Source of the DNA: Phyllobacterium myrsinacearum
Lineage (GTDB): Bacteria; Pseudomonadota; Alphaproteobacteria; Rhizobiales; Rhizobiaceae
Reading direction: 5' to 3'
Assembly: GCF_002980555.1 (NCBI RefSeq)
Contig: NZ_PVBT01000002.1
Location: 496,001 to 560,000, forward strand
Length of the DNA: 64,000 nucleotides
Part shown: positions 1 through 64,000 of the stretch, one piece after another
Layout of the letters: the number at the start of each line of letters is the position of its first letter
How positions within the stretch are numbered: position 1 is the stretch's first letter
The notes under the pieces: model-generated
Databases searched by the model: none
Told to the model about the DNA's origin: nothing
What the model saw: only the letters and a program-made list of their open reading frames with translations
Made by a program: the position numbers and the translations under genes

Positions 1-2
1 CC

Positions 3-575
3 CTTGCGGAACCGGCAATCTTCCAGACGCAGCTGCGCGCGATCCTGCGCGCCGCCGCCGGGCACGATGTGCGGATCATGCTGCCCATGGTCACGCAGGT
101 CGATGAACTGCACGCAGCGCGGCGGGCACTGGACGAGGCGCATGCAGCCCTCGAGACTGCAAAGATCGATCACCGCTGGCCCATCGATCTCGGCATCATG
201 GTGGAAGTACCGGCTACAGCGCTGACGGCCAAACAGTTTGCGCATGCGGCGGATTTCTTTTCCATCGGCACCAATGATCTGACCCAGTACACACTCGCGG
301 CGGAGCGGGGCAATCCACGGCTTGGCGCCTTCGCCGATGCGACCCATCCGGCCGTGCTTTCCCTCATCCGCGACATCGTAGAGGCCGCCGGAGAAACAAA
401 TATTCCGGTTTCCGTCTGCGGCGAAGCCGCAGGCGATGCCGACGCGGCGCTTCTGCTTGTCGCGTGCGGCGTGACCAAGCTCAGCATGGGGGCGGCATCC
501 CTGCCGCGCGTGGCAAAGCGATTGCTTGGAACAGAGATAAACCCGGGCGTGCAGCGTTCCACGAAACGGGCTTGA
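3..575 (+). CDS. PTS phosphoenolpyruvate-protein phosphotransferase (enzyme I), C-terminal fragment
   Basis: This is the C-terminal PEP-binding barrel of enzyme I, which passes phosphate from PEP to HPr in the cytoplasm. The frame is open from the window edge, so the start lies outside. Visible family motifs are MVEVPATAL, the signature DFFSIGTNDLTQYTLA, and VCGEAAGD, whose Cys corresponds to the catalytic cysteine of the E. coli enzyme. The end, GAASLPRVAKRLLG, matches the usual C-terminus, so the 3' end is intact. Whether the full protein is plain PtsI or a multidomain fusion (EIIA-HPr-EI or a GAF-bearing PtsP) cannot be told from this part. The next gene converges with a gap of only 5 bases. 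Confidence 0.93.
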   Translation, partial: LAEPAIFQTQLRAILRAAAGHDVRIMLPMVTQVDELHAARRALDEAHAALETAKIDHRWPIDLGIMVEVPATALTAKQFAHAADFFSIGTNDLTQYTLAAERGNPRLGAFADATHPAVLSLIRDIVEAAGETNIPVSVCGEAAGDADAALLLVACGVTKLSMGAASLPRVAKRLLGTEINPGVQRSTKRA

Positions 576-580
576 ACCGT

Positions 581-2080
581 TCAGTGATGCCCGCCGGAAA
601 CCTGGCTTGTTTCAGGTTTCCGGATGAAGAACGCCGCGACAACGGCACCCAGCGAGATAATCGCTCCGCAGAAAAACGCGATTTTGATGCCACCGGTCGT
701 GGCAGTCAGAATATCGGCTCCGCCCGCAGCAAGGCTCGCCGAACGCAAGGTCATGATGGCGACGAACAGCGCCGTTCCCGCTGCACCGGCCACCTGCTGG
801 GTGGTGCCGATCATGGCGCTGCCATGGGAATAGAGATGCGGCGGCAATGAACCGAGGCTGACCGTGAACAGCGGCGTGAACATGAGCGCGAGGCCGATGC
901 TCAGCGCGATATGCGCGATCAAAAGGACCCAGAACGGCGTGTCCTGCTGGACGAAGACAAGGCCCCACAGCACCAGGCTCAAGACAATGGCGCCGGGGAT
1001 GATCAGCGGCTTCGGTCCATACTTGTCGAAAAGACTGCCGACAGTGGGCGCGCAAAGCCCCATGATCAGGCCGCCCGGCAACATCAGCAATCCGGTTTCC
1101 AGCGTCGAAAGCCCGAGGACGTTCTGCAGATAAAGCGGCAGCAGGATGAAAACGCCGAACATTGACATCATCAGGATCGCCATCATCGCGGTGGAAATGG
1201 CGAACGTCCGTATGGTCAGTGTGCGCAGGTCGAGCAAGGCCCGCTCCTGCTTTTGCAACTGCAACTGGCGCAGGACGAAAACCGCAATGACCACTGCTCC
1301 CAGCACAAGCGGGAACCAGGGCGATACGGCGGGCGTGTGAATCGCGGCTTCACCCAGTCCGCTGAGGCCGTAAACGAAACTGCCGAAACCGATGGCCGAG
1401 AGAAAGACGGAGAGCACGTCGATCGGCGCCTTGATCGGAACCGTTACATTGCGCATGCGCAGGGTGCCGAGGGCCAGCGCCAGCAGTGCAATCGGCAGGA
1501 CCAGCAGAAACAGCCAGCGCCAGTCGAGCGCGGAAAGGATCAGCCCGGAAATGGTCGGTCCGATGGCCGGGGCCACGGAAATGACGATGGAGATATTGCC
1601 CATGGTCTTGCCGCGCGTTTCCGGCGGCACGAGATTCATGATCGTGGTCATGAGCAATGGCATCATTACCGCGGTGCCGGACGCCTGGACAATCCGCCCG
1701 ATGACCAGTTCGGGGAAACCCGGCGCCAGCGCGCATACCAATGTGCCGGTGCTGAACAGCGACATGGCCAGAATGAACACCTGCCGCGTATGCAGCCGCT
1801 GCAGCAGAAAGCCGGTGATGGGGATCACCACGGCCATGGTCAGCATGAATGCCGTGGTCAGCCACTGGGCCGCACTTGCCGTGATTTTCAGATCCGCCAT
1901 CAAATGCGGCAGCGCCACACCCATGATGGTTTCATTGAGAATGACGACAAATGCCGACACCAGGAGCAAGGCAATGACGAGCCTGTTGCGGGCGCTGTGG
2001 TCTTCGGCGGGGGACGCTGATGACGTCTCGTCGGCATAGGTCGAAGTATCGTGGGTCATGGAACTGCCTTGATGTGACAT
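581..2080 (-). CDS. MFS transporter, DHA2 (EmrB/QacA-type) drug exporter family
   Basis: A 499-residue inner-membrane protein of the size and hydrophobic pattern of 14-helix DHA2 exporters (proton-driven multidrug efflux). After a polar N-terminus of about 30 residues, the first helix carries LNETIMGVALPHLM, a form of the family's DxTIVNVALP motif with Asp replaced by Asn. The motif-C-like region ISVAPAIGPTISGLIL follows, typical of antiporters. A second ATG at 2059 has a better ribosome site (AAGG 7 nt upstream) than the ATG at 2080, so the true start may be 21 bases shorter. No membrane-fusion partner is adjacent, so it probably works alone. The substrate is unknown. Confidence 0.88.
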   Translation of the reverse strand: MSHQGSSMTHDTSTYADETSSASPAEDHSARNRLVIALLLVSAFVVILNETIMGVALPHLMADLKITASAAQWLTTAFMLTMAVVIPITGFLLQRLHTRQVFILAMSLFSTGTLVCALAPGFPELVIGRIVQASGTAVMMPLLMTTIMNLVPPETRGKTMGNISIVISVAPAIGPTISGLILSALDWRWLFLLVLPIALLALALGTLRMRNVTVPIKAPIDVLSVFLSAIGFGSFVYGLSGLGEAAIHTPAVSPWFPLVLGAVVIAVFVLRQLQLQKQERALLDLRTLTIRTFAISTAMMAILMMSMFGVFILLPLYLQNVLGLSTLETGLLMLPGGLIMGLCAPTVGSLFDKYGPKPLIIPGAIVLSLVLWGLVFVQQDTPFWVLLIAHIALSIGLALMFTPLFTVSLGSLPPHLYSHGSAMIGTTQQVAGAAGTALFVAIMTLRSASLAAGGADILTATTGGIKIAFFCGAIISLGAVVAAFFIRKPETSQVSGGHH

Positions 2081-2634
2081 GGAATCTGGATGCGTGTGGT
2101 TTGTCCGGAGACAGAAGCGCTTGATGCGTCTCGTCCATGAAGACGAACCACAACGGGAGATTGCGACAGGTGCGATGAATTATTTTGAATTGAACATCGG
2201 CAACGGGAAGCTCAGCATTGAACGAGGCATCTGGAATAAATTCCTTGCGGACTCAAACGCGACTCATGGGCACAAGCATTCTCATTTGATGGCATAAAAT
2301 GCAATGGAACGAATTCTGACAGAAGTACATATTTGATGTCATAGCCGCCGGCGATCGCCATGATTGCGCCAGTGTCCGCTTGGACAAAATGTCGTAGACG
2401 AAATCGTCAAAACATCTTCAATATCATTTTGAAAATGCCGGGCATCCGATTGATTTATCATGGGTGGAATCGCCGCGTGAGCGGCGCGGATCACCCCATG
2501 TGATTTCAATGGGATTCTGCTAGGGATGGGGAGTTTGCTTCATTTGCAAGATGGTTCATAGGAGCGGGTGACACTGGCCTGCGGAATTGCGCATCTGGCG
2601 CTCAAACATTATTGGACAAGCTGAGGAGTCTCCC
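2081..2634. other. Long intergenic region between divergent genes
   Basis: About 550 bases separating the MFS gene from the divergent ureidoglycine aminohydrolase gene. It is more AT-rich than the flanking genes and I found no convincing ORF. It should hold the promoters of both genes. It also contains a strong imperfect stem-loop at 2462-2496, listed separately. A short ORF at 2079-2297 has no coding character that I can support. Confidence 0.6.
2462..2496. other. Strong imperfect stem-loop in the allE upstream region
   Basis: An outer stem GGGTG/CACCC (2462-2466 with 2492-2496) encloses an internal loop and a perfect inner stem CGCCGC/GCGGCG around a GTGA tetraloop. It lies about 140 bases upstream of the aminohydrolase start and is not followed by a T-run, so it does not look like a simple terminator. 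It could be a leader structure, an operator or part of a small RNA; none of these is established. Confidence 0.45.
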
Positions 2635-3474
2635 ATGTCCCGAAACACCTATTATGCACCCCAGGGCGGACACCCCTCGCAAAGTCAGCTGCTGACGGGC
2701 CGTGCCGTATTCACCGAGGCCTATGCCGTTCTGCCGAAGGGGGTGATGCAGGATATCGTCACCAGTGTTCTGCCGTTTTGGGACAAGACCCGGTGCTGGG
2801 TTCTGGCAAGGCCGCTGTCCGGCTTTGCGGAAACCTTCTCGCAATACATCATGGAAGTCGCCCCTGGCGGCGGCAGCGCACGCCCGGAACTGGACCCGGA
2901 TGCGGAAGGGGTGCTGTTCATTGTCGAGGGTGAGTTGCAGCTGACGCTTGCCGGCACGACCCACATCATGCAGCCGGGCGGCTATGCGTTTATCCCGCCC
3001 GCAACCGATTGGTCCGTTGTGAATACAACGGGGACCTTCGTGCGTTTTCACTGGATACGCAAGGCTTACGAAGCCGTTGACGGAATCGACCGGCCCACGC
3101 CGCTTGTGCTCAATGAAAACGACATTGCGCCATCGGTCATGCCGGACACGGACGGCAGGTGGGCGACGACGCGTTTCGTCGATCCGGCCGATGTGCGGCA
3201 CGACATGCACGTGACCATTGTCACGCTGCAGCCGGGCGCCGTTATCCCGTTTGCCGAGACGCACGTCATGGAGCATGGTCTCTATGTGCTGGAAGGCAAG
3301 GCCGTCTATCGTCTCAATCAGGATTGGGTCGAGGTGGAAGCTGGCGACTTCATGTGGCTGCGCGCGTTCTGCCCGCAGGCCTGCTATGCCGGCGGCCCGC
3401 AGCCTTTCCGCTATCTGCTCTACAAGGATGTCAACCGCCACATGAAACTGTCGCTGCATCCCGGGCAGCGCTGA
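2635..3474 (+). CDS. allE: (S)-ureidoglycine aminohydrolase (bicupin)
   Basis: A 279-residue double-cupin protein matching the (S)-ureidoglycine aminohydrolase (UGHY/AllE/YlbA) family. That enzyme releases ammonia from ureidoglycine to give ureidoglycolate in allantoin breakdown and needs Mn2+. Two cupin repeats are visible: VLFIVEGELQLTLAGTTHIM with its PGGYAFIPP turn, and ETHVMEHGLYVLEGKAVYRL with EAGDFMWLRAFCPQACY. The ATG at 2635 is preferred because GAGGAG ends 6 nt upstream; the frame extends 16 codons further without a ribosome site. No other allantoin or purine gene is nearby, so it is probably a dispersed member of that pathway. It ends at a bidirectional terminator. Confidence 0.9.
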   Translation: MSRNTYYAPQGGHPSQSQLLTGRAVFTEAYAVLPKGVMQDIVTSVLPFWDKTRCWVLARPLSGFAETFSQYIMEVAPGGGSARPELDPDAEGVLFIVEGELQLTLAGTTHIMQPGGYAFIPPATDWSVVNTTGTFVRFHWIRKAYEAVDGIDRPTPLVLNENDIAPSVMPDTDGRWATTRFVDPADVRHDMHVTIVTLQPGAVIPFAETHVMEHGLYVLEGKAVYRLNQDWVEVEAGDFMWLRAFCPQACYAGGPQPFRYLLYKDVNRHMKLSLHPGQR

Positions 3475-3497
3475 CGCAAAGGCGAATAGAATAGTGG

Positions 3498-3521
3498 CCG
3501 GACACCGGAAAGCGTGTCCGG
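3498..3521. terminator. Bidirectional terminator-like hairpin
   Basis: A perfect 8-bp stem, CCGGACAC (3498-3505) with GTGTCCGG (3514-3521), around an 8-nt loop. It sits exactly between the converging allE gene and the small membrane-protein gene whose stop codon begins at 3522. A short T-rich stretch follows on the plus strand. Confidence 0.65.
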
Positions 3522-3743
3522 TTATGGCCGCCGCGAGCGGACGGCTGCTGCCGTTGTGACGATAATCAGCGTTGCCAGGCATCCCGCTAGAAACAGATAT
3601 CCGGCAATGGCGGGATCGAGGGCAGGCACCCACCGGATGATGGCGGCCGTCGCTGCCACCACGGCGCAGGTGGCCGCTGTCAGCTTGGCATCGCCGAGGA
3701 ACATCTTGTAAAGTTCCGCAAGCACTTCCTTCAGAATGTTCAT
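3522..3743 (-). CDS. Small two-helix membrane protein, partner of the FTR1-like protein
   Basis: A 73-residue protein with an amphipathic start (NILKEVLAELYKMFLGDAK) and two predicted membrane helices, roughly residues 22-40 and 47-66, ending in an Arg-rich tail. Its ATG overlaps the stop of the upstream gene (ATGA at 3740-3743) and an AGGAGA sequence lies just upstream, so the two are probably translationally coupled. I do not recognise a named family. The coupling suggests a small accessory subunit of the larger membrane protein. The in-frame extension to 3986 is not supported because it would run through that upstream gene. Confidence 0.7.
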   Translation of the reverse strand: MNILKEVLAELYKMFLGDAKLTAATCAVVAATAAIIRWVPALDPAIAGYLFLAGCLATLIIVTTAAAVRSRRP

Positions 3744-4495
3744 CGGGAAATCTCCTGCTTCCTTGTGCCAAGGATATAGGCCATCGCGATTCCCGTCAGC
3801 AGGAAGAGGGCGGCAAAGAGAAGCAATGTCAGGTCCTGTCCCGGCCAGGCGATGCCCAGGCCTTCTCCGGTCCAGAACACGCCAAAGGAGGAGAGCATGA
3901 CCCCGACGCCGAACTTCATGGTGTTTTCCGGGACACGCGACAGCGGTTTGTGGACGATGGCGCCCACCAGCAAGACGAGCACGCACGCTGCCAGTGCGCC
4001 AAGCGCCGCTGGGCCGACAAGGCCGCGGCCGGAGCCGACGGCGATCACGATGAACACGACTTCGAGTCCCTCAAGAAGAATGGCCTTGAAGGCTGTTATA
4101 CCCGCGATCCAGTCAAGTGAAGCGCCACGCGTCTGTGCCTCCTGGTCGAGATTGGCCTTTTCCGCCTGAAATGCGGCAAGCTCGTCGTGCAGGGGAACAA
4201 TGCCTGCCGAGCGGAGGATGGCCTTGCGCAGCCAGCCCATGCCGAACAGCAGCAGCAGAACGCCGATGACCAGCTGCAGGCCGTGCAGCGGAACCTGATC
4301 GAGCAGCGGTCCCAGACCGGCGACGATGATTGCAAGGACCGCCAGCCCCGCAAGGGTGCCGGCGATGGCGGGACGCCAGCCCCTGAGGACACCCACCGCC
4401 AAGACGATGGTGAACGCCTCAACGACCTCGACAACGGAGGCCAGGAAGGCCGCGCCGATTGCTGGTCCCGCAATGCTCCACGAGATACTGTCCAT
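3740..4495 (-). CDS. FTR1-like polytopic membrane protein (COG4280 type)
   Basis: A 251-residue protein with about seven hydrophobic helices. Two helices carry glutamate clusters, SVVEVVEAFTIVLAVG near residue 20 and LLEGLEVVFIVIAVG near residue 140. They resemble the REGLE motifs of the iron permease FTR1/EfeU, and I read it as the predicted membrane protein family COG4280. A metal or cation transport role is inferred from these motifs only. The middle loop (about residues 95-130) is polar and helical. ATG 4495 is preferred over upstream in-frame codons because those lie in the operator region. It is transcribed divergently from an RpiR-type regulator that probably controls it. Confidence 0.7.
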   Translation of the reverse strand: MDSISWSIAGPAIGAAFLASVVEVVEAFTIVLAVGVLRGWRPAIAGTLAGLAVLAIIVAGLGPLLDQVPLHGLQLVIGVLLLLFGMGWLRKAILRSAGIVPLHDELAAFQAEKANLDQEAQTRGASLDWIAGITAFKAILLEGLEVVFIVIAVGSGRGLVGPAALGALAACVLVLLVGAIVHKPLSRVPENTMKFGVGVMLSSFGVFWTGEGLGIAWPGQDLTLLLFAALFLLTGIAMAYILGTRKQEISR

Positions 4496-4514
4496 GATGA
4501 TGAGTCGCTTGGTT

Positions 4515-4551
4515 GTATTTACTACATTGCGTGTGATAATGTAGTAAATAC
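4515..4551. promoter_or_regulatory. Perfect 14-bp inverted repeat, probable RpiR operator
   Basis: GTATTTACTACATT (4515-4528) and its exact reverse complement AATGTAGTAAATAC (4538-4551) are separated by 9 bases, in the short gap between the divergent FTR1-like gene and the RpiR-type gene. Each arm with its flank also resembles a TGTARTWWW-type RpiR/HexR half-palindrome (TGTAGTAAATACGACA). The location implies control of both genes, including autoregulation. Confidence 0.75.
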
Positions 4552-4571
4552 GACAAATGTCAATGGAGGAC

Positions 4572-5546
4572 ATGGTGTCTGGAGCACGTTCCATCTTTCC
4601 ACCGGTCCATGGCAGCTCTCTTGCGCTGAGCCAGACGGAACGGCGGGTTGCAACCTATTTCGCCGCAAACAGGCATCAGGTGCTGGTTATGTCTGCGATG
4701 GAACTTGCCAGAACGCTGGGAACCAGTGATGCGACCATCATCCGCACCGCCAAGGCTGTCGGCTTCGACGGGCTTGATGCTTTGCGCCGGGCCATTGCCG
4801 ATGATTTGAAGACACAGGACAATCCGGCAGAGCGGATCACCCAGACCATCAGGGAAACCGGGGGCGATCTGAAACGGGCGTTCGAGGACACGCAAAGGGC
4901 ACAGATCCAGGCGATCGAAGCAATCAGCGCGAATGTACCGGCGGATGATTACGCTGCGCTGGTGACAAGACTGGCTGGCGCCCGCGAGATCGTCATCTTT
5001 GGCATCGGCCCCACGAGCGCGCTTGCCGTCTACTTCGCGACCCAGCTGACGCGGTTTGGCTTGCGGGCGCGCGCGGTGACGGCAACAGGCCTTCTGCTGG
5101 CCGATCAGCTCCTGCCGATGGAGAAGGGCGATCTGCTTTTCATCATGGCCTATGGGCGGGTCTATTCGGAACTTGACGTGCTTGTCGACCATGCCAGCCG
5201 CGTCAATGCCGGAAAAATACTGGTGACGGATACGCTGGAAAGCCAGCTGGGGCCAAGAGTTGACATGACGCTCACGATCCCGCGCGGAAAGACCGATGCC
5301 TTCAGCATGCACACGGCAACGCTGGCATTCATCGAGATGATCATCGTCGGCCTTGCCACCTTTCAGCCAAAGGCGGCGATTGAAAAGCTCGAACTTCTCA
5401 ATCTGCTGCGTTCAGAACTGGCCGGAGACGATGTCAGGCTTATGCACCGTCTCCACAAAGGCGGTAGATCAGGCAAACATCGCGACGCCAAGCAGGACAA
5501 GCCCGAACAGAATGCGGTAGATCGCGAAAGCGGTGAAGCGGTTTGA
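4572..5546 (+). CDS. RpiR/MurR-family transcriptional regulator with SIS domain
   Basis: A 324-residue regulator. The N-terminal HTH of RpiR type is visible in LSQTERRVATYFAANRHQ and MSAMELARTLGTSDATIIRT. The central SIS (sugar isomerase) effector domain includes AREIVIFGIGPTSALAVYFATQL and LLFIMAYGRVYSELDVLVDHA. SIS domains usually bind phosphosugars; the effector here is unknown. Start choice is uncertain: in-frame ATGs occur at 4557, 4563 and 4572, and a GGAGG at 4565-4569 would best serve ATG 4572 or the GTG at 4575. The last 26 codons overlap the converging uppP gene and look like run-through, not conserved protein. Confidence 0.85.
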   Translation: MVSGARSIFPPVHGSSLALSQTERRVATYFAANRHQVLVMSAMELARTLGTSDATIIRTAKAVGFDGLDALRRAIADDLKTQDNPAERITQTIRETGGDLKRAFEDTQRAQIQAIEAISANVPADDYAALVTRLAGAREIVIFGIGPTSALAVYFATQLTRFGLRARAVTATGLLLADQLLPMEKGDLLFIMAYGRVYSELDVLVDHASRVNAGKILVTDTLESQLGPRVDMTLTIPRGKTDAFSMHTATLAFIEMIIVGLATFQPKAAIEKLELLNLLRSELAGDDVRLMHRLHKGGRSGKHRDAKQDKPEQNAVDRESGEAV

Positions 5547-6254
5547 ACGGATGTAGTTGAGCAGCCATTTGACTGCGATGAATGCGGTGATGGTCGACAC
5601 GACAAAGGCTATGCCCAGGGCGCCCCAGTCCTCATTGCCGCCGCCGGTTTTCCACTGGCCGTACAATTCGTAGGCGCTGGCCGCATACATCGTTGGAATG
5701 CCGACGAGAAATGCAAATTCGGTTGCCGCGGCCCGATTGCTGGTGCCGGCGAGCATGGCAATGAAAATGGTGGCGGCTGACCGCGAGGTGCCGGGGAATA
5801 TGCCGGCCACGATTTGCGCGATACCGACGAGAATGGCAACCAGCCATGTTACCTCGGTCCGATCAGGCTGTTTTGCAGCAAGCCATTCGGCCACCAGCAT
5901 CCACAGGCCGCCAATGATCAACGCCCACGCGACCGGCTGCAGGGTCTCCGGCAGTTTGAAGCCCAGCTTCTTGGCGATGAGCCCCAAAGCGGCGGTTATC
6001 AGAAACGCCAGAAGCAGCTTGCCGACATAGGCGCGGTTTTCCGGCAGATGCAGGCCGAAGGCGAGGGACCATATCCGCCGCCAGTAAACGATCGTCACCG
6101 CCAGTATGGCACCGGCCTGAATGACGATATTGAACAGATCGGACCTTTGCCCCAGCCAATGCTCGGCGATCAGAAGATGGCCGGTGCTGGAAATCGGGAG
6201 AAACTCCGTGATGCCTTCAATAATTCCCAGGATGACCGAATTGAGAATATCCAT
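5469..6254 (-). CDS. uppP: Undecaprenyl-diphosphatase (BacA/UppP)
   Basis: A 261-residue inner-membrane enzyme that dephosphorylates undecaprenyl pyrophosphate to recycle the lipid carrier for peptidoglycan and polysaccharide export. Diagnostic motifs are GIIEGITEFLPISSTGHL at residues 9-26 and GIFPGTSRSAATI in the second repeat, containing the catalytic Glu-rich and PGxSRS elements. Length is normal for the family. It lies 23 bases below the dual-specificity phosphatase gene in the same direction and is probably the last gene of the two-component operon. Its 3' end overlaps the converging RpiR gene by 78 bases. Confidence 0.95.
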   Translation of the reverse strand: MDILNSVILGIIEGITEFLPISSTGHLLIAEHWLGQRSDLFNIVIQAGAILAVTIVYWRRIWSLAFGLHLPENRAYVGKLLLAFLITAALGLIAKKLGFKLPETLQPVAWALIIGGLWMLVAEWLAAKQPDRTEVTWLVAILVGIAQIVAGIFPGTSRSAATIFIAMLAGTSNRAAATEFAFLVGIPTMYAASAYELYGQWKTGGGNEDWGALGIAFVVSTITAFIAVKWLLNYIRSNRFTAFAIYRILFGLVLLGVAMFA

Positions 6255-6277
6255 TTTGCGCGCCTAGAGATGAGGGG

Positions 6278-6877
6278 TTACGAATCGGGGAAACCAAGCC
6301 AAGGTTCAAGTTTTTCGAACGTGATGTCCATCGCATAGGCAGGATTGCCCCACACCGAGAAGTGACCGAACAGCGGAGAAAACTGCGATTCCGCGTGTTC
6401 TTCACCGCCGTGCGAGATTGCCGCGATGTAGAGAGCCGCGGCCAGCCCGGTCCGGTCGGCCCCGCCTTCGCAATGGATCAGCACCGGCTTTTCGGCCTGC
6501 TTCATCACGGCGAGCAAAGCTGCGGCGTCATCCTGCGAGAGGACTTCCCGCGACGACATGCGAAAATCGACATGCTTGACCCCAAGATCTCTCGCGGCCA
6601 GCACTTCCTTGTCATACCAGCCGGTGCCGGTATTTTCGCCGCGCAGATTGATGATGGTCTTGATGCCATAGGTCTTTTGATAGAAGGCGATCTGTGAGGG
6701 TGTCGGCTGGGCCGATCTGTATAGTTCGCCAGGGATGGTTGCATGGAAATTGCCCTGCCAGCGCATGGTGCCGTAATAGCCGCCGGCGCCCAGCACTGCG
6801 ACAAGCAGCGCCGCGCCGCTGCCTTTGAGAATCTTTCGCCAACTGCCGCGACGAGCCGACTGCGTGCGTTGCTTCAT
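6278..6877 (-). CDS. Membrane-anchored dual-specificity/tyrosine phosphatase-like protein
   Basis: A 199-residue protein with a basic N-terminus, one membrane helix at about residues 19-37 and an exported phosphatase domain. The P-loop HCEGGADRTG fits the Cys-(X)5-Arg active site of dual-specificity phosphatases, and INLRGE upstream is the usual WPD-loop-preceding strand. The ATG overlaps the histidine kinase stop (ATGA, 6874-6877) and uppP follows, so it belongs to an envelope two-component operon. A periplasmic lipid or sugar phosphate is a more natural substrate than a protein at this location, but that is inference. Confidence 0.82.
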   Translation of the reverse strand: MKQRTQSARRGSWRKILKGSGAALLVAVLGAGGYYGTMRWQGNFHATIPGELYRSAQPTPSQIAFYQKTYGIKTIINLRGENTGTGWYDKEVLAARDLGVKHVDFRMSSREVLSQDDAAALLAVMKQAEKPVLIHCEGGADRTGLAAALYIAAISHGGEEHAESQFSPLFGHFSVWGNPAYAMDITFEKLEPWLGFPDS

Positions 6878-8322
6878 TGGCCGGTGTTCTCCGCAGGTGG
6901 GTTTGACATGAATGATGGCTTTGCGCGCGCCGTAGTCGCAGCCAGATCAGGGCGGTTATAAGGCGAAACAACCGGGAACGACAATTTTACCCGCAGACCC
7001 GGCGCATTGTCTTCCAGTTCAATGCCGGCGTGGTGGAGATCGAGAATAGCCTTGACCAGGCTCAACCCCAGTCCGGTGCCCGGTGTTGTCCGGCTCTTAT
7101 CGAGACGGTAAAGCCGCTGGAAGACCTTGCTGCGTTCTTCAACCGGGATTCCAGGACCATTGTCGGCAACGCTGACATTGATCGTGGCGTCTGAATGGGT
7201 TGCATTGATCCAGATTTTCGCGCCCTCCGGGCTGTGGCGTATCGAATTTTCAATCAGATTGGCGAAGAGCTGGATCAGCAGCTCGCGGTCGCCCGTCATC
7301 ACAAATGCAACATCCGGTTCAAGCGATAGCTGCAATTGCTGTTTTCGATCATCGGCCACATCCGCGTAAACCTCCAGGATCGTTTCAAGACATTCCCGCA
7401 GGTCAACCTCGGAGAACCGTGACCGCCGCGATCCGGCCTCGATCTGCGCGATGCGCAGGAGGGCATCAAAGGTCGCGTTGATATGATGGCTTTCGTCCTG
7501 CGCCCGCTTGAGATCGGCGACAATCGACGATCCCTGGCCTGCCTTGTCGATGGCCTGGCTGATTGTCAGGGACAGTCTGTTGAGGGGTGTCTTGAGATCG
7601 TGGGCGATGTCTGTGCTGACCTGGCGCATGCCTTCCACCAGCGAACTGACCCGCCCGAGGGCCTGATTAACCTGGTCCGAGAGACGGTCGATATCGTCGC
7701 CGTTCCCGACCAGCGGAATGCGCACATCGAGCTTGCCGGAGCCGACCTTGCGCATGGTCGATGCTACCGTTTCCAACCGCTTCTGCACGCGCGATGCCAG
7801 AAAAACACCGCCCGCCGCCGCAAGGACCAAAACCATGACGCTGGCCCAGGCGAAACTGATGAAAACAATCCGCAGAAACTCTTCGTTTTCCCTGAAACTC
7901 ATTCCGACAACCAGCGGCTGCTTGTCCACCTGGCCGGAATAGACGCGATAGGGTTCGTCATTGGCCAAGCCCAGCCGTGCCCCCTCAACCGTCGACCAGC
8001 CGGAAGGTACATCCGCCGTCTCTATGTTGCCTGCCAGGCGCTGTCCGTCCTTTGACGACAACAGGAAGACGCGGCCGAGGCCCGAAGACGACAGGACATG
8101 GCTGGTGACCGTCTCGGACAGTTCGGAGGCATCGCCCTCTCCATAGGACGCGGTCAGAATCGCATAGGTATCCTGGATGGTCTGGTCCAGATGGTCGGCA
8201 AGTTCCCGTTTGAGCAGTTGAAAGGTGATGAAGCCCGCCACCACAAACGACATGATGAAGAGCGTGGCAAAGATGATGGCCAGCCGGAACGGCGTGCTTT
8301 TGAGAAGGTCAATGCGGCGCAT
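6874..8322 (-). CDS. Sensor histidine kinase (HAMP, HisKA, HATPase)
   Basis: A 482-residue EnvZ-type kinase. Helices at about residues 12-34 and 166-187 bracket a periplasmic sensor domain of about 130 residues. A HAMP linker follows, then the H-box STDIAHDLKTPLNRL, an N-box FANLIENSIRHS, G1 DNGPGIP and G2 GTGLGLSL. The tail of about 30 residues past the ATPase domain is polar and unrecognised. Start ATG 8322 overlaps the response regulator stop by 14 nt; the in-frame extension to 8436 would run into that gene. The Asp after the phosphoacceptor His (HDLKTP, not HELRTP) is typical of the QseC/PhoQ-like subgroup. Signal unknown. Confidence 0.92.
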   Translation of the reverse strand: MRRIDLLKSTPFRLAIIFATLFIMSFVVAGFITFQLLKRELADHLDQTIQDTYAILTASYGEGDASELSETVTSHVLSSSGLGRVFLLSSKDGQRLAGNIETADVPSGWSTVEGARLGLANDEPYRVYSGQVDKQPLVVGMSFRENEEFLRIVFISFAWASVMVLVLAAAGGVFLASRVQKRLETVASTMRKVGSGKLDVRIPLVGNGDDIDRLSDQVNQALGRVSSLVEGMRQVSTDIAHDLKTPLNRLSLTISQAIDKAGQGSSIVADLKRAQDESHHINATFDALLRIAQIEAGSRRSRFSEVDLRECLETILEVYADVADDRKQQLQLSLEPDVAFVMTGDRELLIQLFANLIENSIRHSPEGAKIWINATHSDATINVSVADNGPGIPVEERSKVFQRLYRLDKSRTTPGTGLGLSLVKAILDLHHAGIELEDNAPGLRVKLSFPVVSPYNRPDLAATTARAKPSFMSNPPAENTGQ

Positions 8323-8986
8323 GCAGGCTGTAGCCGGTGTTTCGGATGGTGTGCAGCAACGGAAACGAAAACGGCTTGTCGATCTTTGCCCTGAGACGGC
8401 TGATATGCGTCTCGACAACGCTGGTCTTCGGGTCAAAGTGAAAATCCCAGACGCGCTCGAGCAGCATGGTCCGGGTCAGGACGCGGCCCTCATTGCGGAT
8501 GAGAACTTCCAGCAAGCGGAATTCCCGCGGCTGCAGATCGATGAGGGTGCCGCCGCGCTTTACGGTTCGGCGCATGAGATCAACTTCCAGATCGGCGACG
8601 GCCACGGTGTTGCTTTCGCTTTGAAAGGGCGGCCGCCGGTGCAGCGCGTTGACACGGGCGGACAGTTCCGAAAAGGCGAATGGCTTGACCAGATAATCGT
8701 CACCGCCTGCCTCCAGACCCTCGACCCGGTCATCCAGCCCGCCGACCGATGTGAGAAACAGGACCGGTGTCTTCACGCCGGCCACGCGCAGCGCCTTGAC
8801 GATGGAGAGGCCATCGAGACCCGGAAGCATCCTGTCGACAATCAGAATATCGTATTCCGTGCCCGCTGCATGGGAAAGTGCGCTTCTGCCATCTGAAATC
8901 ACCTCGGCGATGTGTCCGGCTTCGGTAAAACCTTTGGCAATGTAGTCCGAAGTCTGCCGGTCATCCTCGATGATCAGTATGCGCAT
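8309..8986 (-). CDS. OmpR-family response regulator
   Basis: A 225-residue regulator. The receiver domain has IIEDD at the start, phosphoacceptor Asp in LIVDRMLPGLDG, and conserved Thr/Lys in FLTS and DDYLVKPFAF. A winged-helix effector follows (LQPREFRLLEVLIRNEGRVLTR, VVETHISRLRAKID). ATG 8986 is chosen because the family consensus MRILIIEDD begins there. It heads an operon with its kinase, a phosphatase and uppP. Palindromic CTTAC/GTAAG sites about 130-180 bases upstream are its likely binding sites. Confidence 0.94.
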   Translation of the reverse strand: MRILIIEDDRQTSDYIAKGFTEAGHIAEVISDGRSALSHAAGTEYDILIVDRMLPGLDGLSIVKALRVAGVKTPVLFLTSVGGLDDRVEGLEAGGDDYLVKPFAFSELSARVNALHRRPPFQSESNTVAVADLEVDLMRRTVKRGGTLIDLQPREFRLLEVLIRNEGRVLTRTMLLERVWDFHFDPKTSVVETHISRLRAKIDKPFSFPLLHTIRNTGYSLHAPH

Positions 8987-9114
8987 GTCCCGTCCCGAAT
9001 TCGTCCGTGTTGATCGACTGTAGCATAAACCAAATGCACATGATGTCTTGATGTGGATTCGCATCGTCTCCCATGGGGCGTACAGGCTTCTCGTCACGGC
9101 CACCTTTCCGGCAC

Positions 9115-9165
9115 TTTACAAATTGGTAAGAAAACGGCGCATGCCTGCGCTTACGAAATGGTAAG
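9115..9165. promoter_or_regulatory. Two CTTAC-n6-GTAAG-like palindromes, 35 bp apart
   Basis: TTTACAAATTGGTAAG (9115-9130) and CTTACGAAATGGTAAG (9150-9165) are near-identical dyads in the gap between the divergent response-regulator operon and the small membrane-protein gene. A further GTAAG half-site lies at 9183-9187. The 35-bp spacing (about 3.3 turns) and position suggest a response-regulator operator controlling both directions; this is inferred from position and repetition only. Confidence 0.55.
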
Positions 9166-9238
9166 GGCGGGGCGAAGTACCCGTAAGAATGGGCGTTCAC
9201 ACTCTCCGGCAATGAACAAACCATGCCGGAGAAACCCA

Positions 9239-9331
9239 ATGGATCGATACCTTGCGAAATACCCCACCCTGTTTATCGGAGCCGTGCTGTTGGCGGCCCT
9301 GCTGCTCTCGTTCCTGACCGTTCCCTCCTGA
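9239..9331 (+). CDS. Small single-helix membrane protein (30 aa)
   Basis: A 30-residue ORF: a short charged start (MDRYLAKYP) and one hydrophobic helix (about residues 11-27). GGAG at 9228-9231 is 7 nt upstream of the ATG, a good ribosome site for so short a gene. It lies directly downstream of the duplicated palindromes, so it may be a target of the adjacent response regulator. An 8-bp inverted repeat, GTTCCCTC/GAGGGAAC (9320-9337), overlaps the stop codon. No family recognised. Confidence 0.5.
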   Translation: MDRYLAKYPTLFIGAVLLAALLLSFLTVPS

Positions 9332-9443
9332 GGGAACTGCCACACCGCCACTTACGAACCCAATTACGCGCAGCAAACAGGCATGTGTTGCGTTCGGTTT
9401 GCCAGCCCTTTTCCCCCACCGATCATTCAATGGAGTTTTCACG

Positions 9444-9704
9444 ATGAAGAAATATGCCCTCTCTCTGTGCCTGTTTGTGCTCTCGACCAATCTTGTCACC
9501 TCGCAAAGCTTTGCCGCCGGGCCCGCACCTTGCGAAGACATGTTGAAGGATGTGCGCGCTGCCAAGGCCACGGCGAAGCTGAACGAGGCCGACAAGGCGC
9601 AGGTGGACCAGCTTGAAGCCAAGGGCGTCGAACGATGCAATGCGGACGATGACAAGCGCGCTGACGAATTTTTTGCGCAGGCTTTGAAACTGCTGGGCAA
9701 ATAA
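9444..9704 (+). CDS. Small exported protein, unknown function
   Basis: An 86-residue protein with a clear Sec signal peptide (MKKYALSLCLFVLSTNLVTS...FAAGPA, cleavage expected near residue 25). The remaining ~60 residues are helical and charged, with two cysteines (PCEDM and ERCNADDD) that could form a disulfide in the periplasm. The ATG at 9444 is chosen by the signal peptide and a GGAG about 8 nt upstream. It lies between the 30-aa membrane protein and the DUF347 protein, all reading away from the two-component operon. No named family recognised. Confidence 0.75.
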   Translation: MKKYALSLCLFVLSTNLVTSQSFAAGPAPCEDMLKDVRAAKATAKLNEADKAQVDQLEAKGVERCNADDDKRADEFFAQALKLLGK

Positions 9705-9735
9705 CTGATTTCACCGACCGGAAGGAACCCTGACA

Positions 9736-10524
9736 ATGGATGTCACCAGGCACGAGACACATGGGGCGCTCAACCGCGTCCCCGAGGTCAAAGTCGATTT
9801 TTGGCTGATCAAACTGATGGCTGTGACGATGGGAGAAACCGCCGCGGACTATCTGGCGGTGAATCTCGGTCTTGGCCTGTCTGCAACGTCCCTGATCATG
9901 AGCTCTATTCTGGTCGTGGCGCTGGTCCTCCAGTTCCGCCAGCGCCAATATGTTCCCTGGGTCTATTGGACAGCCGTGGTTCTCATCAGCATTGTCGGCA
10001 CGCTTGTCACCGACAATCTCGTCGATAATTTCCATGTTCCGCTGGAAGTGACCACGATTGTCTTCACGCTTGCTCTGATTGCGACGTTTGCAGTCTGGTA
10101 TGCCTATGAGAAGACGCTCTCGATCCATTCGATTTTCACCACGCGGCGGGAAGCCTTCTATTGGCTTGCGATCCTGTTTACCTTCGCTCTGGGCACTGCC
10201 GCAGGCGATCTGGTCGCAGAAAAATTCGGCTTGGGGTTCGCTGCGACCGGGCTGATATTCGGAGCAGTCATTGCGCTCATCGCGGTTGGCTATTTTGTCT
10301 TTCACCTCAATGCGGTGGTGGCCTTCTGGCTCGCCTACATCTTCACCCGCCCGCTCGGCGCATCGTTCGGTGATTTTCTCTCGCAGCCCATGGAATATGG
10401 CGGCCTGGGTTTTGGAACGATCATCACGAGCCTGATCTTCCTGGGATGCATCGTCGCCATCGTTGTCTATATGACCGTGATGTTCCGCAACGGAAACCGC
10501 AAGGCCGCAAGCCAGGCCGCCTAG
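9736..10524 (+). CDS. DUF347 / COG4705 four-repeat membrane protein
   Basis: A 262-residue polytopic membrane protein built from four internal repeats. Each has a small-residue turn: GETAADYLAVNLGLG (~residue 35), GTLVTDNLVDNFHVPL (~94), GTAAGDLVAEKFGLGF (~156) and GASFGDFLSQPMEYGGLGFG (~210). This is the pattern of the DUF347 family. The function is not established from sequence; the repeated Asp at the same position in each repeat would suit a pore or cation path. Start at 9736 follows GGAAGGA. It is probably co-transcribed with the small exported protein. Its TAG directly abuts the stop of the converging DedA gene. Confidence 0.85.
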   Translation: MDVTRHETHGALNRVPEVKVDFWLIKLMAVTMGETAADYLAVNLGLGLSATSLIMSSILVVALVLQFRQRQYVPWVYWTAVVLISIVGTLVTDNLVDNFHVPLEVTTIVFTLALIATFAVWYAYEKTLSIHSIFTTRREAFYWLAILFTFALGTAAGDLVAEKFGLGFAATGLIFGAVIALIAVGYFVFHLNAVVAFWLAYIFTRPLGASFGDFLSQPMEYGGLGFGTIITSLIFLGCIVAIVVYMTVMFRNGNRKAASQAA

Positions 10525-11163
10525 CTATTCCTGCTTGACCGGGAGTCCCTGCCGGGACGATCTGCCGGACATGCGGCGTCTGTAGATGGCAACGATGGCA
10601 ATGATCGACGTTTCCACCCCGACGAGGCCGACGGCGGCCCAGAATGCCGCCCGGAAGGGATCGTATTCGGACGTTCGCAAGACATATCCCAGACAGAGGA
10701 AAGGCGCGTTCCAAAGCATGCTGCCGAGCAGTGTTGCCACGCTGAAAATCTTGAAATCCAATCCCAATATCCCGGCAGGAAGCGCAAGATAGACACGCGC
10801 TGTCGGGATGGTTTGACCTGTCATGGTGACCCAGAAATGATTGCGCCGGTAAGCATTGGTCAGGCGTTCATAGAGCTTGGGGGAGAGAAATATGAACTTG
10901 CCATATTGCCCGACCTTCCGGGCCACGCGTTCGCCGCCCAATGTCCGGCCGATACCGAACCAGCAGCAGGCGCCGATGGTCGATCCCAGTGTTGTCGCTG
11001 CAATCGTGGCAATCAGGCTCTGCGGATCCGGTACGGTCATGCCCAGCAGCATGAGAAGGACATAGGACGGAAAGAGCGGAATGAACTTTTCCACGACGGC
11101 CAGGCCGGTGAGGCCGACAAAACCATAGCCGAGAAACCATGCCACCGTGCCAAGCTCATCCAT
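10525..11163 (-). CDS. DedA-family membrane protein
   Basis: A 212-residue protein of the DedA/SNARE-associated family: N-terminal hydrophobic region, GLAVVEKFIPLFPSYVLLMLLG, the TTLGSTIGACCWFGIGR stretch and the conserved GQTIPTARVYLALPAGILGL re-entrant segment. In the classic motif the first position is Arg (R-x-x-P-x-x-R); here it is GQTIPTAR, so the first Arg is replaced by Gln. Family members move undecaprenyl phosphate or other lipids across the inner membrane. ATG 11163 overlaps the upstream methyltransferase stop by 8 nt, indicating coupling. Its neighbours include UppP, which fits lipid-carrier recycling. Confidence 0.88.
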   Translation of the reverse strand: MDELGTVAWFLGYGFVGLTGLAVVEKFIPLFPSYVLLMLLGMTVPDPQSLIATIAATTLGSTIGACCWFGIGRTLGGERVARKVGQYGKFIFLSPKLYERLTNAYRRNHFWVTMTGQTIPTARVYLALPAGILGLDFKIFSVATLLGSMLWNAPFLCLGYVLRTSEYDPFRAAFWAAVGLVGVETSIIAIVAIYRRRMSGRSSRQGLPVKQE

Positions 11164-11755
11164 TGGCCCGGTCCTGTTCCGGCAGCGCGGCGCGGCGTTT
11201 GATCCGGTACACCGATGCCGGGGGGATATTGCGCATCGTCTTGCCGACAAAGCTTTCCTCAAGCTGCAGGTGATCCAGAATGGATTGCGGAACAGGACAG
11301 CGCGGACCATAGGTGATCTGGTAAAAGGCGCCGTCCGGGCGAAGATAGCGGAAGGCGCCGCTGAGAATCCCCTTCACCTGCCGCGGCGGCATGGTCAGAA
11401 CGCCCAAGCCGCTGACAACCGCACCGACCGTGCCGGGTTCGAACAGATTGAAGTCACCGATCCGCGCGGCGTCCATGCGCAGAATGCGCGCATGCGGAAA
11501 CCGTTTTCCCAGAAGCCGGGCGAATTCGGTGCTGTACTCCACGAGGGTCAGCCTTGCCTCCGGTATGCCCCGCTCAAGCAGCGACCGCGTGAACGGCCCG
11601 GTTCCCGGACCCAGCTCAAGAACCGGCCCCATATCCGCATCGATCTCCCTGGTCATGAGTGCGGAAACCCGGTTTCCCGACGGGAGTATGGCGGCGGTGC
11701 GCAGCGGATTGCGTATCCAGGAGCGCAGGAAGGGGAGAAGGTCAGCAACCGGCAT
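11156..11755 (-). CDS. Class I SAM-dependent methyltransferase, phospholipid N-methyltransferase-like
   Basis: A 199-residue cytoplasmic methyltransferase. LPFLRSWIRNPLRTAAILPSG at the N-terminus resembles the membrane-associating helix of PmtA-type phosphatidylethanolamine N-methyltransferases. Motif I is VLELGPGTGPFTRSLLERG, followed by LVEYSTEF and a conserved LRMDAA. This points to phospholipid headgroup methylation, but a paralogue with another substrate is possible because the wider genome is unseen. The gene is coupled to dedA by an 8-nt overlap. ATG 11755 is the only good start before the motif block. Confidence 0.78.
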   Translation of the reverse strand: MPVADLLPFLRSWIRNPLRTAAILPSGNRVSALMTREIDADMGPVLELGPGTGPFTRSLLERGIPEARLTLVEYSTEFARLLGKRFPHARILRMDAARIGDFNLFEPGTVGAVVSGLGVLTMPPRQVKGILSGAFRYLRPDGAFYQITYGPRCPVPQSILDHLQLEESFVGKTMRNIPPASVYRIKRRAALPEQDRANG

Positions 11756-12024
11756 GGCGTGCGCCTTTTGTGTAGAGGGTGCTGCGGCCAGCCTGCCGGT
11801 ATGCAGAGCCGCGATGTCGCTTTGATTTCATTGTTTCCTCGCGTGAATTGTCATTGACGGGGAAACGGTTGCCGTTTCTACATTGAGGCAGCGTGTCATA
11901 TGCGGACTTGTGAACACATTTGGCGCCGCAGCGGGGGAAGGGCCGGTTTCGATGCAAGCCAGCCTCAATGTACGCACGCTATCTTGCGTCATCTTGTTGG
12001 CGGGCAGGCTTATGGGGGACTGGA

Positions 12025-12699
12025 ATGCGGGTGTTGCTGGTGGAAGACGAGAAGGAGATGGTTGCGGCTCTGTGCAACGTCCTGACCCGTCAGAATATGA
12101 TTGTCGACAGCGTCTCGACCATTGCCGCTGCGGAATTCATGCTGAAGGACAATGTGCATGACGTGCTCGTTCTCGACCGTCGGCTGCCCGATGGCGATGG
12201 ATTGTCCCTGGTTCCGCGCTTGCGGGCAAACGGGCAGAACATTCCGGTTCTGGTCCTGACGGCGCGAGGCGATCTCAATGACCGCGTTGCCGGCCTGCAG
12301 GGCGGAGCCGATGACTATCTGGGCAAACCATTTGCCTTTGAAGAACTTCTGGCCCGGCTGCGTGCCCTTTTGCGCCGCCCGTCAAGCGTGGTGCCGGAGG
12401 TGGCGAAGATCGGCCAGCTGGCATTTGATTTCGAGCACCGCGAGGCCTGGGTCAAGGGCGAGCGCATCGATATGCCAAGACGCGAGGTTCTCGTGCTTGA
12501 AGCCTTGATGCGGCGCATGGGGCGCATGGTTCAGCGCGCCACGCTGATGGAGGCAGTCTTCGGCATGAATGACGAGATCGATTCGAACGCGCTGGATACG
12601 CATATCTCGCGGGTGCGCCGCAAACTCAGCGATGCCGGTGCAGGCGTTACCATCAATGGCGTTCGCGGCCTTGGCTACCTCCTGCGGGAGACGGCATGA
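12025..12699 (+). CDS. OmpR-family response regulator (second system)
   Basis: A 224-residue regulator with receiver motifs LLVEDEKEM, LVLDRRLPDGDG (phosphoacceptor Asp), VLTAR and DDYLGKPFAF, and a C-terminal winged helix (MPRREVLVLEALMRRMGRMV, ALDTHISRVRRKLS). The in-frame extension upstream to 11920 lacks receiver homology; ATG 12025 gives the canonical MRVLLVEDE start. It forms an ATGA-overlapped pair with the following kinase and is divergent from the PmtA/DedA pair. Confidence 0.93.
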   Translation: MRVLLVEDEKEMVAALCNVLTRQNMIVDSVSTIAAAEFMLKDNVHDVLVLDRRLPDGDGLSLVPRLRANGQNIPVLVLTARGDLNDRVAGLQGGADDYLGKPFAFEELLARLRALLRRPSSVVPEVAKIGQLAFDFEHREAWVKGERIDMPRREVLVLEALMRRMGRMVQRATLMEAVFGMNDEIDSNALDTHISRVRRKLSDAGAGVTINGVRGLGYLLRETA

Positions 12700-14057
12700 A
12701 ATTGTGGAGTTCGCGGTCGCTGAAATGGCGTCTCGTCAGCCGCCTGCTGCTTTTTGAAGCTGCGATCATCCTGTCGCTTCTGGTGGCCATTGTCGGCGGC
12801 CTGTGGAGTTCCGGCTATCTGATCGAGGATTATGAAGGCGGCAATCTCGATGTCCTGAAAGATGCCCTGTCCCGCAACGGCGCGGGTCAACTGGTTCTGC
12901 TGGATACGCCGGATATGGTGCAATTGCGTGGGGATGTCACCGATCTCTGGTTCATCATCCGCGACAAATCGGGAAATGAACTGTCGCAGGGGAGCATTCC
13001 TCCCGAGTTCGCACTGACGGGCGCCATGCTCGATCATCTGGCGGATGCGCGTCTGGCCGATGAGCCGGGACGTCCAAAACGGCCCGACGCCGTTGTCAAA
13101 TGGCAGGATACCGCTGCCGGGAATGTGCAGATATTCACGGGAACGCAAGGACACATGTCATTCAAGCGCATGATCGCCGGCGTGTCCGGCGGGATGATGA
13201 CCGTCATCATCCCTCTTTTCCTGGCAATGGCCCTGGCCAGCCTCGCCATAACCCCGCTGGTCGTGCGGTTTGCGCTGAAGGGGGTCAAGAGGGCTGCCGA
13301 CGAGGCTGCTCAAATCGCCTACGACAAGCGCGGCCTGCGTTTGTCGACGGCTGAAGTTCCTGAGGAGCTTGGCCCGCTCGTCAATGCGGTCAATGACGCC
13401 TTGAGCCGGCTGGACAAGGGATATGCCCTGCATGAGCGCTTTCTGGCGCAGGCGGCACATGAGCTTCGAACACCCATCGCGATCCTCAACACGCGTGTCG
13501 CAGCGCTGCCCGCAAGTGGCGAGAAAACCCAGCTTCTGCAGGATATATCAAGACTGGCCATCCTGAGCGGGCAGCTTCTCGACCTGCAACGGCTCAACCA
13601 TGCACCCATGCCTTTCGTGCCGGTCGACCTGGTGGGCGTTGCCGGACGCGTCGTGCTCGACCTCGCGCCGCTGGCCTTCGCGGCGGGGTATGAAATGTCG
13701 TTCGAACCCGATGCCGGTGAAATCATCGTCAACGGCGATCCGATGTCCATCGAGCGGGCGCTCACCAATCTGGTTCAGAACGCGATCGATCATGGCGGCG
13801 GCTCGGGCACGATCCTCGTCAAAGTGCTGCAAACCAAAGCCATTGTCGTGGCGGACGAGGGCGCAGGGATTTCCCGGGAGAAGCGCGAGGAGGTTTTCGA
13901 GCCTTTCAACCGCCTGCAGCCGCAGAGTTCGGGAACAGGCCTCGGCCTGAATCTGGTCAAGGAGATCATGCAACTTCACAACGGAGCCATCGAAATCGGC
14001 AATGGCCCTCTCAAGGGTGCCTGCTTCACGATGCGCTTCTCCGGCACGGCGGCTTGA
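12696..14057 (+). CDS. Sensor histidine kinase (second system)
   Basis: A 453-residue membrane kinase. The first helix is about residues 20-44, a periplasmic domain extends to about 165, and a second helix runs about 168-192. HAMP-like sequence leads to the H-box LAQAAHELRTPIAIL. Then come an N-box ALTNLVQNAIDHGGG, DEGAGIS and GTGLGLNLV. The start overlaps the regulator stop (ATGA 12696-12699). The HELRTP H-box is classical. The signal is unknown; the position beside lipid-modifying genes suggests envelope sensing. Confidence 0.93.
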   Translation: MKLWSSRSLKWRLVSRLLLFEAAIILSLLVAIVGGLWSSGYLIEDYEGGNLDVLKDALSRNGAGQLVLLDTPDMVQLRGDVTDLWFIIRDKSGNELSQGSIPPEFALTGAMLDHLADARLADEPGRPKRPDAVVKWQDTAAGNVQIFTGTQGHMSFKRMIAGVSGGMMTVIIPLFLAMALASLAITPLVVRFALKGVKRAADEAAQIAYDKRGLRLSTAEVPEELGPLVNAVNDALSRLDKGYALHERFLAQAAHELRTPIAILNTRVAALPASGEKTQLLQDISRLAILSGQLLDLQRLNHAPMPFVPVDLVGVAGRVVLDLAPLAFAAGYEMSFEPDAGEIIVNGDPMSIERALTNLVQNAIDHGGGSGTILVKVLQTKAIVVADEGAGISREKREEVFEPFNRLQPQSSGTGLGLNLVKEIMQLHNGAIEIGNGPLKGACFTMRFSGTAA

Positions 14058-14077
14058 TGTCCTGAGACGGAAGAGTC

Positions 14078-15340
14078 CTAGAAAAATGTCTTGAACACGT
14101 CCAGGATGTTATAATCCTCATCAACGAGATACATGATGTCCCATTTGTCGAACGTCGTGCACGGATGCGAAATCCCCAGGCCGATACGGTCGCCATAGGC
14201 AAGTTTCAAGCCGGGATCAAAGCGCATGAAACAATGCTGGTCGTTGATATCGATGATTGCACATCCGTCGGGAAGGTCCCGAACGCCGGTATCCGCATTG
14301 GCCATGAGCAGCGGTACCGGTAATCCGGCATCGGTGCCGCAATCGCGGCGGCCCGCCGTGAGCAGGGCAAGCCCGGGTTCGGGAACGGATTGCACATAGG
14401 CCCAGATTTCCAGTGCCCGCCGCAACCCGTCTTCTTCTCCAAGGATGGATTTCAGCTGGGTGTGGTGGTTGTGATAGAGCCCCGAGTCGTGTGTCACGTA
14501 GCAGCCGCTGCGCGTGACCACGCGCATTCCCGCCTTCGCCAGCTGTTCAATGACAATATGGTAATAGGACGAGCCGCCCGCGGTGACGATTGGCTCTTCT
14601 GTTCCGAACAGACCTTGTTCCCGGAATGATTGCGCCAGGGCGGCGATCTCGGCGACAAAAGCAGTAACAGCCTGCTCCGGCGCGCCGGATTTTGCCTTGA
14701 TCAGGCCCTCGAAGGCTTCAATTCCGGCAAGGCAGACGTCCGGCGTGGCGCGGATATGATGGGCAAGTTCGGTGGCGATGCCGTTGGTGCGGCAGCCGGT
14801 GCGCCCGCCGCTGTATCCGCGTTCGACGAGCAATTTGACCGGCCGGGTAAGATGGTTACGCCGTGCAGCGTCCGCGATGGCTGTCACACCCTCGATGCTG
14901 TCGGCGATCATCATGAAATCAAGGTCCGGCGCTTCCAGCATTCCGGCAATGGCATCGAGTTCGGCTGCACCCACGGCCTGGTTGGCAAGGATGATCCTCT
15001 GCGCACCGAACTGGCGGCAAACGCGCATCTGGTGGACCGTGGCAACCGTCAGCCCCCAGGCTCCGTCCGCAATCTGGCGGGCCATGATCTGCGGGCACAT
15101 GGTCGTTTTGACATGGGGCGCGATCAGCGCGCCGCGATCGGTGACAAACCGCTGCATCCAGCGTGAATTGTGCGCCAGCGCATCCGCACGGATCACCGCT
15201 GCGGGAAGCGGGACATCGCCGGCAAGCACGTTCCAATGCTGTCTGCCGACATCACCAAGCGGCATGCGCTTTCCGAATGGAAAACTCTTGATGCTGTCGT
15301 CCAGCATCAGGGCTGCGAGCGAATCCACATTGAAAGTCAT
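14078..15340 (-). CDS. D-serine deaminase / D-threonine aldolase-like PLP enzyme
   Basis: A 420-residue PLP enzyme with an alanine-racemase-type N-terminal barrel. The Schiff-base lysine is expected in LIAPHVKTTMCP. The C-terminal D-serine-dehydratase-like domain contains GISHPCTTFDKW, whose His and Cys match the zinc-binding pair of eukaryotic-type D-serine dehydratases. Likely reaction: deamination or retro-aldol cleavage of a D-amino acid in the cytoplasm. Start ATG 15340 gives the normal family length; the frame extension to 15622 lies inside the upstream oxidase gene. It lies 29 bases below that D-amino-acid-oxidase-like gene, supporting a shared D-amino-acid role. Confidence 0.85.
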   Translation of the reverse strand: MTFNVDSLAALMLDDSIKSFPFGKRMPLGDVGRQHWNVLAGDVPLPAAVIRADALAHNSRWMQRFVTDRGALIAPHVKTTMCPQIMARQIADGAWGLTVATVHQMRVCRQFGAQRIILANQAVGAAELDAIAGMLEAPDLDFMMIADSIEGVTAIADAARRNHLTRPVKLLVERGYSGGRTGCRTNGIATELAHHIRATPDVCLAGIEAFEGLIKAKSGAPEQAVTAFVAEIAALAQSFREQGLFGTEEPIVTAGGSSYYHIVIEQLAKAGMRVVTRSGCYVTHDSGLYHNHHTQLKSILGEEDGLRRALEIWAYVQSVPEPGLALLTAGRRDCGTDAGLPVPLLMANADTGVRDLPDGCAIIDINDQHCFMRFDPGLKLAYGDRIGLGISHPCTTFDKWDIMYLVDEDYNILDVFKTFF

Positions 15341-15369
15341 CAGCCGGTCCCTTTGATGCTGCCGAGATA

Positions 15370-16515
15370 TCAGGCTTGCAGCCGTTGAAATGATTTGAGT
15401 TCCTTTCGCGCGGGTGAAACGGATCCCGCGTCGAAACCGGCTTGAAGGATTGTGTCCGGCACCGCCTCGTGACAGGCAAGCGCTGCCGCCACCTTTGCCA
15501 GCGCCGGAGCGGTCTGTATGCCATAACCGCCTTGGCCGGCAAGCCAGAAAAAATTGGCGAGCGCGGGATCGTAGCCAACGACCGGACTTCTGTCGGCGGC
15601 AAAAGTCCGCAGACCGGCCCATCGGCGAGAGATGGAACGGACCGGCAGATCGGCCGCCTGCTGGATGCGGTCGACGGCGATGGCCACGTCCATCTCGTCG
15701 GCTTGCGCGTCACAGGGCTCGCTCGGTGTTTCGTCGGCCGGGGAGGCCAGCAGCTTGCCCGCTTCCGGTTTGAAGTAGAACTCTTCGTCAATGTCGAGCA
15801 CAAGCGGCCAGGAGGAGACATCGACACCATCCGGCGCGTCCAAAATCATCGCGGTCCGGCGCAGCGGCGTCAGGCCGATCCGTGCTGCACCGGCGGCCGC
15901 CGCCACATCATCGGCCCAGGCCCCGGCTGCATTGATGACCGTTGTGCCGTGGAAAGCACCATTTGATGTCGTAACGTCCCAGCCTGTCGAGCTCCGCTTC
16001 AGCGCAAGGACGTCCGCTGATGTTACGATGCTGGCGCCACGGGCGCGTGCGCCTTTCAAATAGCCCTGATGCAGGGCGTGGACGTCGATATCCCGGGAGC
16101 TCTCGTCCAGCAGCCCGTAGGCGACATAGCCGGGACGGATGATCGGCACGCGCTGGCATATGGCGGCGGGTGTCATGACCGGAGAAGCTTTTCCGCTGGA
16201 ACCGAGAATATCGGTCATTGCAGCAATGCCGTCATGCTGATCGGCACGGGCGATATAAAGGACGGAACGCGGGCTGAGCAGTTCATTCTGGGCAAAACCT
16301 TCGGGCGGCGCTTCATACATGCTGCGGCTTGCCCGGGTGAGTGCGCGGATCGCGGCATTGCCGTAGGTTTCGGAAAAGAGCGCTGCGGACCGCCCCGTGG
16401 TGTGATATCCACAATGGGACTCGCGCTCCACAAGAAGCACGGATGATTTGGCGGCCAGTTCATAGGCTGCCGAAGCGCCCGCAATGCCACCGCCAATGAT
16501 AATGAAATCGAACAT
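15370..16515 (-). CDS. FAD-dependent D-amino-acid-oxidase-like oxidoreductase
   Basis: A 381-residue DAO-superfamily flavoprotein. The N-terminal dinucleotide fold FIIIGGGIAGASAAYELA is followed by LLVERE and HTTGRSAALFSETYG, the last matching glycine/D-amino-acid dehydrogenases. A C-terminal FAD contact GQGGYGIQTAPALAKVAA is intact. It probably oxidises a D-amino or secondary amine substrate. AGGAGTG lies just before ATG 16515. It is divergent from the XRE-cupin regulator and shares a promoter region with GAAAAT/ATTTTC repeats, so that protein probably regulates it. Confidence 0.88.
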   Translation of the reverse strand: MFDFIIIGGGIAGASAAYELAAKSSVLLVERESHCGYHTTGRSAALFSETYGNAAIRALTRASRSMYEAPPEGFAQNELLSPRSVLYIARADQHDGIAAMTDILGSSGKASPVMTPAAICQRVPIIRPGYVAYGLLDESSRDIDVHALHQGYLKGARARGASIVTSADVLALKRSSTGWDVTTSNGAFHGTTVINAAGAWADDVAAAAGAARIGLTPLRRTAMILDAPDGVDVSSWPLVLDIDEEFYFKPEAGKLLASPADETPSEPCDAQADEMDVAIAVDRIQQAADLPVRSISRRWAGLRTFAADRSPVVGYDPALANFFWLAGQGGYGIQTAPALAKVAAALACHEAVPDTILQAGFDAGSVSPARKELKSFQRLQA

Positions 16516-16541
16516 GTATCACTCCTGAATTTAGCGTATAA

Positions 16542-16576
16542 GAAACTTAATTTTCTTAATGATCAAGTAAATTTTC
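16542..16576. promoter_or_regulatory. Pair of GAAAAT/ATTTTC operator-like sites
   Basis: GAAACTTAATTTTC (16542-16555) differs at one base from the perfect palindrome GAAAATTAATTTTC found at 24589-24602. A second, weaker copy ending AAATTTTC lies at 16563-16576. They sit in the AT-rich gap between the oxidase and the XRE-cupin gene, where an autoregulated HTH protein would bind. Confidence 0.6.
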
Positions 16577-16643
16577 CTTATCGCGTCGGCAGACGCGCTG
16601 TAGTAGCGTAATTCGCTATAAAATGTAGGATGATAGAATTATA

Positions 16644-17318
16644 ATGACCGATCAGAAAACTGGCTTGGGTGACTTTCTCCGGGACATTCGCGTTCGCAAT
16701 CATTGGACTCTGTTGGAAGTCAGCGAGATGACCGGGCTTGCCGTGTCGACGCTTTCCAAGGTCGAGAACAATCAGATGTCCTTGACCTATGACCGTCTGG
16801 TTCAGCTCGCTGCAGGGCTGGGTGTCGATATTGTTGAGCTTTTCGGCACAAGACCGGTGGAATCCACGCCCAGTCTCCTGGGGCGCCGTGCCATAAGCCG
16901 GCAAGGGGAAGGGCGTTTGATCCAGACCGGCAACTATGACTATCTCTACCTTTGCACCGAGATATCCAAGAAATCCATGGTGCCGATCCTTGCCGTTCTG
17001 CATGCCAGAACAATAGAAGAGTTTGGTGAATTCGTCCATCACGACGGTCAGGAATACACCTATGTCGTCGAAGGCGCGCTGGAGCTGCACACGGAGCATT
17101 ATGAGCCCGCAATGCTGAAAGCCGGTGATTCCGTCTATTTCGATGCTTCCATGGGCCATGCCTATCTCTCCGTCAGCGAGAGCCCGGCACGGATTCTCTG
17201 TGTTTGCTCCACCTCCGAAAAGGAGCTGATCAACTCGCTGGTCGGTGCGGATGGAGAGATTTCGAATTTGAAAAAGAAATCCAAAAGTCGACGCAAGACT
17301 AGTACGATAAGAAAATAA
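16644..17318 (+). CDS. XRE-family regulator with C-terminal cupin domain
   Basis: A 224-residue regulator. The N-terminal HTH_3 domain (residues 6-65) includes LRDIRVRNHWTLLEVSEMTG and LAVSTLSKVENNQMSLTYDR. The C-terminal cupin (about 115-185) has HHDGQEYTYVVEGALELHT and AGDSVYFDASMGHAYL, typical of PuuR-like sensors of small amines or amino acids. The tail is very Lys/Arg-rich. It lies between the divergent D-amino-acid genes and the peptide transporter operon, and is the best candidate regulator of both. Confidence 0.9.
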   Translation: MTDQKTGLGDFLRDIRVRNHWTLLEVSEMTGLAVSTLSKVENNQMSLTYDRLVQLAAGLGVDIVELFGTRPVESTPSLLGRRAISRQGEGRLIQTGNYDYLYLCTEISKKSMVPILAVLHARTIEEFGEFVHHDGQEYTYVVEGALELHTEHYEPAMLKAGDSVYFDASMGHAYLSVSESPARILCVCSTSEKELINSLVGADGEISNLKKKSKSRRKTSTIRK

Positions 17319-17344
17319 GTTGCGCTTAGGAAAATCATTACCTA
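17311..17344. promoter_or_regulatory. GAAAAT-containing sites upstream of the peptide-binding protein gene
   Basis: GAAAATAAGTT (from 17311) and GAAAATCATTA (from 17330) are partial copies of the dyad seen perfectly at 24589-24602. They begin about 100 bases before the binding-protein start. The match is to one half-site in each case, so support is weaker than at the other two promoters. Confidence 0.4.
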
Positions 17345-17414
17345 TTCTGATCGTGCGGATAAATTGCCGGAAACAAGGCGCCGTTCGAGTCCGCCGAACC
17401 TCAGAGGGTATAAA

Positions 17415-18956
17415 ATGGTTTTCTCACAATGGAAGAAAATGGGGCTTGCCCTGTTGCTCGCCGCATCGGTCAGCAGCAGCGCGCTGGCTGCCGCCGATGT
17501 TCTGGTTCTGGCGCGCGCCGAGGACCCGCCCACGGCGGACCCGGGCGTGGAAATCAGCAACAGCGGCTATACGCTGATCTACGCAGCCTATGAACATCTG
17601 GTTGCGTATAAGGGTGCGACCACCGAGGTTGTTCCCGAGCTTGCCGAGAGCTGGTCCGTCGACGACTCCAATCTGATCTGGACGATCAAGCTCGCCGCCG
17701 GCCATAAATTCGACGATGGCACGCCGGTTGATGCCGCGGCGGTCAAGTTCAGTTTCGATCGCCTGATGAAGCTGAAGGCCGGACCATCCGATTCATTTCC
17801 CGTGCTGAAGGAAGTCCAGGTTGTCGATCCGATGACGGTGAAATTCGTGCTGTCGTCGCCGTTCGCTCCGTTTCTTTCGACCCTGGCGGTTTCGGGTGCG
17901 GCGATTGTCAATCCGAAGGTGATGGAGCACGAAGTCAATGGCGACATGGCCAAGGCCTGGCTTGTCGAACACACGGCAGGCAGCGGCGCTTACAGGATTT
18001 CGAGCTGGGAGCGCAATCAGAGCATTGTGCTCGATCGCAATCCGCACTTTTCCGGACCGGCACCTGCCTTGAAGCAGGTCGTCATCCGGGTCATGGGAGA
18101 AGTTTCCGCCCGCCGCCTTCAACTCGTCAATGGTGATGCGGATATCATCGAACAGGTGCCCGTCGATCAGGCGGAAGCCCTGAAGAAGGACCCCTCGATT
18201 GTTGTCGAGAGCAATCCCAGCCTTTATGTGAGCTACGTCTACCTCAACAACAAGCGCCCGCCGTTGGATGATGTCCGCGTGCGCCAGGCGATTTCCTATG
18301 CCGTTGATTACAAGGGCATTGTGGACGGTATCATGCAGGGGCAGGCCGAGCAGATGCGCGGAGCCGTGCCCGATGGAATGTGGGGTCATGATCCCGCCGG
18401 TTTCCAGTACAGCTATGACATTGAGAAAGCCCGGGCGCTGATGAAGGAAGCGGGCCAGTCCAATGTCCATCTGACCTATACATTCTCCCAGGCCGATACC
18501 TCGTGGGAGCCGGTCGGTCTCGCCCTGCAGGCCAGTCTCGCCGAAATCGGCATCAAGCTGGATCTGCAGGCGGTGGCCGATACGACCAAGCGCGAAATGG
18601 CGGCCAAGGGCAATTACGACCTTGCCCCGGGTGCCTGGACCCCGGATTTCGCCGATCCCTATATGTTCATGAACTACTGGTTCGACCCGGACAAGATGGG
18701 CGGGCCCGGCAACCGGGCATTCTACAAGAACCCCAAGGTCACGAGTCTCGTTCAGGAAGCGGCCAGTACCGTTGACCAGGCCAAGCGTGAAAAACTCTAT
18801 CTGGAAGCCCAGACGCTTTCCACGCAGGACGCGCCTTATCTCTATCTCATCCAGAAGAACGATATTTTTGCGCGGCGGGCCGCGGTTCAGGGTTATGTCT
18901 ATAACCCGATGCTGATCCAGGTCTACAACTTCGCGACAATGTCCAAGAAGGAATAG
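17415..18956 (+). CDS. Peptide ABC transporter substrate-binding protein (SBP family 5)
   Basis: A 513-residue periplasmic protein. The signal peptide (MVFSQWKKMGLALLLAASVSSSALAA) ends near residue 26. Family-5 features are LVYKG/LAESWSVDDSNLIWTIKL, the GSGAYRISSWERNQSIVLDRN strand and VRQAISYAVDYKGIVDG. It should capture a peptide or peptide-like solute for the downstream permease/ATPase genes. ATG 17415 follows GAGGG and gives the signal peptide; the upstream frame extension does not. Small hairpins in the 178-base gap before the permease gene suggest it is expressed more strongly than the rest of the operon. Confidence 0.9.
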   Translation: MVFSQWKKMGLALLLAASVSSSALAAADVLVLARAEDPPTADPGVEISNSGYTLIYAAYEHLVAYKGATTEVVPELAESWSVDDSNLIWTIKLAAGHKFDDGTPVDAAAVKFSFDRLMKLKAGPSDSFPVLKEVQVVDPMTVKFVLSSPFAPFLSTLAVSGAAIVNPKVMEHEVNGDMAKAWLVEHTAGSGAYRISSWERNQSIVLDRNPHFSGPAPALKQVVIRVMGEVSARRLQLVNGDADIIEQVPVDQAEALKKDPSIVVESNPSLYVSYVYLNNKRPPLDDVRVRQAISYAVDYKGIVDGIMQGQAEQMRGAVPDGMWGHDPAGFQYSYDIEKARALMKEAGQSNVHLTYTFSQADTSWEPVGLALQASLAEIGIKLDLQAVADTTKREMAAKGNYDLAPGAWTPDFADPYMFMNYWFDPDKMGGPGNRAFYKNPKVTSLVQEAASTVDQAKREKLYLEAQTLSTQDAPYLYLIQKNDIFARRAAVQGYVYNPMLIQVYNFATMSKKE

Positions 18957-19051
18957 CCGGGCGCTGGCGTGACCACCCGGCCTGACACCTCGTCAGTTGA
19001 AACTCCTGTTCCAAGCGCTCACGCAATGCGAGGGACAGGAGGACTATCGGG

Positions 19052-19072
19052 TTCCGTCCGAACAGGACGGAA
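19052..19072 (+). other. Intercistronic stem-loop after the binding-protein gene
   Basis: A perfect 8-bp stem, TTCCGTCC (19052-19059) with GGACGGAA (19065-19072), around 5 nt. A shorter CCGGG/CCCGG dyad lies just after the binding-protein stop. Such structures after binding-protein genes commonly stabilise the upstream mRNA or partly terminate transcription. No T-run follows. Confidence 0.45.
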
Positions 19073-19134
19073 GGGATACGCTCATTTCCATGATATGAAG
19101 CAGCAAAAGCTGCACGAAATGAGGATTGATAGTC

Positions 19135-20151
19135 ATGACAATCACTCGAATTATCGTTCCGCGCCTCATCCTGTTGTTCTTCGTCGTCTTTGGCGTCGCC
19201 ATCATTACCTTCGCCATTTCGCACCTGATACCCGGCGATCCCGCACGCCTGATCGCCGGAGACCGGGCGAGTGCGGAAACTCTGGAGAACGTGCGGCGCG
19301 ACCTGGGGCTCGACCGGCCGGTCACCGATCAATTCGTCATCTATGTGCGCAACCTGCTGCACGGCGATCTGGGAACGTCGCTGCGAACGCGGCGGCCGGT
19401 GGCCGCCGACATCGCGACCTTCCTGCCCGCTACGCTGGAGCTTGGCCTTCTCTCGCTTGTGCTGGCGGTCCTGATCGGCGTGCCGCTCGGGGTCTTCTCG
19501 GCGATCTACAAGGATGGTCCGATCGACCAGATTGCCCGTACAGTGTCGGTCTGCGGTATTTCGATGCCGGTCTTCTGGTTCGGCATGGTGGTCATCCTGC
19601 TGTTTTATGCCAAACTGCAGATCCTTCCGGGAAGCGGCAGGCTGGCCATGGCGTTCGCCGCACCGCAGCGTGTCACCGGCTTCTTCCTGATCGATACCCT
19701 GCTGGAGGGCCGGTTTGACGCGTTTCTCAGTGCGGTGCGGCATCTCATTCTGCCGACCTTCGTGCTGGCCTTCGCCAATCTCGGCGTCATTACACGGCAG
19801 ATCCGCGCGTCGATGCTCGATGTGCTGCAGGAAGATTACATCCGCACCGCCAGGGCAAGCGGCCTGCGGCGCAGGGTTGTCATCTTCAACCATGCCCTGC
19901 GCAACGCGCTGATACCCTCGATCACGCTGCTCGGTCTCGCCTTGGGCGATCTGCTCTACGGGGCCGTGCTCACCGAAACCATCTTTGCCTGGCCTGGCAT
20001 GGGCACCTATGTGGTGACCTCAATCCAGACCCTGGATTTCCCGGCCATCATGGGTTTCACCGTGGTTGCCTCCATCGGCTATGTCCTCATCAATCTGGTG
20101 ATCGACCTGGCTTACATGCTTGCTGATCCGCAAATCCGGGAGGTGGGATAA
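19135..20151 (+). CDS. Peptide ABC transporter permease (DppB-type)
   Basis: A 338-residue inner-membrane permease with about six helices. The N-terminus has the DppB signature IPGDPARLIAGDRAS and LGLDRPVTDQFVIY. The cytoplasmic EAA-like loop is YIRTARASGLRRRVVIFNHALRNALIPSI. ATG 19135 has GAGG 10 nt upstream; the frame also opens at a TTG nine bases earlier. The stop and the next start overlap (TAATG). Confidence 0.93.
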   Translation: MTITRIIVPRLILLFFVVFGVAIITFAISHLIPGDPARLIAGDRASAETLENVRRDLGLDRPVTDQFVIYVRNLLHGDLGTSLRTRRPVAADIATFLPATLELGLLSLVLAVLIGVPLGVFSAIYKDGPIDQIARTVSVCGISMPVFWFGMVVILLFYAKLQILPGSGRLAMAFAAPQRVTGFFLIDTLLEGRFDAFLSAVRHLILPTFVLAFANLGVITRQIRASMLDVLQEDYIRTARASGLRRRVVIFNHALRNALIPSITLLGLALGDLLYGAVLTETIFAWPGMGTYVVTSIQTLDFPAIMGFTVVASIGYVLINLVIDLAYMLADPQIREVG

Positions 20152-21044
20152 TGGTTGCAATCAATCCCGAAGATCAATCCGCCGCAGGCCGCGTGCCGAA
20201 GCGCTCGCGGCTGCACTTTCTCTGGTATCTGACGCGGCGCAGCCCGCTGACACTGGTCGGACTGCTGATCATCACGCTGCTCGTCATCATGATCGTCGGC
20301 GCCCCCTTCATCGCGCCGTATGACCCCAACAAGGTCATGCTGTCGGCACGGCTGATGCCGCCAAGCGCGGCCCATTGGTTCGGCACGGATGAAGTCGGCA
20401 GGGACCTGTTTTCGCGGGTTATCTACGGCTCGCGCGCCTCTTGCGGTGCGGCTTTCATGATCGTGCTCATTTCCATGAGCATCGGCGTGTTTCTGGGTTG
20501 TCTCTCAGGCATTGTCGGCGGAGTTTTCGACAGTGCCATGATGCGTATCATGGATGTCGTCCTGGCCTTGCCCGCCCTGGTGCTTGCCATGGCATTGGCG
20601 GCAGCCCTCGGTCCGAGCCTCTTCAATTCGATGCTGGCGGTGGCGATCGTGCGCATACCGGCCTATGTCAGGCTGGCGCGCGGCCAGACGCTCTCGTTGC
20701 GCGAGCGGGTTTTCGTCAAGGCATCCCGAACCTTCGGGGCCTCCAATCTCTATATCCTGCGCTGGCATATGCTGCCGAACGCACTCTCGCCGCTGATCGT
20801 GCAGGCGACGCTCGATCTCGGCGGTATTGTTCTCATCGCGGCGGCGCTGAGTTTCATCGGCCTTGGCGCGCAGCCGCCGACGGCGGAATGGGGCGCGCTT
20901 GTCAGCAGCGGCCGGAGCTTCATCCTCGACCAGTGGTGGTATGGAACATTTCCGGGGCTGGCAATTCTTGTGACGGCCATGGGCTGCAATCTTCTGGGTG
21001 ATGGCATCCGCGACATGCTGGATCCGCGATTGGGGACGAGATAA
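20151..21044 (+). CDS. Peptide ABC transporter permease (DppC-type)
   Basis: A 297-residue second permease subunit. The N-terminal cytoplasmic stretch is followed by a helix and the family motif HWFGTDEVGRDLFSRVIYGSR. The EAA loop is FVKASRTFGASNLYILRWHMLPNAL. It overlaps both neighbours by one base (TAATG), indicating a tightly coupled operon. It pairs with the DppB-type subunit to form the channel. Confidence 0.94.
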   Translation: MVAINPEDQSAAGRVPKRSRLHFLWYLTRRSPLTLVGLLIITLLVIMIVGAPFIAPYDPNKVMLSARLMPPSAAHWFGTDEVGRDLFSRVIYGSRASCGAAFMIVLISMSIGVFLGCLSGIVGGVFDSAMMRIMDVVLALPALVLAMALAAALGPSLFNSMLAVAIVRIPAYVRLARGQTLSLRERVFVKASRTFGASNLYILRWHMLPNALSPLIVQATLDLGGIVLIAAALSFIGLGAQPPTAEWGALVSSGRSFILDQWWYGTFPGLAILVTAMGCNLLGDGIRDMLDPRLGTR

Positions 21045-22063
21045 TGACGGCACACAGCGTACAGCGTCCGCACGCGTTGAGCATCGAAAACCTTTCGCTC
21101 GAATTTCCAACCTATGCCGGTGCCGTCAAGGCGCTGGATGGCGTGACGATCAAGGTGGGAAATGCCGAAATCGTTGGTCTGGTGGGCGAGTCTGGCTGCG
21201 GCAAATCCGTCAGCACCATGGCGGCCACGCGTTTGTTGCCGGAAGGCCGGTACAAGATCACGCAAGGGAGCATCCGCCTTTTCGGGCGCGATCCGATGGC
21301 GATGGACGAAGAGGAGCTTCAGCAGGTTCGCGGCAAACTGGTTTCCACCATTTTCCAGGAACCCATGAACGCGCTCAACCCGACGATCCGGATCGGCCAG
21401 CAGCTGGTGAGCGTCATCCGGCGTCACGAAGCGCTCGGCAGGAAGGCGGCCGAAGCGGTGGCAGTCAATATTCTGGCCGATATGCTCATCCCGGAGCCCG
21501 CCCGCATCATGCAGGCCTATCCGTTCGAATTGTCGGGCGGCATGCGCCAGCGGGTGCTCATCGCCATGGCATTCTCGTGCAATCCGGGCCTGATCATCGC
21601 CGACGAACCGACGACAGCCCTCGACGTCACGGTCCAGGCGGCGATCCTGCGGCTCATCCAGGGGCGGGCAAGGCGGACCGGAACATCGGTGGTGTTCATA
21701 TCCCACAACATCGCCGTGGTATCGCAAATCTGCGACCGGCTTTACATCATGTATGCCGGGCGCATCGTGGAGTCGGGGCCGACCCGCGCGGTCCTCGACC
21801 GGCCGCAGCATCCCTATACCAGGGCGCTTCTGCGCTGCCTGCCCGAACGGGTCCGGCCAAAGGAGCCGCTGGAGTCCATTCCCGGCACGGTGCCCAATCT
21901 CCTTGATCCGCCGCCGGGATGTTTTTACCGGCCGCGATGCCCGGAGGCCGATGCCAGATGCATGGAGAAACCGCATTCAACCGCCTTGCCGGGCGGGCAG
22001 GCCGTGTCCTGCTGGCAACGGGCCGGCCATCCATCCCATCCGTCGAGCGAGGTTCCGTCGTGA
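21044..22063 (+). CDS. Peptide ABC transporter ATP-binding protein (DppD-type)
   Basis: A 339-residue ATPase. Walker A is GESGCGKS, the signature is LSGGMRQR, and Walker B LIIADEPTTALD is complete. The C-terminal oligopeptide-transporter extension carries the cysteines CFYRPRCPEADARC seen in DppD/OppD proteins. It overlaps the permease stop by one base and the next gene by four (GTGA). Confidence 0.94.
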   Translation: MTAHSVQRPHALSIENLSLEFPTYAGAVKALDGVTIKVGNAEIVGLVGESGCGKSVSTMAATRLLPEGRYKITQGSIRLFGRDPMAMDEEELQQVRGKLVSTIFQEPMNALNPTIRIGQQLVSVIRRHEALGRKAAEAVAVNILADMLIPEPARIMQAYPFELSGGMRQRVLIAMAFSCNPGLIIADEPTTALDVTVQAAILRLIQGRARRTGTSVVFISHNIAVVSQICDRLYIMYAGRIVESGPTRAVLDRPQHPYTRALLRCLPERVRPKEPLESIPGTVPNLLDPPPGCFYRPRCPEADARCMEKPHSTALPGGQAVSCWQRAGHPSHPSSEVPS

Positions 22064-23055
22064 AAGCAGCCCCGCTCCTCAGTGTCGAAAATCTCACCGT
22101 CCGGTTTCCTGGAGCAACGAACTGGTTCGGACAGGTGACATCGCAGGTCCATGCCGTCAACAATGTCGATCTCTGCGTGCTGCCGGGCGAGAGCCTCGGT
22201 ATTGTCGGGGAATCCGGCTGCGGCAAGAGCACGCTCGTTCAGGCTGTGATTGGCCTTGTCAGGCTGACGAGCGGCAGAGTGCTGGTGGATGGGCATGATT
22301 TTGCCGGTGCAAACGGCACGCTCAAGCGCGATCTCCGGCAGAAGATGCAGATCGTCTTTCAGGACCCGCAATCGTCGCTTGATCCGCGGTTGCCGGTCTG
22401 GCGCCTGATCACGGAGCCGCTGCATATCAGGGGAGGCATGCCGGCGGCTGCCTTGCGGGCCCGGGCGGAAGAATTGGCCGTCTCCGTCGGATTGAGAAGC
22501 GATCAGCTCGACCGGCTGCCGCACGAGTTTTCCGGGGGACAGCGTCAGCGTATCGCCATCGCCCGGGCGCTCAGCACGGACCCCGAACTTCTGATCCTCG
22601 ATGAACCGACATCGGCATTGGATGTGTCAGTGCAGGCCCAGATCATCAATCTGCTCCTGAAGCTGCAGCGCGAGCTTGGGCTTTCCTACCTGTTCATCTC
22701 GCATGATGTGTCGCTGGTCCGTCATTTCTGCGACCGGGTTGCGGTCATGTATCTTGGACAGATCGTCGAGACGGGGCCGGCGGAGGCGGTGTTTGACGAT
22801 CCCGCGCATCCTTATACCCGGACCTTGCTCGCCAGCGTTCCCAGTTTGGAAAATTCTCTTCCCGACGTGGATGCCAGCCTTACAGGCGAGCTTCCGAACA
22901 ACCGCCGTCTGCCCGCCGGGTGCTATTACCGCGAACGCTGCAGATCAGCTGTGCCGGGGTGCGAACTGCCGCAAGCGCTTTTGGCTGTGCCAAAGGCCAA
23001 TGCGGAGAGTGCGCCGCGGCATCAGGCGCGCTGCTGCCTGCACATGCCGGCATAG
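22060..23055 (+). CDS. Peptide ABC transporter ATP-binding protein (DppF-type)
   Basis: A 331-residue ATPase with Walker A GESGCGKST, signature FSGGQRQR and Walker B LILDEPTSALD, plus the C-terminal CYYRERCRSAVPGC cysteine element. GTG at 22060 is preferred because it overlaps the DppD stop (GTGA) and begins directly before the conserved PLLSVENLTVRF strand; the upstream frame lies within dppD. It closes the five-gene transporter operon and is followed by a strong terminator. Confidence 0.93.
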   Translation: MKAAPLLSVENLTVRFPGATNWFGQVTSQVHAVNNVDLCVLPGESLGIVGESGCGKSTLVQAVIGLVRLTSGRVLVDGHDFAGANGTLKRDLRQKMQIVFQDPQSSLDPRLPVWRLITEPLHIRGGMPAAALRARAEELAVSVGLRSDQLDRLPHEFSGGQRQRIAIARALSTDPELLILDEPTSALDVSVQAQIINLLLKLQRELGLSYLFISHDVSLVRHFCDRVAVMYLGQIVETGPAEAVFDDPAHPYTRTLLASVPSLENSLPDVDASLTGELPNNRRLPAGCYYRERCRSAVPGCELPQALLAVPKANAESAPRHQARCCLHMPA

Positions 23056-23058
23056 ATA

Positions 23059-23095
23059 GGAAACGCCGCAGTTCGTTTTGACCTGCGGCGTTTCC
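23059..23095. terminator. Bidirectional terminator hairpin
   Basis: A perfect 13-bp stem, GGAAACGCCGCAG (23059-23071) with CTGCGGCGTTTCC (23083-23095), with an 11-nt loop. It lies 4 bases after the transporter operon and 8 bases before the stop of the converging M81 gene, so it probably serves both. Confidence 0.8.
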
Positions 23096-23102
23096 AGGCG
23101 CT

Positions 23103-24569
23103 CTACGCCATGGCGGCGGCGAAGGGGTTTTCCACCCTGGGCCAATAGCTGTTCTTCAGTTTTGTATAGGGCAGGTCTTCAAAATGCGGCTGCAATGCGC
23201 CCGGTGCGGCGATGTAAAGGATTTTGCTGGCAATCGGCTCAAATCCGGCGCGGAAGTGATTGCTTGATTTGACGATGACGATTTTCCGGGTCGAGGGATC
23301 AAGCCCGAGCGCTGTCATGCATTCCGGATGAAACGTCTGGGTACGCAGGCTGTTGAGGATGATGTCGACACCATCGCAACTGACCCAGGCGGCATCGCCA
23401 ATGGACAGTGGCACAATGCCGAAACGCTGGGTGATGCCGGAGGCAAGGCGCCGTACGGTCACTGTCAGGTCAAGCGGCTGGCCCGATGCCTCGCCTATCT
23501 TGCCGCCGATCCGCAAGGGAAGCACAGCACCTTCCCCGGCTTCGTGGCAAAGCCGGACGGCGATGGGATCCCAATAGAGGCAGCTGACAACGTCCTTGAT
23601 GCCCCGTTCAATGACGCGCCTGAGCACGAACGTCGAATCTCCGGGCGCGCCGCCGCCGGCATTGTCCGATACGTCGGCAAGCACGACCGTACCGTGCGGC
23701 ACCTCCAGCGCCTGATCGAGCGCTTCGTCGATGCTGGCGTGTTCCGGTTTGAGTTCCTTTCGCAGCGAGAATATTTCCTGCCCGAACGCCGTTGCCAGCG
23801 CCTGCGCCTTGCCGATATCGCGATCCGCGACCACCAGCATCTTTGCGCCGACATCCGCAACATCGCCCCAGGGAAAGCCGTGGCAGAAGGAGACAGACAA
23901 GATGCCGTCCTGTCCCTCGAGGGCTTTCATCCGGTCAACCAGCCCGCGCAGCGGCTGCTGATGCACGCGGAACGTGCCGATCATGCGGCAGTCGAAATCG
24001 GCCATCACCGGGCGGCAGCCGTCCTCAACCACCTTGACCAGCAGCTGGAACAGGTGTTCCGCGCGCTCTTCTATATCCGTATGCGGATATTCCTTGTAAG
24101 CGACCAGCATGGTGGCATTGTCGATCATGGTTCTTGTCATGTGGCAATGCAGATCGAGTTCCGCACCGACGGGTATGTCAGGGCCTACGATCTTGCGGAC
24201 ATGAGAGAGAAGGTCGCCTTCGACATCGTCATAGCCCTCGGCAACGCAGGCGCCGTGCAGTGCCAGCAGCACGCCATCAACTGGCATTGCCGCCTGAAGG
24301 TCGGCGAGGATTTCCGCGCGAAACGCTTCATAGGTTGCCCGGGTCGTGGTGCCGCCCGGTTCCGCCACGGCGCAGAGGCTTTCAACCACATCCCAGCCGC
24401 GGGCCGCTGCGGCATTCAACCAGACATGCATCTGGGACGAGCAGCAATTCAACGGCCTGGACGTGGCGTCGCCATGCGCAATAAGATTCTCACGGAATGC
24501 CTCATAACCCGTTGGTATGGGGGAAAAGGTGTTTGTCTCCGTATCCAGACCTGCAATGAACAGCTTCAT
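23103..24569 (-). CDS. M81-family metallopeptidase (MlrC-like)
   Basis: A 488-residue protein of the M81/DUF1485 family, whose founding member MlrC acts on linear microcystin fragments. The N-terminal motif LDTETNTFSPIPTG, the metal-ligand regions LALHGACVAEGYDDVEGDLL and AELDLHCHMTRTM, and the C-terminal domain with SNHFRAGFEPIASKILYI are all present. It is probably a cytosolic zinc peptidase acting on unusual peptides, fitting the adjacent peptide transporter. GGAGGAG precedes ATG 24569. It is divergent from the M55 peptidase across a perfect palindrome. Confidence 0.88.
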   Translation of the reverse strand: MKLFIAGLDTETNTFSPIPTGYEAFRENLIAHGDATSRPLNCCSSQMHVWLNAAAARGWDVVESLCAVAEPGGTTTRATYEAFRAEILADLQAAMPVDGVLLALHGACVAEGYDDVEGDLLSHVRKIVGPDIPVGAELDLHCHMTRTMIDNATMLVAYKEYPHTDIEERAEHLFQLLVKVVEDGCRPVMADFDCRMIGTFRVHQQPLRGLVDRMKALEGQDGILSVSFCHGFPWGDVADVGAKMLVVADRDIGKAQALATAFGQEIFSLRKELKPEHASIDEALDQALEVPHGTVVLADVSDNAGGGAPGDSTFVLRRVIERGIKDVVSCLYWDPIAVRLCHEAGEGAVLPLRIGGKIGEASGQPLDLTVTVRRLASGITQRFGIVPLSIGDAAWVSCDGVDIILNSLRTQTFHPECMTALGLDPSTRKIVIVKSSNHFRAGFEPIASKILYIAAPGALQPHFEDLPYTKLKNSYWPRVENPFAAAMA

Positions 24570-24588
24570 GGGGCTCCTCCGAATTTTT

Positions 24589-24602
24589 GAAAATTAATTT
24601 TC
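24589..24602. promoter_or_regulatory. Perfect palindrome GAAAATTAATTTTC
   Basis: A 14-bp perfect palindrome in the 108-base AT-rich gap between the divergent M81 and M55 peptidase genes. It matches 13 of 14 bases of a site in the XRE-cupin promoter (16542-16555), suggesting that this regulator controls the peptidases too. Confidence 0.65.
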
Positions 24603-24677
24603 CTATAGATAAATTATGTTTCTTGTCGGAAAGTCAATCTGGTATTAAGCCATACAGTCTGGAGCTGGGAGGAAAAC

Positions 24678-25502
24678 ATGCGCCTTTACATTTCTGCCGA
24701 TATTGAGGGGATCGTCGGCGTGGTCAGCCGCGATCATCTGACGCCCGAGGGGTTCGAGTATGAACGCGCCCGCGATTGGATGACCGACACGGTTGTCGCC
24801 GCCTGTGAGGAGGCGCACGACAACGGCGTCGAGGAAATCGTGCTGAGCGACTCGCACGGCAATGGCCAGAGCATCAAGATCGAGCGCCTGCCCGATTATG
24901 TTCAGATCGTCCGCAGCTGGCCGCGGCCGCTGATGATGATGCAGGGAATCGAGGTCGGAACATTCGCCGGAGCCATGCTCATCGGCTATCATGCCGGCGC
25001 CAGTCACATGGGCGGCGTTCTCTCCCATACGATCGGTGGAACGGCATTTCACGAAATCCGCATCAACGGCAAGGTTGTGCCCGAGGCCGGCATCAATGCC
25101 GCGACCGCTGGCGATTTCGGCATTCCGGTCATCCTGGCGTCCGGCGACGATGTGGCGATGCAGGAGATCAGCGAACATCTGGGGGACATCGTGACCGTTC
25201 CCGTGAAGTGGGCCTATGGCACCCGTTCGGCGCGCTCGCTCACCCCCAATGCAGCCCATGAAAAACTGCGGGCGGGCGTTAAGACGGCCCTGTCGCAGAT
25301 CGGTTCCATGCAACCGCTGGTGATTGAGAAACCCGTTCTGGAAATCACCTTCCGCAACCGGTTGCCCGCCGAATTCCTGTCCTATCTGAAGTTTGTCGAG
25401 CGAACCGACGGCTATACGATCCGTTATCAGGCAGACGATATGGTCGATGTGTCGAAGTTCATCATGTTCGTTCTCGGCTTCAATTCTCAACTGACATTCT
25501 AG
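24678..25502 (+). CDS. M55-family D-aminopeptidase (DppA-type)
   Basis: A 274-residue protein of the M55 family, whose Bacillus subtilis member is a zinc D-aminopeptidase. Metal-site motifs are intact: ISADIEGIVGV at residues 5-15, LSDSHGNG near 57, GYHAGASHMGGVLSHT near 103 and the catalytic region GKVVPEAGINAA near 131. It should remove N-terminal D-residues from short peptides in the cytoplasm. GGGAGG lies just upstream of ATG 24678. The name DppA here differs from the E. coli binding protein DppA. Confidence 0.92.
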   Translation: MRLYISADIEGIVGVVSRDHLTPEGFEYERARDWMTDTVVAACEEAHDNGVEEIVLSDSHGNGQSIKIERLPDYVQIVRSWPRPLMMMQGIEVGTFAGAMLIGYHAGASHMGGVLSHTIGGTAFHEIRINGKVVPEAGINAATAGDFGIPVILASGDDVAMQEISEHLGDIVTVPVKWAYGTRSARSLTPNAAHEKLRAGVKTALSQIGSMQPLVIEKPVLEITFRNRLPAEFLSYLKFVERTDGYTIRYQADDMVDVSKFIMFVLGFNSQLTF

Positions 25503-25555
25503 CCACGCACAAGCCGTCACCCGCAATGACTGCGTATTTTGGGAGTATGGAAACA

Positions 25556-26347
25556 ATGACGAGGGAAGTTGAATGGGCCCGCTTGACGGCCCCGGAACTG
25601 AAGGAGCGGGCAGGGCAGCCAAATGCGCTGGTGATCCTGCCGGTTGGCTCGCTCGAGCAGCACGGGCCCCATCTACCGGTCATCACCGATACCGCCAGCG
25701 CCGTTGCCGTGTCGCTTCAGGCGGCAAGGCTGGTTGCTGAGGAGATTCCGGTAACGGTTCTGCCCGGCCTCTGGCTTGGCATGAGCGAGCATCATTTTCC
25801 CTTCGGCGGCACGATCAGCCTCGATTATGCGGCCTATCGCGCCGTGCTGACGAGCATCGTCCGCTCCCTCAAGGTTCTGGGCTTCCAGAGGCTGCTCATC
25901 GTCAATGGCCATGGCGGCAACATCGATCCGCTGGCCGTTTCCGTGCGCGAGCTGGCGGTGGAATACGCCATGCCAATCGTTGCCACGACGCCGTGGATGC
26001 TTGCGCCGGAAAAGCTGGCCGCGGTCTTTGAGGTGGATGCGGGGCCGACCCACGCCTGCGAAGGGGAATCCTCGCTGATGCTGGCCATCGCCGGAGACAT
26101 GGTGAAGACACAGAAGTTTTCCGAAGCTGCGCAAAAACATGATGGCGCCATATCGGTTCCATCGGGGATTTCGCGCTTCTACGCCTTCCCGGAAAGGGCC
26201 CCCGTCACCGGCACCATGGGAGACCCGCGGTCGGCATCGGCAGAAAAGGGTGAGCGCTTCCTGCAAATTCAGGCGGACGAGCTTGTGTCGCTGATCCGCT
26301 CGGAGCAACTCTGGTCGAAGCCGCAGGCGGTCTGGGCCGCATCGTAA
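25556..26347 (+). CDS. Creatininase-family amidohydrolase
   Basis: A 263-residue metal-dependent amidohydrolase. Metal-ligand motifs of the creatininase fold are present: GSLEQHGPHLPVITD, LIVNGHGGNIDPLA and AGPTHACEGESSLM. The substrate is not implied by the family name; relatives act on creatinine and on formamide-type compounds. Here it lies between an M55 peptidase and a dipeptide-binding protein, suggesting a cyclic or amide-linked peptide derivative. GGGAG ends 10 nt before ATG 25556; in-frame ATGs at 25526 and 25547 are less well placed. Confidence 0.88.
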   Translation: MTREVEWARLTAPELKERAGQPNALVILPVGSLEQHGPHLPVITDTASAVAVSLQAARLVAEEIPVTVLPGLWLGMSEHHFPFGGTISLDYAAYRAVLTSIVRSLKVLGFQRLLIVNGHGGNIDPLAVSVRELAVEYAMPIVATTPWMLAPEKLAAVFEVDAGPTHACEGESSLMLAIAGDMVKTQKFSEAAQKHDGAISVPSGISRFYAFPERAPVTGTMGDPRSASAEKGERFLQIQADELVSLIRSEQLWSKPQAVWAAS

Positions 26348-26372
26348 TCCGGTTTGGTTTGCAAGGAAGACA

Positions 26373-26396
26373 GGCGGGGCGCGTCTAAGCCCCGCC
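26373..26396 (+). other. GC-rich hairpin between creatininase and dppA genes
   Basis: A perfect 8-bp stem, GGCGGGGC (26373-26380) with GCCCCGCC (26389-26396), with an 8-nt loop, followed by an A-rich run to the next ribosome site. It may end upstream transcription partly or protect the 5' end of the binding-protein mRNA. Confidence 0.5.
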
Positions 26397-26423
26397 CATA
26401 AAAACAAAAGAGGAGAACATCTG

Positions 26424-28043
26424 ATGAATTTCGGTATCGCCCAGCATTCCATCGCTCTTGCCTGCACCGCTTTGTCCCTCACGCTTTTCCCGGTCCTGGC
26501 AGCACCGGCCAGCGCCAAGACACTGGTCTATTGCTCGGAGGCCTCGCCTGAAGGGTTTGACCCGGCGCTTTATTCCACCAACAGCACCTGGGATGCCTCA
26601 TCGAAGCCGGTGTATAATCGGCTTGTGGAGTTTCAGAACGGAACAACCAATGTCCTTCCCGGTCTTGCCGAGAGCTGGACGATTTCCGATGACAAGCTCA
26701 CCTATACGTTCAAGCTTCGAAACAACGTAAAATTCCACACGACCGAGTATTTTACGCCCAGCCGCGACCTCAATGCTGACGATGTTGTTTTCTCGCTGCA
26801 GCGCCAGCTCGACAAGACCAGTCCCTGGCACACCTATATCACGGGCATCACCTGGGAAATGACAACCGCCATGGGCCTTCCCGACATGGTCAAGGAAATC
26901 AGCAAGGTCGACGACAAGACCGTTAAGATCGTTCTGTCGGCCCCCAGTGCTTCGGTGCTTGCCAACCTTGCCATGGACTTTGCATCGATCCTTTCCAAGG
27001 AATATGCCGATCATTTGCAGGCGGATGGAAAGATGACACAGCTCAACGAATTGCCGGTGGGGACCGGACCATATCAGTTCGTCAATTACCAGCAGGACTC
27101 CGTGGTCCGTTTCGCCGCCAATCCGGACTACTGGGACGGCAGACAGAAGATCGACGACCTGATTTTCTCCATTACCCTTGACCAGACGACACGGATACAG
27201 AAGCTGCGGGCAGGGGAGTGTCAGGTTGCCTCCTATCCGTCGCCCGCCGATGTCGCCGGGTTGAAAGCCGACAGCGAATTGAAGGTGCTGGAACAACCCG
27301 GCCTGAACGTCGCCTACCTCGCCTACAACACGCTTGTCCCGCCGTTCGACAAGGCCGAAGTGCGCAGGGCGTTGAACATGGCGATCAACAAGCAGGCCAT
27401 TGTCGATGCCGTATTCCAGGGCATGGGTCAGGTCGCCAAGAACCCGCTACCGCCTGCAGGCTGGGGTTACAATGATGCCGTCAACGACGATCCCTACGAT
27501 CCGGAAAAGGCAAAATCGATGCTTCAGGCTGCCGGCGTCGGCAATCTGGCGATGAAGGTCTGGGCAATGCCGGTCAGCCGCCCCTATATGCCCAATGCCC
27601 GCCGGGCCGCCGAATTGATCCAGGCCGATTTCGCCAGGGTTGGCGTGTCGGTCGAGATCGTTTCCTATGAATGGGGCGAATACCTCAAGAAGGCGCGCGA
27701 CAAGAACCGGGACGGAGCCGTCATTCTCGGCGGGACCAGCGACAATGGCGATCCGGATAACCTTTTGAGCTTCTTCTTCGGCTGTGCCGGTGTGGGTTCC
27801 AGCAACTACTCGAACTGGTGTTTCCAGCCGCTCGATTCACTTCTGCAAAAGGCACGGATTATTCCGGATCAGGCCGAACGCACCAAGCTCTATGAAGAAG
27901 CGCAGGTCATCATCAAGAGGGAGGCGCCGATTGCCGCCCTCGATCATTCGACGGTTGTCATGCCCATGTCGAAAAAAGTGTCCGGATATGTACTTGATCC
28001 CCTGGGTTCGCATCGTTTTGACGGTGTCGATCTGGCGGAATAG
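26424..28043 (+). CDS. dppA: Dipeptide-binding protein (DppA-like SBP family 5)
   Basis: A 539-residue periplasmic binding protein with a signal peptide ending near residue 32 (APASA-KTLVYCSEASPEG). It resembles E. coli DppA closely along its length: KTLVYCSE.SPEGF, YNRLVEF, LNADDVVFS, LAMDFASILSKEYAD, GTGPYQF, PGLNVAYLAYN, WGYND, YEWGEYLKKA and GDNGDPDN-like SDNGDPDN. It probably binds dipeptides and may share the permease/ATPase set at 19135-23055, since no other permease follows. GAGGAG precedes the ATG. Confidence 0.92.
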   Translation: MNFGIAQHSIALACTALSLTLFPVLAAPASAKTLVYCSEASPEGFDPALYSTNSTWDASSKPVYNRLVEFQNGTTNVLPGLAESWTISDDKLTYTFKLRNNVKFHTTEYFTPSRDLNADDVVFSLQRQLDKTSPWHTYITGITWEMTTAMGLPDMVKEISKVDDKTVKIVLSAPSASVLANLAMDFASILSKEYADHLQADGKMTQLNELPVGTGPYQFVNYQQDSVVRFAANPDYWDGRQKIDDLIFSITLDQTTRIQKLRAGECQVASYPSPADVAGLKADSELKVLEQPGLNVAYLAYNTLVPPFDKAEVRRALNMAINKQAIVDAVFQGMGQVAKNPLPPAGWGYNDAVNDDPYDPEKAKSMLQAAGVGNLAMKVWAMPVSRPYMPNARRAAELIQADFARVGVSVEIVSYEWGEYLKKARDKNRDGAVILGGTSDNGDPDNLLSFFFGCAGVGSSNYSNWCFQPLDSLLQKARIIPDQAERTKLYEEAQVIIKREAPIAALDHSTVVMPMSKKVSGYVLDPLGSHRFDGVDLAE

Positions 28044-28101
28044 CTGAAAGCACCGGCGCAGGGTCGATTTCGGTAAAAACCGCTTCAGTTTCCCCCCGGA
28101 T

Positions 28102-28818
28102 ATGGCTAGAGCACTTCCGGCCATAGGGGGAACTGGAGCGGTGGAATCACGACATATCGTTCAAGCACAGGGTGCCGCGGCCGTTCGAATCTATCGCATC
28201 CTGCTCGCACTTGCCGTTTTGATGGGTATTGGCATCGCCTATTTCGCCATCATACCGGCCACTCATGTCAGCCGGCTCCGGCTGACGGCCAACTTTTTCA
28301 GCTATTTCACCATCCAGACCAATACGCTTGTTTTTCTCGGCCTGATATTTTCACTGGCAGCACCAGCTTCCCGTCCGGGACAATGGGTGCAGCGTCCCCC
28401 TGTCAGGTCGGCGCTGTTGTCATACGTGGTCATGACCAGCATCATCTATGCCCTTGTCCTGCAGACCGCGTGGCGGCCAACCGGATGGCAGGCGCGCGGC
28501 GACCAGATTCTGCATTACGCCGTTCCGGTGCTTTACGCCATTGACTGGCTGTTCTGGGTCCGGCGCGGCGCGCTCTTGTGGCGCCATGCTTTGTGGTGGC
28601 TGCTTTTCCCGGCGGCTTATGCGGTCTACACCCTGATCCACGGTCATTTCTCCGGGTTCTATCCCTACCCGTTTATCGATGTTCCCGAAATCGGTCTCGG
28701 GGAAACCGTGGTGAACATGGCCTGGATGACCGCCGGTTTTCTCGGGCTGGGAACACTGGTCGTCACTATCGACCGGCTGATATGCAGATATGGTGCCCGC
28801 AAGGCACGAGCACTCTAA
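28102..28818 (+). CDS. Pr6Pr-family (FAR-17a/AIG1-like) membrane protein
   Basis: A protein of up to 238 residues with six hydrophobic helices. The conserved features of Pr6Pr membrane proteins are present: ANFFSYFTIQTNTLVFLGL near residue 65, LHYAVPVLYAIDWLFWV near 135 and LLFPAAYAVYTLIHGHFSG...YPYPFIDV near 175. The function is not established; FAR-17a/AIG1 relatives include fatty-acid-ester hydrolases, with Thr and His as key residues, and both residue types occur here. The start is uncertain: ATG 28102 lacks a ribosome site, while GTG 28141 follows GGGGG/GGAG. Converges with pepT. Confidence 0.78.
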   Translation: MARALPAIGGTGAVESRHIVQAQGAAAVRIYRILLALAVLMGIGIAYFAIIPATHVSRLRLTANFFSYFTIQTNTLVFLGLIFSLAAPASRPGQWVQRPPVRSALLSYVVMTSIIYALVLQTAWRPTGWQARGDQILHYAVPVLYAIDWLFWVRRGALLWRHALWWLLFPAAYAVYTLIHGHFSGFYPYPFIDVPEIGLGETVVNMAWMTAGFLGLGTLVVTIDRLICRYGARKARAL

Positions 28819-28830
28819 AGAAATTCTGCT

Positions 28831-30063
28831 CTAGGCCCGTTCTTCCCAGATCTTCGCAAGTTCGACCAGCGTCTTGACAGCCCTTTCCATATCCTGGCGG
28901 CTGACCCATTCGAGCGGCGAGTGGAAGGCGTGGCCGCCGGCAAAAATATTGGCGCATGGCAATCCCATGAACGACAGCCGCGAGCCATCGGTGCCGCCGC
29001 GGATGCTGCCGCGCACCGGCACCATGCCGGCCCGGCGAACCGCCTCAACCGCATTGTCGACGATCTCCGGATGCCGGTCGAGGACGGATTTCATGTTGCG
29101 GTACTGCTGTCTGACGGTGAACGTATGGGAAGATCCGGGATAACCGGCCATGACCTCCTTCACCAGCGCTTCGAGCATGGCTTCCTTGGCAGCAAGGCCA
29201 TCCTCGGTGAAATCGCGGATGATGAAGCTGAGCGCCGCCTTTTCCATCGAACCGGTGACGCCTGTCGGATGAATAAAACCCTCTTTGCCTTCCGTTGTCT
29301 CGGGCGCAATATCCCGCGGCAGCCGGTCGATGATGGCGCCGGCGATCTTGATGGCGTTTTCCATCTTGTCCTTGGCGAAACCCGGATGAATTGCGACACC
29401 TGAAATGGTGATGTCGACCCCGTCGGCCGAGAAACTCTCGTCCTCGATATGGCCTGCGGTTTCGCCGTCGACGGTATAGGCGAACCGCGCGCCAAGCTTG
29501 GCCACATCCACCTTGTCGACGCCGCGCCCGATTTCCTCGTCCACGGTGAGCAGCAGCTTGATCGTGCCGTGGCGGATATCCGGGTTGTCGACAAGGAACT
29601 GTGCCGCCGTGATGATCTCTGCCAATCCCGCCTTGTCGTCGGCACCGAGAAGGGTGGTTCCGTCTGTCGTGATGATGTCATTGCCGATCTGGTCGAGCAG
29701 GACCGGATTGTCACTGACGCGAATGACCTGCTGCGGGTCGCCGGTCAGCTGTATGTCGCCGCCGCCATAGTTCTGCAGAATGCGCGGCTTGACGTTTGTG
29801 CCGGTAAAATCGGGCGCCGTGTCCATGTGCGAGCAGAAGCAGATGACCGGCACCGGCCTGTCGACATTGGACGGGATCGTTGCGTGGACATAGCCGTGCT
29901 CGTCCATATGCGCATCCGATAGGCCGATGGCGAGCAATTCCGCGACCAGCACATGGCCGAGATTCTTCTGCTTCTCGGTAGATGGTTGCGCCGGGGATTG
30001 CGGGTCCGATTGGGTGTCGATGACGACGTAGCGAAGGAAACGATCGGTAACGGTGTCAGTCAT
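28831..30063 (-). CDS. pepT: Peptidase T (tripeptide aminopeptidase)
   Basis: A 410-residue M20-family zinc peptidase that releases the N-terminal residue of tripeptides. Motifs are CFCSHMDTAPDF (metal His/Asp), GADDKAGLAEI (bridging Asp), TVDEEIGRGVDK (catalytic Glu pair) and IHPGFAKDKMENAIKIA in the lid domain, and SIRGGTDGSRLSFMG. ATG 30063 has GGAG upstream and gives normal length; the frame extension to 30210 is unsupported. It completes the peptide-catabolic block. Confidence 0.95.
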   Translation of the reverse strand: MTDTVTDRFLRYVVIDTQSDPQSPAQPSTEKQKNLGHVLVAELLAIGLSDAHMDEHGYVHATIPSNVDRPVPVICFCSHMDTAPDFTGTNVKPRILQNYGGGDIQLTGDPQQVIRVSDNPVLLDQIGNDIITTDGTTLLGADDKAGLAEIITAAQFLVDNPDIRHGTIKLLLTVDEEIGRGVDKVDVAKLGARFAYTVDGETAGHIEDESFSADGVDITISGVAIHPGFAKDKMENAIKIAGAIIDRLPRDIAPETTEGKEGFIHPTGVTGSMEKAALSFIIRDFTEDGLAAKEAMLEALVKEVMAGYPGSSHTFTVRQQYRNMKSVLDRHPEIVDNAVEAVRRAGMVPVRGSIRGGTDGSRLSFMGLPCANIFAGGHAFHSPLEWVSRQDMERAVKTLVELAKIWEERA

Positions 30064-30212
30064 GGGCTCAGCTCCAATCTTTGCATGCCAGCGATGTACT
30101 GCTGTAACTCTTGGCACCGGAGTCGTGAATAGATTTTTGCCTTGCTCCCCGCTTTTTCCCGTTGACCAGTTGGCACGCGCATCGGGACCGGGCGAAAGCG
30201 GACAGGACAAAC

Positions 30213-33200
30213 CTATTCGGCCTGCGGCGCGGGCACCTTTGTTTGCGCCGGCTTGCGCTCGAACAGTTTCATGACGAACACAAAGAAAACAGGCACAAAG
30301 AAGACGGCAAGAACCGTGGCCGAGACCATGCCGCCGAAGACGCCGGTTCCCAAAGCGTGCTGCGTTTCGGCACTGGCTCCGCGCGCGACCATCAGCGGGA
30401 CAACGCCAAGCGCAAAGGCAAGCGACGTCATCAGAATTGGCCGCAGCCGGAGGCTGGCCGCTTCGGTGACCGCCTCGCGCAGACCCGCGCCCTGTGCACG
30501 CAGCATTTTTGCAAATTCCACGATCAGAATGGCGTTCTTGGCGGACAGGCCGATGATGGTGACCAGCCCGACCTTGAAGAAGACGTCATTGGGCATTCCC
30601 CGCAACTGAACCGCCAGCACTGCACCGATGATACCGAGCGGAACGACCAGCATGACGGAGAGCGGGATCGACCAGCTTTCATAGAGCGCCGCCAGCACCA
30701 GGAAGACCACCAGCATCGACAGTGCAAGCAGGATCGGCGCCTGGGACCCGGATTGCCGTTCCTCCAGGGATTGACCTGTCCATTCCACGGCAAAGCCGGG
30801 GGGAAGCTGGGCGGCCAGCCGGTCCATTTCAGCCATGGCCGTGCCGCTGGAAACGCCGGGCGCGGCATTTCCGGCAATGCGGACGGCGGGAAAGCCGTTG
30901 TAACGGACGAGCTGCAGCGGACTGGCTGTCCAGACGGGGGTGACGACTTCCGACAGTGAAACCATGCCGCCTGCGGTGTTGCGGACATAAAGCTTCAGGA
31001 CATCCTCGACCTGCATGCGCGTGGGGGCATCCGCCTGGATGATAACCTGCTGCAGCCGGCCGTTGTTGGGGAAGTCGTTGACATAGGAGGAGCCCATGGC
31101 AATCGACAATGTGTCGCTGATTGCCGAAAAGGGCACGCCAAGCGCATCCGCCTTCTGCCGGTCGATATTCAATTTCACGCTTGGGCCATCGGGCAGGCCT
31201 TCCGGATACACACCAGCGACGAGTTTGCTCTGGGCGGCGAGTGCCAGCAGTTTGGCAAGCGCCGCTTTGAGCGCCTCCGGGCTGCGGTTCGAGCGGTCCT
31301 GCAGCCGAAGCGAAAAGCCTGAGGTGGTGCCAAGTTCTTCGATCGCCGGAGGCTTGACCACCATGACCGTTCCCTCGCGTGTTCCCGCCATGGCCTCGGT
31401 GGCGGCTTTTACCTCGTCGTCAATGGTCGCGCCGTTGCGGTCCGACCAGTCCTTCAAGGTCGAAAAGGAAAGTGCTGCGTTCGGTCCTGAGCCGTTGAAT
31501 CCGAATCCGAGAATGGAAAGATTGTCCCGGATTGCCGGGCGGGATGCGGCATGCCTGTCGTAGGTTTCCACAAGTGCCAGGGTGCGCTCGGCCGTTGCAT
31601 CGGCAGGCAGCGAGAACGACGCCATGAAATTACCCTGGTCTTCTTCGGGCAGGAATGACGAGGGCAGCTGCATGAAGCTGTAGGCCAGCGCGGCAAGGAT
31701 GACCGCGTACAGCACCATCATGCGGCCGGTGCGCTTGACAAGGCCGGCAACCGATCCGCGGTAGCGGTTGGTGAGCCGGTCAAACATGCGGTTGAACCAG
31801 CCGAAGAAGCCCTTCCTGTCGTGGTGCGCCGGATCGACCGGCTTCAGCAGCGTTGCGCACAGGGCCGGGGTCAGCGTCAGAGCCAGGAAAGCCGAGAACA
31901 GGATCGACACGGCGATCGAGAGCGTGAACTGCCTGTAGATCGCGCCGACGGAGCCGCTGGTCAGTCCCATCGGGATAAAGACCGCCGACAGGACCAGGGT
32001 AATGCCGATCACGGCGCCGGTGATTTCCCGCATCGCCTTCTGCGTCGCTTCCTTGGGCGGCAATCCTTCTTTGGCCATGATGCGCTCGACATTCTCCACG
32101 ACGACGATGGCGTCGTCGACGATGATGCCGATTGCCAGAACCATGCCGAACATGGTCAGGACGTTGATGGAAAAACCGGCGACGAGCATGATGGCGAAGG
32201 TGCCAAGCAGGGCAATCGGCGCGACGATGGCCGGGATGAGCGTGTAGCGAATATTCTGCAGAAACAGAAACATGACCAGGAAAACCAGAACCATCGCTTC
32301 AACAAGCGTGTTCACCACTTTCTCGATCGAAATCTTGACGAACGGCGCCGTGTCGTAGGGAATGGAGTAGGTCATTCCCTCCGGCATGACCGGTGCGAGT
32401 TCGGCCAGGCGAAGACGGACGGCATCGGCCGTGCGCACGGCATTGGCGCCGGGCGAGAGCTGAACGGCGGCGGCAGAAGCGGGCTGGCCGTTGGCGCGGG
32501 TCGAGAACGACAGATTCTGGGCCCCCAGTTCCACGCGGGCAACGTCACGCATCAGCAGCTTGGAGCCGTTGGATTCCGAGCGCAGGACAATGGCGGCAAA
32601 CTGTTCCGGCGTCGTCAATTGCCCCTGCACGGTCAGCGGCACCGTTACCTTCTGTCCCGGCACCGTTGGCGCGTCGCCGACGCGGCCCGGTGCAATCTGC
32701 ATGTTCTGGGTCTGAATTGCCGCGGTGATGTCGGCCATGGTCAGATTGAAGGAAATGAGCTTCGAGGGGTCGACCCATATGCGCATGGCATGTTCGGTGC
32801 TGAACGCCTGCACCCGGCCGACGCCGTGAATGCGCTTCAACTCCTCGACGATGTTGCGGCTCATATAGTCGCCAAGCTCGAGTTCGTTGTACCGGCCGTC
32901 CTTCGAATTCAGACTGACGATCATGAGGAAGCCCGAGGAGGAGGATTCCACGGTCACGCCCGTCTGACGCACGGCCTGCGGAAGCCGCGCCTCGACAGCC
33001 TTCAGGCGGTTCTGCACGTCGACCTGGGCAAGCTCCGGATCCGTGCCCGCCGTAAACGTCGCGGTGATGCTGGCGCTGCCTGATGTATCGGCTGACGATT
33101 CGAAGTAGAGCAGGTTTTTCACGCTCGACAGTTCGCGCTCGATCAGTCCGACGACGCTGTCATTGATGGTCTGTGGTGTGGCGCCCGTATAAGTGGCGCT

Positions 33201-33335
33201 GATGCTCACGCTTGGCGGCGCTATCGTCGGAAAACGGGCGACCGGCAGTTGCGGAATGGCGATGACGCCGAACAGGATGATGAAAATCGCGATGACCCAG
33301 GCAAAGATCGGGCGATTGATGAAAAACTGAGCCAT
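30213..33335 (-). CDS. RND efflux pump inner-membrane subunit (HAE1 family)
   Basis: A 1040-residue AcrB/MexB-type proton-driven pump. The N-terminus AQFFINRPIFAWVIAIFI is canonical. Helix 4 carries the paired Asp of proton translocation in IGIIVDDAIVVVENVERI, and helix 10 carries the Lys in GLSAKNAILIVEFAKM. Both large periplasmic porter/docking regions are present. ATG 33335 is used; the frame opens two codons earlier at TTG. It is directly below its adaptor gene (18 bases), forming the last gene of a long exporter block. Confidence 0.96.
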   Translation of the reverse strand: MAQFFINRPIFAWVIAIFIILFGVIAIPQLPVARFPTIAPPSVSISATYTGATPQTINDSVVGLIERELSSVKNLLYFESSADTSGSASITATFTAGTDPELAQVDVQNRLKAVEARLPQAVRQTGVTVESSSSGFLMIVSLNSKDGRYNELELGDYMSRNIVEELKRIHGVGRVQAFSTEHAMRIWVDPSKLISFNLTMADITAAIQTQNMQIAPGRVGDAPTVPGQKVTVPLTVQGQLTTPEQFAAIVLRSESNGSKLLMRDVARVELGAQNLSFSTRANGQPASAAAVQLSPGANAVRTADAVRLRLAELAPVMPEGMTYSIPYDTAPFVKISIEKVVNTLVEAMVLVFLVMFLFLQNIRYTLIPAIVAPIALLGTFAIMLVAGFSINVLTMFGMVLAIGIIVDDAIVVVENVERIMAKEGLPPKEATQKAMREITGAVIGITLVLSAVFIPMGLTSGSVGAIYRQFTLSIAVSILFSAFLALTLTPALCATLLKPVDPAHHDRKGFFGWFNRMFDRLTNRYRGSVAGLVKRTGRMMVLYAVILAALAYSFMQLPSSFLPEEDQGNFMASFSLPADATAERTLALVETYDRHAASRPAIRDNLSILGFGFNGSGPNAALSFSTLKDWSDRNGATIDDEVKAATEAMAGTREGTVMVVKPPAIEELGTTSGFSLRLQDRSNRSPEALKAALAKLLALAAQSKLVAGVYPEGLPDGPSVKLNIDRQKADALGVPFSAISDTLSIAMGSSYVNDFPNNGRLQQVIIQADAPTRMQVEDVLKLYVRNTAGGMVSLSEVVTPVWTASPLQLVRYNGFPAVRIAGNAAPGVSSGTAMAEMDRLAAQLPPGFAVEWTGQSLEERQSGSQAPILLALSMLVVFLVLAALYESWSIPLSVMLVVPLGIIGAVLAVQLRGMPNDVFFKVGLVTIIGLSAKNAILIVEFAKMLRAQGAGLREAVTEAASLRLRPILMTSLAFALGVVPLMVARGASAETQHALGTGVFGGMVSATVLAVFFVPVFFVFVMKLFERKPAQTKVPAPQAE

Positions 33336-33353
33336 GACCAAACTTTCCCGTAG

Positions 33354-34544
33354 TCAGCGCTGAACGGTCGCGGATGGCAGCTCATAGGCGACGGTCTTGA
33401 GCGCGACGCCTTCCTGAATCCGGTCCTGTCCTTCGACGACGATGGTTTCACCCGCTTTGAGCCCGCTGGTGATGACGTACTGGCCGTTCACGACGTCGCC
33501 GAGTTGCACCTGGCGCACCTGCACCTGCTTGGCATCATTGATGACCTGAAGCTGCGGGCGGCCCGAGCCGTCCCGCACCACGGCCTGTTGCGGCACCAGG
33601 AGGGCGGCGGGCTTGTTGCCGCGCGGCAAACGCGTGCGGACATACATGCCGGGCAGGAGCACGCGGTCGCGATTGTCGACGAGCACGCGCACCATGACGT
33701 TGCCGGTGCCCGGATCAACGCTGATATCGGAAAAGAGCGCGCGGCCGGTGACCGGATAGGGCGTACCGTTCGCGGCAAGGATGACAACGGGCACTTTGGA
33801 CGCGTCCTCGAGTTCGCCTGACCTTGCGGCCGCGCGAATGACATCCAGCTGTGCCGCAGGCTGGCGGACATCGACATAGACCTGGTCGATCTGCTGGATG
33901 GTTGCCATGGGTTTGGCATCCGTGGGGCTGACAAGCGCCCCTTCGGTTACCAGCTCCTGACCGATGCGGCCGGGAATGGGGGCTTTGACTGAAGCAAAGT
34001 TGTAGTCGAGGCGGCGGCGTTCCAGCGCGGCGCGGGCACCGGCGACATCCGCCTTGGCACCGGCCTGCTGGGCAACGGCGTCTTCATAGCTCTGCGGACT
34101 GATCGCCTTGCTCGCGATGAGGCTGCGTGCCCGTTCGACCTGCGCTTCAGTCCGGACAAGTGTTGCTTCAGCGCGCTGCAGAGCGGCATCGGCGCTGTCG
34201 ACGTCCGCCTTGAAGGGCGCCGCATTGATCTGGAACAATGGTTGGCCGGCCACGACCTCCGAGCCCTGTTCGAACATGCGTTTTTCGATGATGCCGCCGA
34301 CCTGGGGACGAATCTCCGCGGTCCGGAATGCCGAGACACGGCCGGGCAGTTCATCGGCGATTGTAACGGCAGCCGGGTTGATCTGCATGACCGATACGGT
34401 GGCCGATGGCGCGGCGTCGTTCGGCGCGGTTTCGGCAGCGGTATTCCTGCCGCAGGCGGCAAGACTTGCTGCAACAACAACGGCAAAGACGATCTTTGCC
34501 CCCTGGCGGCAAAGGGGGGAAAACATTTGAATGGGGAACAACAT
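33354..34544 (-). CDS. RND efflux periplasmic adaptor lipoprotein (MexA-type)
   Basis: A 396-residue membrane-fusion protein. The signal peptide ends in a lipobox LAAC (about residue 31), so it should be lipid-anchored in the periplasm. Adaptor features are IRPQVGGIIEKRMFEQGSEV (first lipoyl half), a helical hairpin, APIPGRIGQELVTEGALV (second lipoyl half) and beta-barrel/membrane-proximal domains. ATG 34544 lies in a leader whose sequence is duplicated before the outer-membrane factor gene. It works with the adjacent RND pump. Confidence 0.93.
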   Translation of the reverse strand: MLFPIQMFSPLCRQGAKIVFAVVVAASLAACGRNTAAETAPNDAAPSATVSVMQINPAAVTIADELPGRVSAFRTAEIRPQVGGIIEKRMFEQGSEVVAGQPLFQINAAPFKADVDSADAALQRAEATLVRTEAQVERARSLIASKAISPQSYEDAVAQQAGAKADVAGARAALERRRLDYNFASVKAPIPGRIGQELVTEGALVSPTDAKPMATIQQIDQVYVDVRQPAAQLDVIRAAARSGELEDASKVPVVILAANGTPYPVTGRALFSDISVDPGTGNVMVRVLVDNRDRVLLPGMYVRTRLPRGNKPAALLVPQQAVVRDGSGRPQLQVINDAKQVQVRQVQLGDVVNGQYVITSGLKAGETIVVEGQDRIQEGVALKTVAYELPSATVQR

Positions 34545-34690
34545 CAGATCTCGCGCGCATATACCTGTTTGAAAAGGCCAGTGTTCAGGGAACAGCTGGC
34601 ATGATGGAGAGCAAGGAAGCGATCATTCCTCGCCATCGATCGTGACGTTGCATTTGCAGGCATTGCTTCTCACATCCTATTGAGCCGGCA
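34545..34690 (-). promoter_or_regulatory. Duplicated leader/promoter, copy A (RND adaptor)
   Basis: The upstream region of the RND adaptor matches that of the outer-membrane factor (39000-39185). The best block, GCAGGCATTGCTTCTCACAT at 34656-34675, is identical in both copies inside a 34-base match (34647-34680). A small hairpin GGAA-gcgatca-TTCC (34615-34629) has a structural counterpart in copy B. The start-proximal GAGATCTGATGTTG corresponds to GAGATTTGATATTG in copy B. Confidence 0.7.
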
Positions 34691-34728
34691 CCTTTTCATG
34701 TCTGGGTTACCTGAACATGATGCAGTCA

Positions 34729-35682
34729 TCAGCGAGGCGGCTTTCCGGAACCGTCAGCGGGCAAGGTTTTGAAGCGGACGATCACACGCTGCCCGATGAG
34801 GAAGGATGACTTGGGCTGAATGCTGATAATGCACTCAGCCGTGCGGATATCGACACGATCGCCGGGTGCATCGCGTGATTTTGGCTGTTCAAGGACATGC
34901 TGGATGCTGGTGACGCGCCCCGGAACGGAAACGGTGTCGTCGTTTTCCGAGATGATGTCGACATCCATGCCGGGTTTGACCAGTCTGACAAACTGCTCCT
35001 GGATTTCGGCGCGGACGATACGGGGTGCCTCGGGCAGAAGCGTGAAAAGTTCGCTGACGGCCTGGGTCGACACGACCTCGCCAACCCGCGCGGACTGGCG
35101 GATGATGCGCGCCGCGATGGGCGCGCGCACCAGCCGCATTTCCACTTCGAGACGGGTATTGTCCGCCCGGCTTTCCGCCGCCGCCACGGCGGCTTCGGCG
35201 ATGACTACTTCGGCTTTGGTTGCCGATAATTGCGCCTCGGCTTCGTCAAGCGCCTGGGCCGAAACGGCATTGCCTGCCGCTGCCCGGCGAAGCCTTGCCG
35301 CCTGACGGGTCTGGGCGCCGAGCTTGGTCTGCAATGCGTCCAGCTGGCCCTTGGTCTGGCGCGCTTCCGCTTCGGCGGTGCGAAGGGCGATGAGTTCGCG
35401 GCGGTTGTCGAGTGTAGCGAGGATATCCCCGGCTTTGACACGCTGTCCTTCCTTGACCTGCACTTGCTGAATCATCCCGTCGCGCTGGGTGGAGAGCCGC
35501 AGCAGGCCGCCCTCGACATCGACCACACCGCGCGCCGCAGCGATGATGCCGGGCCTGGCCTGGGCAACTTCCGCCTGATTGGCTTCCGTCGCGCTCGATA
35601 TGCTCCAAAGCGCCAGACCGGCACCGGCCAGGGCTGCCAGAACGATCGCATACTGCACAGTGGTACGCTTAAACATAATCAT
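34729..35682 (-). CDS. HlyD/DevB-type membrane-fusion protein of an ABC exporter
   Basis: A 317-residue periplasmic adaptor with an uncleaved N-terminal helix (about residues 10-28). It has a first lipoyl half (VDVEGGLLRLSTQRDGMIQQVQVKEGQRV), a long coiled coil (about 95-175, Ala/Glu/Arg-rich) and a second lipoyl half (VRAPIAARIIRQSARVGEVV). This is the layout of DevB-type partners of ABC exporters. It overlaps the ATPase stop by 14 bases. ATG 35682 is preferred to the in-frame ATG at 35676. Confidence 0.88.
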   Translation of the reverse strand: MIMFKRTTVQYAIVLAALAGAGLALWSISSATEANQAEVAQARPGIIAAARGVVDVEGGLLRLSTQRDGMIQQVQVKEGQRVKAGDILATLDNRRELIALRTAEAEARQTKGQLDALQTKLGAQTRQAARLRRAAAGNAVSAQALDEAEAQLSATKAEVVIAEAAVAAAESRADNTRLEVEMRLVRAPIAARIIRQSARVGEVVSTQAVSELFTLLPEAPRIVRAEIQEQFVRLVKPGMDVDIISENDDTVSVPGRVTSIQHVLEQPKSRDAPGDRVDIRTAECIISIQPKSSFLIGQRVIVRFKTLPADGSGKPPR

Positions 35683-36409
35683 GACTGGTATTTCCTGCGG
35701 CTTTTGTACCGGCGGCGGGACGCCAGTCACGAAGAATGCGGCCATCTTCCATCTGCAGGACACGGTCCGCATGGGCAATGAGGCGGGGGTCATGCGAGAC
35801 GCACAGAACCGTGGCCTGGGTGCGTCGTGCAATCGTATGCAATATTTCGATGACGATTTGACCGTTGACGCTGTCGAGCGCACTGGTTGGCTCATCGGCA
35901 AAGAGGATGGCAGGATTTTTCACAATGGCGCGGGCGATGGCCACGCGCTGCTTTTCGCCGCCGGACAGTTCGGCAGGGTGCAGGTGACGCCGGGCGGCGA
36001 GACCAACCTGTTCCAGCGCCCGTTCCGCCCGCTCCGCCGTCTCGTCAGCCGCAACGCCGAGATAGTCCAGCGGCACCTGGACCTGTTCGACGGCGGTCAG
36101 GGCCGGGAACAGGTTGAAGCCCTGGAAGACGAAGCCGCAATGATGCAGGCGAAAGGAATCCCGTTCGGCATCGCTTGCGGCGACGAGATCGGTTCCAAGT
36201 GTCCTGATCGCGCCTGTATCGGGAATGGTCAGGCCGCTCAACGTCGCCAGCAGGGTGCTTTTGCCGCATCCGGAAGGCCCGATGATCAGCGTCAGTTCGC
36301 CCTGAAAAATATCGATGGAGACGTCCTGCAAAGCAATCGTGCGGATTTGCTTGACAGTGAATGCCTTGCTGATGCCGGTCGCGGAAATCGTTGGCTGCAT
36401 GGCGGTCAC
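35669..36409 (-). CDS. ABC exporter ATP-binding protein (DevA/LolD/MacB-type)
   Basis: A 246-residue ATPase with Walker A GPSGCGKST, Q-loop FVFQGFNLFPALTAVEQV, signature LSGGEKQRVAIARAI and Walker B ILFADEPTSALD. The long Q-loop sequence and size fit the MacB/LolD/DevA group, which powers mechanotransmission-type exporters. The GTG at 36409 overlaps the permease stop (GTGA), so that start is favoured over ATG 36400. It pairs with the FtsX-type permease upstream. Confidence 0.93.
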   Translation of the reverse strand: MTAMQPTISATGISKAFTVKQIRTIALQDVSIDIFQGELTLIIGPSGCGKSTLLATLSGLTIPDTGAIRTLGTDLVAASDAERDSFRLHHCGFVFQGFNLFPALTAVEQVQVPLDYLGVAADETAERAERALEQVGLAARRHLHPAELSGGEKQRVAIARAIVKNPAILFADEPTSALDSVNGQIVIEILHTIARRTQATVLCVSHDPRLIAHADRVLQMEDGRILRDWRPAAGTKAAGNTSHDYV

Positions 36410-37539
36410 CGGAGCAATGTTGCGGGATCGGCGTGCTGCAGCCGCCGCAGGGCAAACAGGCCGGCGGCGAATGCCACTGTGAGTACAACGGTGGATGCTG
36501 CCAGGATGATGCTTGTCCGCAGTTCAAACGGCACGCTGTAGATGCGGGCGATAAGAGCGGCGGCGGTGCTGAAGACCGCGCCGACAAGCAAGCCGAGAAC
36601 GCCGACCCAGGCCGCCTGTTCGATGACGATGGCGCGCAGTCCCTTGAACGACACACCCAGCGCCCGCAACGTCGCATATTGCGGAATGGACCCGGCCACG
36701 GCGGCCATCAGCGTCTGGCTGGTGACGAGCGCGCCGACAAGCATGGCGATGATGGTTGCGAAGATGAAGGCAATGCCGGCACCGGATTCGAGAAGCCAGT
36801 ACCGTATCGACATTCCCGCCAGTTCCGGCGCTGACCAGACATGAAAACGCGGGATGCCGGCCGGACTGTTCAAACGATCGCGAATGGCATCCGCCGGTCC
36901 GAATTTCGTTACGGTATAAAGGAAATAGGTCACGTCATCCGTCGCCCCGAGCGCATTGTCCAGGGTCCGTGCCGTATCGATGGATGTGACGACGTTCACG
37001 CCGCCCAGCCCTCGCAAGCCTTCGATCAGGCCGACAATATGAATGCGGCGGCCATTGATCTCGGCGGTATCTCCGACATCGACGGCCAGTTTGTGCCGGT
37101 CGGTTGCATCGACCAGCGCCGTACCGGGCTGCAGCAGCAGGCTGCGCATGGCCGCGGGAACGACCGAGGAGAGACCGATGCTGCGGGCGCGCGCGTCAAT
37201 ACCGACGATATTGATGCTTGTGCCACCACCACGGGCGCCGCGCCAGTCGCCGGAGCCGAGCAGGAAACGTTCAACGTGGGAAATGTTCGGTTCCATGTAC
37301 AGGCTGGTGGCAATGCTGGCGCTGATCGGCCGGCCGAGGTCCACGCTTTGCGTGCCGGGAAAACCCACCCAGTATTGCGCGCTGGACTGTGTGACGTAAA
37401 GCGCATTGGATCCGATGATGCCCAGAAGCAGGGCACCCTGGACGATCATGAGAACGCCGGAAAAGCCCACCGCCACAATCGCCGGAAGAAACCGCCGCCA
37501 TTCATGGACCAATGTTTTGCGTGCGATGGAAACGGACAT
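36406..37539 (-). CDS. ABC exporter permease (DevC/FtsX-type)
   Basis: A 377-residue permease with the MacB/FtsX layout. One helix at about residues 16-40 is followed by a periplasmic domain of about 210 residues, then three C-terminal helices (about 255-280, 305-330, 345-370). The domain before the last helices contains YATLRALGVSFKGLRAIVIEQ, the coupling segment of the family. ATG 37539 begins 4 bases below the outer-membrane factor stop. The exported substrate is unknown. Confidence 0.88.
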   Translation of the reverse strand: MSVSIARKTLVHEWRRFLPAIVAVGFSGVLMIVQGALLLGIIGSNALYVTQSSAQYWVGFPGTQSVDLGRPISASIATSLYMEPNISHVERFLLGSGDWRGARGGGTSINIVGIDARARSIGLSSVVPAAMRSLLLQPGTALVDATDRHKLAVDVGDTAEINGRRIHIVGLIEGLRGLGGVNVVTSIDTARTLDNALGATDDVTYFLYTVTKFGPADAIRDRLNSPAGIPRFHVWSAPELAGMSIRYWLLESGAGIAFIFATIIAMLVGALVTSQTLMAAVAGSIPQYATLRALGVSFKGLRAIVIEQAAWVGVLGLLVGAVFSTAAALIARIYSVPFELRTSIILAASTVVLTVAFAAGLFALRRLQHADPATLLR

Positions 37540-37543
37540 CCGC

Positions 37544-38998
37544 TTACCCCTTCCGTTGCCGGGCTGGGGCGGCGTCATGTGTGCTGGTCGTCAGGGGCGA
37601 AGCGCCGCCGATGGCCTTGTAGAACGTGATCAGGGCAAGCGCTTCAGCTTCCTGCGCATCGGCCAGCTGCTTGCGCTGCGCCAGAACCCGCATGGCTGCG
37701 CCGATCGACTTGGATCCGTCGCTCAGGCCTTCCCGCTCCAGGACCGTGGTTGCGGAGCGCATCTTTTGCGCGGACGCCAGATTCGTATTGAGTTGCCGGG
37801 TCGTGGCATGAACGGCCGACCACGCCCGCAGCGCGGACGACGCTTCCTCGTAGGCAACGAGAACGCTCTGCCGGTAGGCTGCAACAGCGTCGTCGAACAG
37901 AGCCTGCCGTGCCGCAACGACAGCGCGCCGCCGTCCCTGATCGAAAACCGGAATTTGAACCGAGGGCCCGCCCATGATGCCGAACGGCGAACCGTTCGAC
38001 GGACCGCCAACACCGACAATGCCGCTCAGGCGGAGTTTGGGGTAAAGATCGGCCTGGGCGATGCCAATATCGGCCGCGGCGCGCACGGTTGCAAGTTCTG
38101 CCCGCCTGACGTCCGGGCGCGCGCGCAAAAGGTCCGCCGGGCGGCCGGCAACGGGGTCCAGCCGGGCGACCGGTTGAGGTTTGGCATGCTGCAAAGAGGT
38201 GTCGATCTGCGCGGTCCCGAGAAGGGTGGCAATCTGCTGCAGGGTGATGTCGATCTGCGTCTGGAACCGGGCTTGCTCCGCCTTCGCTTCGCCGAGGTTT
38301 ATCCGGGATTCCTCCGCGTCCGATGCGGCGGCAAGGCCGGAACGGTATTTGACCGCGGCCAGGTTTCCATCGCGCTCGATCAGGGCGAGGGAGGCGCGGG
38401 CGATCGCCTCGCGCTCCTGCAGCGCGCGCAGGCGCACATAGGCGCTGGCAATTTCGGCGGCAACGGTGATCCGCGCTGCTTCGACATCCTCGGCGACCAT
38501 GTCAGCGGATGCCTTGGCTGCCCGCTGCGTGTTCTCGCTCAACCCGAACAGGCCTATTTCCCAACCCGCTTCAAGGTTGAGCTGAACCGGGCGGCGCAAC
38601 AGCTCCTCCGATTTGGTCGAACCTGTTCCGGCATTGGCCGTGCCCGATACGTCGGCGGTGGGCATGAAAAGTGTTCTGGATGTCCGCGCCATCGCACGTG
38701 CCGCAACAAGCTGCTGCTTCGCCTGTGCGATGGTAAGGTTCTGTGCAAGCGAACGCTGGACGAGCCCGCTCAGGACCGGATCGCCAAAGGCCTGCCACCA
38801 GTCGCGCAGGTCCCGCTGCCTGCCCGAGGGCAGCTTTGCCGCTGCCGCATAGCTTGCCGGCAGGCTGGGCGCCGAAAGGGCCAGGCCCGACGCATCATTC
38901 TGGCAGGCGGTCAGCAGTGCTGCTGCGGCAAGGGCACAGATGGTCTTGACGCAGGCATGGCGATGGAGAACGAGCAATGGGGCAGGGCGCAATATCAA
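37544..38998 (-). CDS. Outer-membrane efflux lipoprotein (TolC/NodT/OprM type)
   Basis: A 484-residue outer-membrane channel with a lipobox LTAC at about residue 32 and two OEP repeats. Motifs are RDWWQAFGDPVLSGLVQRSL near the N-terminus, SGTANAGTGSTKSEELL, and IPVFDQGRRRAVVAARQALFDDAVAAYRQSVL in the second half. There is no ATG before the signal peptide; the likely start is TTG 38998 or TTG 38992, in a context homologous to the ATG start of the RND adaptor. It should serve the adjacent ABC exporter and the RND pump, neither of which has another channel here. Confidence 0.88.
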   Translation of the reverse strand: MILRPAPLLVLHRHACVKTICALAAAALLTACQNDASGLALSAPSLPASYAAAAKLPSGRQRDLRDWWQAFGDPVLSGLVQRSLAQNLTIAQAKQQLVAARAMARTSRTLFMPTADVSGTANAGTGSTKSEELLRRPVQLNLEAGWEIGLFGLSENTQRAAKASADMVAEDVEAARITVAAEIASAYVRLRALQEREAIARASLALIERDGNLAAVKYRSGLAAASDAEESRINLGEAKAEQARFQTQIDITLQQIATLLGTAQIDTSLQHAKPQPVARLDPVAGRPADLLRARPDVRRAELATVRAAADIGIAQADLYPKLRLSGIVGVGGPSNGSPFGIMGGPSVQIPVFDQGRRRAVVAARQALFDDAVAAYRQSVLVAYEEASSALRAWSAVHATTRQLNTNLASAQKMRSATTVLEREGLSDGSKSIGAAMRVLAQRKQLADAQEAEALALITFYKAIGGASPLTTSTHDAAPARQRKG

Positions 38999-38999
38999 A

Positions 39000-39185
39000 T
39001 CTCACACACGCGACCTTGCCCACTGCGCCCGCTATTGCGGGCACAGCCATGGTCGTGGAAGCCGCGGGAACGATCGTTTTTCCCAATCGCGCTCGGTGTT
39101 GTATCTGCAGGCATTGCTTCTCACATCCAATTATCCGCACATTGTTGCATGCGAGGATTGCGGGAACATGATGGTGCAGTTGCCG
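39000..39185 (-). promoter_or_regulatory. Duplicated leader/promoter, copy B (outer-membrane factor)
   Basis: Homologous to copy A at 34545-34690. The 33-base block from 39098 to 39130 differs at 4 positions from copy A. A hairpin GGGAA...TTCCC (39066-39084) occupies the place of the copy A hairpin although its loop differs. Closer to the gene there is an extra GC hairpin, GCCCGC/GCGGGC (39027-39042), absent in copy A. Confidence 0.7.
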
Positions 39186-39217
39186 TGGCGCAGATTTAAG
39201 GGTGAAAAACTGCCGTC

Positions 39218-39856
39218 TCAGGGCGCGTGTTTCGCCCCGGCACCCCACCGCAGGCCATCCATCAGCAATTTGACCAGACGGCGGGAACGCTCATGCCAGT
39301 CGGGAGCATCGGGAATGGAATAGATGGTGAAGAGGGCATGCAGCAGATCGGTGCTGTCGATGTCGCGCCGGATGAGATCCTGCCCGGCGGCGGCTTCCAC
39401 GAGATTGCGCAGGGCGACGGAGACCATGCCGGAACTTTCGGCAAAAAGCTCGGAGTTCGTGTTGACCAGCATGCGCAGGCTGTTTGCCATGCCTCTTTTC
39501 GCGGCGATATAGCCGACAAACCGCTGCATCCACTCTTCGAGAGCCACATCCGGCGCATGGTTCAGGGATAATTCGCCGGCTGCCGCACAGAGGCTCTCGA
39601 CTTCGCGGCGGTAAACCACTTCGACGAGATGTTCGCGCGTCGGGAAATGACGGTAGAGTGTGCCGATGCCAACACCGGCGCGGCGCGCGATGTCTTCGAG
39701 CGAGCCTTCAATGCCGCGTTCCGAGAAAACCGCGGCCGCAACTTCGAGCAGCTTCTCCCGGTTGCGGCGCGCATCGGCGCGCATGCCCTTGGCTGCCGGC
39801 GGGGTTGGCTCGGAATTTTCTGGCGGCTTGGCAACCAAAATCTGCTCCATGCTCAT
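39218..39856 (-). CDS. TetR-family transcriptional regulator
   Basis: A 212-residue regulator. The N-terminal HTH is RADARRNREKLLEVAAAVFSERGIEGSLEDIARRAGVGIGTLYRHFPT split over residues 25-72; the C-terminal ligand domain is helical. TetR proteins usually repress adjacent exporters until a ligand binds. It precedes the exporter block in the same direction and diverges from the aldehyde oxidoreductase operon. A CGGAGG/CCTCCG dyad just upstream (39891-39910) is the probable operator. Confidence 0.92.
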   Translation of the reverse strand: MSMEQILVAKPPENSEPTPPAAKGMRADARRNREKLLEVAAAVFSERGIEGSLEDIARRAGVGIGTLYRHFPTREHLVEVVYRREVESLCAAAGELSLNHAPDVALEEWMQRFVGYIAAKRGMANSLRMLVNTNSELFAESSGMVSVALRNLVEAAAGQDLIRRDIDSTDLLHALFTIYSIPDAPDWHERSRRLVKLLMDGLRWGAGAKHAP

Positions 39857-39890
39857 GGGGGCTTGACCACGGGCAACAAGGTCTTAAGAT

Positions 39891-39910
39891 AAGCGGAGGC
39901 CCCTCCGTTT
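39891..39910. promoter_or_regulatory. Probable TetR operator dyad
   Basis: AAGCGGAGG (39891-39899) and CCTCCGTTT (39902-39910) form a near-perfect dyad (8 of 9 pairs). A second partial copy, GTGGAGTCCGTTT, follows at 39913-39925. It sits between the TetR start and the divergent oxidoreductase operon, so it could control both. Confidence 0.65.
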
Positions 39911-40062
39911 AAGTGGAGTCCGTTTGCCTTCTTATCGCAGAATGGGTGCCGGTGTCATGTCTCTAATACACATGGGCTGGTTTTGAATTCTCTGGCAGGC
40001 GGCAGGTGTCCGCATCCCGGGCCGCCGACCGAATCTGCATCCGCTACAGCAGGAGCAATAGA

Positions 40063-40539
40063 ATGACCGGAACAATCGATTTGAAGCTGAACATCAATGG
40101 CCGGGAGCAGCAGCTTGCCGTCGAGCCGCGGGTGACGCTGCTGGACGCCCTGCGCGAGCATAGCGGTCTGACCGGAACCAAGAAGGGCTGCGATCAGGGA
40201 CAGTGCGGCGCCTGCACCGTTCACATCGACGGCAAACGGGTGCTCGCCTGCCTGACGCTCGCCGCCCAGGCCGAGGGCCGCGTGATCACCACGATTGAAG
40301 GCATCGCGGCGGAAGATGGCGCATTGCATCCCGTCCAGGCCGCCTTTCTCGAGCATGATGCCTTTCAATGCGGTTATTGCACGCCGGGACAGATCATGTC
40401 GGCAGTCGCCTGCATTCGCGAAGGACATGCCGGGTCAGACGACGAGATTCGTGAATACATGTCGGGCAATCTATGCCGGTGCGGGGCCTATTCCCATATC
40501 GTGGCCGCTGTCCGTGAAGCTGCGGAGGCCGCATCATGA
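40063..40539 (+). CDS. paoA: Aldehyde oxidoreductase [2Fe-2S] subunit (PaoA-type)
   Basis: A 158-residue subunit with two [2Fe-2S] clusters. The plant-type cluster cysteines are in GCDQGQCGACTVHIDG with the fourth in VLACLT, and the second cluster is in QCGYCTPGQIM and GNLCRCGAY. It carries electrons from the molybdenum site to FAD in xanthine-oxidase-family enzymes. AGGAG precedes ATG 40063; there is no Tat signal, unlike the E. coli PaoA (YagT) subunit, so a cytoplasmic location is inferred. Confidence 0.92.
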   Translation: MTGTIDLKLNINGREQQLAVEPRVTLLDALREHSGLTGTKKGCDQGQCGACTVHIDGKRVLACLTLAAQAEGRVITTIEGIAAEDGALHPVQAAFLEHDAFQCGYCTPGQIMSAVACIREGHAGSDDEIREYMSGNLCRCGAYSHIVAAVREAAEAAS

Positions 40540-41519
40540 AGAATTTCACCTATGTCAGGGCAGGTTCGGCGCAGGAGGCGCGCACGGCCTCAGCGCTTGC
40601 CGGGAGCATGATCCTGGCTGGCGGCACCACGCTGCTCGATCTTGCCAAATGCGGGGTTGCCGAACCGGATACTGTCGTCGATATCACGCATCTCGCCGGC
40701 CTTGACCGCATAGAGGTCGACGGGACCGGGGCATCGATCGGATCGCTAGCCCGCATGAGCGCGGTGGCCGATCATCCTGCAATGCAGGACGCTTTTCCGG
40801 CCGTCACGCAGTCGCTGGCGCTGGCGGCCTCCGCGCAAATCCGCAACATGGCGACCATCGGCGGCAACCTGCTGCAGCGCACGCGCTGTCCCTATTTCCG
40901 TGACGCGGCCGTATTTCCCGCCTGCAACAAGCGCAGTCCCGGCTCCGGATGCTCTGCCCTTGGCGGCGTGACCCGCAATCATGCGGTTCTGGGAACAAGC
41001 GACGCCTGCATTGCCACCTATCCGGGTGACCTGGCTGTCGCGCTGGTTGCCTTTGATGCGGTTGTGCATCTGGGAAGCCGCGCCACACCGGTCGATGACT
41101 TCTTCCTGCTGCCCGGCAATCATCCGGATCGCGAACATGCCATGGACCGCGGTGAAATCATCACTTCCGTGACAATACCGCTATCGGCTGCTGCACGGCG
41201 CTCCGTTTACCTCAAGATCCGTGACCGGCAGTCCTATGAGTTTGCTGCCGCCAGCGCCGCTGTCGGGCTTGAACTGGAGGAGGATGGAAGGACGGTCCGC
41301 GATGTGCGCATCGCCCTTGGCGGCGTTGCAACGAAGCCGTGGCGGGTCCGCGCGGTGGAGGCGGCATTGATCGGCAAGGTGCTGGAACCGGAGCTGGTCC
41401 GTCAGGCCAGCCTCCTGTCCATGCAAGGCGCGGCTGATCATGGCGCGAACCATTACAAGATCGATCTCGCCCCGCGTGTGATCACGCGCGCTGTCCTGCA
41501 ACTGGGAGGTCTGGCATGA
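40536..41519 (+). CDS. paoB: Aldehyde oxidoreductase FAD subunit with extra [4Fe-4S] motif (PaoB-type)
   Basis: A 327-residue FAD-binding subunit (AGGTTLLDLAKCG, SAQIRNMATIGGNLLQRTRCPYFRD). The insert RCPYFRD...ACNKRSPGSGCSALGG holds the cysteines that bind the extra [4Fe-4S] cluster characteristic of PaoB and 4-hydroxybenzoyl-CoA-reductase relatives. It overlaps both neighbours by ATGA. Electrons leave through the FAD to an unknown acceptor. Confidence 0.92.
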   Translation: MKNFTYVRAGSAQEARTASALAGSMILAGGTTLLDLAKCGVAEPDTVVDITHLAGLDRIEVDGTGASIGSLARMSAVADHPAMQDAFPAVTQSLALAASAQIRNMATIGGNLLQRTRCPYFRDAAVFPACNKRSPGSGCSALGGVTRNHAVLGTSDACIATYPGDLAVALVAFDAVVHLGSRATPVDDFFLLPGNHPDREHAMDRGEIITSVTIPLSAAARRSVYLKIRDRQSYEFAAASAAVGLELEEDGRTVRDVRIALGGVATKPWRVRAVEAALIGKVLEPELVRQASLLSMQGAADHGANHYKIDLAPRVITRAVLQLGGLA

Positions 41520-43810
41520 CTTTTATCACTCCAAAGGCCAAGCACGGCGATGCGTCCGACGGCAATCTCGGCGGACGCCTGTCACGGCTCGATGGTCCCG
41601 CCAAAATCACCGGCAGTGCGACCTATGCGGCCGAACATCAGATCGACGGGCTGGTCTATGCCGTAACGGTGCAGAGCACGATTGCAGCCGGTGTCGTAAC
41701 ATCCGTCGATGCCAGCGCTGCGGAAGCATCGCCGGGCGTATTGCTGGTGTTGACGCCCGACAATATCATGCCGCTGAAATCGGCGACGACATGGGCCGGT
41801 ACGCCCGGCCCGGAAGGCCCGTTTCTGGCGCTGCCGAGAATTGTGAGCTTCAATGGCCAGCACATCGCTGCCGTCGTGGCCGAAACCCTGGAACAGGCCA
41901 CGGCCGCCGCCGCCCTGATCAGGGTCACCTATGAGGAAAAGGCGCATGTTTACGGCCTCGACGACCCCAAGGCCGGAGAAGGCGTGCCGATCGACCGCAT
42001 GACGATGTCCCGAGGCGATGCCGTGAAGGCACTGGCCGAGGCGCCGGTGCGGATCGAACAGGAATACCGGACGCCGCGCGAGTACAATGTTGCCATCGAA
42101 CCGCACGGCATCATCGCGCGGTGGGAGGCAGACAGCCTGACGCTATGGGAGCCCAGCCAGTGGATCGACGGCATGGCCCGTTCCTACGCCGAATGGTTCG
42201 ATATACCGTTCGAGAATGTCCGCATGATCTCGCCCTATATCGGCGGCGGCTTCGGCTCGAAAGCGCTATCGCTGCCGCATGGCGCCGTTGCCGCGATCGC
42301 CGCGCGGATGCTTGGCAAACCGGTTAAGCTTGTGGTCACGCGTCCGCAAACCTTTACCGCCTATGGCGGCCGTCCAGCCACGCGCCAGACATTGGCCCTC
42401 GGGGCAACCAGAGAGGGCAAACTCCTCTCCATCGTCCAGCACGGCGTCAACGAGACATCGATGCTTGGCGTGGCGGTCGAGCCGCTCGGTTCCGTCACCG
42501 CGATCATGTATGCGGTGCCCAATTTCAGCTCGCGGCAGAATATCATTCCGCTCAACACGGTCACGCCAGGTGCCCTGCGGGCGCCGGGTGAAAACCCCAG
42601 CGCTTTCGGCATCGAATCGGCGATCGACGAGCTTGCTTATGAAGTGGGTATCGATCCCTTGCAGATCCGCCTGCTGAATTATGCCGAGGAAGACCCGCAG
42701 GCAAAAATACCCTGGTCGACGCGCCGGCTGCGGGAGGCATTCGCTGCGGGTGCGGAAGCCTTCGGCTGGTCAAAGCGCTCGCCGGCACCCCGTTCGATGC
42801 GCGAGGGCAAGCAGCTGATCGGCTGGGGTGTTGCGGCAGGGACCTATCCGGTGCGGCGCACACCCGGCGAAGCGCTGGTCCGCATTCTTGCCGATGGCAC
42901 GGCGGAGGTTGCGAGCAGCAGCATCGATATGGGGCAGGGAACCTATACGATCCTTGCCCAGACTGCCGCCGAGGTTCTGGGTATTCCGGTTGAGCAGGTT
43001 CGGGTCAAACTCGGCGATTCCGCCTTGCCGCGGGCGCCCGTTGCCGGTGGCTCGCAGCTTGCCAACCTGATGACGGGCGCTGTCCACAAGGCAGCCCACG
43101 CCGCACGCGATGAACTGATCGGTCTTGCGCTCAACCATCCCGGTTCGCCCTTCCTCGATCAGCAGACCAATACCCTGACCATTGCCGATGGCGTGATTTC
43201 GACGCCGCGCAGTGAACAGCCCGCCATTTCCATCGCCGATTTCATGCGCGTCATCGGGCAGGAAAAGGTTGAAGCCCTGCGCGATACCCTGCCGGAGGAC
43301 AAGAAGAACACGCAGGACCGCTACAACAACTTCACCACCATGATGGCGATGAAGCCGCCAACCGAAGGCGGCTATTCCCTGCACAGCTGGTGCGCACATT
43401 TTGTCGAGGTGCGGGTTGATGAGGATTTCGGCACCGTGCGTGTCTCGCGCATGGTCTCGGCGCTTGATTCGGGCCGCCTTTACAATCCCAAGCTGGCGGA
43501 AAGCCAATGGCGCGGCGGCATCATCATGGGCATCGGCCAGGCGCTGCTGGAGGAAGGCGTTGTCGATCCGCGCTACGCCCGCGTCATCAACAACAATCTC
43601 GGCGATTATCTCGTGGCGACCAATGCGGATATCCCTGATTTGCAGGTGATCTCCGTGGGGGTTCCGGATCACCATGCTTCCGTGCTCGGCGGCAAGGCGG
43701 TTGGAGAATTGCCGATTGTTGGCGTGGCCCCGGCAATCGCCAATGCGGTTTTTCATGCCACGGGAAAACGCATCCGGGACCTGCCGATCACGCTGGATAA
43801 GCTCCTGTAG
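41516..43810 (+). CDS. paoC: Aldehyde oxidoreductase molybdopterin subunit (PaoC-type)
   Basis: A 764-residue molybdenum-cofactor subunit. The order of family motifs is intact: GRLSRLDGPAKITGSATYAAE at the N-terminus, PYIGGGFGSKALSLPHGAVA, ALRAPGENPSAFGIESAIDELA and MGQGTYTILAQTAAEVLG. GGKAVGELPIVG near the end includes the catalytic Glu (about residue 731). PaoABC oxidises a broad range of aldehydes, including aromatic ones. A dedicated cofactor-insertion protein (PaoD/XdhC) is not present nearby. A terminator hairpin follows. Confidence 0.93.
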   Translation: MTFITPKAKHGDASDGNLGGRLSRLDGPAKITGSATYAAEHQIDGLVYAVTVQSTIAAGVVTSVDASAAEASPGVLLVLTPDNIMPLKSATTWAGTPGPEGPFLALPRIVSFNGQHIAAVVAETLEQATAAAALIRVTYEEKAHVYGLDDPKAGEGVPIDRMTMSRGDAVKALAEAPVRIEQEYRTPREYNVAIEPHGIIARWEADSLTLWEPSQWIDGMARSYAEWFDIPFENVRMISPYIGGGFGSKALSLPHGAVAAIAARMLGKPVKLVVTRPQTFTAYGGRPATRQTLALGATREGKLLSIVQHGVNETSMLGVAVEPLGSVTAIMYAVPNFSSRQNIIPLNTVTPGALRAPGENPSAFGIESAIDELAYEVGIDPLQIRLLNYAEEDPQAKIPWSTRRLREAFAAGAEAFGWSKRSPAPRSMREGKQLIGWGVAAGTYPVRRTPGEALVRILADGTAEVASSSIDMGQGTYTILAQTAAEVLGIPVEQVRVKLGDSALPRAPVAGGSQLANLMTGAVHKAAHAARDELIGLALNHPGSPFLDQQTNTLTIADGVISTPRSEQPAISIADFMRVIGQEKVEALRDTLPEDKKNTQDRYNNFTTMMAMKPPTEGGYSLHSWCAHFVEVRVDEDFGTVRVSRMVSALDSGRLYNPKLAESQWRGGIIMGIGQALLEEGVVDPRYARVINNNLGDYLVATNADIPDLQVISVGVPDHHASVLGGKAVGELPIVGVAPAIANAVFHATGKRIRDLPITLDKLL

Positions 43811-43825
43811 GATCTATCGGCCAAC

Positions 43826-43858
43826 GGGCATTTCGCGCGCATGGTGTGCGAAATGCCC
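43826..43858 (+). terminator. Terminator hairpin after the aldehyde oxidoreductase operon
   Basis: A perfect 11-bp stem, GGGCATTTCGC (43826-43836) with GCGAAATGCCC (43848-43858), around 11 nt. It starts 15 bases after the operon's last stop codon. No long T-run follows, so it may be only partly efficient. Confidence 0.65.
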
Positions 43859-44041
43859 CGGTTTGAGCATGTTCCTGCGCAGATAGGCGGTCATTCGCAA
43901 AACAATACCTCCTTTCGAAACCGATCTTCTCTACCTTGCGGCAGCGGTGATGCAATGCCATGGCAGCAAAAGCATCTGCACACGGCGTTGCAACGCTGGT
44001 AGAGCTGTATGATCGATTGTTGGTGAGAGGAAACCTGTCCA

Positions 44042-45373
44042 ATGCCTGGCCCCTATGTTGTGCGCGTTCACGGTGACGAAGACCTTCCGGAAAAGGTGGA
44101 CGTGGTCGTTGTCGGTGGCGGTATCATAGGAGCCTCGACGGCGCTCGAACTGGCCGAACGGGGCCTCAAGGTGGCCTTGTGCGAAAAGGGCGGTATCGGC
44201 CAGGAGCAATCGAGCCGCAATTGGGGATGGGTGCGTATATCGCGCCGTGACCCGCGCGAGGTGCCGCTGATGGCGGAGGCGCTGCGCCTGTGGTCCGGTT
44301 TTGATCAGCGGCTTGGCCGCGATACCGGGTATACGCGCGCCGGCATTCTGTTCACGGCGCCGGATGACAAATCCTATGATGAAAATGAGCGCTGGCTGCA
44401 GAATTTGGAGGGCTATCAGCTGGAGAGCCGCATGATCAGCGGCAAGGAGCTCGATGCTCTTCTGCCGGGCGGACACATGCCGCTGAAGGGCGCGCTTTAT
44501 ACGCCGGTCGATGGCCGGGCTGAACCGCAGAAGGCAGCGCCCGCCATCGCCGAAGCGGCGCGCGACAAGGGCGCGGCGATCCTGACGGAATGCGCCGTGC
44601 GGGGCATTGAAACATCCGGCGGCAAGATATCCGGTGTTGTCACGGAACGGGGAACAATCGGATGCAGCGCGGTTGTGCTGGCGGGCGGCGCCTGGTCCAA
44701 TCTGTTTTGCGGCCTCTATGGCATCGACCTGCCGCAACTCAAGGTGCTGAACACCGTCATCCGCACCAAGCCGTTGCAGGGCGGCCCGGAGGCGGCGCTG
44801 TGGTCCAAGGATTTTGCCATCCGCAAGCGTCAGGATGGCGGGTATACCATTGCCTCCGGCCATGAGAACATTGTCGATATCGTGCCCAAATCATTCCGCT
44901 ATGCGCGGCAGTTCCTGCCGGCGCTGAAACTGGAGTGGAATTCATTGTCCTTCCGCCTGGGCGGCCGCTTCTTTGATGAAGCGCGCATTCCGGCCAAATG
45001 GAAAATGGATGAGGCGAGCCCGTTCGAGTACAACCGGGTCCTTGATCCCAAGCCATCGCTGGATCTGTCGAACCGCTTCTTCGACAGCCTCAAGGCGGCA
45101 TTTCCCGTGTTCAATCAGGCGGAGATTGCCCAGCGCTGGGCTGGCTATATCGACGCCACGCCTGATGCTATACCTGTCATTTCTGCCGTCGATGAAATCC
45201 CCGGCTTTCATATCGCCACGGGCTTTTCCGGGCACGGGTTCGGCATAGGACCGGCTGCCGGGCGTTTGATGGCCGATATCGTGACCGGGCGCGCGCCGGT
45301 GGTGGACCCGGCGGCTTTCCGGTTTTCCCGTTTCAGTGACGGTTCAAAAATAACGCCGATCACCGGATTTTGA
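44042..45373 (+). CDS. FAD-dependent oxidoreductase (DAO/DadA-like)
   Basis: A 443-residue flavoprotein. The Rossmann motif VVVVGGGIIGASTALELAERG starts about residue 20, followed by ALCEKGGIGQEQSSRNWGW, and a C-terminal FAD contact HIATGFSGHGFGIGPAAGRLMADI. It resembles D-amino-acid dehydrogenases and the sarcosine/dimethylglycine-oxidase group, and so may oxidise N-methyl or D-amino substrates. It is immediately followed by the serine acetyltransferase gene (12 bases before its ATG), suggesting co-transcription. The 20-residue N-terminal extension before the FAD fold is unusual for DadA. Confidence 0.87.
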   Translation: MPGPYVVRVHGDEDLPEKVDVVVVGGGIIGASTALELAERGLKVALCEKGGIGQEQSSRNWGWVRISRRDPREVPLMAEALRLWSGFDQRLGRDTGYTRAGILFTAPDDKSYDENERWLQNLEGYQLESRMISGKELDALLPGGHMPLKGALYTPVDGRAEPQKAAPAIAEAARDKGAAILTECAVRGIETSGGKISGVVTERGTIGCSAVVLAGGAWSNLFCGLYGIDLPQLKVLNTVIRTKPLQGGPEAALWSKDFAIRKRQDGGYTIASGHENIVDIVPKSFRYARQFLPALKLEWNSLSFRLGGRFFDEARIPAKWKMDEASPFEYNRVLDPKPSLDLSNRFFDSLKAAFPVFNQAEIAQRWAGYIDATPDAIPVISAVDEIPGFHIATGFSGHGFGIGPAAGRLMADIVTGRAPVVDPAAFRFSRFSDGSKITPITGF

Positions 45374-45385
45374 GTGTGGTGCACA

Positions 45386-46195
45386 ATGACCAATGCAACG
45401 GCAGTTTCGAAAAAACGCGCGCTATGGTTGCGTATTCTTGCAGAGGCAGCGGCGGTGAGCGAGCGTGAACCGACGCTTTCCGCTTTTCTGCAGCATGCGG
45501 TATTGCGTTTCGACAATCCTGAGGATGCGCTTTGCCTGCAGCTGGCGGATGTTCTTGGCAGCCCGGTCGTGACAAGCGAAAAGCTGCGGGGTCTGTTCAG
45601 CGGCGTGCTGGAGCAGAACCGGACGGTGCTGTCCGGCATGGAGAGGGATATCAGCGCCGTTCTCGAACGCGATCCCGCCACCAGGAGTGCCCTGCATGTG
45701 CTGCTCTATCTGAAGGGCTTTCATGCGATCCAGGTCCACCGGTTCGCCCATCATTTGTGGAATACGGACCGGGAGGATATGGCGGCATTCCTGCAATCGC
45801 GTTCATCGCGCGTTCTGCAGGTCGATATTCATCCGGCCGTGCGCATGGGAAAGGGCGTGTTCTTTGATCATGCCACCGGTATCGTTGTCGGCGAGACGGC
45901 CGTGATCGAAGACAATGTTTCGATTCTGCAGGGCGTGACGCTGGGCGGCACGGGAAAAGATACGGGAGACAGGCATCCCAAGGTGCGCCATGGCGTTCTC
46001 ATCGGTGCCAGTGCAACCGTCCTTGGCAATATCGAGATCGGCGTCAATTCCAAGATCGGGGCCGGTTCGGTTGTCCTGAAATCCGTCGAAAACAGGAAAA
46101 CGGTGGCGGGTGTTCCCGCCAAGGTTATCGGCGGGGTGCAGGAAAGGGAGCCCGCCCGTTCGATGAACCAGATTCTTTATGATGTCGGGCTCTGA
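45386..46195 (+). CDS. cysE: Serine O-acetyltransferase
   Basis: A 269-residue enzyme that forms O-acetylserine from serine and acetyl-CoA, the first step of cysteine synthesis. The N-terminal helical domain (about residues 15-140) precedes the left-handed beta-helix. It shows DIHPAVRMGKGVFFDHATGIVVGET (catalytic His/Asp) and hexapeptide repeats through GNIEIGVNSKIGAGSVV. ATG 45386 is taken over the GTG at 45374. Placement beside flavin and transporter genes ties the locus to sulfur assimilation, or it may be the main housekeeping copy. Confidence 0.93.
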   Translation: MTNATAVSKKRALWLRILAEAAAVSEREPTLSAFLQHAVLRFDNPEDALCLQLADVLGSPVVTSEKLRGLFSGVLEQNRTVLSGMERDISAVLERDPATRSALHVLLYLKGFHAIQVHRFAHHLWNTDREDMAAFLQSRSSRVLQVDIHPAVRMGKGVFFDHATGIVVGETAVIEDNVSILQGVTLGGTGKDTGDRHPKVRHGVLIGASATVLGNIEIGVNSKIGAGSVVLKSVENRKTVAGVPAKVIGGVQEREPARSMNQILYDVGL

Positions 46196-46216
46196 ACCCT
46201 GCGGGAGACAATCGGC

Positions 46217-46459
46217 CTATGTCGCCGGATTGTCGTTGGCTATCCCGCGCCTGTCCGGTTCTTTCAGCCGCGCCATCGAGAATTTCAGGACGTTCTGCAC
46301 CACATCCAGTTCATGACGGCCGGCAGCCGTCGCACCGTGCGCATCTTCGGTGAGCTTCAACATCTTCCGGAACAATTCGCGAATTTCGAATTCGGACAAT
46401 GGAGCCATTGTTTGAATGTCTTCGATACGCATCGGTTTGTTGTCGCCGTGTTCATGCAT
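46217..46459 (-). CDS. Small hypothetical protein
   Basis: An 80-residue acidic/helical protein without membrane segments. The central part (FEIRELFRKMLKLTEDAHGATAAGRHELDVVQNVLKFSMARLKEPD) is a likely helical hairpin. Two starts are possible, ATG 46459 and ATG 46432; neither has a strong ribosome site. It converges with the serine acetyltransferase gene. I recognise no family. Confidence 0.5.
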   Translation of the reverse strand: MHEHGDNKPMRIEDIQTMAPLSEFEIRELFRKMLKLTEDAHGATAAGRHELDVVQNVLKFSMARLKEPDRRGIANDNPAT

Positions 46460-46737
46460 CAGGATGCCTATTGAAACCCTTTTCAGCCGGGGTGTCTGGA
46501 CATGGGTTTCCTCAAGTCGCGCAAGAATTGAAAATTATTACCGCCACAACCGCGTTGTGTTTGGCCGGGTCAAGCCGGTGACAGGGCGGTTGCAATTCTC
46601 GGGTAAATAATTTCTACTTATCCGGGAAATATTGGGAGTTTGTTCTACGAACTTGCCCCCGCCGATTGCTAGCATGCGAAATGAACAACGAAACCAGTGG
46701 GATACTTGAAGTCCTACGTCAGCTCGCAGGGTAAATC

Positions 46738-47619
46738 ATGATTTTCAAAAACGTCGCCTCCATGGGGCTGGGGGTAATATTGGCATTGGCCGCTGCAACG
46801 CCGGGCTTTGCCCAGGTTGTGAAGATCGGCAGCAAGAACTTTACCGAACAGTTCGTGGTGGCTGAAATCTATGCGCAGGCGCTGGAAAAGGCCGGTGTGA
46901 AGGTTGAGCGGCGCACCAATCTTGGCGCGACCCTGATTGCCCATTCGGCACTGCTGAATGGCGAAATCGATCTTTACCCGGAATATACGGGCACCGCTCT
47001 GGCGGCGGTGGTGAAGGGCGATCTCTCCGGCTCGGCCGAAAAAATCTACGGCGAAGTCAAGGATTACTACGAAAAGACCCTGCAGCTGACCTTGCTCCAG
47101 CCGACCAATATCAACAACGGCTATGCCATCATCACGCTTCCCGAAACCGCGGAAAAATACAAGCTCAAGACGCTGACAGACCTCGGACCGGTTTCGAAGG
47201 ACCTGAGTTTCGGTGCGGAAGGCGGGTTTGGCGAACGCAAGGATGGCTTGCCCGGTCTCAAGCAGACTTATGGCATCGTCTTCAAGGATTTCCGTATTTT
47301 TGCCAAGCTCGGTATCCGTTACAGCGCCCTGACCAGCAAGAATATCGACGTTTCCTATGGCTTTGCCACGGATTGGCAGATCGCCGACAACAAGCTGGTT
47401 GTGCTCGCCGACGACAAGAACCTGTTTCCGCCCTATTACCTCGTGCCTGTCGTGCGCCAGGACACCCTGGCCAAAAATCCCAAGATCGCGGAAGTCCTGA
47501 ACAAGGTCAGCCCGCTCTTGAACAATGAGAACATGCGGGAGCTGAATGCCGCCGTCGAGCGCGACAAGAAGGAACCGAAGGAAGTGGCGGAAGCCTTCCT
47601 GAAGGAAAAGGGCATCTGA
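46738..47619 (+). CDS. Glycine-betaine-type ABC transporter substrate-binding protein (OpuBC/OsmF family)
   Basis: A 293-residue periplasmic binding protein. A signal peptide ends near residue 25 (TPGFAQ), followed directly by the OpuAC-family start VKIGSKNFTEQFVVAEIYAQ and the family's LYPEYTGTAL segment near residue 82. Such proteins bind quaternary ammonium compounds: glycine betaine, choline, carnitine and, in EgtUV-type systems, ergothioneine. It heads the transporter operon. A 13-bp hairpin follows the gene, consistent with excess binding protein over membrane subunits. Ligand unknown. Confidence 0.9.
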   Translation: MIFKNVASMGLGVILALAAATPGFAQVVKIGSKNFTEQFVVAEIYAQALEKAGVKVERRTNLGATLIAHSALLNGEIDLYPEYTGTALAAVVKGDLSGSAEKIYGEVKDYYEKTLQLTLLQPTNINNGYAIITLPETAEKYKLKTLTDLGPVSKDLSFGAEGGFGERKDGLPGLKQTYGIVFKDFRIFAKLGIRYSALTSKNIDVSYGFATDWQIADNKLVVLADDKNLFPPYYLVPVVRQDTLAKNPKIAEVLNKVSPLLNNENMRELNAAVERDKKEPKEVAEAFLKEKGI

Positions 47620-47644
47620 GCTTACCTGCCACGTGGACATCCCG

Positions 47645-47678
47645 GAAACAGCGGAGATAGGATTGTCTCCGCTGTTTC
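47645..47678 (+). other. Intercistronic 13-bp stem-loop
   Basis: A perfect stem, GAAACAGCGGAGA (47645-47657) with TCTCCGCTGTTTC (47666-47678), with an 8-nt loop, between the binding-protein and first permease genes. It is strong enough to block 3' exonucleases or act as a partial terminator, which would raise binding-protein levels. Confidence 0.65.
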
Positions 47679-47705
47679 AATTCTGACCGATATGGAACGA
47701 CGCAT

Positions 47706-48323
47706 TTGAACTGGGCTCCCAAAAACATTCCGGAAATTCTGACCGCAACCTGGCAGCATCTTGTGTTGTCGGTTTCATCGGTTCTGATCGGGCTCGTCAT
47801 CGCGCTGATCCTTGGGATCATCTGCGCCCGGCGCCCGCGGTTCTATGCCGTTGTTCTGACGATCACCGGCATCATCTTCGTCATCCCCAGCCTTGCGCTG
47901 TTTGCACTGCTGATCCCATGGCTTGGCCTCGGCACCAAGCCGGCGCTGGTTGGCCTTTCCTCCTATTGCCTGCTGATTCTGCTGCGCAATGTGGTGACCG
48001 GCCTGCGCGGCGTTCCCGCCGATGTGCTGGATGCCGCCGATGGCATGGGCTACAGCGCCTGGCAAAGGCTGGTGCGTATCGAATTGCCCCTGGCCCTGCC
48101 GCTCATCGTTTCCGGCATCCGCATCGCGCTGGTGACGGTCATCGGCATCGCCACCGTGGCCGCCTTCATCGACGGCGGCGGTCTTGGAACCATCATCCTG
48201 ATGGGCATCGACCAGAGCTATACGGAGAAAATCCTCGTTGGCGGTATCCTGACGGCGCTGATGGCGACGTTCTTTGACCTCGTTCTGAGCCAGGCGGAAA
48301 AAGCCCTGGTTCGCTGGCGTTGA
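47706..48323 (+). CDS. Betaine-type ABC transporter permease (OpuBB/YehW-like), first
   Basis: A 205-residue permease with about five helices and the coupling loop VPADVLDAADGMGYSAWQRLVRIELPLALP. The start is TTG 47706: an in-frame stop lies six codons upstream and no Met codon occurs early in the frame. Two different permease genes in one operon fit the YehW/YehY arrangement of OsmF-type importers. The next gene follows after 9 bases. Confidence 0.9.
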   Translation: MNWAPKNIPEILTATWQHLVLSVSSVLIGLVIALILGIICARRPRFYAVVLTITGIIFVIPSLALFALLIPWLGLGTKPALVGLSSYCLLILLRNVVTGLRGVPADVLDAADGMGYSAWQRLVRIELPLALPLIVSGIRIALVTVIGIATVAAFIDGGGLGTIILMGIDQSYTEKILVGGILTALMATFFDLVLSQAEKALVRWR

Positions 48324-48332
48324 GGAGCTGAC

Positions 48333-48974
48333 ATGCTGATCACCGCCTTCAACTGGATCGTCAACAACCAGCCTGAGTTCCTGCGGGCGCTCGGCCAGCA
48401 TCTGGTCATGTCCGGTGTCTCGCTGGTGTTTGCGCTGGCTATCGGCCTGCCGCTTGCCGTTCTCATCATCAATCGCGGCGGGCTGGCCTTTGCGGTCATC
48501 AATTCCATCAATGCGCTGCGCACGATCCCCAGCCTTGCCATTCTCGCCATCATGATGCCGCTGCTCGGTATCGGCCTGTGGCCATCGATCGTCGCGCTAA
48601 CCGTGCTCGCGCTGCCGCCCATCCTGCTCAATGCCTTCATCGGGCTGCGCGATGTCGATCCCGATGCGGTGGAGGCTGCCATCGGCATGGGCATGAGCCG
48701 CGGCCAGGTGCTGCGCAAGATACGCATCCCGCTGGCTGCGCCCGCCATGTTCGCCGGTGCGCGCACCGCTGCGGTGCAGGTTCTCGCCGGTGCAACGCTC
48801 GCTCCCTTCATCGGCGGCGGCGGCCTTGGCGATTTCATCGCCGTCGGCATCAGCATGATGGACATGTCGCGCCTTCTGGTCGGCGCGATACCCATTGCCA
48901 TCCTGGCGCTGGCCACGGAATTCACGCTCGGCCTCGCCGAAAAAATCTTCTTCGCAGAAAGAACATCCGCATGA
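48333..48974 (+). CDS. Betaine-type ABC transporter permease, second
   Basis: A 213-residue permease, with helices starting at about residue 20 and the coupling loop VDPDAVEAAIGMGMSRGQVLRKIRIPLAAP. The motif NSINALRTIPSLAILAIMMPLLG is shared with OpuBB/OpuCB proteins. GGAG lies before its ATG and its stop overlaps the ATPase start (ATGA). It should form a heterodimeric channel with the preceding permease. Confidence 0.91.
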   Translation: MLITAFNWIVNNQPEFLRALGQHLVMSGVSLVFALAIGLPLAVLIINRGGLAFAVINSINALRTIPSLAILAIMMPLLGIGLWPSIVALTVLALPPILLNAFIGLRDVDPDAVEAAIGMGMSRGQVLRKIRIPLAAPAMFAGARTAAVQVLAGATLAPFIGGGGLGDFIAVGISMMDMSRLLVGAIPIAILALATEFTLGLAEKIFFAERTSA

Positions 48975-49903
48975 TCACCATGGAACACGTCACCAAGCGC
49001 TACGGAGAAGGCGGCGCTGCTTCGGTTGATGATCTCAGCCTGACCGTTCCCGAAGGCTCGACGGTGGCGCTGATCGGGCCGTCGGGTTGCGGCAAGACCA
49101 CGACCATGCGCATGATCAACCGGCTGATCGATCCGACCGAAGGCAGGATCATTGTCAACGGAGAAGACGTCACCAAGGTTGATCCGGTGATCCTGCGTCG
49201 CCATATCGGTTATGTGATCCAGCAGGTAGGCCTGTTTCCGCATATGACCATCGCCCAGAACATCGCTGCCGTGCCCAGGCTGCTTGGCTGGGATGAGGCG
49301 CGGATCCGGAACCGGACCGACGAGCTCCTGCATCTCGTTGGTCTTGATCCGGCGGAAATGCTCAAGCGCTATCCCCGGCAGCTCTCCGGCGGCCAGCGGC
49401 AGCGCATCGGCGTGGCGCGGGCGCTTGCGGCCGATCCCCCCGTGCTGCTGATGGACGAGCCGTTCGGCGCCATCGATCCGATTGCCCGCACCCGCCTGCA
49501 GGACGAGTTCCGCCAGATTTTGCAGCGGGTGCGCAAGACGGTGGTGCTGGTGACACATGATCTGGATGAAGCCATTCGCCTGGGTGACCGCATCGCCATC
49601 ATGAAGAGCGGCAGGATCGTCCAGTATGACACGCCCGATGCGATCCTTTCGCACCCCGCTGACGCATTTGTCGAAAACTTCGTCGGCATAGACCGGGCGA
49701 TCAAGCGCCTGAGCCTGTTTACTGTCAGCGATGCCATGACGGCGGACAGGCCGCGGGACGGAGCGCATCCCGTTGCCTCCACCAGCAACCTGCGCGATGC
49801 GCTGGCGCTGATGGTCGCCGCAAACAGCGATGTCCTTGCCGTCGTGGATACGGCCGGAACCGTCACCGGCCGGTTGACCCGCGACGCCATTTTTTCGGTC
49901 TGA
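48971..49903 (+). CDS. Betaine-type ABC transporter ATP-binding protein (OpuCA-like)
   Basis: A 310-residue ATPase with Walker A GPSGCGKTT, LSGGQRQRIGVARAL and Walker B VLLMDEPFGAID. The Q-loop IGYVIQQVGLFPHMTI is typical of the OpuA/ProV group. After residue 240 a single CBS-like segment is present (TVSDAMTADRP ... RDALALMVAANSDVLAVVD), shorter than the tandem CBS domains of OpuAA. ATG 48971 overlaps the permease stop; the longer frame beginning at 48578 is an artefact inside that permease. Confidence 0.92.
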   Translation: MITMEHVTKRYGEGGAASVDDLSLTVPEGSTVALIGPSGCGKTTTMRMINRLIDPTEGRIIVNGEDVTKVDPVILRRHIGYVIQQVGLFPHMTIAQNIAAVPRLLGWDEARIRNRTDELLHLVGLDPAEMLKRYPRQLSGGQRQRIGVARALAADPPVLLMDEPFGAIDPIARTRLQDEFRQILQRVRKTVVLVTHDLDEAIRLGDRIAIMKSGRIVQYDTPDAILSHPADAFVENFVGIDRAIKRLSLFTVSDAMTADRPRDGAHPVASTSNLRDALALMVAANSDVLAVVDTAGTVTGRLTRDAIFSV

Positions 49904-49957
49904 CCGAACCACGTCCGATCAGGCCTGCCGATAGAAACTCACCTTTGGAGAGTGTTT

Positions 49958-50698
49958 ATGTCCATCAGCTATCGTTCCCGGGAAGTGCCCGCTGTTCTTA
50001 TTGAACCAACCTATCGCCGCATCCGCCTGAAGCGGGGGGAAGAGGTGATCGCCGACAGCACGCAGGCCATTGTCATTTATGAGAATGGCGGCCATCCCGT
50101 TTACTACCTGCCGAAAACGGATTTTCACGATGGTGTTCTCCAGCCATCGGAAAAGTCGGGGGCATCGCCGGTACTCGGCGCAAGGCGCTACTGGTCGCTT
50201 GACGGTGCCGGGGACAGCGCCTGGAGCTATGAGCATGTGCCGGAGGGCGTGCCGGATCTTGCCGGTTATGCGACTGTCGCATGGAGTGCGGTACGCTGGT
50301 TTGAGGAAGACGAGGAAATCTTCGGCCATCCACGCAATGTTCACTGGCGGGTCGACGCGATCGACAGCAAGCGCCGTGTCGAGGTCGTTGTCGATGGCAC
50401 ACTGGTGGCGCGCACGAACCGCGCGGTATTCCTGTTCGAGACCAGCCTGATCCCGCGTTACTACTTTCCCGTGGAGGATCTGATCGCCGGGACGCTGGCG
50501 GATAGCGCGCTGCACACCTACTGCCCCTATAAGGGCAGGGCGTCCTACTATCACTTCGATCTCAATGGAAACCGCCACGAGAATATCGTCTGGTATTATC
50601 CAGAGCCGCTCCACGAAAGCGGACGGATCAAGGGATTGATCTCGTTCTACAATGAAAAGGTCGACGAAATCCGTGTCAGCGCCGGAGATGCGGAATGA
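49958..50698 (+). CDS. Tandem DUF427-domain protein
   Basis: A 246-residue cytoplasmic protein with two DUF427-like domains. The first covers about residues 15-100 (RIRLKRGEEVIADSTQAIVIYE, HPVYYLPKTDF) and the second about 130-230 (VEVVVDGTLVARTNRAVFLFE, IPRYYFPVEDL, TYCPYKGRASYYHF). The repeated pattern of strand, RxxxxY/FE and PxYYxP shows the duplication. The family function is not established. It is coupled to the following flavin monooxygenase (ATGA) and is therefore probably part of that pathway. GGAGAG precedes ATG 49958. Confidence 0.82.
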   Translation: MSISYRSREVPAVLIEPTYRRIRLKRGEEVIADSTQAIVIYENGGHPVYYLPKTDFHDGVLQPSEKSGASPVLGARRYWSLDGAGDSAWSYEHVPEGVPDLAGYATVAWSAVRWFEEDEEIFGHPRNVHWRVDAIDSKRRVEVVVDGTLVARTNRAVFLFETSLIPRYYFPVEDLIAGTLADSALHTYCPYKGRASYYHFDLNGNRHENIVWYYPEPLHESGRIKGLISFYNEKVDEIRVSAGDAE

Positions 50699-51663
50699 TG
50701 CATATCGGCCTGTCGCTGACGCCGTTCGGCCATCATCCGGCCGCCTGGCGCGCAAAAAGCGGCCAGCTGGACGCGCTCGATTTCAATCACATGGCGGCGC
50801 AGGGGAAACAGGCCGAGGCTGGCGGGCTGGATTTCGTCCTGCTGGCCGATAGCCTTGGTCAGCGGCCTCATGATGATCTGTCGCCGCTTGCCGTGCCGTT
50901 CGAGCCAACCATGCTGGTCTCGGCGCTGGCGACGGCCACACGCAGCATCGGCTTGATTGCCGCCGCAGCAACGCATCAGCACGAACCCTATAATCTCGCC
51001 CGGCGTTTTGCCTCCCTCGATCTGATCGGCGACGGGCGTACCGGCTGGAACGTCATCGGTTCCGGCGATCCCGATCGCGATCAGGAATATCTTGCCGTGG
51101 TATCCGGGCTCTGGAACAGCTGGGACGATGATGCCTTTGTCCATGACAAGGCCCGGGGCCGGTTTTTCGAACCTGATAAAATGCATGTCCTCAACCACAA
51201 GGGCGCGCATTTCACCGTGCGCGGCCCACTCAATGTCAATCCGTCACCGCAGGGCAGGCCGGTGATCAGCCATGTCCTGACGCCGGACACTGTTGAGATT
51301 GCCGCCCGTTCGGCGGATGTGGTTTTCCTGCCGGATACATTGGGAGCACTTGCCATCAAACTGGTTGAACGCCTTGGCGCGTATGGGCGCCAGCGCGGCG
51401 ATATCCGGCTGCTGGCAAACATCGTTCCCCCCATCGGCACGGCTGCCAGCATTGCCGACCAGATGCAGAAGCAGGCAGTGGCGGCCGGTCTCGACGGATT
51501 TGTCCTTCTGCCGCCCCGTGCGCCCGAAAATATTGCCAGCTTCGTCGATGAGGTCATTCCGGAATTGCGGCGGCGCGGCGCCTTCCGTCCTGCCTATGAT
51601 GCCGTGACATTGCGCGGCCATCTCGGCCTTGCGCATCCGGTCCGGCAGGAGCGTGCATCATGA
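50695..51663 (+). CDS. LLM-class FMN-dependent monooxygenase (short NtaA/SnaA/DszA-like)
   Basis: A 322-residue bacterial-luciferase-like flavoprotein. It carries the family sequence GGLDFVLLADS, RFASLDLIGDGRTGWNVIGSGD and the C-terminal VIPELRRRGAFRPAYD...LRGHLGL, as in NtaA/SnaA/DszA enzymes that use FMNH2 and O2 on amines or organosulfur compounds. It is about 100 residues shorter than the two related proteins in this locus. Overlaps on both sides (ATGA) place it in the operon. Confidence 0.88.
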   Translation: MMHIGLSLTPFGHHPAAWRAKSGQLDALDFNHMAAQGKQAEAGGLDFVLLADSLGQRPHDDLSPLAVPFEPTMLVSALATATRSIGLIAAAATHQHEPYNLARRFASLDLIGDGRTGWNVIGSGDPDRDQEYLAVVSGLWNSWDDDAFVHDKARGRFFEPDKMHVLNHKGAHFTVRGPLNVNPSPQGRPVISHVLTPDTVEIAARSADVVFLPDTLGALAIKLVERLGAYGRQRGDIRLLANIVPPIGTAASIADQMQKQAVAAGLDGFVLLPPRAPENIASFVDEVIPELRRRGAFRPAYDAVTLRGHLGLAHPVRQERAS

Positions 51664-52982
51664 GTACGGACCAGATGAAACTCGGTGCCTTTCTGATGGC
51701 TGGCGGCCATCACATCGCCGCTTGGCGCCATCCCGACGCCCATGCCAATGCCGGGGCCGATATCGGCCATTTCATCCAGCTGGCCCAGACGGCCGAACGG
51801 GCCAAGTTCGACATGGTCTTTATCGAAGACGCCGCGGCCATTCGCGAGCGTAACCCGGAGATTGCCAGCCAGGCGGCGCGCTCAACCAGTTTCGAGCCGC
51901 TTAGTCTGCTGGCGGCGCTGGCGGTAAATACCTCCCGCATCGGTCTCGTTGCCACGGCATCCACCACCTATAACGAGCCCTATGGCCTTGCCCGCACATT
52001 CGCCGCGCTTGATCAGCTCAGCGGCGGGCGGGCCGGATGGAATCTGGTAACGTCCGCCAGTGACCTTGAAGCGGAGAACTTTGTCTCGAGCGGCTTGCGG
52101 CCGCATGGCCAGCGCTATGAACGGGCAGAGGAATTTGCCGAGGCTGCCGCCGCTGTCTGGGATAGCGTGGACGAGGGGGCCTATGTCCTCGACGCGGAAC
52201 GGGGTGTCTATGCCGATCCGGCAAAACTTCATCCGGTCGATCACCGTGGCACGCATTTCACCGTCACGGGCGTACTGGACAGCCAGAGATCGCCGCAGGG
52301 CAGGCCGCTGATGGTGCAGGCCGGTGCCTCCGACGTTGGCAAGGACCTTGCCGCGCGGACCGCCGATGTGGTCTTTTCCGCCGCCCAGACCATGGGCGAA
52401 GCGCAGGCCTTCTATACCGATGTGAAAGCCCGGCTGGCTAAATTTGGCCGTCAGACGGACGATCTCAAGATCATGCCCGGCGTTTCGCCCATCGTCGGCG
52501 AAACCGAAAGCGAAGCGCGGGCAAAGTATGAAGCGCTGCAGGAGCTGATCCCGGATCAGGTCGGCGTGGCGCTGCTGGCGAGCTATCTCAGCCTCAAGGA
52601 CCTGTCGAACCATCCGCTCGACGGTCCTCTGCCGGATATGCCGCAGACCGATGGCATCCAGAGCAGGCAGCAGCTCATCATCGATCTCGGCCGCAGGGAA
52701 AACCTGTCCATCCGGCAACTGGCACGGCATTTCGCCGGAGCGCGCGGCCATTGGCAGCTGATCGGCACACCCGTCCAGATCGCCGATGCGCTGGAAGAAC
52801 GGTTCCGCGGCAAGGCAGCCGACGGGTTTAATGTCATGCCGCCGCTCTTTCCCACGGGGCTTGATGATTTTGTGAGACTGGTCGTGCCGGAACTGCGCCG
52901 CCGCGGCCTCTTCCGCCGGGAATATGAAGGGCGCACGCTGCGGGAAAATCTGGGTGTCAGAACACCGGCCCGTTCGTCATGA
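51660..52982 (+). CDS. LLM-class FMN-dependent monooxygenase (NtaA/SnaA/DszA family)
   Basis: A 440-residue flavin monooxygenase of normal family length. Motifs are TAERAKFDMVFIEDAAA, TYNEPYGLARTFAALDQLSGGRAGWNLVTSASDLEAENF, HRGTHFTVTGVLDSQRSPQGRPLMVQAGASDVGKDLA and the C-terminal VPELRRRGLFRREYEGRTLRENLG. Relatives desulfurise or N-dealkylate small molecules using reduced FMN from a separate reductase; such a reductase is encoded at 57980. The substrate is unknown. Confidence 0.9.
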   Translation: MSTDQMKLGAFLMAGGHHIAAWRHPDAHANAGADIGHFIQLAQTAERAKFDMVFIEDAAAIRERNPEIASQAARSTSFEPLSLLAALAVNTSRIGLVATASTTYNEPYGLARTFAALDQLSGGRAGWNLVTSASDLEAENFVSSGLRPHGQRYERAEEFAEAAAAVWDSVDEGAYVLDAERGVYADPAKLHPVDHRGTHFTVTGVLDSQRSPQGRPLMVQAGASDVGKDLAARTADVVFSAAQTMGEAQAFYTDVKARLAKFGRQTDDLKIMPGVSPIVGETESEARAKYEALQELIPDQVGVALLASYLSLKDLSNHPLDGPLPDMPQTDGIQSRQQLIIDLGRRENLSIRQLARHFAGARGHWQLIGTPVQIADALEERFRGKAADGFNVMPPLFPTGLDDFVRLVVPELRRRGLFRREYEGRTLRENLGVRTPARSS

Positions 52983-53998
52983 GCAGAGAGAACAGCATGA
53001 AACCGATCTATATCGACTATCTGAATGCCCTCGACATCGAGGCGCTGCAACTGACCGATGCGGAGATTCTGGCCGCCATCGAAACCTCGCTCGCTGCACA
53101 GGGCAATGGTCAGACCGTGATCGAGCCGCGGGTGCACCTGGAGCCTGATGAAACGTTTCATGGCCATTTCAACGTGCTGCGCGGCTATGTGGCGCCGCTC
53201 AATCTGGCGGGCGTCAAGATCGTTGGCGATTTCGTTGATAATTATAAGCTGAACTACCCTTCCGAATTCGGCGTGCTCAATCTGTTCGATCCGCGCACGG
53301 GTGCGCCAAAAGCCATTCTGGATGCCACTGTCATCACCGACATGCGCACCGGCGCGATCACCGCGCTCGGCGCAAAACATCTGGCGCGCAGGAATTCCAA
53401 GGTGCTTGGCCATATCGGCGCGCGCGGCACGGCCTACTGGAATGTGCGGCTGCTCGACCATCTCTTTGATTTCGATGAAATCCGCGTGCATTCGCGCCGT
53501 CCGGAAAGCCGCGATGCCTTTGCCAAAAAACTCGCCGATGATCTCGGCAAACCGATAACCGTCACCGACAATTGGCAGGCCTGTGTCGAGGGTGCCGATA
53601 TCGTGGTCGAGGCATCGCGCCTGCCGGAACCGCAGCCCATGCTGAAGACCGAATGGATCAAGCCCGGCGCCTTCGTCGTGCCCTACGGCACGATGAGCGC
53701 GGTGGAACTGTCGCTCACCGATATCATGGACAAGCTGGTGGTTGATGACTGGGGCCAGTGCAAGGGCGGCAAATTCGGCTCGCTGCGCGCCCACGTCGAG
53801 GCAGGAAAACTGTCCGAACAGACGCTGCATGCGGAACTTGGCCAGATCGTCGCCGGCCACAGGACGGGACGCGAGAACGACGGCGAAACCATCCTGTTCT
53901 GGCACAGGGGCCTGTCGCTCAGCGATATCGCGCTCGGCTATGCCATGCTCGAGAAGGCGAGGGCAAACAATATCGGCCAAAGGTTGCGGTTCGCATGA
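52979..53998 (+). CDS. Ornithine cyclodeaminase/mu-crystallin family protein
   Basis: A 339-residue NAD(P)-dependent enzyme of the OCD/mu-crystallin family, which includes ornithine cyclodeaminase, alanine dehydrogenase and ketimine reductases. Visible features are LNLFDPRTGAPKAILDATVITDMRTGA and the nucleotide site KVLGHIGARGTAYWNVRLL (GxxGxxG form), with VEASRLPEPQPML and AFVVPYGTMSAVE downstream. A role in forming or reducing an imine is likely, but not specifically ornithine. ATG 52979 overlaps the previous stop; ATG 52997 is an alternative. Confidence 0.85.
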   Translation: MSRENSMKPIYIDYLNALDIEALQLTDAEILAAIETSLAAQGNGQTVIEPRVHLEPDETFHGHFNVLRGYVAPLNLAGVKIVGDFVDNYKLNYPSEFGVLNLFDPRTGAPKAILDATVITDMRTGAITALGAKHLARRNSKVLGHIGARGTAYWNVRLLDHLFDFDEIRVHSRRPESRDAFAKKLADDLGKPITVTDNWQACVEGADIVVEASRLPEPQPMLKTEWIKPGAFVVPYGTMSAVELSLTDIMDKLVVDDWGQCKGGKFGSLRAHVEAGKLSEQTLHAELGQIVAGHRTGRENDGETILFWHRGLSLSDIALGYAMLEKARANNIGQRLRFA

Positions 53999-55473
53999 AC
54001 ACGCTCGTTCTCTCGGGATCAGGCGTCACCATCGCCGATATTGCTGCCGTCGCGCGCCAGGATACTATCGTCACCGCGACGCCCGGTGTATGGGCGAGGC
54101 TGGCCGAGGCGAGGGCCGTGCTTGATGCGGCAGCGGCTTCAGGGCAGCAGATTTACGGCCTGAACACGGGGCTTGGAGCCAATCTCAAGACGGCGGTTGC
54201 CGATGAAACGGGTGAGTTTCAGCCGCAGCTGGTGCGCGGACGCGGTGCCGGTGTCGGCCCCGCACTGCCGCGCGACGAGACCCGGGCCGTCATGGCGGCG
54301 CGTCTCTCCATGCTGGCAACCGGCGGTTCCGGCCTGTCGCCGGATGTTTTTGCCGATCTGCTCGCGCTTATCAATCACAAGGTGCATCCGCTGGTCCCAT
54401 CCATCGGGTCGATCGGTGCGGGCGACCTTGTCCTGCTCTCCGCCATTGCCCAGACCATGATCGGCGAGGGGCAAGCCGAATATGACGGCGTGGTGCTCGC
54501 CTCAGCCGAAGCTCTGTCAAAAGCTGGTCTTCGACCCTCGGTGCTTGGTCCGAAGGATGGGTTGTCGCTTCTCAATGCGTCGGCGGTCTCGGCGGGGAAG
54601 GGTGCGCTGGCCGTTGCCGACGCCCGTGTTTTGCTCGACTATCAGCGGCAGGCCGCTGCGCTCAGCTTTGAGGGGCTTGGCGGCAACCCGCTTATCCTCA
54701 CCCCAGCAATTCAGCGCGCGCGCCCGGCAGCCGGGCAAATGCGGGAAGCCGAAGGGCTCCTTGCCCGTCTCGACGGTTCGTCGCTGTATGACGCGCGTGC
54801 AGCCATTCAGGACCCGCTCAGCCTGCGCTGCGTCGCCTCGATCCACGGGGCGCTGGCGCATGCGCTGGATGCGGCAAGAGAAGCCGTGGAGATTGAGCTG
54901 AATGCGGCGGCGGACAATCCGCTGGTGCTTGTCGATGAGAACAGGGTGCTTTCAACGGGGAATTTTCACACACCGTCTTTGGCGCTGGCGTTTGAAACCC
55001 TGGGACTTGCCATTGCGCAGACGGCGCTTGCCTGTGCGGCCCGGTTCATTCAACTGACCGGCTCCGGCCGCAATGGCCTGCCGCGCTACCTTTCATCGGT
55101 CGGCGGCGCATCCGCCGGTTTTGTCCCGCTGCAGAAGACGGTTACGGCGCTCGCCGGTGCGATCCGGCACAAGGCCAATCCGGTCATGCTGGATTTCCTG
55201 CCCGTTTCCGAAGGGGTTGAGGATCACGCCACCCAGACGCTCCTCGCGGTTGCAAAATGCGCCGATATGCTCGGCCTCTGGCGCCATCTCATTGCCTGCG
55301 AAATGCTGGCTGGAGCGCAGGCCGTCGATCTGCGCGCGGGTCACCGTTGCGGCCGCGGTACGCAGCAGACCCATGATCTGGTGCGCTCCGTTGCCGGACC
55401 TCTCATCGAAGACCGTCCGCTTGGACATGAGGTATCCCGCCTTGCGGAGCGTCTGCGGGATACCGGCGCGTGA
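53995..55473 (+). CDS. HAL/PAL-family lyase homologue lacking the MIO-forming Ser
   Basis: A 492-residue member of the histidine/phenylalanine ammonia-lyase superfamily: QIYGLNTGLGAN (Tyr54 lid), LLNAS (Asn194), IQDPLSLRC (Gln272, Arg278), STGNFHTPSLA and VSEGVEDHA (Glu409). The MIO cofactor normally forms from Ala-Ser-Gly in GSVGASGDL; here the sequence reads GSIGAGDL (residues 138-145), with the Ser deleted. The Tyr after QDP is Leu275. MIO-dependent deamination therefore seems impossible. Elimination of a better leaving group such as trimethylamine, as reported for ergothionase-type lyases, is a reasonable inference. ATG 53995 overlaps the previous stop (ATGA). Confidence 0.85.
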   Translation: MNTLVLSGSGVTIADIAAVARQDTIVTATPGVWARLAEARAVLDAAAASGQQIYGLNTGLGANLKTAVADETGEFQPQLVRGRGAGVGPALPRDETRAVMAARLSMLATGGSGLSPDVFADLLALINHKVHPLVPSIGSIGAGDLVLLSAIAQTMIGEGQAEYDGVVLASAEALSKAGLRPSVLGPKDGLSLLNASAVSAGKGALAVADARVLLDYQRQAAALSFEGLGGNPLILTPAIQRARPAAGQMREAEGLLARLDGSSLYDARAAIQDPLSLRCVASIHGALAHALDAAREAVEIELNAAADNPLVLVDENRVLSTGNFHTPSLALAFETLGLAIAQTALACAARFIQLTGSGRNGLPRYLSSVGGASAGFVPLQKTVTALAGAIRHKANPVMLDFLPVSEGVEDHATQTLLAVAKCADMLGLWRHLIACEMLAGAQAVDLRAGHRCGRGTQQTHDLVRSVAGPLIEDRPLGHEVSRLAERLRDTGA

Positions 55474-55499
55474 CGGAGCTGAAGCTGTTGGCCGCCGGG

Positions 55500-56444
55500 C
55501 TACTTCTGAAGCTTGGACGCCAACAGTGCGGGCGCGTTCACACAGCGCAGGCATTCATCGATGAACCATGATTTGAAAGCCGCAACAACGGACCGTTGTG
55601 TGCTTCTGCGCGGCGTGGTGATGCAATAGGGATTGGCAAGGTCGAGCACGTGATTGCAGGCAACGACCAGCTCTCCCGCTTCCACTTGGCGGGCACAGAA
55701 CAATCCCTGCGCGAGCGTTATGCCCAATCCGCCGCGCGCCAGGTCGAGCGCAGCCATGGACGAGTTGGCGGTCATCCCATGCTGGATATGGCGGCCGGGC
55801 GTCACACCGGCGGAGGCGAACCAGTTTCGCCATGATGGAAAGGAGGCTCCCGCAGGCCCCCAGTCGGTGTGGATCAAGGGGGCGGACAGCAACCTTTCCG
55901 GAGAGGCCATCGGCTCATGCCCGGCCAGGAACTGCGGAGAACACACCGGATAGACCGCATCGGTGCCAATCGCTTCGGTGACATGTTCCGGATAATGAAA
56001 GACACCGTAGGAAAGACGCATGTCGATGAGATCACGGTCGAATGGCACTGGATCATCTTCACCCCTGAGGGAGATGTCGACCGGGCCGTGGATATCGACG
56101 AATCGCGGCAGACGCGAGGAGAGCCAGCCCATGGCAACGGATGGTGCCACCGACACCACCAGCGAGGACCGCTGATTGCCGCTGCCAAGCTCGCGCGACA
56201 CGCTCCTGAGTTCATTGAAGGCATTGGCAAGCCGTGGAAAAATCTCCAATCCAGCCTCGGTCAGCACGACACGCCGGTTGATGCGATGAAACAGCTTGCG
56301 TCCCACCTGATCCTCAAGTGCGCGAATGAGCTGACTGACCGCAGCGGCCGAAATCGCCAATTCTTCGGACGCAGCGACAAAGCTTCCACAGCGGGCGGCG
56401 GCCTCGACCGCCTGCAAGCCGCGTAAAGAGGGGATACCCGTCAT
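55500..56444 (-). CDS. LysR-family transcriptional regulator (GcvA-like)
   Basis: A 314-residue regulator. The N-terminal winged HTH is LQAVEAAARCGSFVAASEELAISAAAVSQLIRALE (split about residues 8-42), with LFHRINRRVVLTEAG. The effector domain resembles GcvA-type proteins (WRNWFASAGV, LDLARGGLGITLAQGLF). ATG 56444 has GGAG about 9 nt upstream; the longer frame to 56495 runs through the operator palindrome. It is divergent from the third flavin monooxygenase and converges on the lyase gene, so it probably controls this locus. Confidence 0.92.
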   Translation of the reverse strand: MTGIPSLRGLQAVEAAARCGSFVAASEELAISAAAVSQLIRALEDQVGRKLFHRINRRVVLTEAGLEIFPRLANAFNELRSVSRELGSGNQRSSLVVSVAPSVAMGWLSSRLPRFVDIHGPVDISLRGEDDPVPFDRDLIDMRLSYGVFHYPEHVTEAIGTDAVYPVCSPQFLAGHEPMASPERLLSAPLIHTDWGPAGASFPSWRNWFASAGVTPGRHIQHGMTANSSMAALDLARGGLGITLAQGLFCARQVEAGELVVACNHVLDLANPYCITTPRRSTQRSVVAAFKSWFIDECLRCVNAPALLASKLQK

Positions 56445-56460
56445 CCCATCACTCCGGAAT

Positions 56461-56479
56461 AGATAAGTTGAACTTATCT
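56461..56479. promoter_or_regulatory. Perfect 9-bp inverted repeat, probable LysR operator
   Basis: AGATAAGTT (56461-56469) and AACTTATCT (56471-56479) around a single G, between the divergent LysR and flavin-monooxygenase genes. It lies 17 bases upstream of the LysR start and about 85 bases before the GTG of the monooxygenase, and contains a T-n11-A element of the LysR type. Confidence 0.7.
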
Positions 56480-56564
56480 TTCTTGCAGAAATCATCGCTT
56501 TTGCAAAGGGAAAGCCTCGCCTAATTTAGCTGGCAGCGCAGGACATGGCCATTCCGGAGCAAGC

Positions 56565-57983
56565 GTGATCAACGAAACACCGGCCAAGGGAAGGTCTGCC
56601 ATGCCGCGCCGTCAGATGATTTTAGCTGGCTTTTTCTTCAACCCCCAGGGAGATCATCGCCTGTCATGGCGGCATCCGCGTGCACCCGGCCGTGAATTTC
56701 TCGATCTGGATTACTATCGCCGATTGGCAGAGGCTGCGGAGCGCGCCAAGCTCGATACGATCTTCATCGCCGATCATCTCGGCATCTGGGATACCTATGG
56801 CAGCGGGCTGGCGCATTATGCCAATCCCAGGCTGGAACCTTTATCGCTCGTATCGGCTCTATCTGCAGTCACCAAGGACATCGGCTTCATGGTGACGGCG
56901 TCGAGTTCCTACAACGAACCATTCAACACTGCCCGCATGTTTGCTTCGATGGATCACATCAGCAGAGGCCGGGTCGCATGGAACGTCGTGACATCGGCTC
57001 TGGAAGAAGAGGCCGCCAACTTCGGCCGCGATGCCAATATCGAGCATGCGGTCCGCTACGAGCGTGCCGCCGAGTTCCTCGATGTGGCCAAAGCCCTGTG
57101 GGACAGCTGGGAGGACGATGCGCTTGTCATCGACAAGGCCACGGGCCTTTTCGCCCATCGCGAACACGTGCATTATCTCGACCATCGGGGAAAGCACTTC
57201 AAGGTAAAGGGGCCGCTCAACGTACCGCGGCCGCCGCAGGGCCATCCGGTGATCGTCCAGGCCGGGTCGTCCGATGCGGGCAGAAATCTTGCTGCGGCAC
57301 ATGCGGATGTGCATTTTGCCGTCATTCGCAGCGAGGCGGAAGGGCTGAGCTATCGCGCGGATATCAACAGCCGCCTGGCGAAATATGGCCGCGCGCCGGA
57401 AAGCCTCAAGCTCCTGCCGGGTATTCTGCCGATCGTCGCTGCCTCCGCATCCGAAGCGCAGGAAAAACAGGACTATCTCGAGACTTTGATGCTGGATGCG
57501 GTTGCCGTCGACCTCCTTTCCAGTTGGGCGGGGGTGGATTTGTCCCGCTATCCGCTCGATGGACCAGTACCGGACCTGCCTGACGAGGGCACGTTCAACG
57601 GCTGGCGCACCTGGCTGGCGCTTGTCAAGGACGATGCCAACAAGGGTCTTTCCATACGCCAGCTCGCCCGCAAGATCGCCAATACCGGCTCGGTTCCGCT
57701 GGTTGCCGGGACCGCGTCGCAAGTCGCTGATCAGCTGGAGGCCTGGTTCGTTTCGGGGGTGGCTGACGGGTACAACCTGATGTTTCCGCTGCTGCCGGAG
57801 GATTGGTTGAATTTCATGCAGACCGTGGTGCCGGAATTGCAAAGGCGCGGTTTGTTCAGAACCGAGTACGAGCCCGGCACATTGCGCGACCGTCTGGGGC
57901 TGGCGCGCCCCCAGAATGCATTTGCTGCCCGTCGCGAAGCGCCGGATCGCGTCCGGGCCGGAAAAGCCGGGATTCGGCCATGA
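56565..57983 (+). CDS. LLM-class FMN-dependent monooxygenase (third copy)
   Basis: A 472-residue NtaA/SnaA/DszA-family flavoprotein. Motifs are SWRHPRAPGREFLDLDYYRRLAEAAERAKLD, ARMFASMDHISRGRVAWNVVTSALEEEAANFG, HRGKHFKVKGPLNVPRPPQGHPVIVQAGSSDAGRNLA and VPELQRRGLFRTEYEPGTLRDRLGL. It is clearly paralogous to the 51660 protein. GTG 56565 follows GGAG by 5 nt; ATG 56601, after GGAAGG, is an equally plausible start. It overlaps the FMN reductase start (ATGA). Confidence 0.9.
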   Translation: MINETPAKGRSAMPRRQMILAGFFFNPQGDHRLSWRHPRAPGREFLDLDYYRRLAEAAERAKLDTIFIADHLGIWDTYGSGLAHYANPRLEPLSLVSALSAVTKDIGFMVTASSSYNEPFNTARMFASMDHISRGRVAWNVVTSALEEEAANFGRDANIEHAVRYERAAEFLDVAKALWDSWEDDALVIDKATGLFAHREHVHYLDHRGKHFKVKGPLNVPRPPQGHPVIVQAGSSDAGRNLAAAHADVHFAVIRSEAEGLSYRADINSRLAKYGRAPESLKLLPGILPIVAASASEAQEKQDYLETLMLDAVAVDLLSSWAGVDLSRYPLDGPVPDLPDEGTFNGWRTWLALVKDDANKGLSIRQLARKIANTGSVPLVAGTASQVADQLEAWFVSGVADGYNLMFPLLPEDWLNFMQTVVPELQRRGLFRTEYEPGTLRDRLGLARPQNAFAARREAPDRVRAGKAGIRP

Positions 57984-58573
57984 GCAACCGGAAAGTTCTC
58001 GCCATATCCGCAAGCCTTTCCGCGACATCGAAGACCGCAAGGATGGTCGAAGCGGTCCTGGAAGAATTGCGCGGACAAAAAATCGACACGGAGCACGTCG
58101 TTCTGCGGCATCTCGATCCCGGTGCCCTGCTGTCAGCCGACGCGCAGGCCCCGTCGGTGGCGTCGTTCCTGGAAAAGGTTGCCGCCGCCCATGGTCTGAT
58201 CATCGCCACGCCGATTTACAAGGCATCGTTTTCCGGCCTGTTGAAAGCGGGTCTGGACGTCCTCCCGCAGTTTGCGCTGGCTGGGAAGGTCGTCTTGCCG
58301 CTCGGCACGGGCGGCAGCCTCGCCCATGTCCTGGCGCTTGATTACGGTCTTCGGCCGGTGTTTCAATCCATGGGTGCCCGGCATGTGGTCCAGTCGCATT
58401 ACGTGTGCGAGAGCGATTTTCCCAAAACCGGCGAAATGATATCGCTGCTCGACCCGCTTTGGGCCGCACTTCGTCACGCCTGCGAGAACTTCGTCTATTC
58501 CTTGACCGATGATGAAAGGGCGGCGATGCTCGGACATCCGCGCGGTGTGGTCCCTCGTGTGAACAGCCAATGA
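57980..58573 (+). CDS. NAD(P)H-dependent FMN reductase (SsuE-like)
   Basis: A 197-residue flavodoxin-fold reductase. SASLSATSKTARM at the N-terminus binds FMN phosphate, and TPIYKASFSGLLKAGLDVLPQFALAGKVVLPLGTGG matches SsuE, which supplies FMNH2 to the alkanesulfonate monooxygenase. Its ATGA overlap with a flavin monooxygenase strongly suggests that it feeds the three LLM enzymes in this locus. ATG 57980 is chosen because the longer frame starts inside the previous gene. Confidence 0.92.
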   Translation: MSNRKVLAISASLSATSKTARMVEAVLEELRGQKIDTEHVVLRHLDPGALLSADAQAPSVASFLEKVAAAHGLIIATPIYKASFSGLLKAGLDVLPQFALAGKVVLPLGTGGSLAHVLALDYGLRPVFQSMGARHVVQSHYVCESDFPKTGEMISLLDPLWAALRHACENFVYSLTDDERAAMLGHPRGVVPRVNSQ

Positions 58574-58595
58574 CCACTTTTGAGGGCAGGTCCGA

Positions 58596-59879
58596 TCAGG
58601 CGCGTGCCGGCTGCACCCCCGGCTTTTGATTTGCCGGGCGCAACGGATAGCGAATTGTTACTTCTGTCCCGGCTCCGGGAGCGGAACTTATCTTGAGTTT
58701 GCCGGCCATGGTCCGGACCATTTCAACACAGCCGGACAGACCCAATCCGACATGGCCGCCATCCCGCGTCGAGTAGAACGGTGTGACGGCAAGTTTCAAT
58801 TGGTTTTCGTTCATGCCAATTCCATTGTCTTTGATCCTCAGGATCAGCTGCGGCCGGAACAGGAAGGGTCGTTTCACGCGTGCGTAGACGCCGATGGAGG
58901 CATGAGGATTGTCTTTCACGGCAACTTCGGCATTTGCGATCAGTTCATCGATGATGAGGTGAAACTGTGAATTCGGCACATGGGTCCTGGCTGCGTCGTC
59001 GTCGATATCCAGCAAGGTCGTCGCCTTGCGGTCCGATATGACGGAGTGAATCACCGATCCGAGGGTTTCGTGAACGGTTGGCTTGGTTGAGTAGGCAATT
59101 CTCAAAAGCCCGGCGTTGATAGTGTCCAATTCCGACGCGGTTTTCCGAGCCGCTCCCACCATGTTCATATCGGGCGGCTGATCCTCCTTGAGAAACTCGA
59201 GGAATAACATCAAGGCGGCGATGCGTGTCCGCGTCATATGCGCAAACAAGGTGGAGAAGGAACGGATATGGTGGTCCTTCCGGCGCTCGTAGAGCGCTCT
59301 TTGATGCATGAACAGACCGGCCAGAATGACTGCCAGAACGGCCATTGCGAACAAAAAGGTGTTGCGTTGCGCGTTGGCCCGGATTTGTGATGTTGCGCTC
59401 AATGTCGTGCTCTGATCAACCGCAGCGCCTGAAATGTCGATCATGTCTTCCTTGATATGCAGCAAACTCGACAGAACGCTGGAATACTGGTCCGTACGGT
59501 CGATGAATGGTTTCACGCCGGTCTGCAGCAGGTCTTGCGCGCGGCCCAGCTTTCTCATGCCTTCCGCTTCAAACCAGTCCTCCACGCCCGGTTGAGCGCG
59601 CAGGTATCTGATATTCAGGTCGATGATTTTAATATTGTTGGGAAATTCGGGATCGAGCTTGCCGGTGGCCATGGCCAATCTGAGATTGCCGATTGCGATC
59701 GCCAGTTGTTCGCGAATTTGCGCCGCGCGCCATTGGATTTCGAAGGTCCGGTTGAGAAGCGTATCGGTCTGGGCGCGATAGGTATCAGTTCTCAGAAACG
59801 TCCAACTGCTCAAGATCATCGCGGCGACTAGGGCTACATAAGGTAGAAACCACGCGGATTTGAGGAGCCTCTTTTTCAT
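58596..59879 (-). CDS. Membrane sensor histidine kinase, module 1 (no response regulator)
   Basis: A 427-residue kinase-like protein. One helix at about residues 11-28, a periplasmic domain starting with FEIQWRAAQIRE, a second helix at about 173-192, then a divergent H-box LFAHMTRTRI (His214) and a complete ATPase domain (IIDELIANAEVAVKDN, IKDNGIGM, VGLGLSG). The H-box differs from HELRTP; the His is conserved with the paralogue at 61851. No response regulator adjoins. It is coupled (ATGA) to the sulfite-oxidase-fold protein upstream. Confidence 0.85.
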   Translation of the reverse strand: MKKRLLKSAWFLPYVALVAAMILSSWTFLRTDTYRAQTDTLLNRTFEIQWRAAQIREQLAIAIGNLRLAMATGKLDPEFPNNIKIIDLNIRYLRAQPGVEDWFEAEGMRKLGRAQDLLQTGVKPFIDRTDQYSSVLSSLLHIKEDMIDISGAAVDQSTTLSATSQIRANAQRNTFLFAMAVLAVILAGLFMHQRALYERRKDHHIRSFSTLFAHMTRTRIAALMLFLEFLKEDQPPDMNMVGAARKTASELDTINAGLLRIAYSTKPTVHETLGSVIHSVISDRKATTLLDIDDDAARTHVPNSQFHLIIDELIANAEVAVKDNPHASIGVYARVKRPFLFRPQLILRIKDNGIGMNENQLKLAVTPFYSTRDGGHVGLGLSGCVEMVRTMAGKLKISSAPGAGTEVTIRYPLRPANQKPGVQPARA

Positions 59880-60415
59880 TTCACACCGCGGATATTGACA
59901 ACAAACCAGACCCAGATGGCATTGCGCGCGGGAACATAGGATGGCGGAAGCTTATCCTGCGGCCAAACGATGAAAAATGGACCTGAGTCATCGAGCGTGA
60001 GCCGGGTGAATTCCTGTCCCGGCGTACACCGGCCATTGTCCCGATCCGGTTTCGTGCAGGCGCGCTCATAGGCCAGGACCGGATGGTATTGCCTCACCTC
60101 GTCCATTTTGATCTTTGAACGAAATTCGTTGTAAGCGGAGGCTTCAATCGAAACGTCGCCGTCCAGCTTGTGCTGCTTGAGCACATCCATCAGGAGCGGG
60201 CCGCGATATGTGATGGTCTCGGCTTTGGCCGTCCACGGCGTTTCCGTCTTCAATGTCACAATGGAATAGCTCGATTGCAATTGATCGGCGGTATAGCTCG
60301 TGGCAGGACCGGATCCGTCCGGCTTGACAGTCAGTACGGTCGGATCCGAGGCCCATGCCGGACTTGCCACTCCAAGCAAACCAGCCATCAATGCCGCCAG
60401 AAGGCTAACGCGCAT
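59876..60415 (-). CDS. Periplasmic sulfite-oxidase-fold (Mo-binding-domain-like) protein, module 1
   Basis: A 179-residue protein with a signal peptide (MRVSLLAALMAGLLGVASPAWAS). The mature part resembles the small periplasmic SUOX/molybdopterin-binding-domain proteins of COG3915 type: TETPWTAKAETITYRG, GPFFIVWPQDKLPPS and a C-terminal AIWVWFVVNI. Two cysteines (Cys120, Cys130) are conserved in spacing with the second module, and I see no separate Mo-ligand Cys. A sensor partner for the downstream kinase is inferred from the ATGA coupling. ATG 60415 is set by the signal peptide; it overlaps the FkbM stop by 11 bases. Confidence 0.78.
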   Translation of the reverse strand: MRVSLLAALMAGLLGVASPAWASDPTVLTVKPDGSGPATSYTADQLQSSYSIVTLKTETPWTAKAETITYRGPLLMDVLKQHKLDGDVSIEASAYNEFRSKIKMDEVRQYHPVLAYERACTKPDRDNGRCTPGQEFTRLTLDDSGPFFIVWPQDKLPPSYVPARNAIWVWFVVNIRGVK

Positions 60416-61115
60416 TGACCTGCTCCAACTGATATTCGCGCGTGACTTCGCTGCGGGTGAAAACCAGACATGCGCCGCTGGAGGCGCGCGGGTCATAGGC
60501 AAAGCCCTTGGCAGCAAGTGCCGCCATGATTTCCCTCACGCCAATCAATCCATACAGGTGATCGTGAAGCTCGACGAAAACCCGCTCGACGCCGGGAAGA
60601 GCCGCATCGATAAGCAGGCCATGTTCAGCACCTTCGATGTCCATGACCACGACATTGATCGCATGCTTTGCGACGAATTGATCAATGTCGCCGGAAATCA
60701 CATCGAGCGTACGCTCATAGGGTCCCTGGTGTTCATAAACCGACGACATCCAGAGATCACGCCGGATATAGAACTTGAAGCGTTTGGGTGTGCCGGCTGT
60801 CAGTACCCCGGTCGTTAACTCAACATTCTCATGGCCGTTGGCTTCGATGACTCGCGCCGCCAGATGCGCCGTGGACGGGTTGGCATCAAAGGACCAGATG
60901 TATGTGCCTTCCACCCGTGCCATGATCGACGTGACGACACCCAGACCGGTCCCCAATTCCAGCACCCTGTCATTGGGCTGAACCGCATGGGTAACAAGGT
61001 GCACTTCCCTGGCTTCATAGTCGCCTTTGGTCAGTGCCGCCCAAATAGTCGGTGAAACTTCCTGGCTGTCGATCGGGATTGTCACACCATGTACGACGGG
61101 ATACGCCATCTTCAA
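60405..61115 (-). CDS. FkbM-family SAM methyltransferase
   Basis: A 236-residue methyltransferase. Motif I is RVLELGTGLGVVTSIMARV, the acidic loop is IWSFDANPSTAHLA, and the FkbM-type VVVMDIEGAEHGLLIDA and VFVELHDHLYG follow. FkbM proteins methylate hydroxyl groups of sugars or natural products. It lies directly upstream of module 1 (11-base overlap), so it may be co-expressed with the sensor pair, an unusual association. Start at 61115 or at the in-frame ATG 61109. Confidence 0.87.
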   Translation of the reverse strand: MKMAYPVVHGVTIPIDSQEVSPTIWAALTKGDYEAREVHLVTHAVQPNDRVLELGTGLGVVTSIMARVEGTYIWSFDANPSTAHLAARVIEANGHENVELTTGVLTAGTPKRFKFYIRRDLWMSSVYEHQGPYERTLDVISGDIDQFVAKHAINVVVMDIEGAEHGLLIDAALPGVERVFVELHDHLYGLIGVREIMAALAAKGFAYDPRASSGACLVFTRSEVTREYQLEQVNAR

Positions 61116-61416
61116 ACTCCGTTGGGTAGAAAGCCGTCCTTTTAAGAGCTTGGCTTACATCTTCTTGTTTACTTCGCCATTGCTTCGCCGTCGATGGCTA
61201 TCTTGTCATCTGCCGGGCATATCATGCGCCAGATGAGCCGGGTGGCACGGCCAGGACAGATTGAAACATGGGGGATGGATCGGTTCGTTGCGGGCAGGGC
61301 CGCAGCGCGTGCTTTATCGGGCTGGCTGACAGCACCGGGAGAGGCCTTTGCCCATTCAGACCGGCACTGACCGGCGCCCGTGGCATATTCGTTCATCGGA
61401 TGGTCGATCTGTCTGC
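61116..61416. other. Intergenic region without supported gene
   Basis: About 300 bases between the FkbM gene and the small hypothetical gene. An ORF of 83 codons on the minus strand (61169-61420, TTG start overlapping a stop) is possible but has no recognisable motif or ribosome site; I do not annotate it as coding. The promoter of the FkbM/module 1 operon is expected here. Confidence 0.45.
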
Positions 61417-61707
61417 TCAAGAGCGGCTTTTAATCTTGCTGGTCACAATGCGGATGAGACGGCGGATTGCCCGCTTGTTCGGGCTCTCCCCCATCTTCTT
61501 GAAGCGCTGATGCAAAAAACCATCAATTTCCCGTACGGATACACTGGCCAAGTCCGGTCCATAGCGTGCCATCAGAGCCTGTTCGATCATTTCGAGATCG
61601 CGCGTGGTTGGGTTGTAGCCAGACGTGGTAATGGCCAAGGGTAGTGACTGGTGTATCAGGTATCTGGCTAGTTTCGATAACTCCGGATCATTGTCCAATT
61701 CTGCCAT
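61417..61707 (-). CDS. Small hypothetical protein between the two sensor modules
   Basis: A 96-residue cytoplasmic protein with an acidic N-terminal half (AELDNDPELSKLARYLIHQSLP) and a strongly basic C-terminus (RFKKMGESPNKRAIRRLIRIVTSKIKSRS). ATG 61707 has GGGAG 5 nt upstream, a good site, so it is preferred over the frame start at 61743. The basic tail could bind nucleic acid or membrane phospholipids. No family recognised. Confidence 0.62.
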   Translation of the reverse strand: MAELDNDPELSKLARYLIHQSLPLAITTSGYNPTTRDLEMIEQALMARYGPDLASVSVREIDGFLHQRFKKMGESPNKRAIRRLIRIVTSKIKSRS

Positions 61708-61850
61708 AAATTCTCCCATGTGCTCTGCGGCACTATAGAACAATTATGCCCTTAAAGCCGAACGAGCACCATACCGCCAGACAGAGAAATTTGGCGATCG
61801 TCCTGCCATCTGCGCTGTGTCCTGTCTTCTGCCAAATTCCGGAATTTTGT

Positions 61851-63152
61851 TCAGGTGACTTTCCATCTTATCGCGGGAAGATTGGAGAGCGGACAGGAGA
61901 GGGTTACCCGGGTCCCCTTGCCCTTGGCGGATTGAATGGAAAGAGAGCCGCCCATTGTCTGAATCAGCCGCGCGCACCCGGTTAAACCCAGGCCGCTGTG
62001 ACCGCGCGCTTCGCCCTTGGTCGAGAAAAAGGGCGTCGTGGCTTTTCTTATTTGCTCGGCGGTCATTCCAACCCCGGTATCTTCAATCACGATGATCAGA
62101 TTTCCGCCAATCGTCCATCGCTGCCGGATGTCGACACTGATGATGATCTCGGCATTGGCAACACCATCGACCGCGTCCTTGGCATTACGCAAAAGCTCCT
62201 GAAGCATTAGGTGAAACTGCCCTTGGGGTACCAGCAGCTGGGTTGCCTTGATATTGGCGCGCAGTGTCGGCACAACGGCGGCGTCCGAGCGATCTATTTG
62301 ATCAAGGATCGTGCCCAAGGTGACGATAGGCGTATTGTCCTGATCAAATTTTGGATATGCAATGCGCGCCAGCCAATCGGTCACGACCGAAAGATCGGTG
62401 ATGCGTTTACGGGCCATGTCGAGGAGCATCGGATCAGGTTTGTCGTCCGGCGTCAGTGTCTCGTGCATCCACATCGACAATCCGCTTATCCGTGTAAAGG
62501 TCATGTGGGAAAAGAGCAGCGCGAACTGCCGGACCTGATTGTTGTAGAGCGATTTGCTGCGGTAGGTGACGAAGGCCATGAACATCGCCATTATCACCAG
62601 GGCAAATGCGAAGGTAAAGGCCAGGAAGAGATTGTCGTACAGCGCTTTCTGTTCGAGATCAGCGGTCCTTTTTTGCGTGTTTCCCAGGTTTCCCGTGGTT
62701 GTCAGGACAATGTGCGGCCACAGTTCCTCCAGCCCCGATACGATCATCTGGTAGTCCGGATTTGCAAGCTGGAGCTGGGGTTTGATGCTCTTGTTGGCGA
62801 AATCGAGGAGAGCTCTCATCTGATCTATATCCGCTTGAGGCATTATTTTGCTGGTATAGGTCAGGCCGACAAGCGTTTTGGTGTTGATGATAAGATATGT
62901 GCTGTCGGTGAGGATTTTCGCGCGGTAATCCGGAGCATTGGTGAGGGCGGCCAGTCTCGCCCACCCCATGATGCTCACCATTTTTTCACGCGCCTGACTG
63001 GAGCGCCATTGGATTTCGTTGACTTCGGCAATAACCCCATTGGACTTGTTGCGCGCGCTGTTGGTTTCAATGAAGGAAACAAGACCGAACAGCACGCAAA
63101 TGCCAAAAATCAATCCAAGTACGTAGGCTCCGTAAGTCCGAAAAAGGTGCAT
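61851..63152 (-). CDS. Membrane sensor histidine kinase, module 2 (no response regulator)
   Basis: A 433-residue paralogue of the module 1 kinase with the same layout: helix about 8-28, periplasmic domain starting NEIQWRSSQARE, second helix about 175-195, H-box LLFSHMTFTRI (His216) and ATPase motifs (LMLQELLRNAKDAVDG, IEDTGVGM, SGLGLTG). A reading frame extends upstream to 63701 but overlaps the neighbouring gene; ATG 63152 gives a start equivalent to the paralogue. It follows the second sulfite-oxidase-fold gene by 70 bases. Confidence 0.85.
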   Translation of the reverse strand: MHLFRTYGAYVLGLIFGICVLFGLVSFIETNSARNKSNGVIAEVNEIQWRSSQAREKMVSIMGWARLAALTNAPDYRAKILTDSTYLIINTKTLVGLTYTSKIMPQADIDQMRALLDFANKSIKPQLQLANPDYQMIVSGLEELWPHIVLTTTGNLGNTQKRTADLEQKALYDNLFLAFTFAFALVIMAMFMAFVTYRSKSLYNNQVRQFALLFSHMTFTRISGLSMWMHETLTPDDKPDPMLLDMARKRITDLSVVTDWLARIAYPKFDQDNTPIVTLGTILDQIDRSDAAVVPTLRANIKATQLLVPQGQFHLMLQELLRNAKDAVDGVANAEIIISVDIRQRWTIGGNLIIVIEDTGVGMTAEQIRKATTPFFSTKGEARGHSGLGLTGCARLIQTMGGSLSIQSAKGKGTRVTLSCPLSNLPAIRWKVT

Positions 63153-63222
63153 CAGATAATCTGCCAGCAGTTTGAATGAAGCCTTTCCGCACGCATCTGC
63201 AAGACTATCGAAACGCTGCCGT

Positions 63223-63768
63223 TCATTGATCGAGCTGCAATTCGGACAGGAACCAGACCCATCTGGAATGATCGCTTGGATCGAACGATTGCGGCAGTTC
63301 CTCGTATGGCCATACAATGAAGAACGGTCCAAAATCCTCCGTTTCAAGCGATCGCATCTTGCCTTGTGTACAGGCCCCCGATTGCGCTTCGGTTGCGTTG
63401 CACGCGATCTGTGATGCAACGATCGGGCGGTACTTCTGTATTTCCCGCATGTCGATTCTGGCAGCGAAATCATTGGGGGCAATGCCGATAACCACCTTGG
63501 CATCGGCAAGGCCGTTCTTCTTAAGGATTTCCAGCAGCGAAAAGCCCCTGTATGTCCGCTTTTCACCGTTGGTCCAAGGCGTCTGGGTCGTGATGTCAAG
63601 GTAGGTGAATATTTGCGCAAGATCGGCTTCACGATAGGACGCAAGCGGTGTGCCGCGCACCCGTTCGACAACCAAAACGCCGGGATCCGAACTGATGGCA
63701 TGAGAGGCGGTGATTCCGCCTAGCAGAGTGAGCCTGGTCAGAAGGGCTGGCAACCGGCCTGCATGCAT
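63223..63768 (-). CDS. Periplasmic sulfite-oxidase-fold protein, module 2
   Basis: A 181-residue exported protein (signal peptide MHAGRLPALLTRLTLLGGITASHA) paralogous to the module 1 protein. TTQTPWTNGEKRTYRG, GPFFIVWPYEELPQS and RWVWFLSEL are shared, and the cysteine pair (Cys123, Cys133) has the same spacing. It is the probable periplasmic partner of the following kinase. ATG 63768 is set by the signal peptide; the longer frame to 63975 is unsupported. Confidence 0.78.
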   Translation of the reverse strand: MHAGRLPALLTRLTLLGGITASHAISSDPGVLVVERVRGTPLASYREADLAQIFTYLDITTQTPWTNGEKRTYRGFSLLEILKKNGLADAKVVIGIAPNDFAARIDMREIQKYRPIVASQIACNATEAQSGACTQGKMRSLETEDFGPFFIVWPYEELPQSFDPSDHSRWVWFLSELQLDQ

Positions 63769-64000
63769 GATGTGCGTCGATCCCCTGTTCGAGTACGTCA
63801 CTGTTGCCAGCTGACAATCGGCTGTGTACCGCTTCCCGGCCAGGCGCAAGCCCCTTGCGGCACGCTCGCTCGATGTTTTGAAGCGAGGCTTGGGCCATTT
63901 GTGCCTTTCTAGCAGGCGCATGGATGGAAGAATAGGTATCAGCCGGGCACCTATTTCAAGCCATGTCAATGACACGGGAATAGGGGCCGCGCGCTCGTTT

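Follow-up and report, generated by a model that had tools for sequence, protein, structure and literature searches.

Histidine and aromatic ammonia-lyases are commonly regarded as being defined by their MIO electrophile. The 64,000-nucleotide stretch of Phyllobacterium myrsinacearum DNA analyzed here, referred to as the window, encodes a 492-residue protein of this family from which the Ala-Ser-Gly triad able to form MIO is absent. The locus raises the question of whether such a protein is a working enzyme and, if so, which elimination it might catalyze and on which substrate. The features on which the analysis bears are collected in Table 1.

Table 1. Genes and sequence elements of the lyase locus, numbered from the first position of the window
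Feature	Position	Strand	Remarks
OpuAC-type substrate-binding protein	46738..47619	+	PF04069; EgtUC-like contact residues
ABC permease 1	47706..48323	+	TTG start as listed, start uncertain
ABC permease 2	48333..48974	+	importer component
Importer ABC ATPase	48971..49903	+	
Tandem DUF427 (PF04248) protein	49952..50698	+	occurs in part of the related operons
LLM1, shorter LLM protein	50695..51663	+	best solved match 3sdo; chain A of 7e36 also matched
LLM2, NtaA/DmoA-family FMN monooxygenase	51660..52982	+	best solved match 7e36 chain B
Ornithine cyclodeaminase/mu-crystallin family protein (OCD)	52979..53998	+	PF02423; alternative start 52997
MIO-free PF00221 lyase, 492 aa	53995..55473	+	ATG start, zero internal stops, PF00221 440.7 bits
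Arg83 codon, HutH His83 position	54241..54243	+	Arg in 84/84 relatives at 50% identity or more
Shortened MIO loop SIGSIGAGDL	54400..54429	+	translation and alignment with HutH
LysR-type regulator, GcvA-like	55500..56495	-	convergent with lyase; candidate link to operon
LLM3, third NtaA/DmoA-family monooxygenase	56565..57983	+	candidate link to operon
SsuE-type FMN reductase	57980..58573	+	TIGR03567 168.3 bits, cut-off 164.05; candidate link to operon

A PF00221 lyase with a shortened loop

The ATG of the lyase gene shares bases with the stop codon of the upstream OCD gene (ATGA). The protein belongs to the PF00221 fold according to its profile score (440.7 bits) and to an AF2 model (pLDDT 90.2, pTM 0.92, 26-sequence input), which is predicted to resemble HutH structures with TM values of 0.90-0.94. 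Its loop reads S136-I-G-S-I-G-A142-G143-D144-L145, so that the segment GSIGA-GDL is one residue shorter than the GSVGASGDL of MIO-forming enzymes. When aligned with the Pseudomonas putida HutH, Ala142 and Gly144 are retained and Ser143 faces a gap. The preliminary description had taken this as a clean one-codon deletion of the Ser; the absence of the Ser and the shortening by one residue stand, whereas the alignment alone cannot decide which residue of the triad went missing, and can only indicate that no Ser is left there. The same alignment bears out the other residues listed in that description: Tyr54, Asn194, Gln272, Arg278, and Glu409 are all retained, and the Leu reported in place of the Tyr following QDP is Leu275, at the position of HutH Tyr280. 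A further pocket residue, Arg83, is unlike its counterpart in both HutH and ergothionase. We take the HutH 83 position to be equivalent to His89 of tyrosine ammonia-lyase (TAL), the site of side-chain selectivity; the TAL His89Phe structure 2o78 is among the listed structural matches to the window lyase.

Conservation of the loop among relatives

The lyase alignment comprises 111 non-duplicate rows, 109 from the window and the fetched loci and two PDB references. The rows were picked for their resemblance to the window lyase or for lying near its OCD neighbor, and are hence not a random sample. Among the 110 other rows, 84 share at least 50% identity with the window lyase (range 59-80%), and in this set, chosen by identity alone and in which at least three pairs appear to be one record taken twice (L045/L125, L026/L126, and L028/L122), all 84 are devoid of Ala-Ser-Gly and have a loop one residue short. 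The loop is of the SIGA-GDL type, with a Ser-free triad, in 79 of them, while the remaining five exhibit SIGD-SDL, keeping a Ser beside an Asp. All 84 likewise have an Arg in the HutH 83 position and a Leu in the HutH 280 position. Further away, the triad is missing from 18 of 19 rows at 33-50% identity, and the seven rows below 33% divide into four with Ala-Ser-Gly and three with a short loop. The intact triad is thus observed in five rows overall, all of HutH type and all less than 50% identical to the window lyase. In a set of 85 rows, Tyr54, Arg83, Gln272, Leu275, Arg278, Phe324, and Glu409 are invariant, and the Asn194 position holds Asn in 80 rows and Ser in five; this set was selected partly by loop, and the loop counts are therefore those of the 84 rows selected by identity. 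A lyase match at 60% identity or more is present in 8 of 199 Rhizobiaceae-level genomes searched, the host genome counted.

Comparison with a relative from the same genus (L023) gives a dN of 0.136 and a dS of 1.035, hence a dN/dS of ~0.13, while dS is saturated in two further pairwise comparisons. Since all 84 relatives are without the triad and dN/dS is ~0.13, the window lyase is neither an assembly error nor a decaying gene. The claims that the MIO triad is missing and that the protein is otherwise intact (here an open frame of 492 residues) have thus held up against close homologues, none of which at 50% identity or more (0/84) carries the intact triad that would have pointed to a sequencing error. 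A non-catalytic paralogue with a binding or regulatory function might be imagined for a protein that has lost its catalytic electrophile, all the more as the lyase is frame-broken, spread over two frames, at two Mesorhizobium loci (L084 and L095). The retention of the remaining active-site residues in 85 rows, the low dN/dS, and the precedent for MIO-free catalysis that the accessible account of ergothionase provides make this explanation very improbable.

Comparison with histidine ammonia-lyase

A PF00221 search of the host genome returned two proteins, the window lyase and a protein on another contig (C10). The latter (L001), 32% identical to the window lyase, is an ordinary HutH with an SVGASGDL loop, His83, and Tyr280, and the sole urocanase match of the genome is located ~1.3 kb from it. 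The host thus still has a regular hut pathway at its disposal, and a different job is probable for the window gene. Similarly, the window lyase scores 358.4 bits with the NCBIfam hutH model (TIGR01225), below the curated cut-off of 539.15, which together with the missing triad Ser rules out a plain HutH. The host HutH and that of P. putida (1gkm) have the fold and most active-site residues in common with the window lyase, from which they differ by the intact Ala-Ser-Gly, His83, and Tyr280.

A coupled operon with a predicted betaine importer

The lyase gene is the last of a coupled operon comprising the importer, DUF427, LLM1, LLM2, OCD, and lyase genes, with four-base overlaps at the DUF427/LLM1, LLM1/LLM2, LLM2/OCD, and OCD/lyase junctions. 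Phyllobacterium and Rhizobium-type loci repeat this gene order, some of them lacking DUF427. No hut or other ring-degrading gene was seen in the window operon. The string 7e36, the PDB entry matched by both LLM proteins, appears in the accessible part of PMC8027225.

The substrate-binding protein matches structures of the OpuBC/OpuCC/EgtUC type. In EgtUC, the available portion of PMC9732360 describes eight positions in contact with ergothioneine. As far as these are given there, six are identical in the window protein (K33, T86, N127, Y129, R167, and Y233) and two are conservatively replaced (Tyr83 for Phe and Phe209 for Tyr), the positions having been matched by motif and nearly equal spacing and not by superposition. 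Judged from these residues, the predicted importer is of the EgtU/OpuC type for betaines, with the aromatic cage and the carboxylate-binding residues reported for EgtUC present.

Using OCD as bait, the best 80 loci of at least 571 relatives were inspected. The importer binding protein together with LLM1 and LLM2 occurs in 17 of these 80, so the importer is a trait of the window's own subgroup. In 54 of the 80, mostly from Mesorhizobium, a fatty-acid-desaturase-like, Rieske-like, or ketopantoate-hydroxymethyltransferase-like (PanB-like) neighbor is found instead; none of the 80, several of which are cut by a contig end, contains both sets of neighbors, and nine contain neither. In 77 of these best 80, a lyase is encoded on the strand of OCD and within 300 bases of it; of the three exceptions, L071 is a contig end and the other two are the loci whose lyase is frame-broken. 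Among the 76 readable lyase rows from these loci, 70 have the SIGA-GDL loop, five SIGD-SDL, and one HGMA-GEI. OCD itself has a mean column identity of 81% (13 sequences) as compared with 60% for 26 lyases, the two sets being different ones. At E <= 1e-100, sampling at the class level shows the OCD subfamily in 27 of 385 genomes and sampling at the phylum level in 11 of 398, the host genome included. Its nearest solved relatives carry the names alanine dehydrogenase and pyrroline-2-carboxylate reductase.

The adjacency in 77 of the 80 loci had suggested that OCD might strictly mark the lyase pathway. This use is weakened by 24 more distant OCD loci (stretches of 3.9-17.1 kb, several cut by a contig end), 17 of which show no match to a lyase, and by three loci in which OCD is accompanied by a HutH of the Ala-Ser-Gly type (L132, L136, and L202), with a urocanase as well at L132 and L202. 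Because OCD occurs at loci without a lyase match or beside such a HutH, its presence is no proof of a betaine pathway.

Relationship to ergothionase

The nearest solved structure by sequence is the Treponema denticola ergothionase (6s7j, E 9.3e-80), and Foldseek analysis of the predicted model of the window lyase also reports 6s7j as the best match (TM 0.94 and 0.93). This structure was reportedly described by Maurer et al. in 2019. The two proteins, 33% identical, resemble each other in their PF00221 fold, active-site Arg and Glu, and one-residue-short loop (SSIGEGDI in 6s7j/6s7q), and the ergothionase, which reads QDPLSFRC, also has Leu at HutH 280. The short loop is therefore not unique to the window lyase, as had been implied: loop and Leu are common to the T. 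denticola enzyme, and other clades have short loops too. According to the accessible part of PMC13405746, ergothionase is a trimethylamine lyase that works without MIO. The loss of MIO in the PF00221 fold is consequently not new in itself.

The ergothionase differs from the window lyase in an NKD motif, a His at HutH 83, and a Ser at HutH 195, markers common to the four ergothionase-type rows (T. denticola, Polaromonas, Paracoccus, and S. meliloti). At these positions, which are our own criterion and not a published definition, the window lyase has NLKT, Arg83, and Asn194, and its clade has Asn at HutH 195 in all but five rows. A tree of 52 lyases was calculated from the alignment with the loop columns removed (quick IQ-TREE run, SH-aLRT support only, midpoint root, no PAL outgroup). 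It displays six clades, each on one side of a branch with a support of 95-100: the window clade (15 rows), a GTGD/GASD clade (six), the ergothionase-type NKD clade (four), a GAAD clade (eight), a second GAAD clade (three), and HutH (eight). Eight more short-loop rows are scattered over four places. In this loop-free tree, the window and ergothionase-type clades are separate, with an SH-aLRT of 100 each. Forcing them into a joint clade lowers the log-likelihood by 20.7 and is rejected (p-AU 0.0013), for a group that was named after inspection of the tree and whose T. denticola row is long-branched and flagged by the program. Altogether 38 short-loop rows cluster together (support 96), and the presence or absence of Ala-Ser-Gly amounts to one change on the unrooted tree, which does not tell loss from gain.

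An ordinary ergothionase, converting ergothioneine to thiourocanate and trimethylamine, would agree with the T. denticola enzyme being the nearest solved structure in both sequence and fold, with the loop type and Leu275, and with the EgtU-like contact residues of the binding protein, as far as the source describes them. Such an assignment is nevertheless unlikely and was set aside, given the separate clade, the rejected union, and the replacement of NKD, His83, and Ser195 by NLKT, Arg, and Asn. The presence of a single urocanase match in the genome also speaks against it, although a divergent thiourocanate hydratase could escape detection. On the strength of the alignment and the tree, the window lyase is a member of a separate MIO-free clade beside ergothionase, which is real and conserved. 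No report on this clade was found in the open-access literature searched.

Proposed reaction and substrate

We favor, with some confidence though far from certainty, a working MIO-free lyase that expels a tertiary amine, probably trimethylamine, from an imported betaine with an anionic side chain. The roles of the active-site residues are presumably those established for HutH. The OpuC/EgtU-type importer of the operon would supply the betaine, Arg278 would hold its carboxylate, and Arg83 would grip its acidic or anionic side chain. Tyr54 would then remove the beta-proton, assisted by Glu409 and Asn194, and the tertiary amine, most likely trimethylamine, would be expelled, yielding an alpha,beta-unsaturated acid. 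Even without MIO, a quaternary amine should leave readily enough. The monooxygenases LLM1 and LLM2, together with the OCD-family protein, may process the substrate or the products.

The elimination of a quaternary amine had been proposed at the outset, and the ergothionase as nearest structure and the betaine-type importer in the operon are consistent with it as the likeliest chemistry. The accessible part of PMC12535398 describes a PAL variant in which MIO cannot form and which lost the hydroamination of both substrates tested, but an earlier proposal of MIO-independent PAL chemistry, which counts against a need for MIO, is mentioned there as well. Ammonia is a poor leaving group and a quaternary amine a better one without MIO, hence our preference for tertiary-amine elimination. 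Nonetheless, since Arg83 and the missing NKD set the window lyase apart from ergothionase, the leaving group need not be trimethylamine.

The invariant Arg at the HutH 83 position suggests, from sequence comparison, an acidic or anionic side chain in the substrate. This would also suit an aspartase-like enzyme, in which a small anionic side chain (carboxylate or sulfonate) bound to Arg83 acidifies the beta-proton and the amine is secondary or quaternary. The imino-acid reductases among the solved OCD relatives fit this scheme. So does a sister lyase from R. leguminosarum, preceded by YeiH-type exporter, CoA-transferase, SDR, and MaoC genes, neighbors that agree with an acrylate product and sulfite release; the SDR, MaoC, and exporter genes appear in a further listing as well. 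Conversely, the aromatic-pocket Phe324 is retained in the window lyase. In addition, HutC repressors, YeiH-type exporters, or hut genes occur at some sister-clade or OCD loci (though not in the window), and the HutC and hut genes point to imidazole acrylates. The aspartase-like scheme is accordingly judged improbable.

For the betaine elimination that we favor, the leading substrate candidate is an S-oxidised histidine betaine, for example ergothioneine sulfonate, a doubtful first guess made because of the sulfur and imidazole hints at related loci and of the sulfonate pathway reported from Agrobacterium radiobacter. This ergothioneine sulfonate catabolic pathway is said to have been described by Yan et al. 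in 2022, and the available text of PMC13405746 counts A. radiobacter among the species in which an ergothioneine trimethylamine lyase has been definitely identified. If the lyase of that pathway belongs to the window clade, the novelty of the clade drops. The five-step bacterial catabolism of ergothioneine, reportedly due to Beliaeva et al. (2021), starts with an MIO-free lyase as well, but its later enzymes were not seen in the window operon.

A wider family and the flanking genes

A broader, tentative reading is that MIO was dispensed with across a radiation of PF00221 lyases. At least four clades besides ergothionase (the window clade, GTGD/GASD, and the two GAAD clades) may act on different betaines by means of the Arg/His selectivity position. 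The OCD-family protein, which lies beside members of each clade, may be a new reductase of their common product or substrate type, an example being the reductive desulfonation of imidazole-2-sulfonate. If the betaine elimination favored for the window lyase holds true, the histidine ammonia-lyase annotations that several short-loop lyase genes carry would be wrong in rhizobia, and a set of soil and symbiotic bacteria would convert betaines to a free amine and acrylates by a route so far unrecognised. The MIO-free lyases also offer a natural series in which to ask what MIO is needed for.

On the upstream side of the operon, xanthine-dehydrogenase-like genes (a trio), together with DadA-like and CysE-like genes (40006-46195), were considered as a sulfur pathway and discarded, as they do not recur beside the importer in the drawn loci. 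On the downstream side, the SsuE-type FMN reductase could possibly feed flavin to the monooxygenases.

Genomic context of the OCD-lyase pair

The OCD, an ornithine cyclodeaminase/mu-crystallin family protein encoded directly upstream of the window lyase, belongs to a subfamily whose role is not specific to MIO-free lyases, since members adjoin HutH proteins carrying the MIO-forming Ala-Ser-Gly triad (ASG) at loci L132, L136, and L202, two of these three loci also encoding urocanase. Among the best 80 of 571 OCD relatives, 54 loci, mostly from Mesorhizobium, present an OCD-lyase pair flanked by desaturase-like, Rieske or ketopantoate-hydroxymethyltransferase-like genes, and a sterol-desaturase-family gene and a ketopantoate-hydroxymethyltransferase gene adjoin the pair in L134 (Rhodobacteraceae). 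A PhnD/SsuA-like protein, the single copy scanned matching PF12974, is encoded near the OCD or lyase at L043, L044, L046, L047, L129-L133, and L136. As five copies inspected by eye exhibit no obvious signal peptide, this protein may be cytosolic.

The two MttB-family methyltransferases of the same genome (contig C1) are without link to the window operon.

Locations of additional features
Feature	Location	Remarks
Ergothionase-type lyase region	L137: 13929-18912	Sinorhizobium meliloti pSymA; lyase annotated hutH
Xanthine-dehydrogenase-like trio, DadA-like oxidoreductase, CysE-like acetyltransferase	window: 40006-46195	upstream of importer; identities assigned by eye from translations
MttB-family (PF06253) methyltransferase	C1: 551078-552571	own genome
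MttB-family (PF06253) methyltransferase	C1: 562710-564218	own genome
PF00221 protein	L127: 8418-10004	short loop
PF00221 lyase	L042: 9085-10575	SVGY---L loop
PF00221 lyase	L201: 14068	SVGY---L loop

Active-site variation among related lyases

Within the window clade, five lyases, all from Mesorhizobium (L076, L109, L116, L119, and L123), exhibit a SIGD-SDL loop in the alignment, and the same five possess Ser instead of Asn at the HutH 195 position, a joint change of two active-site positions. Different short loops, all devoid of ASG, are found in the distant PF00221 proteins of loci L127, L186, and L196 (HGMA-GEI, MGMD-GETI, LGMD-GEMI, and NGGA-GEVL), which lie on long tree branches. The loop is shorter again in the L042 and L201 lyases, which pair with each other in the tree (support 98); their position next to HutH is unsupported (support 48). 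Lastly, the S. meliloti ergothionase-type lyase carries an apparent N-terminal signal sequence, as judged by eye, and a gene annotated as dimethylsulfoniopropionate lyase lies close to it.
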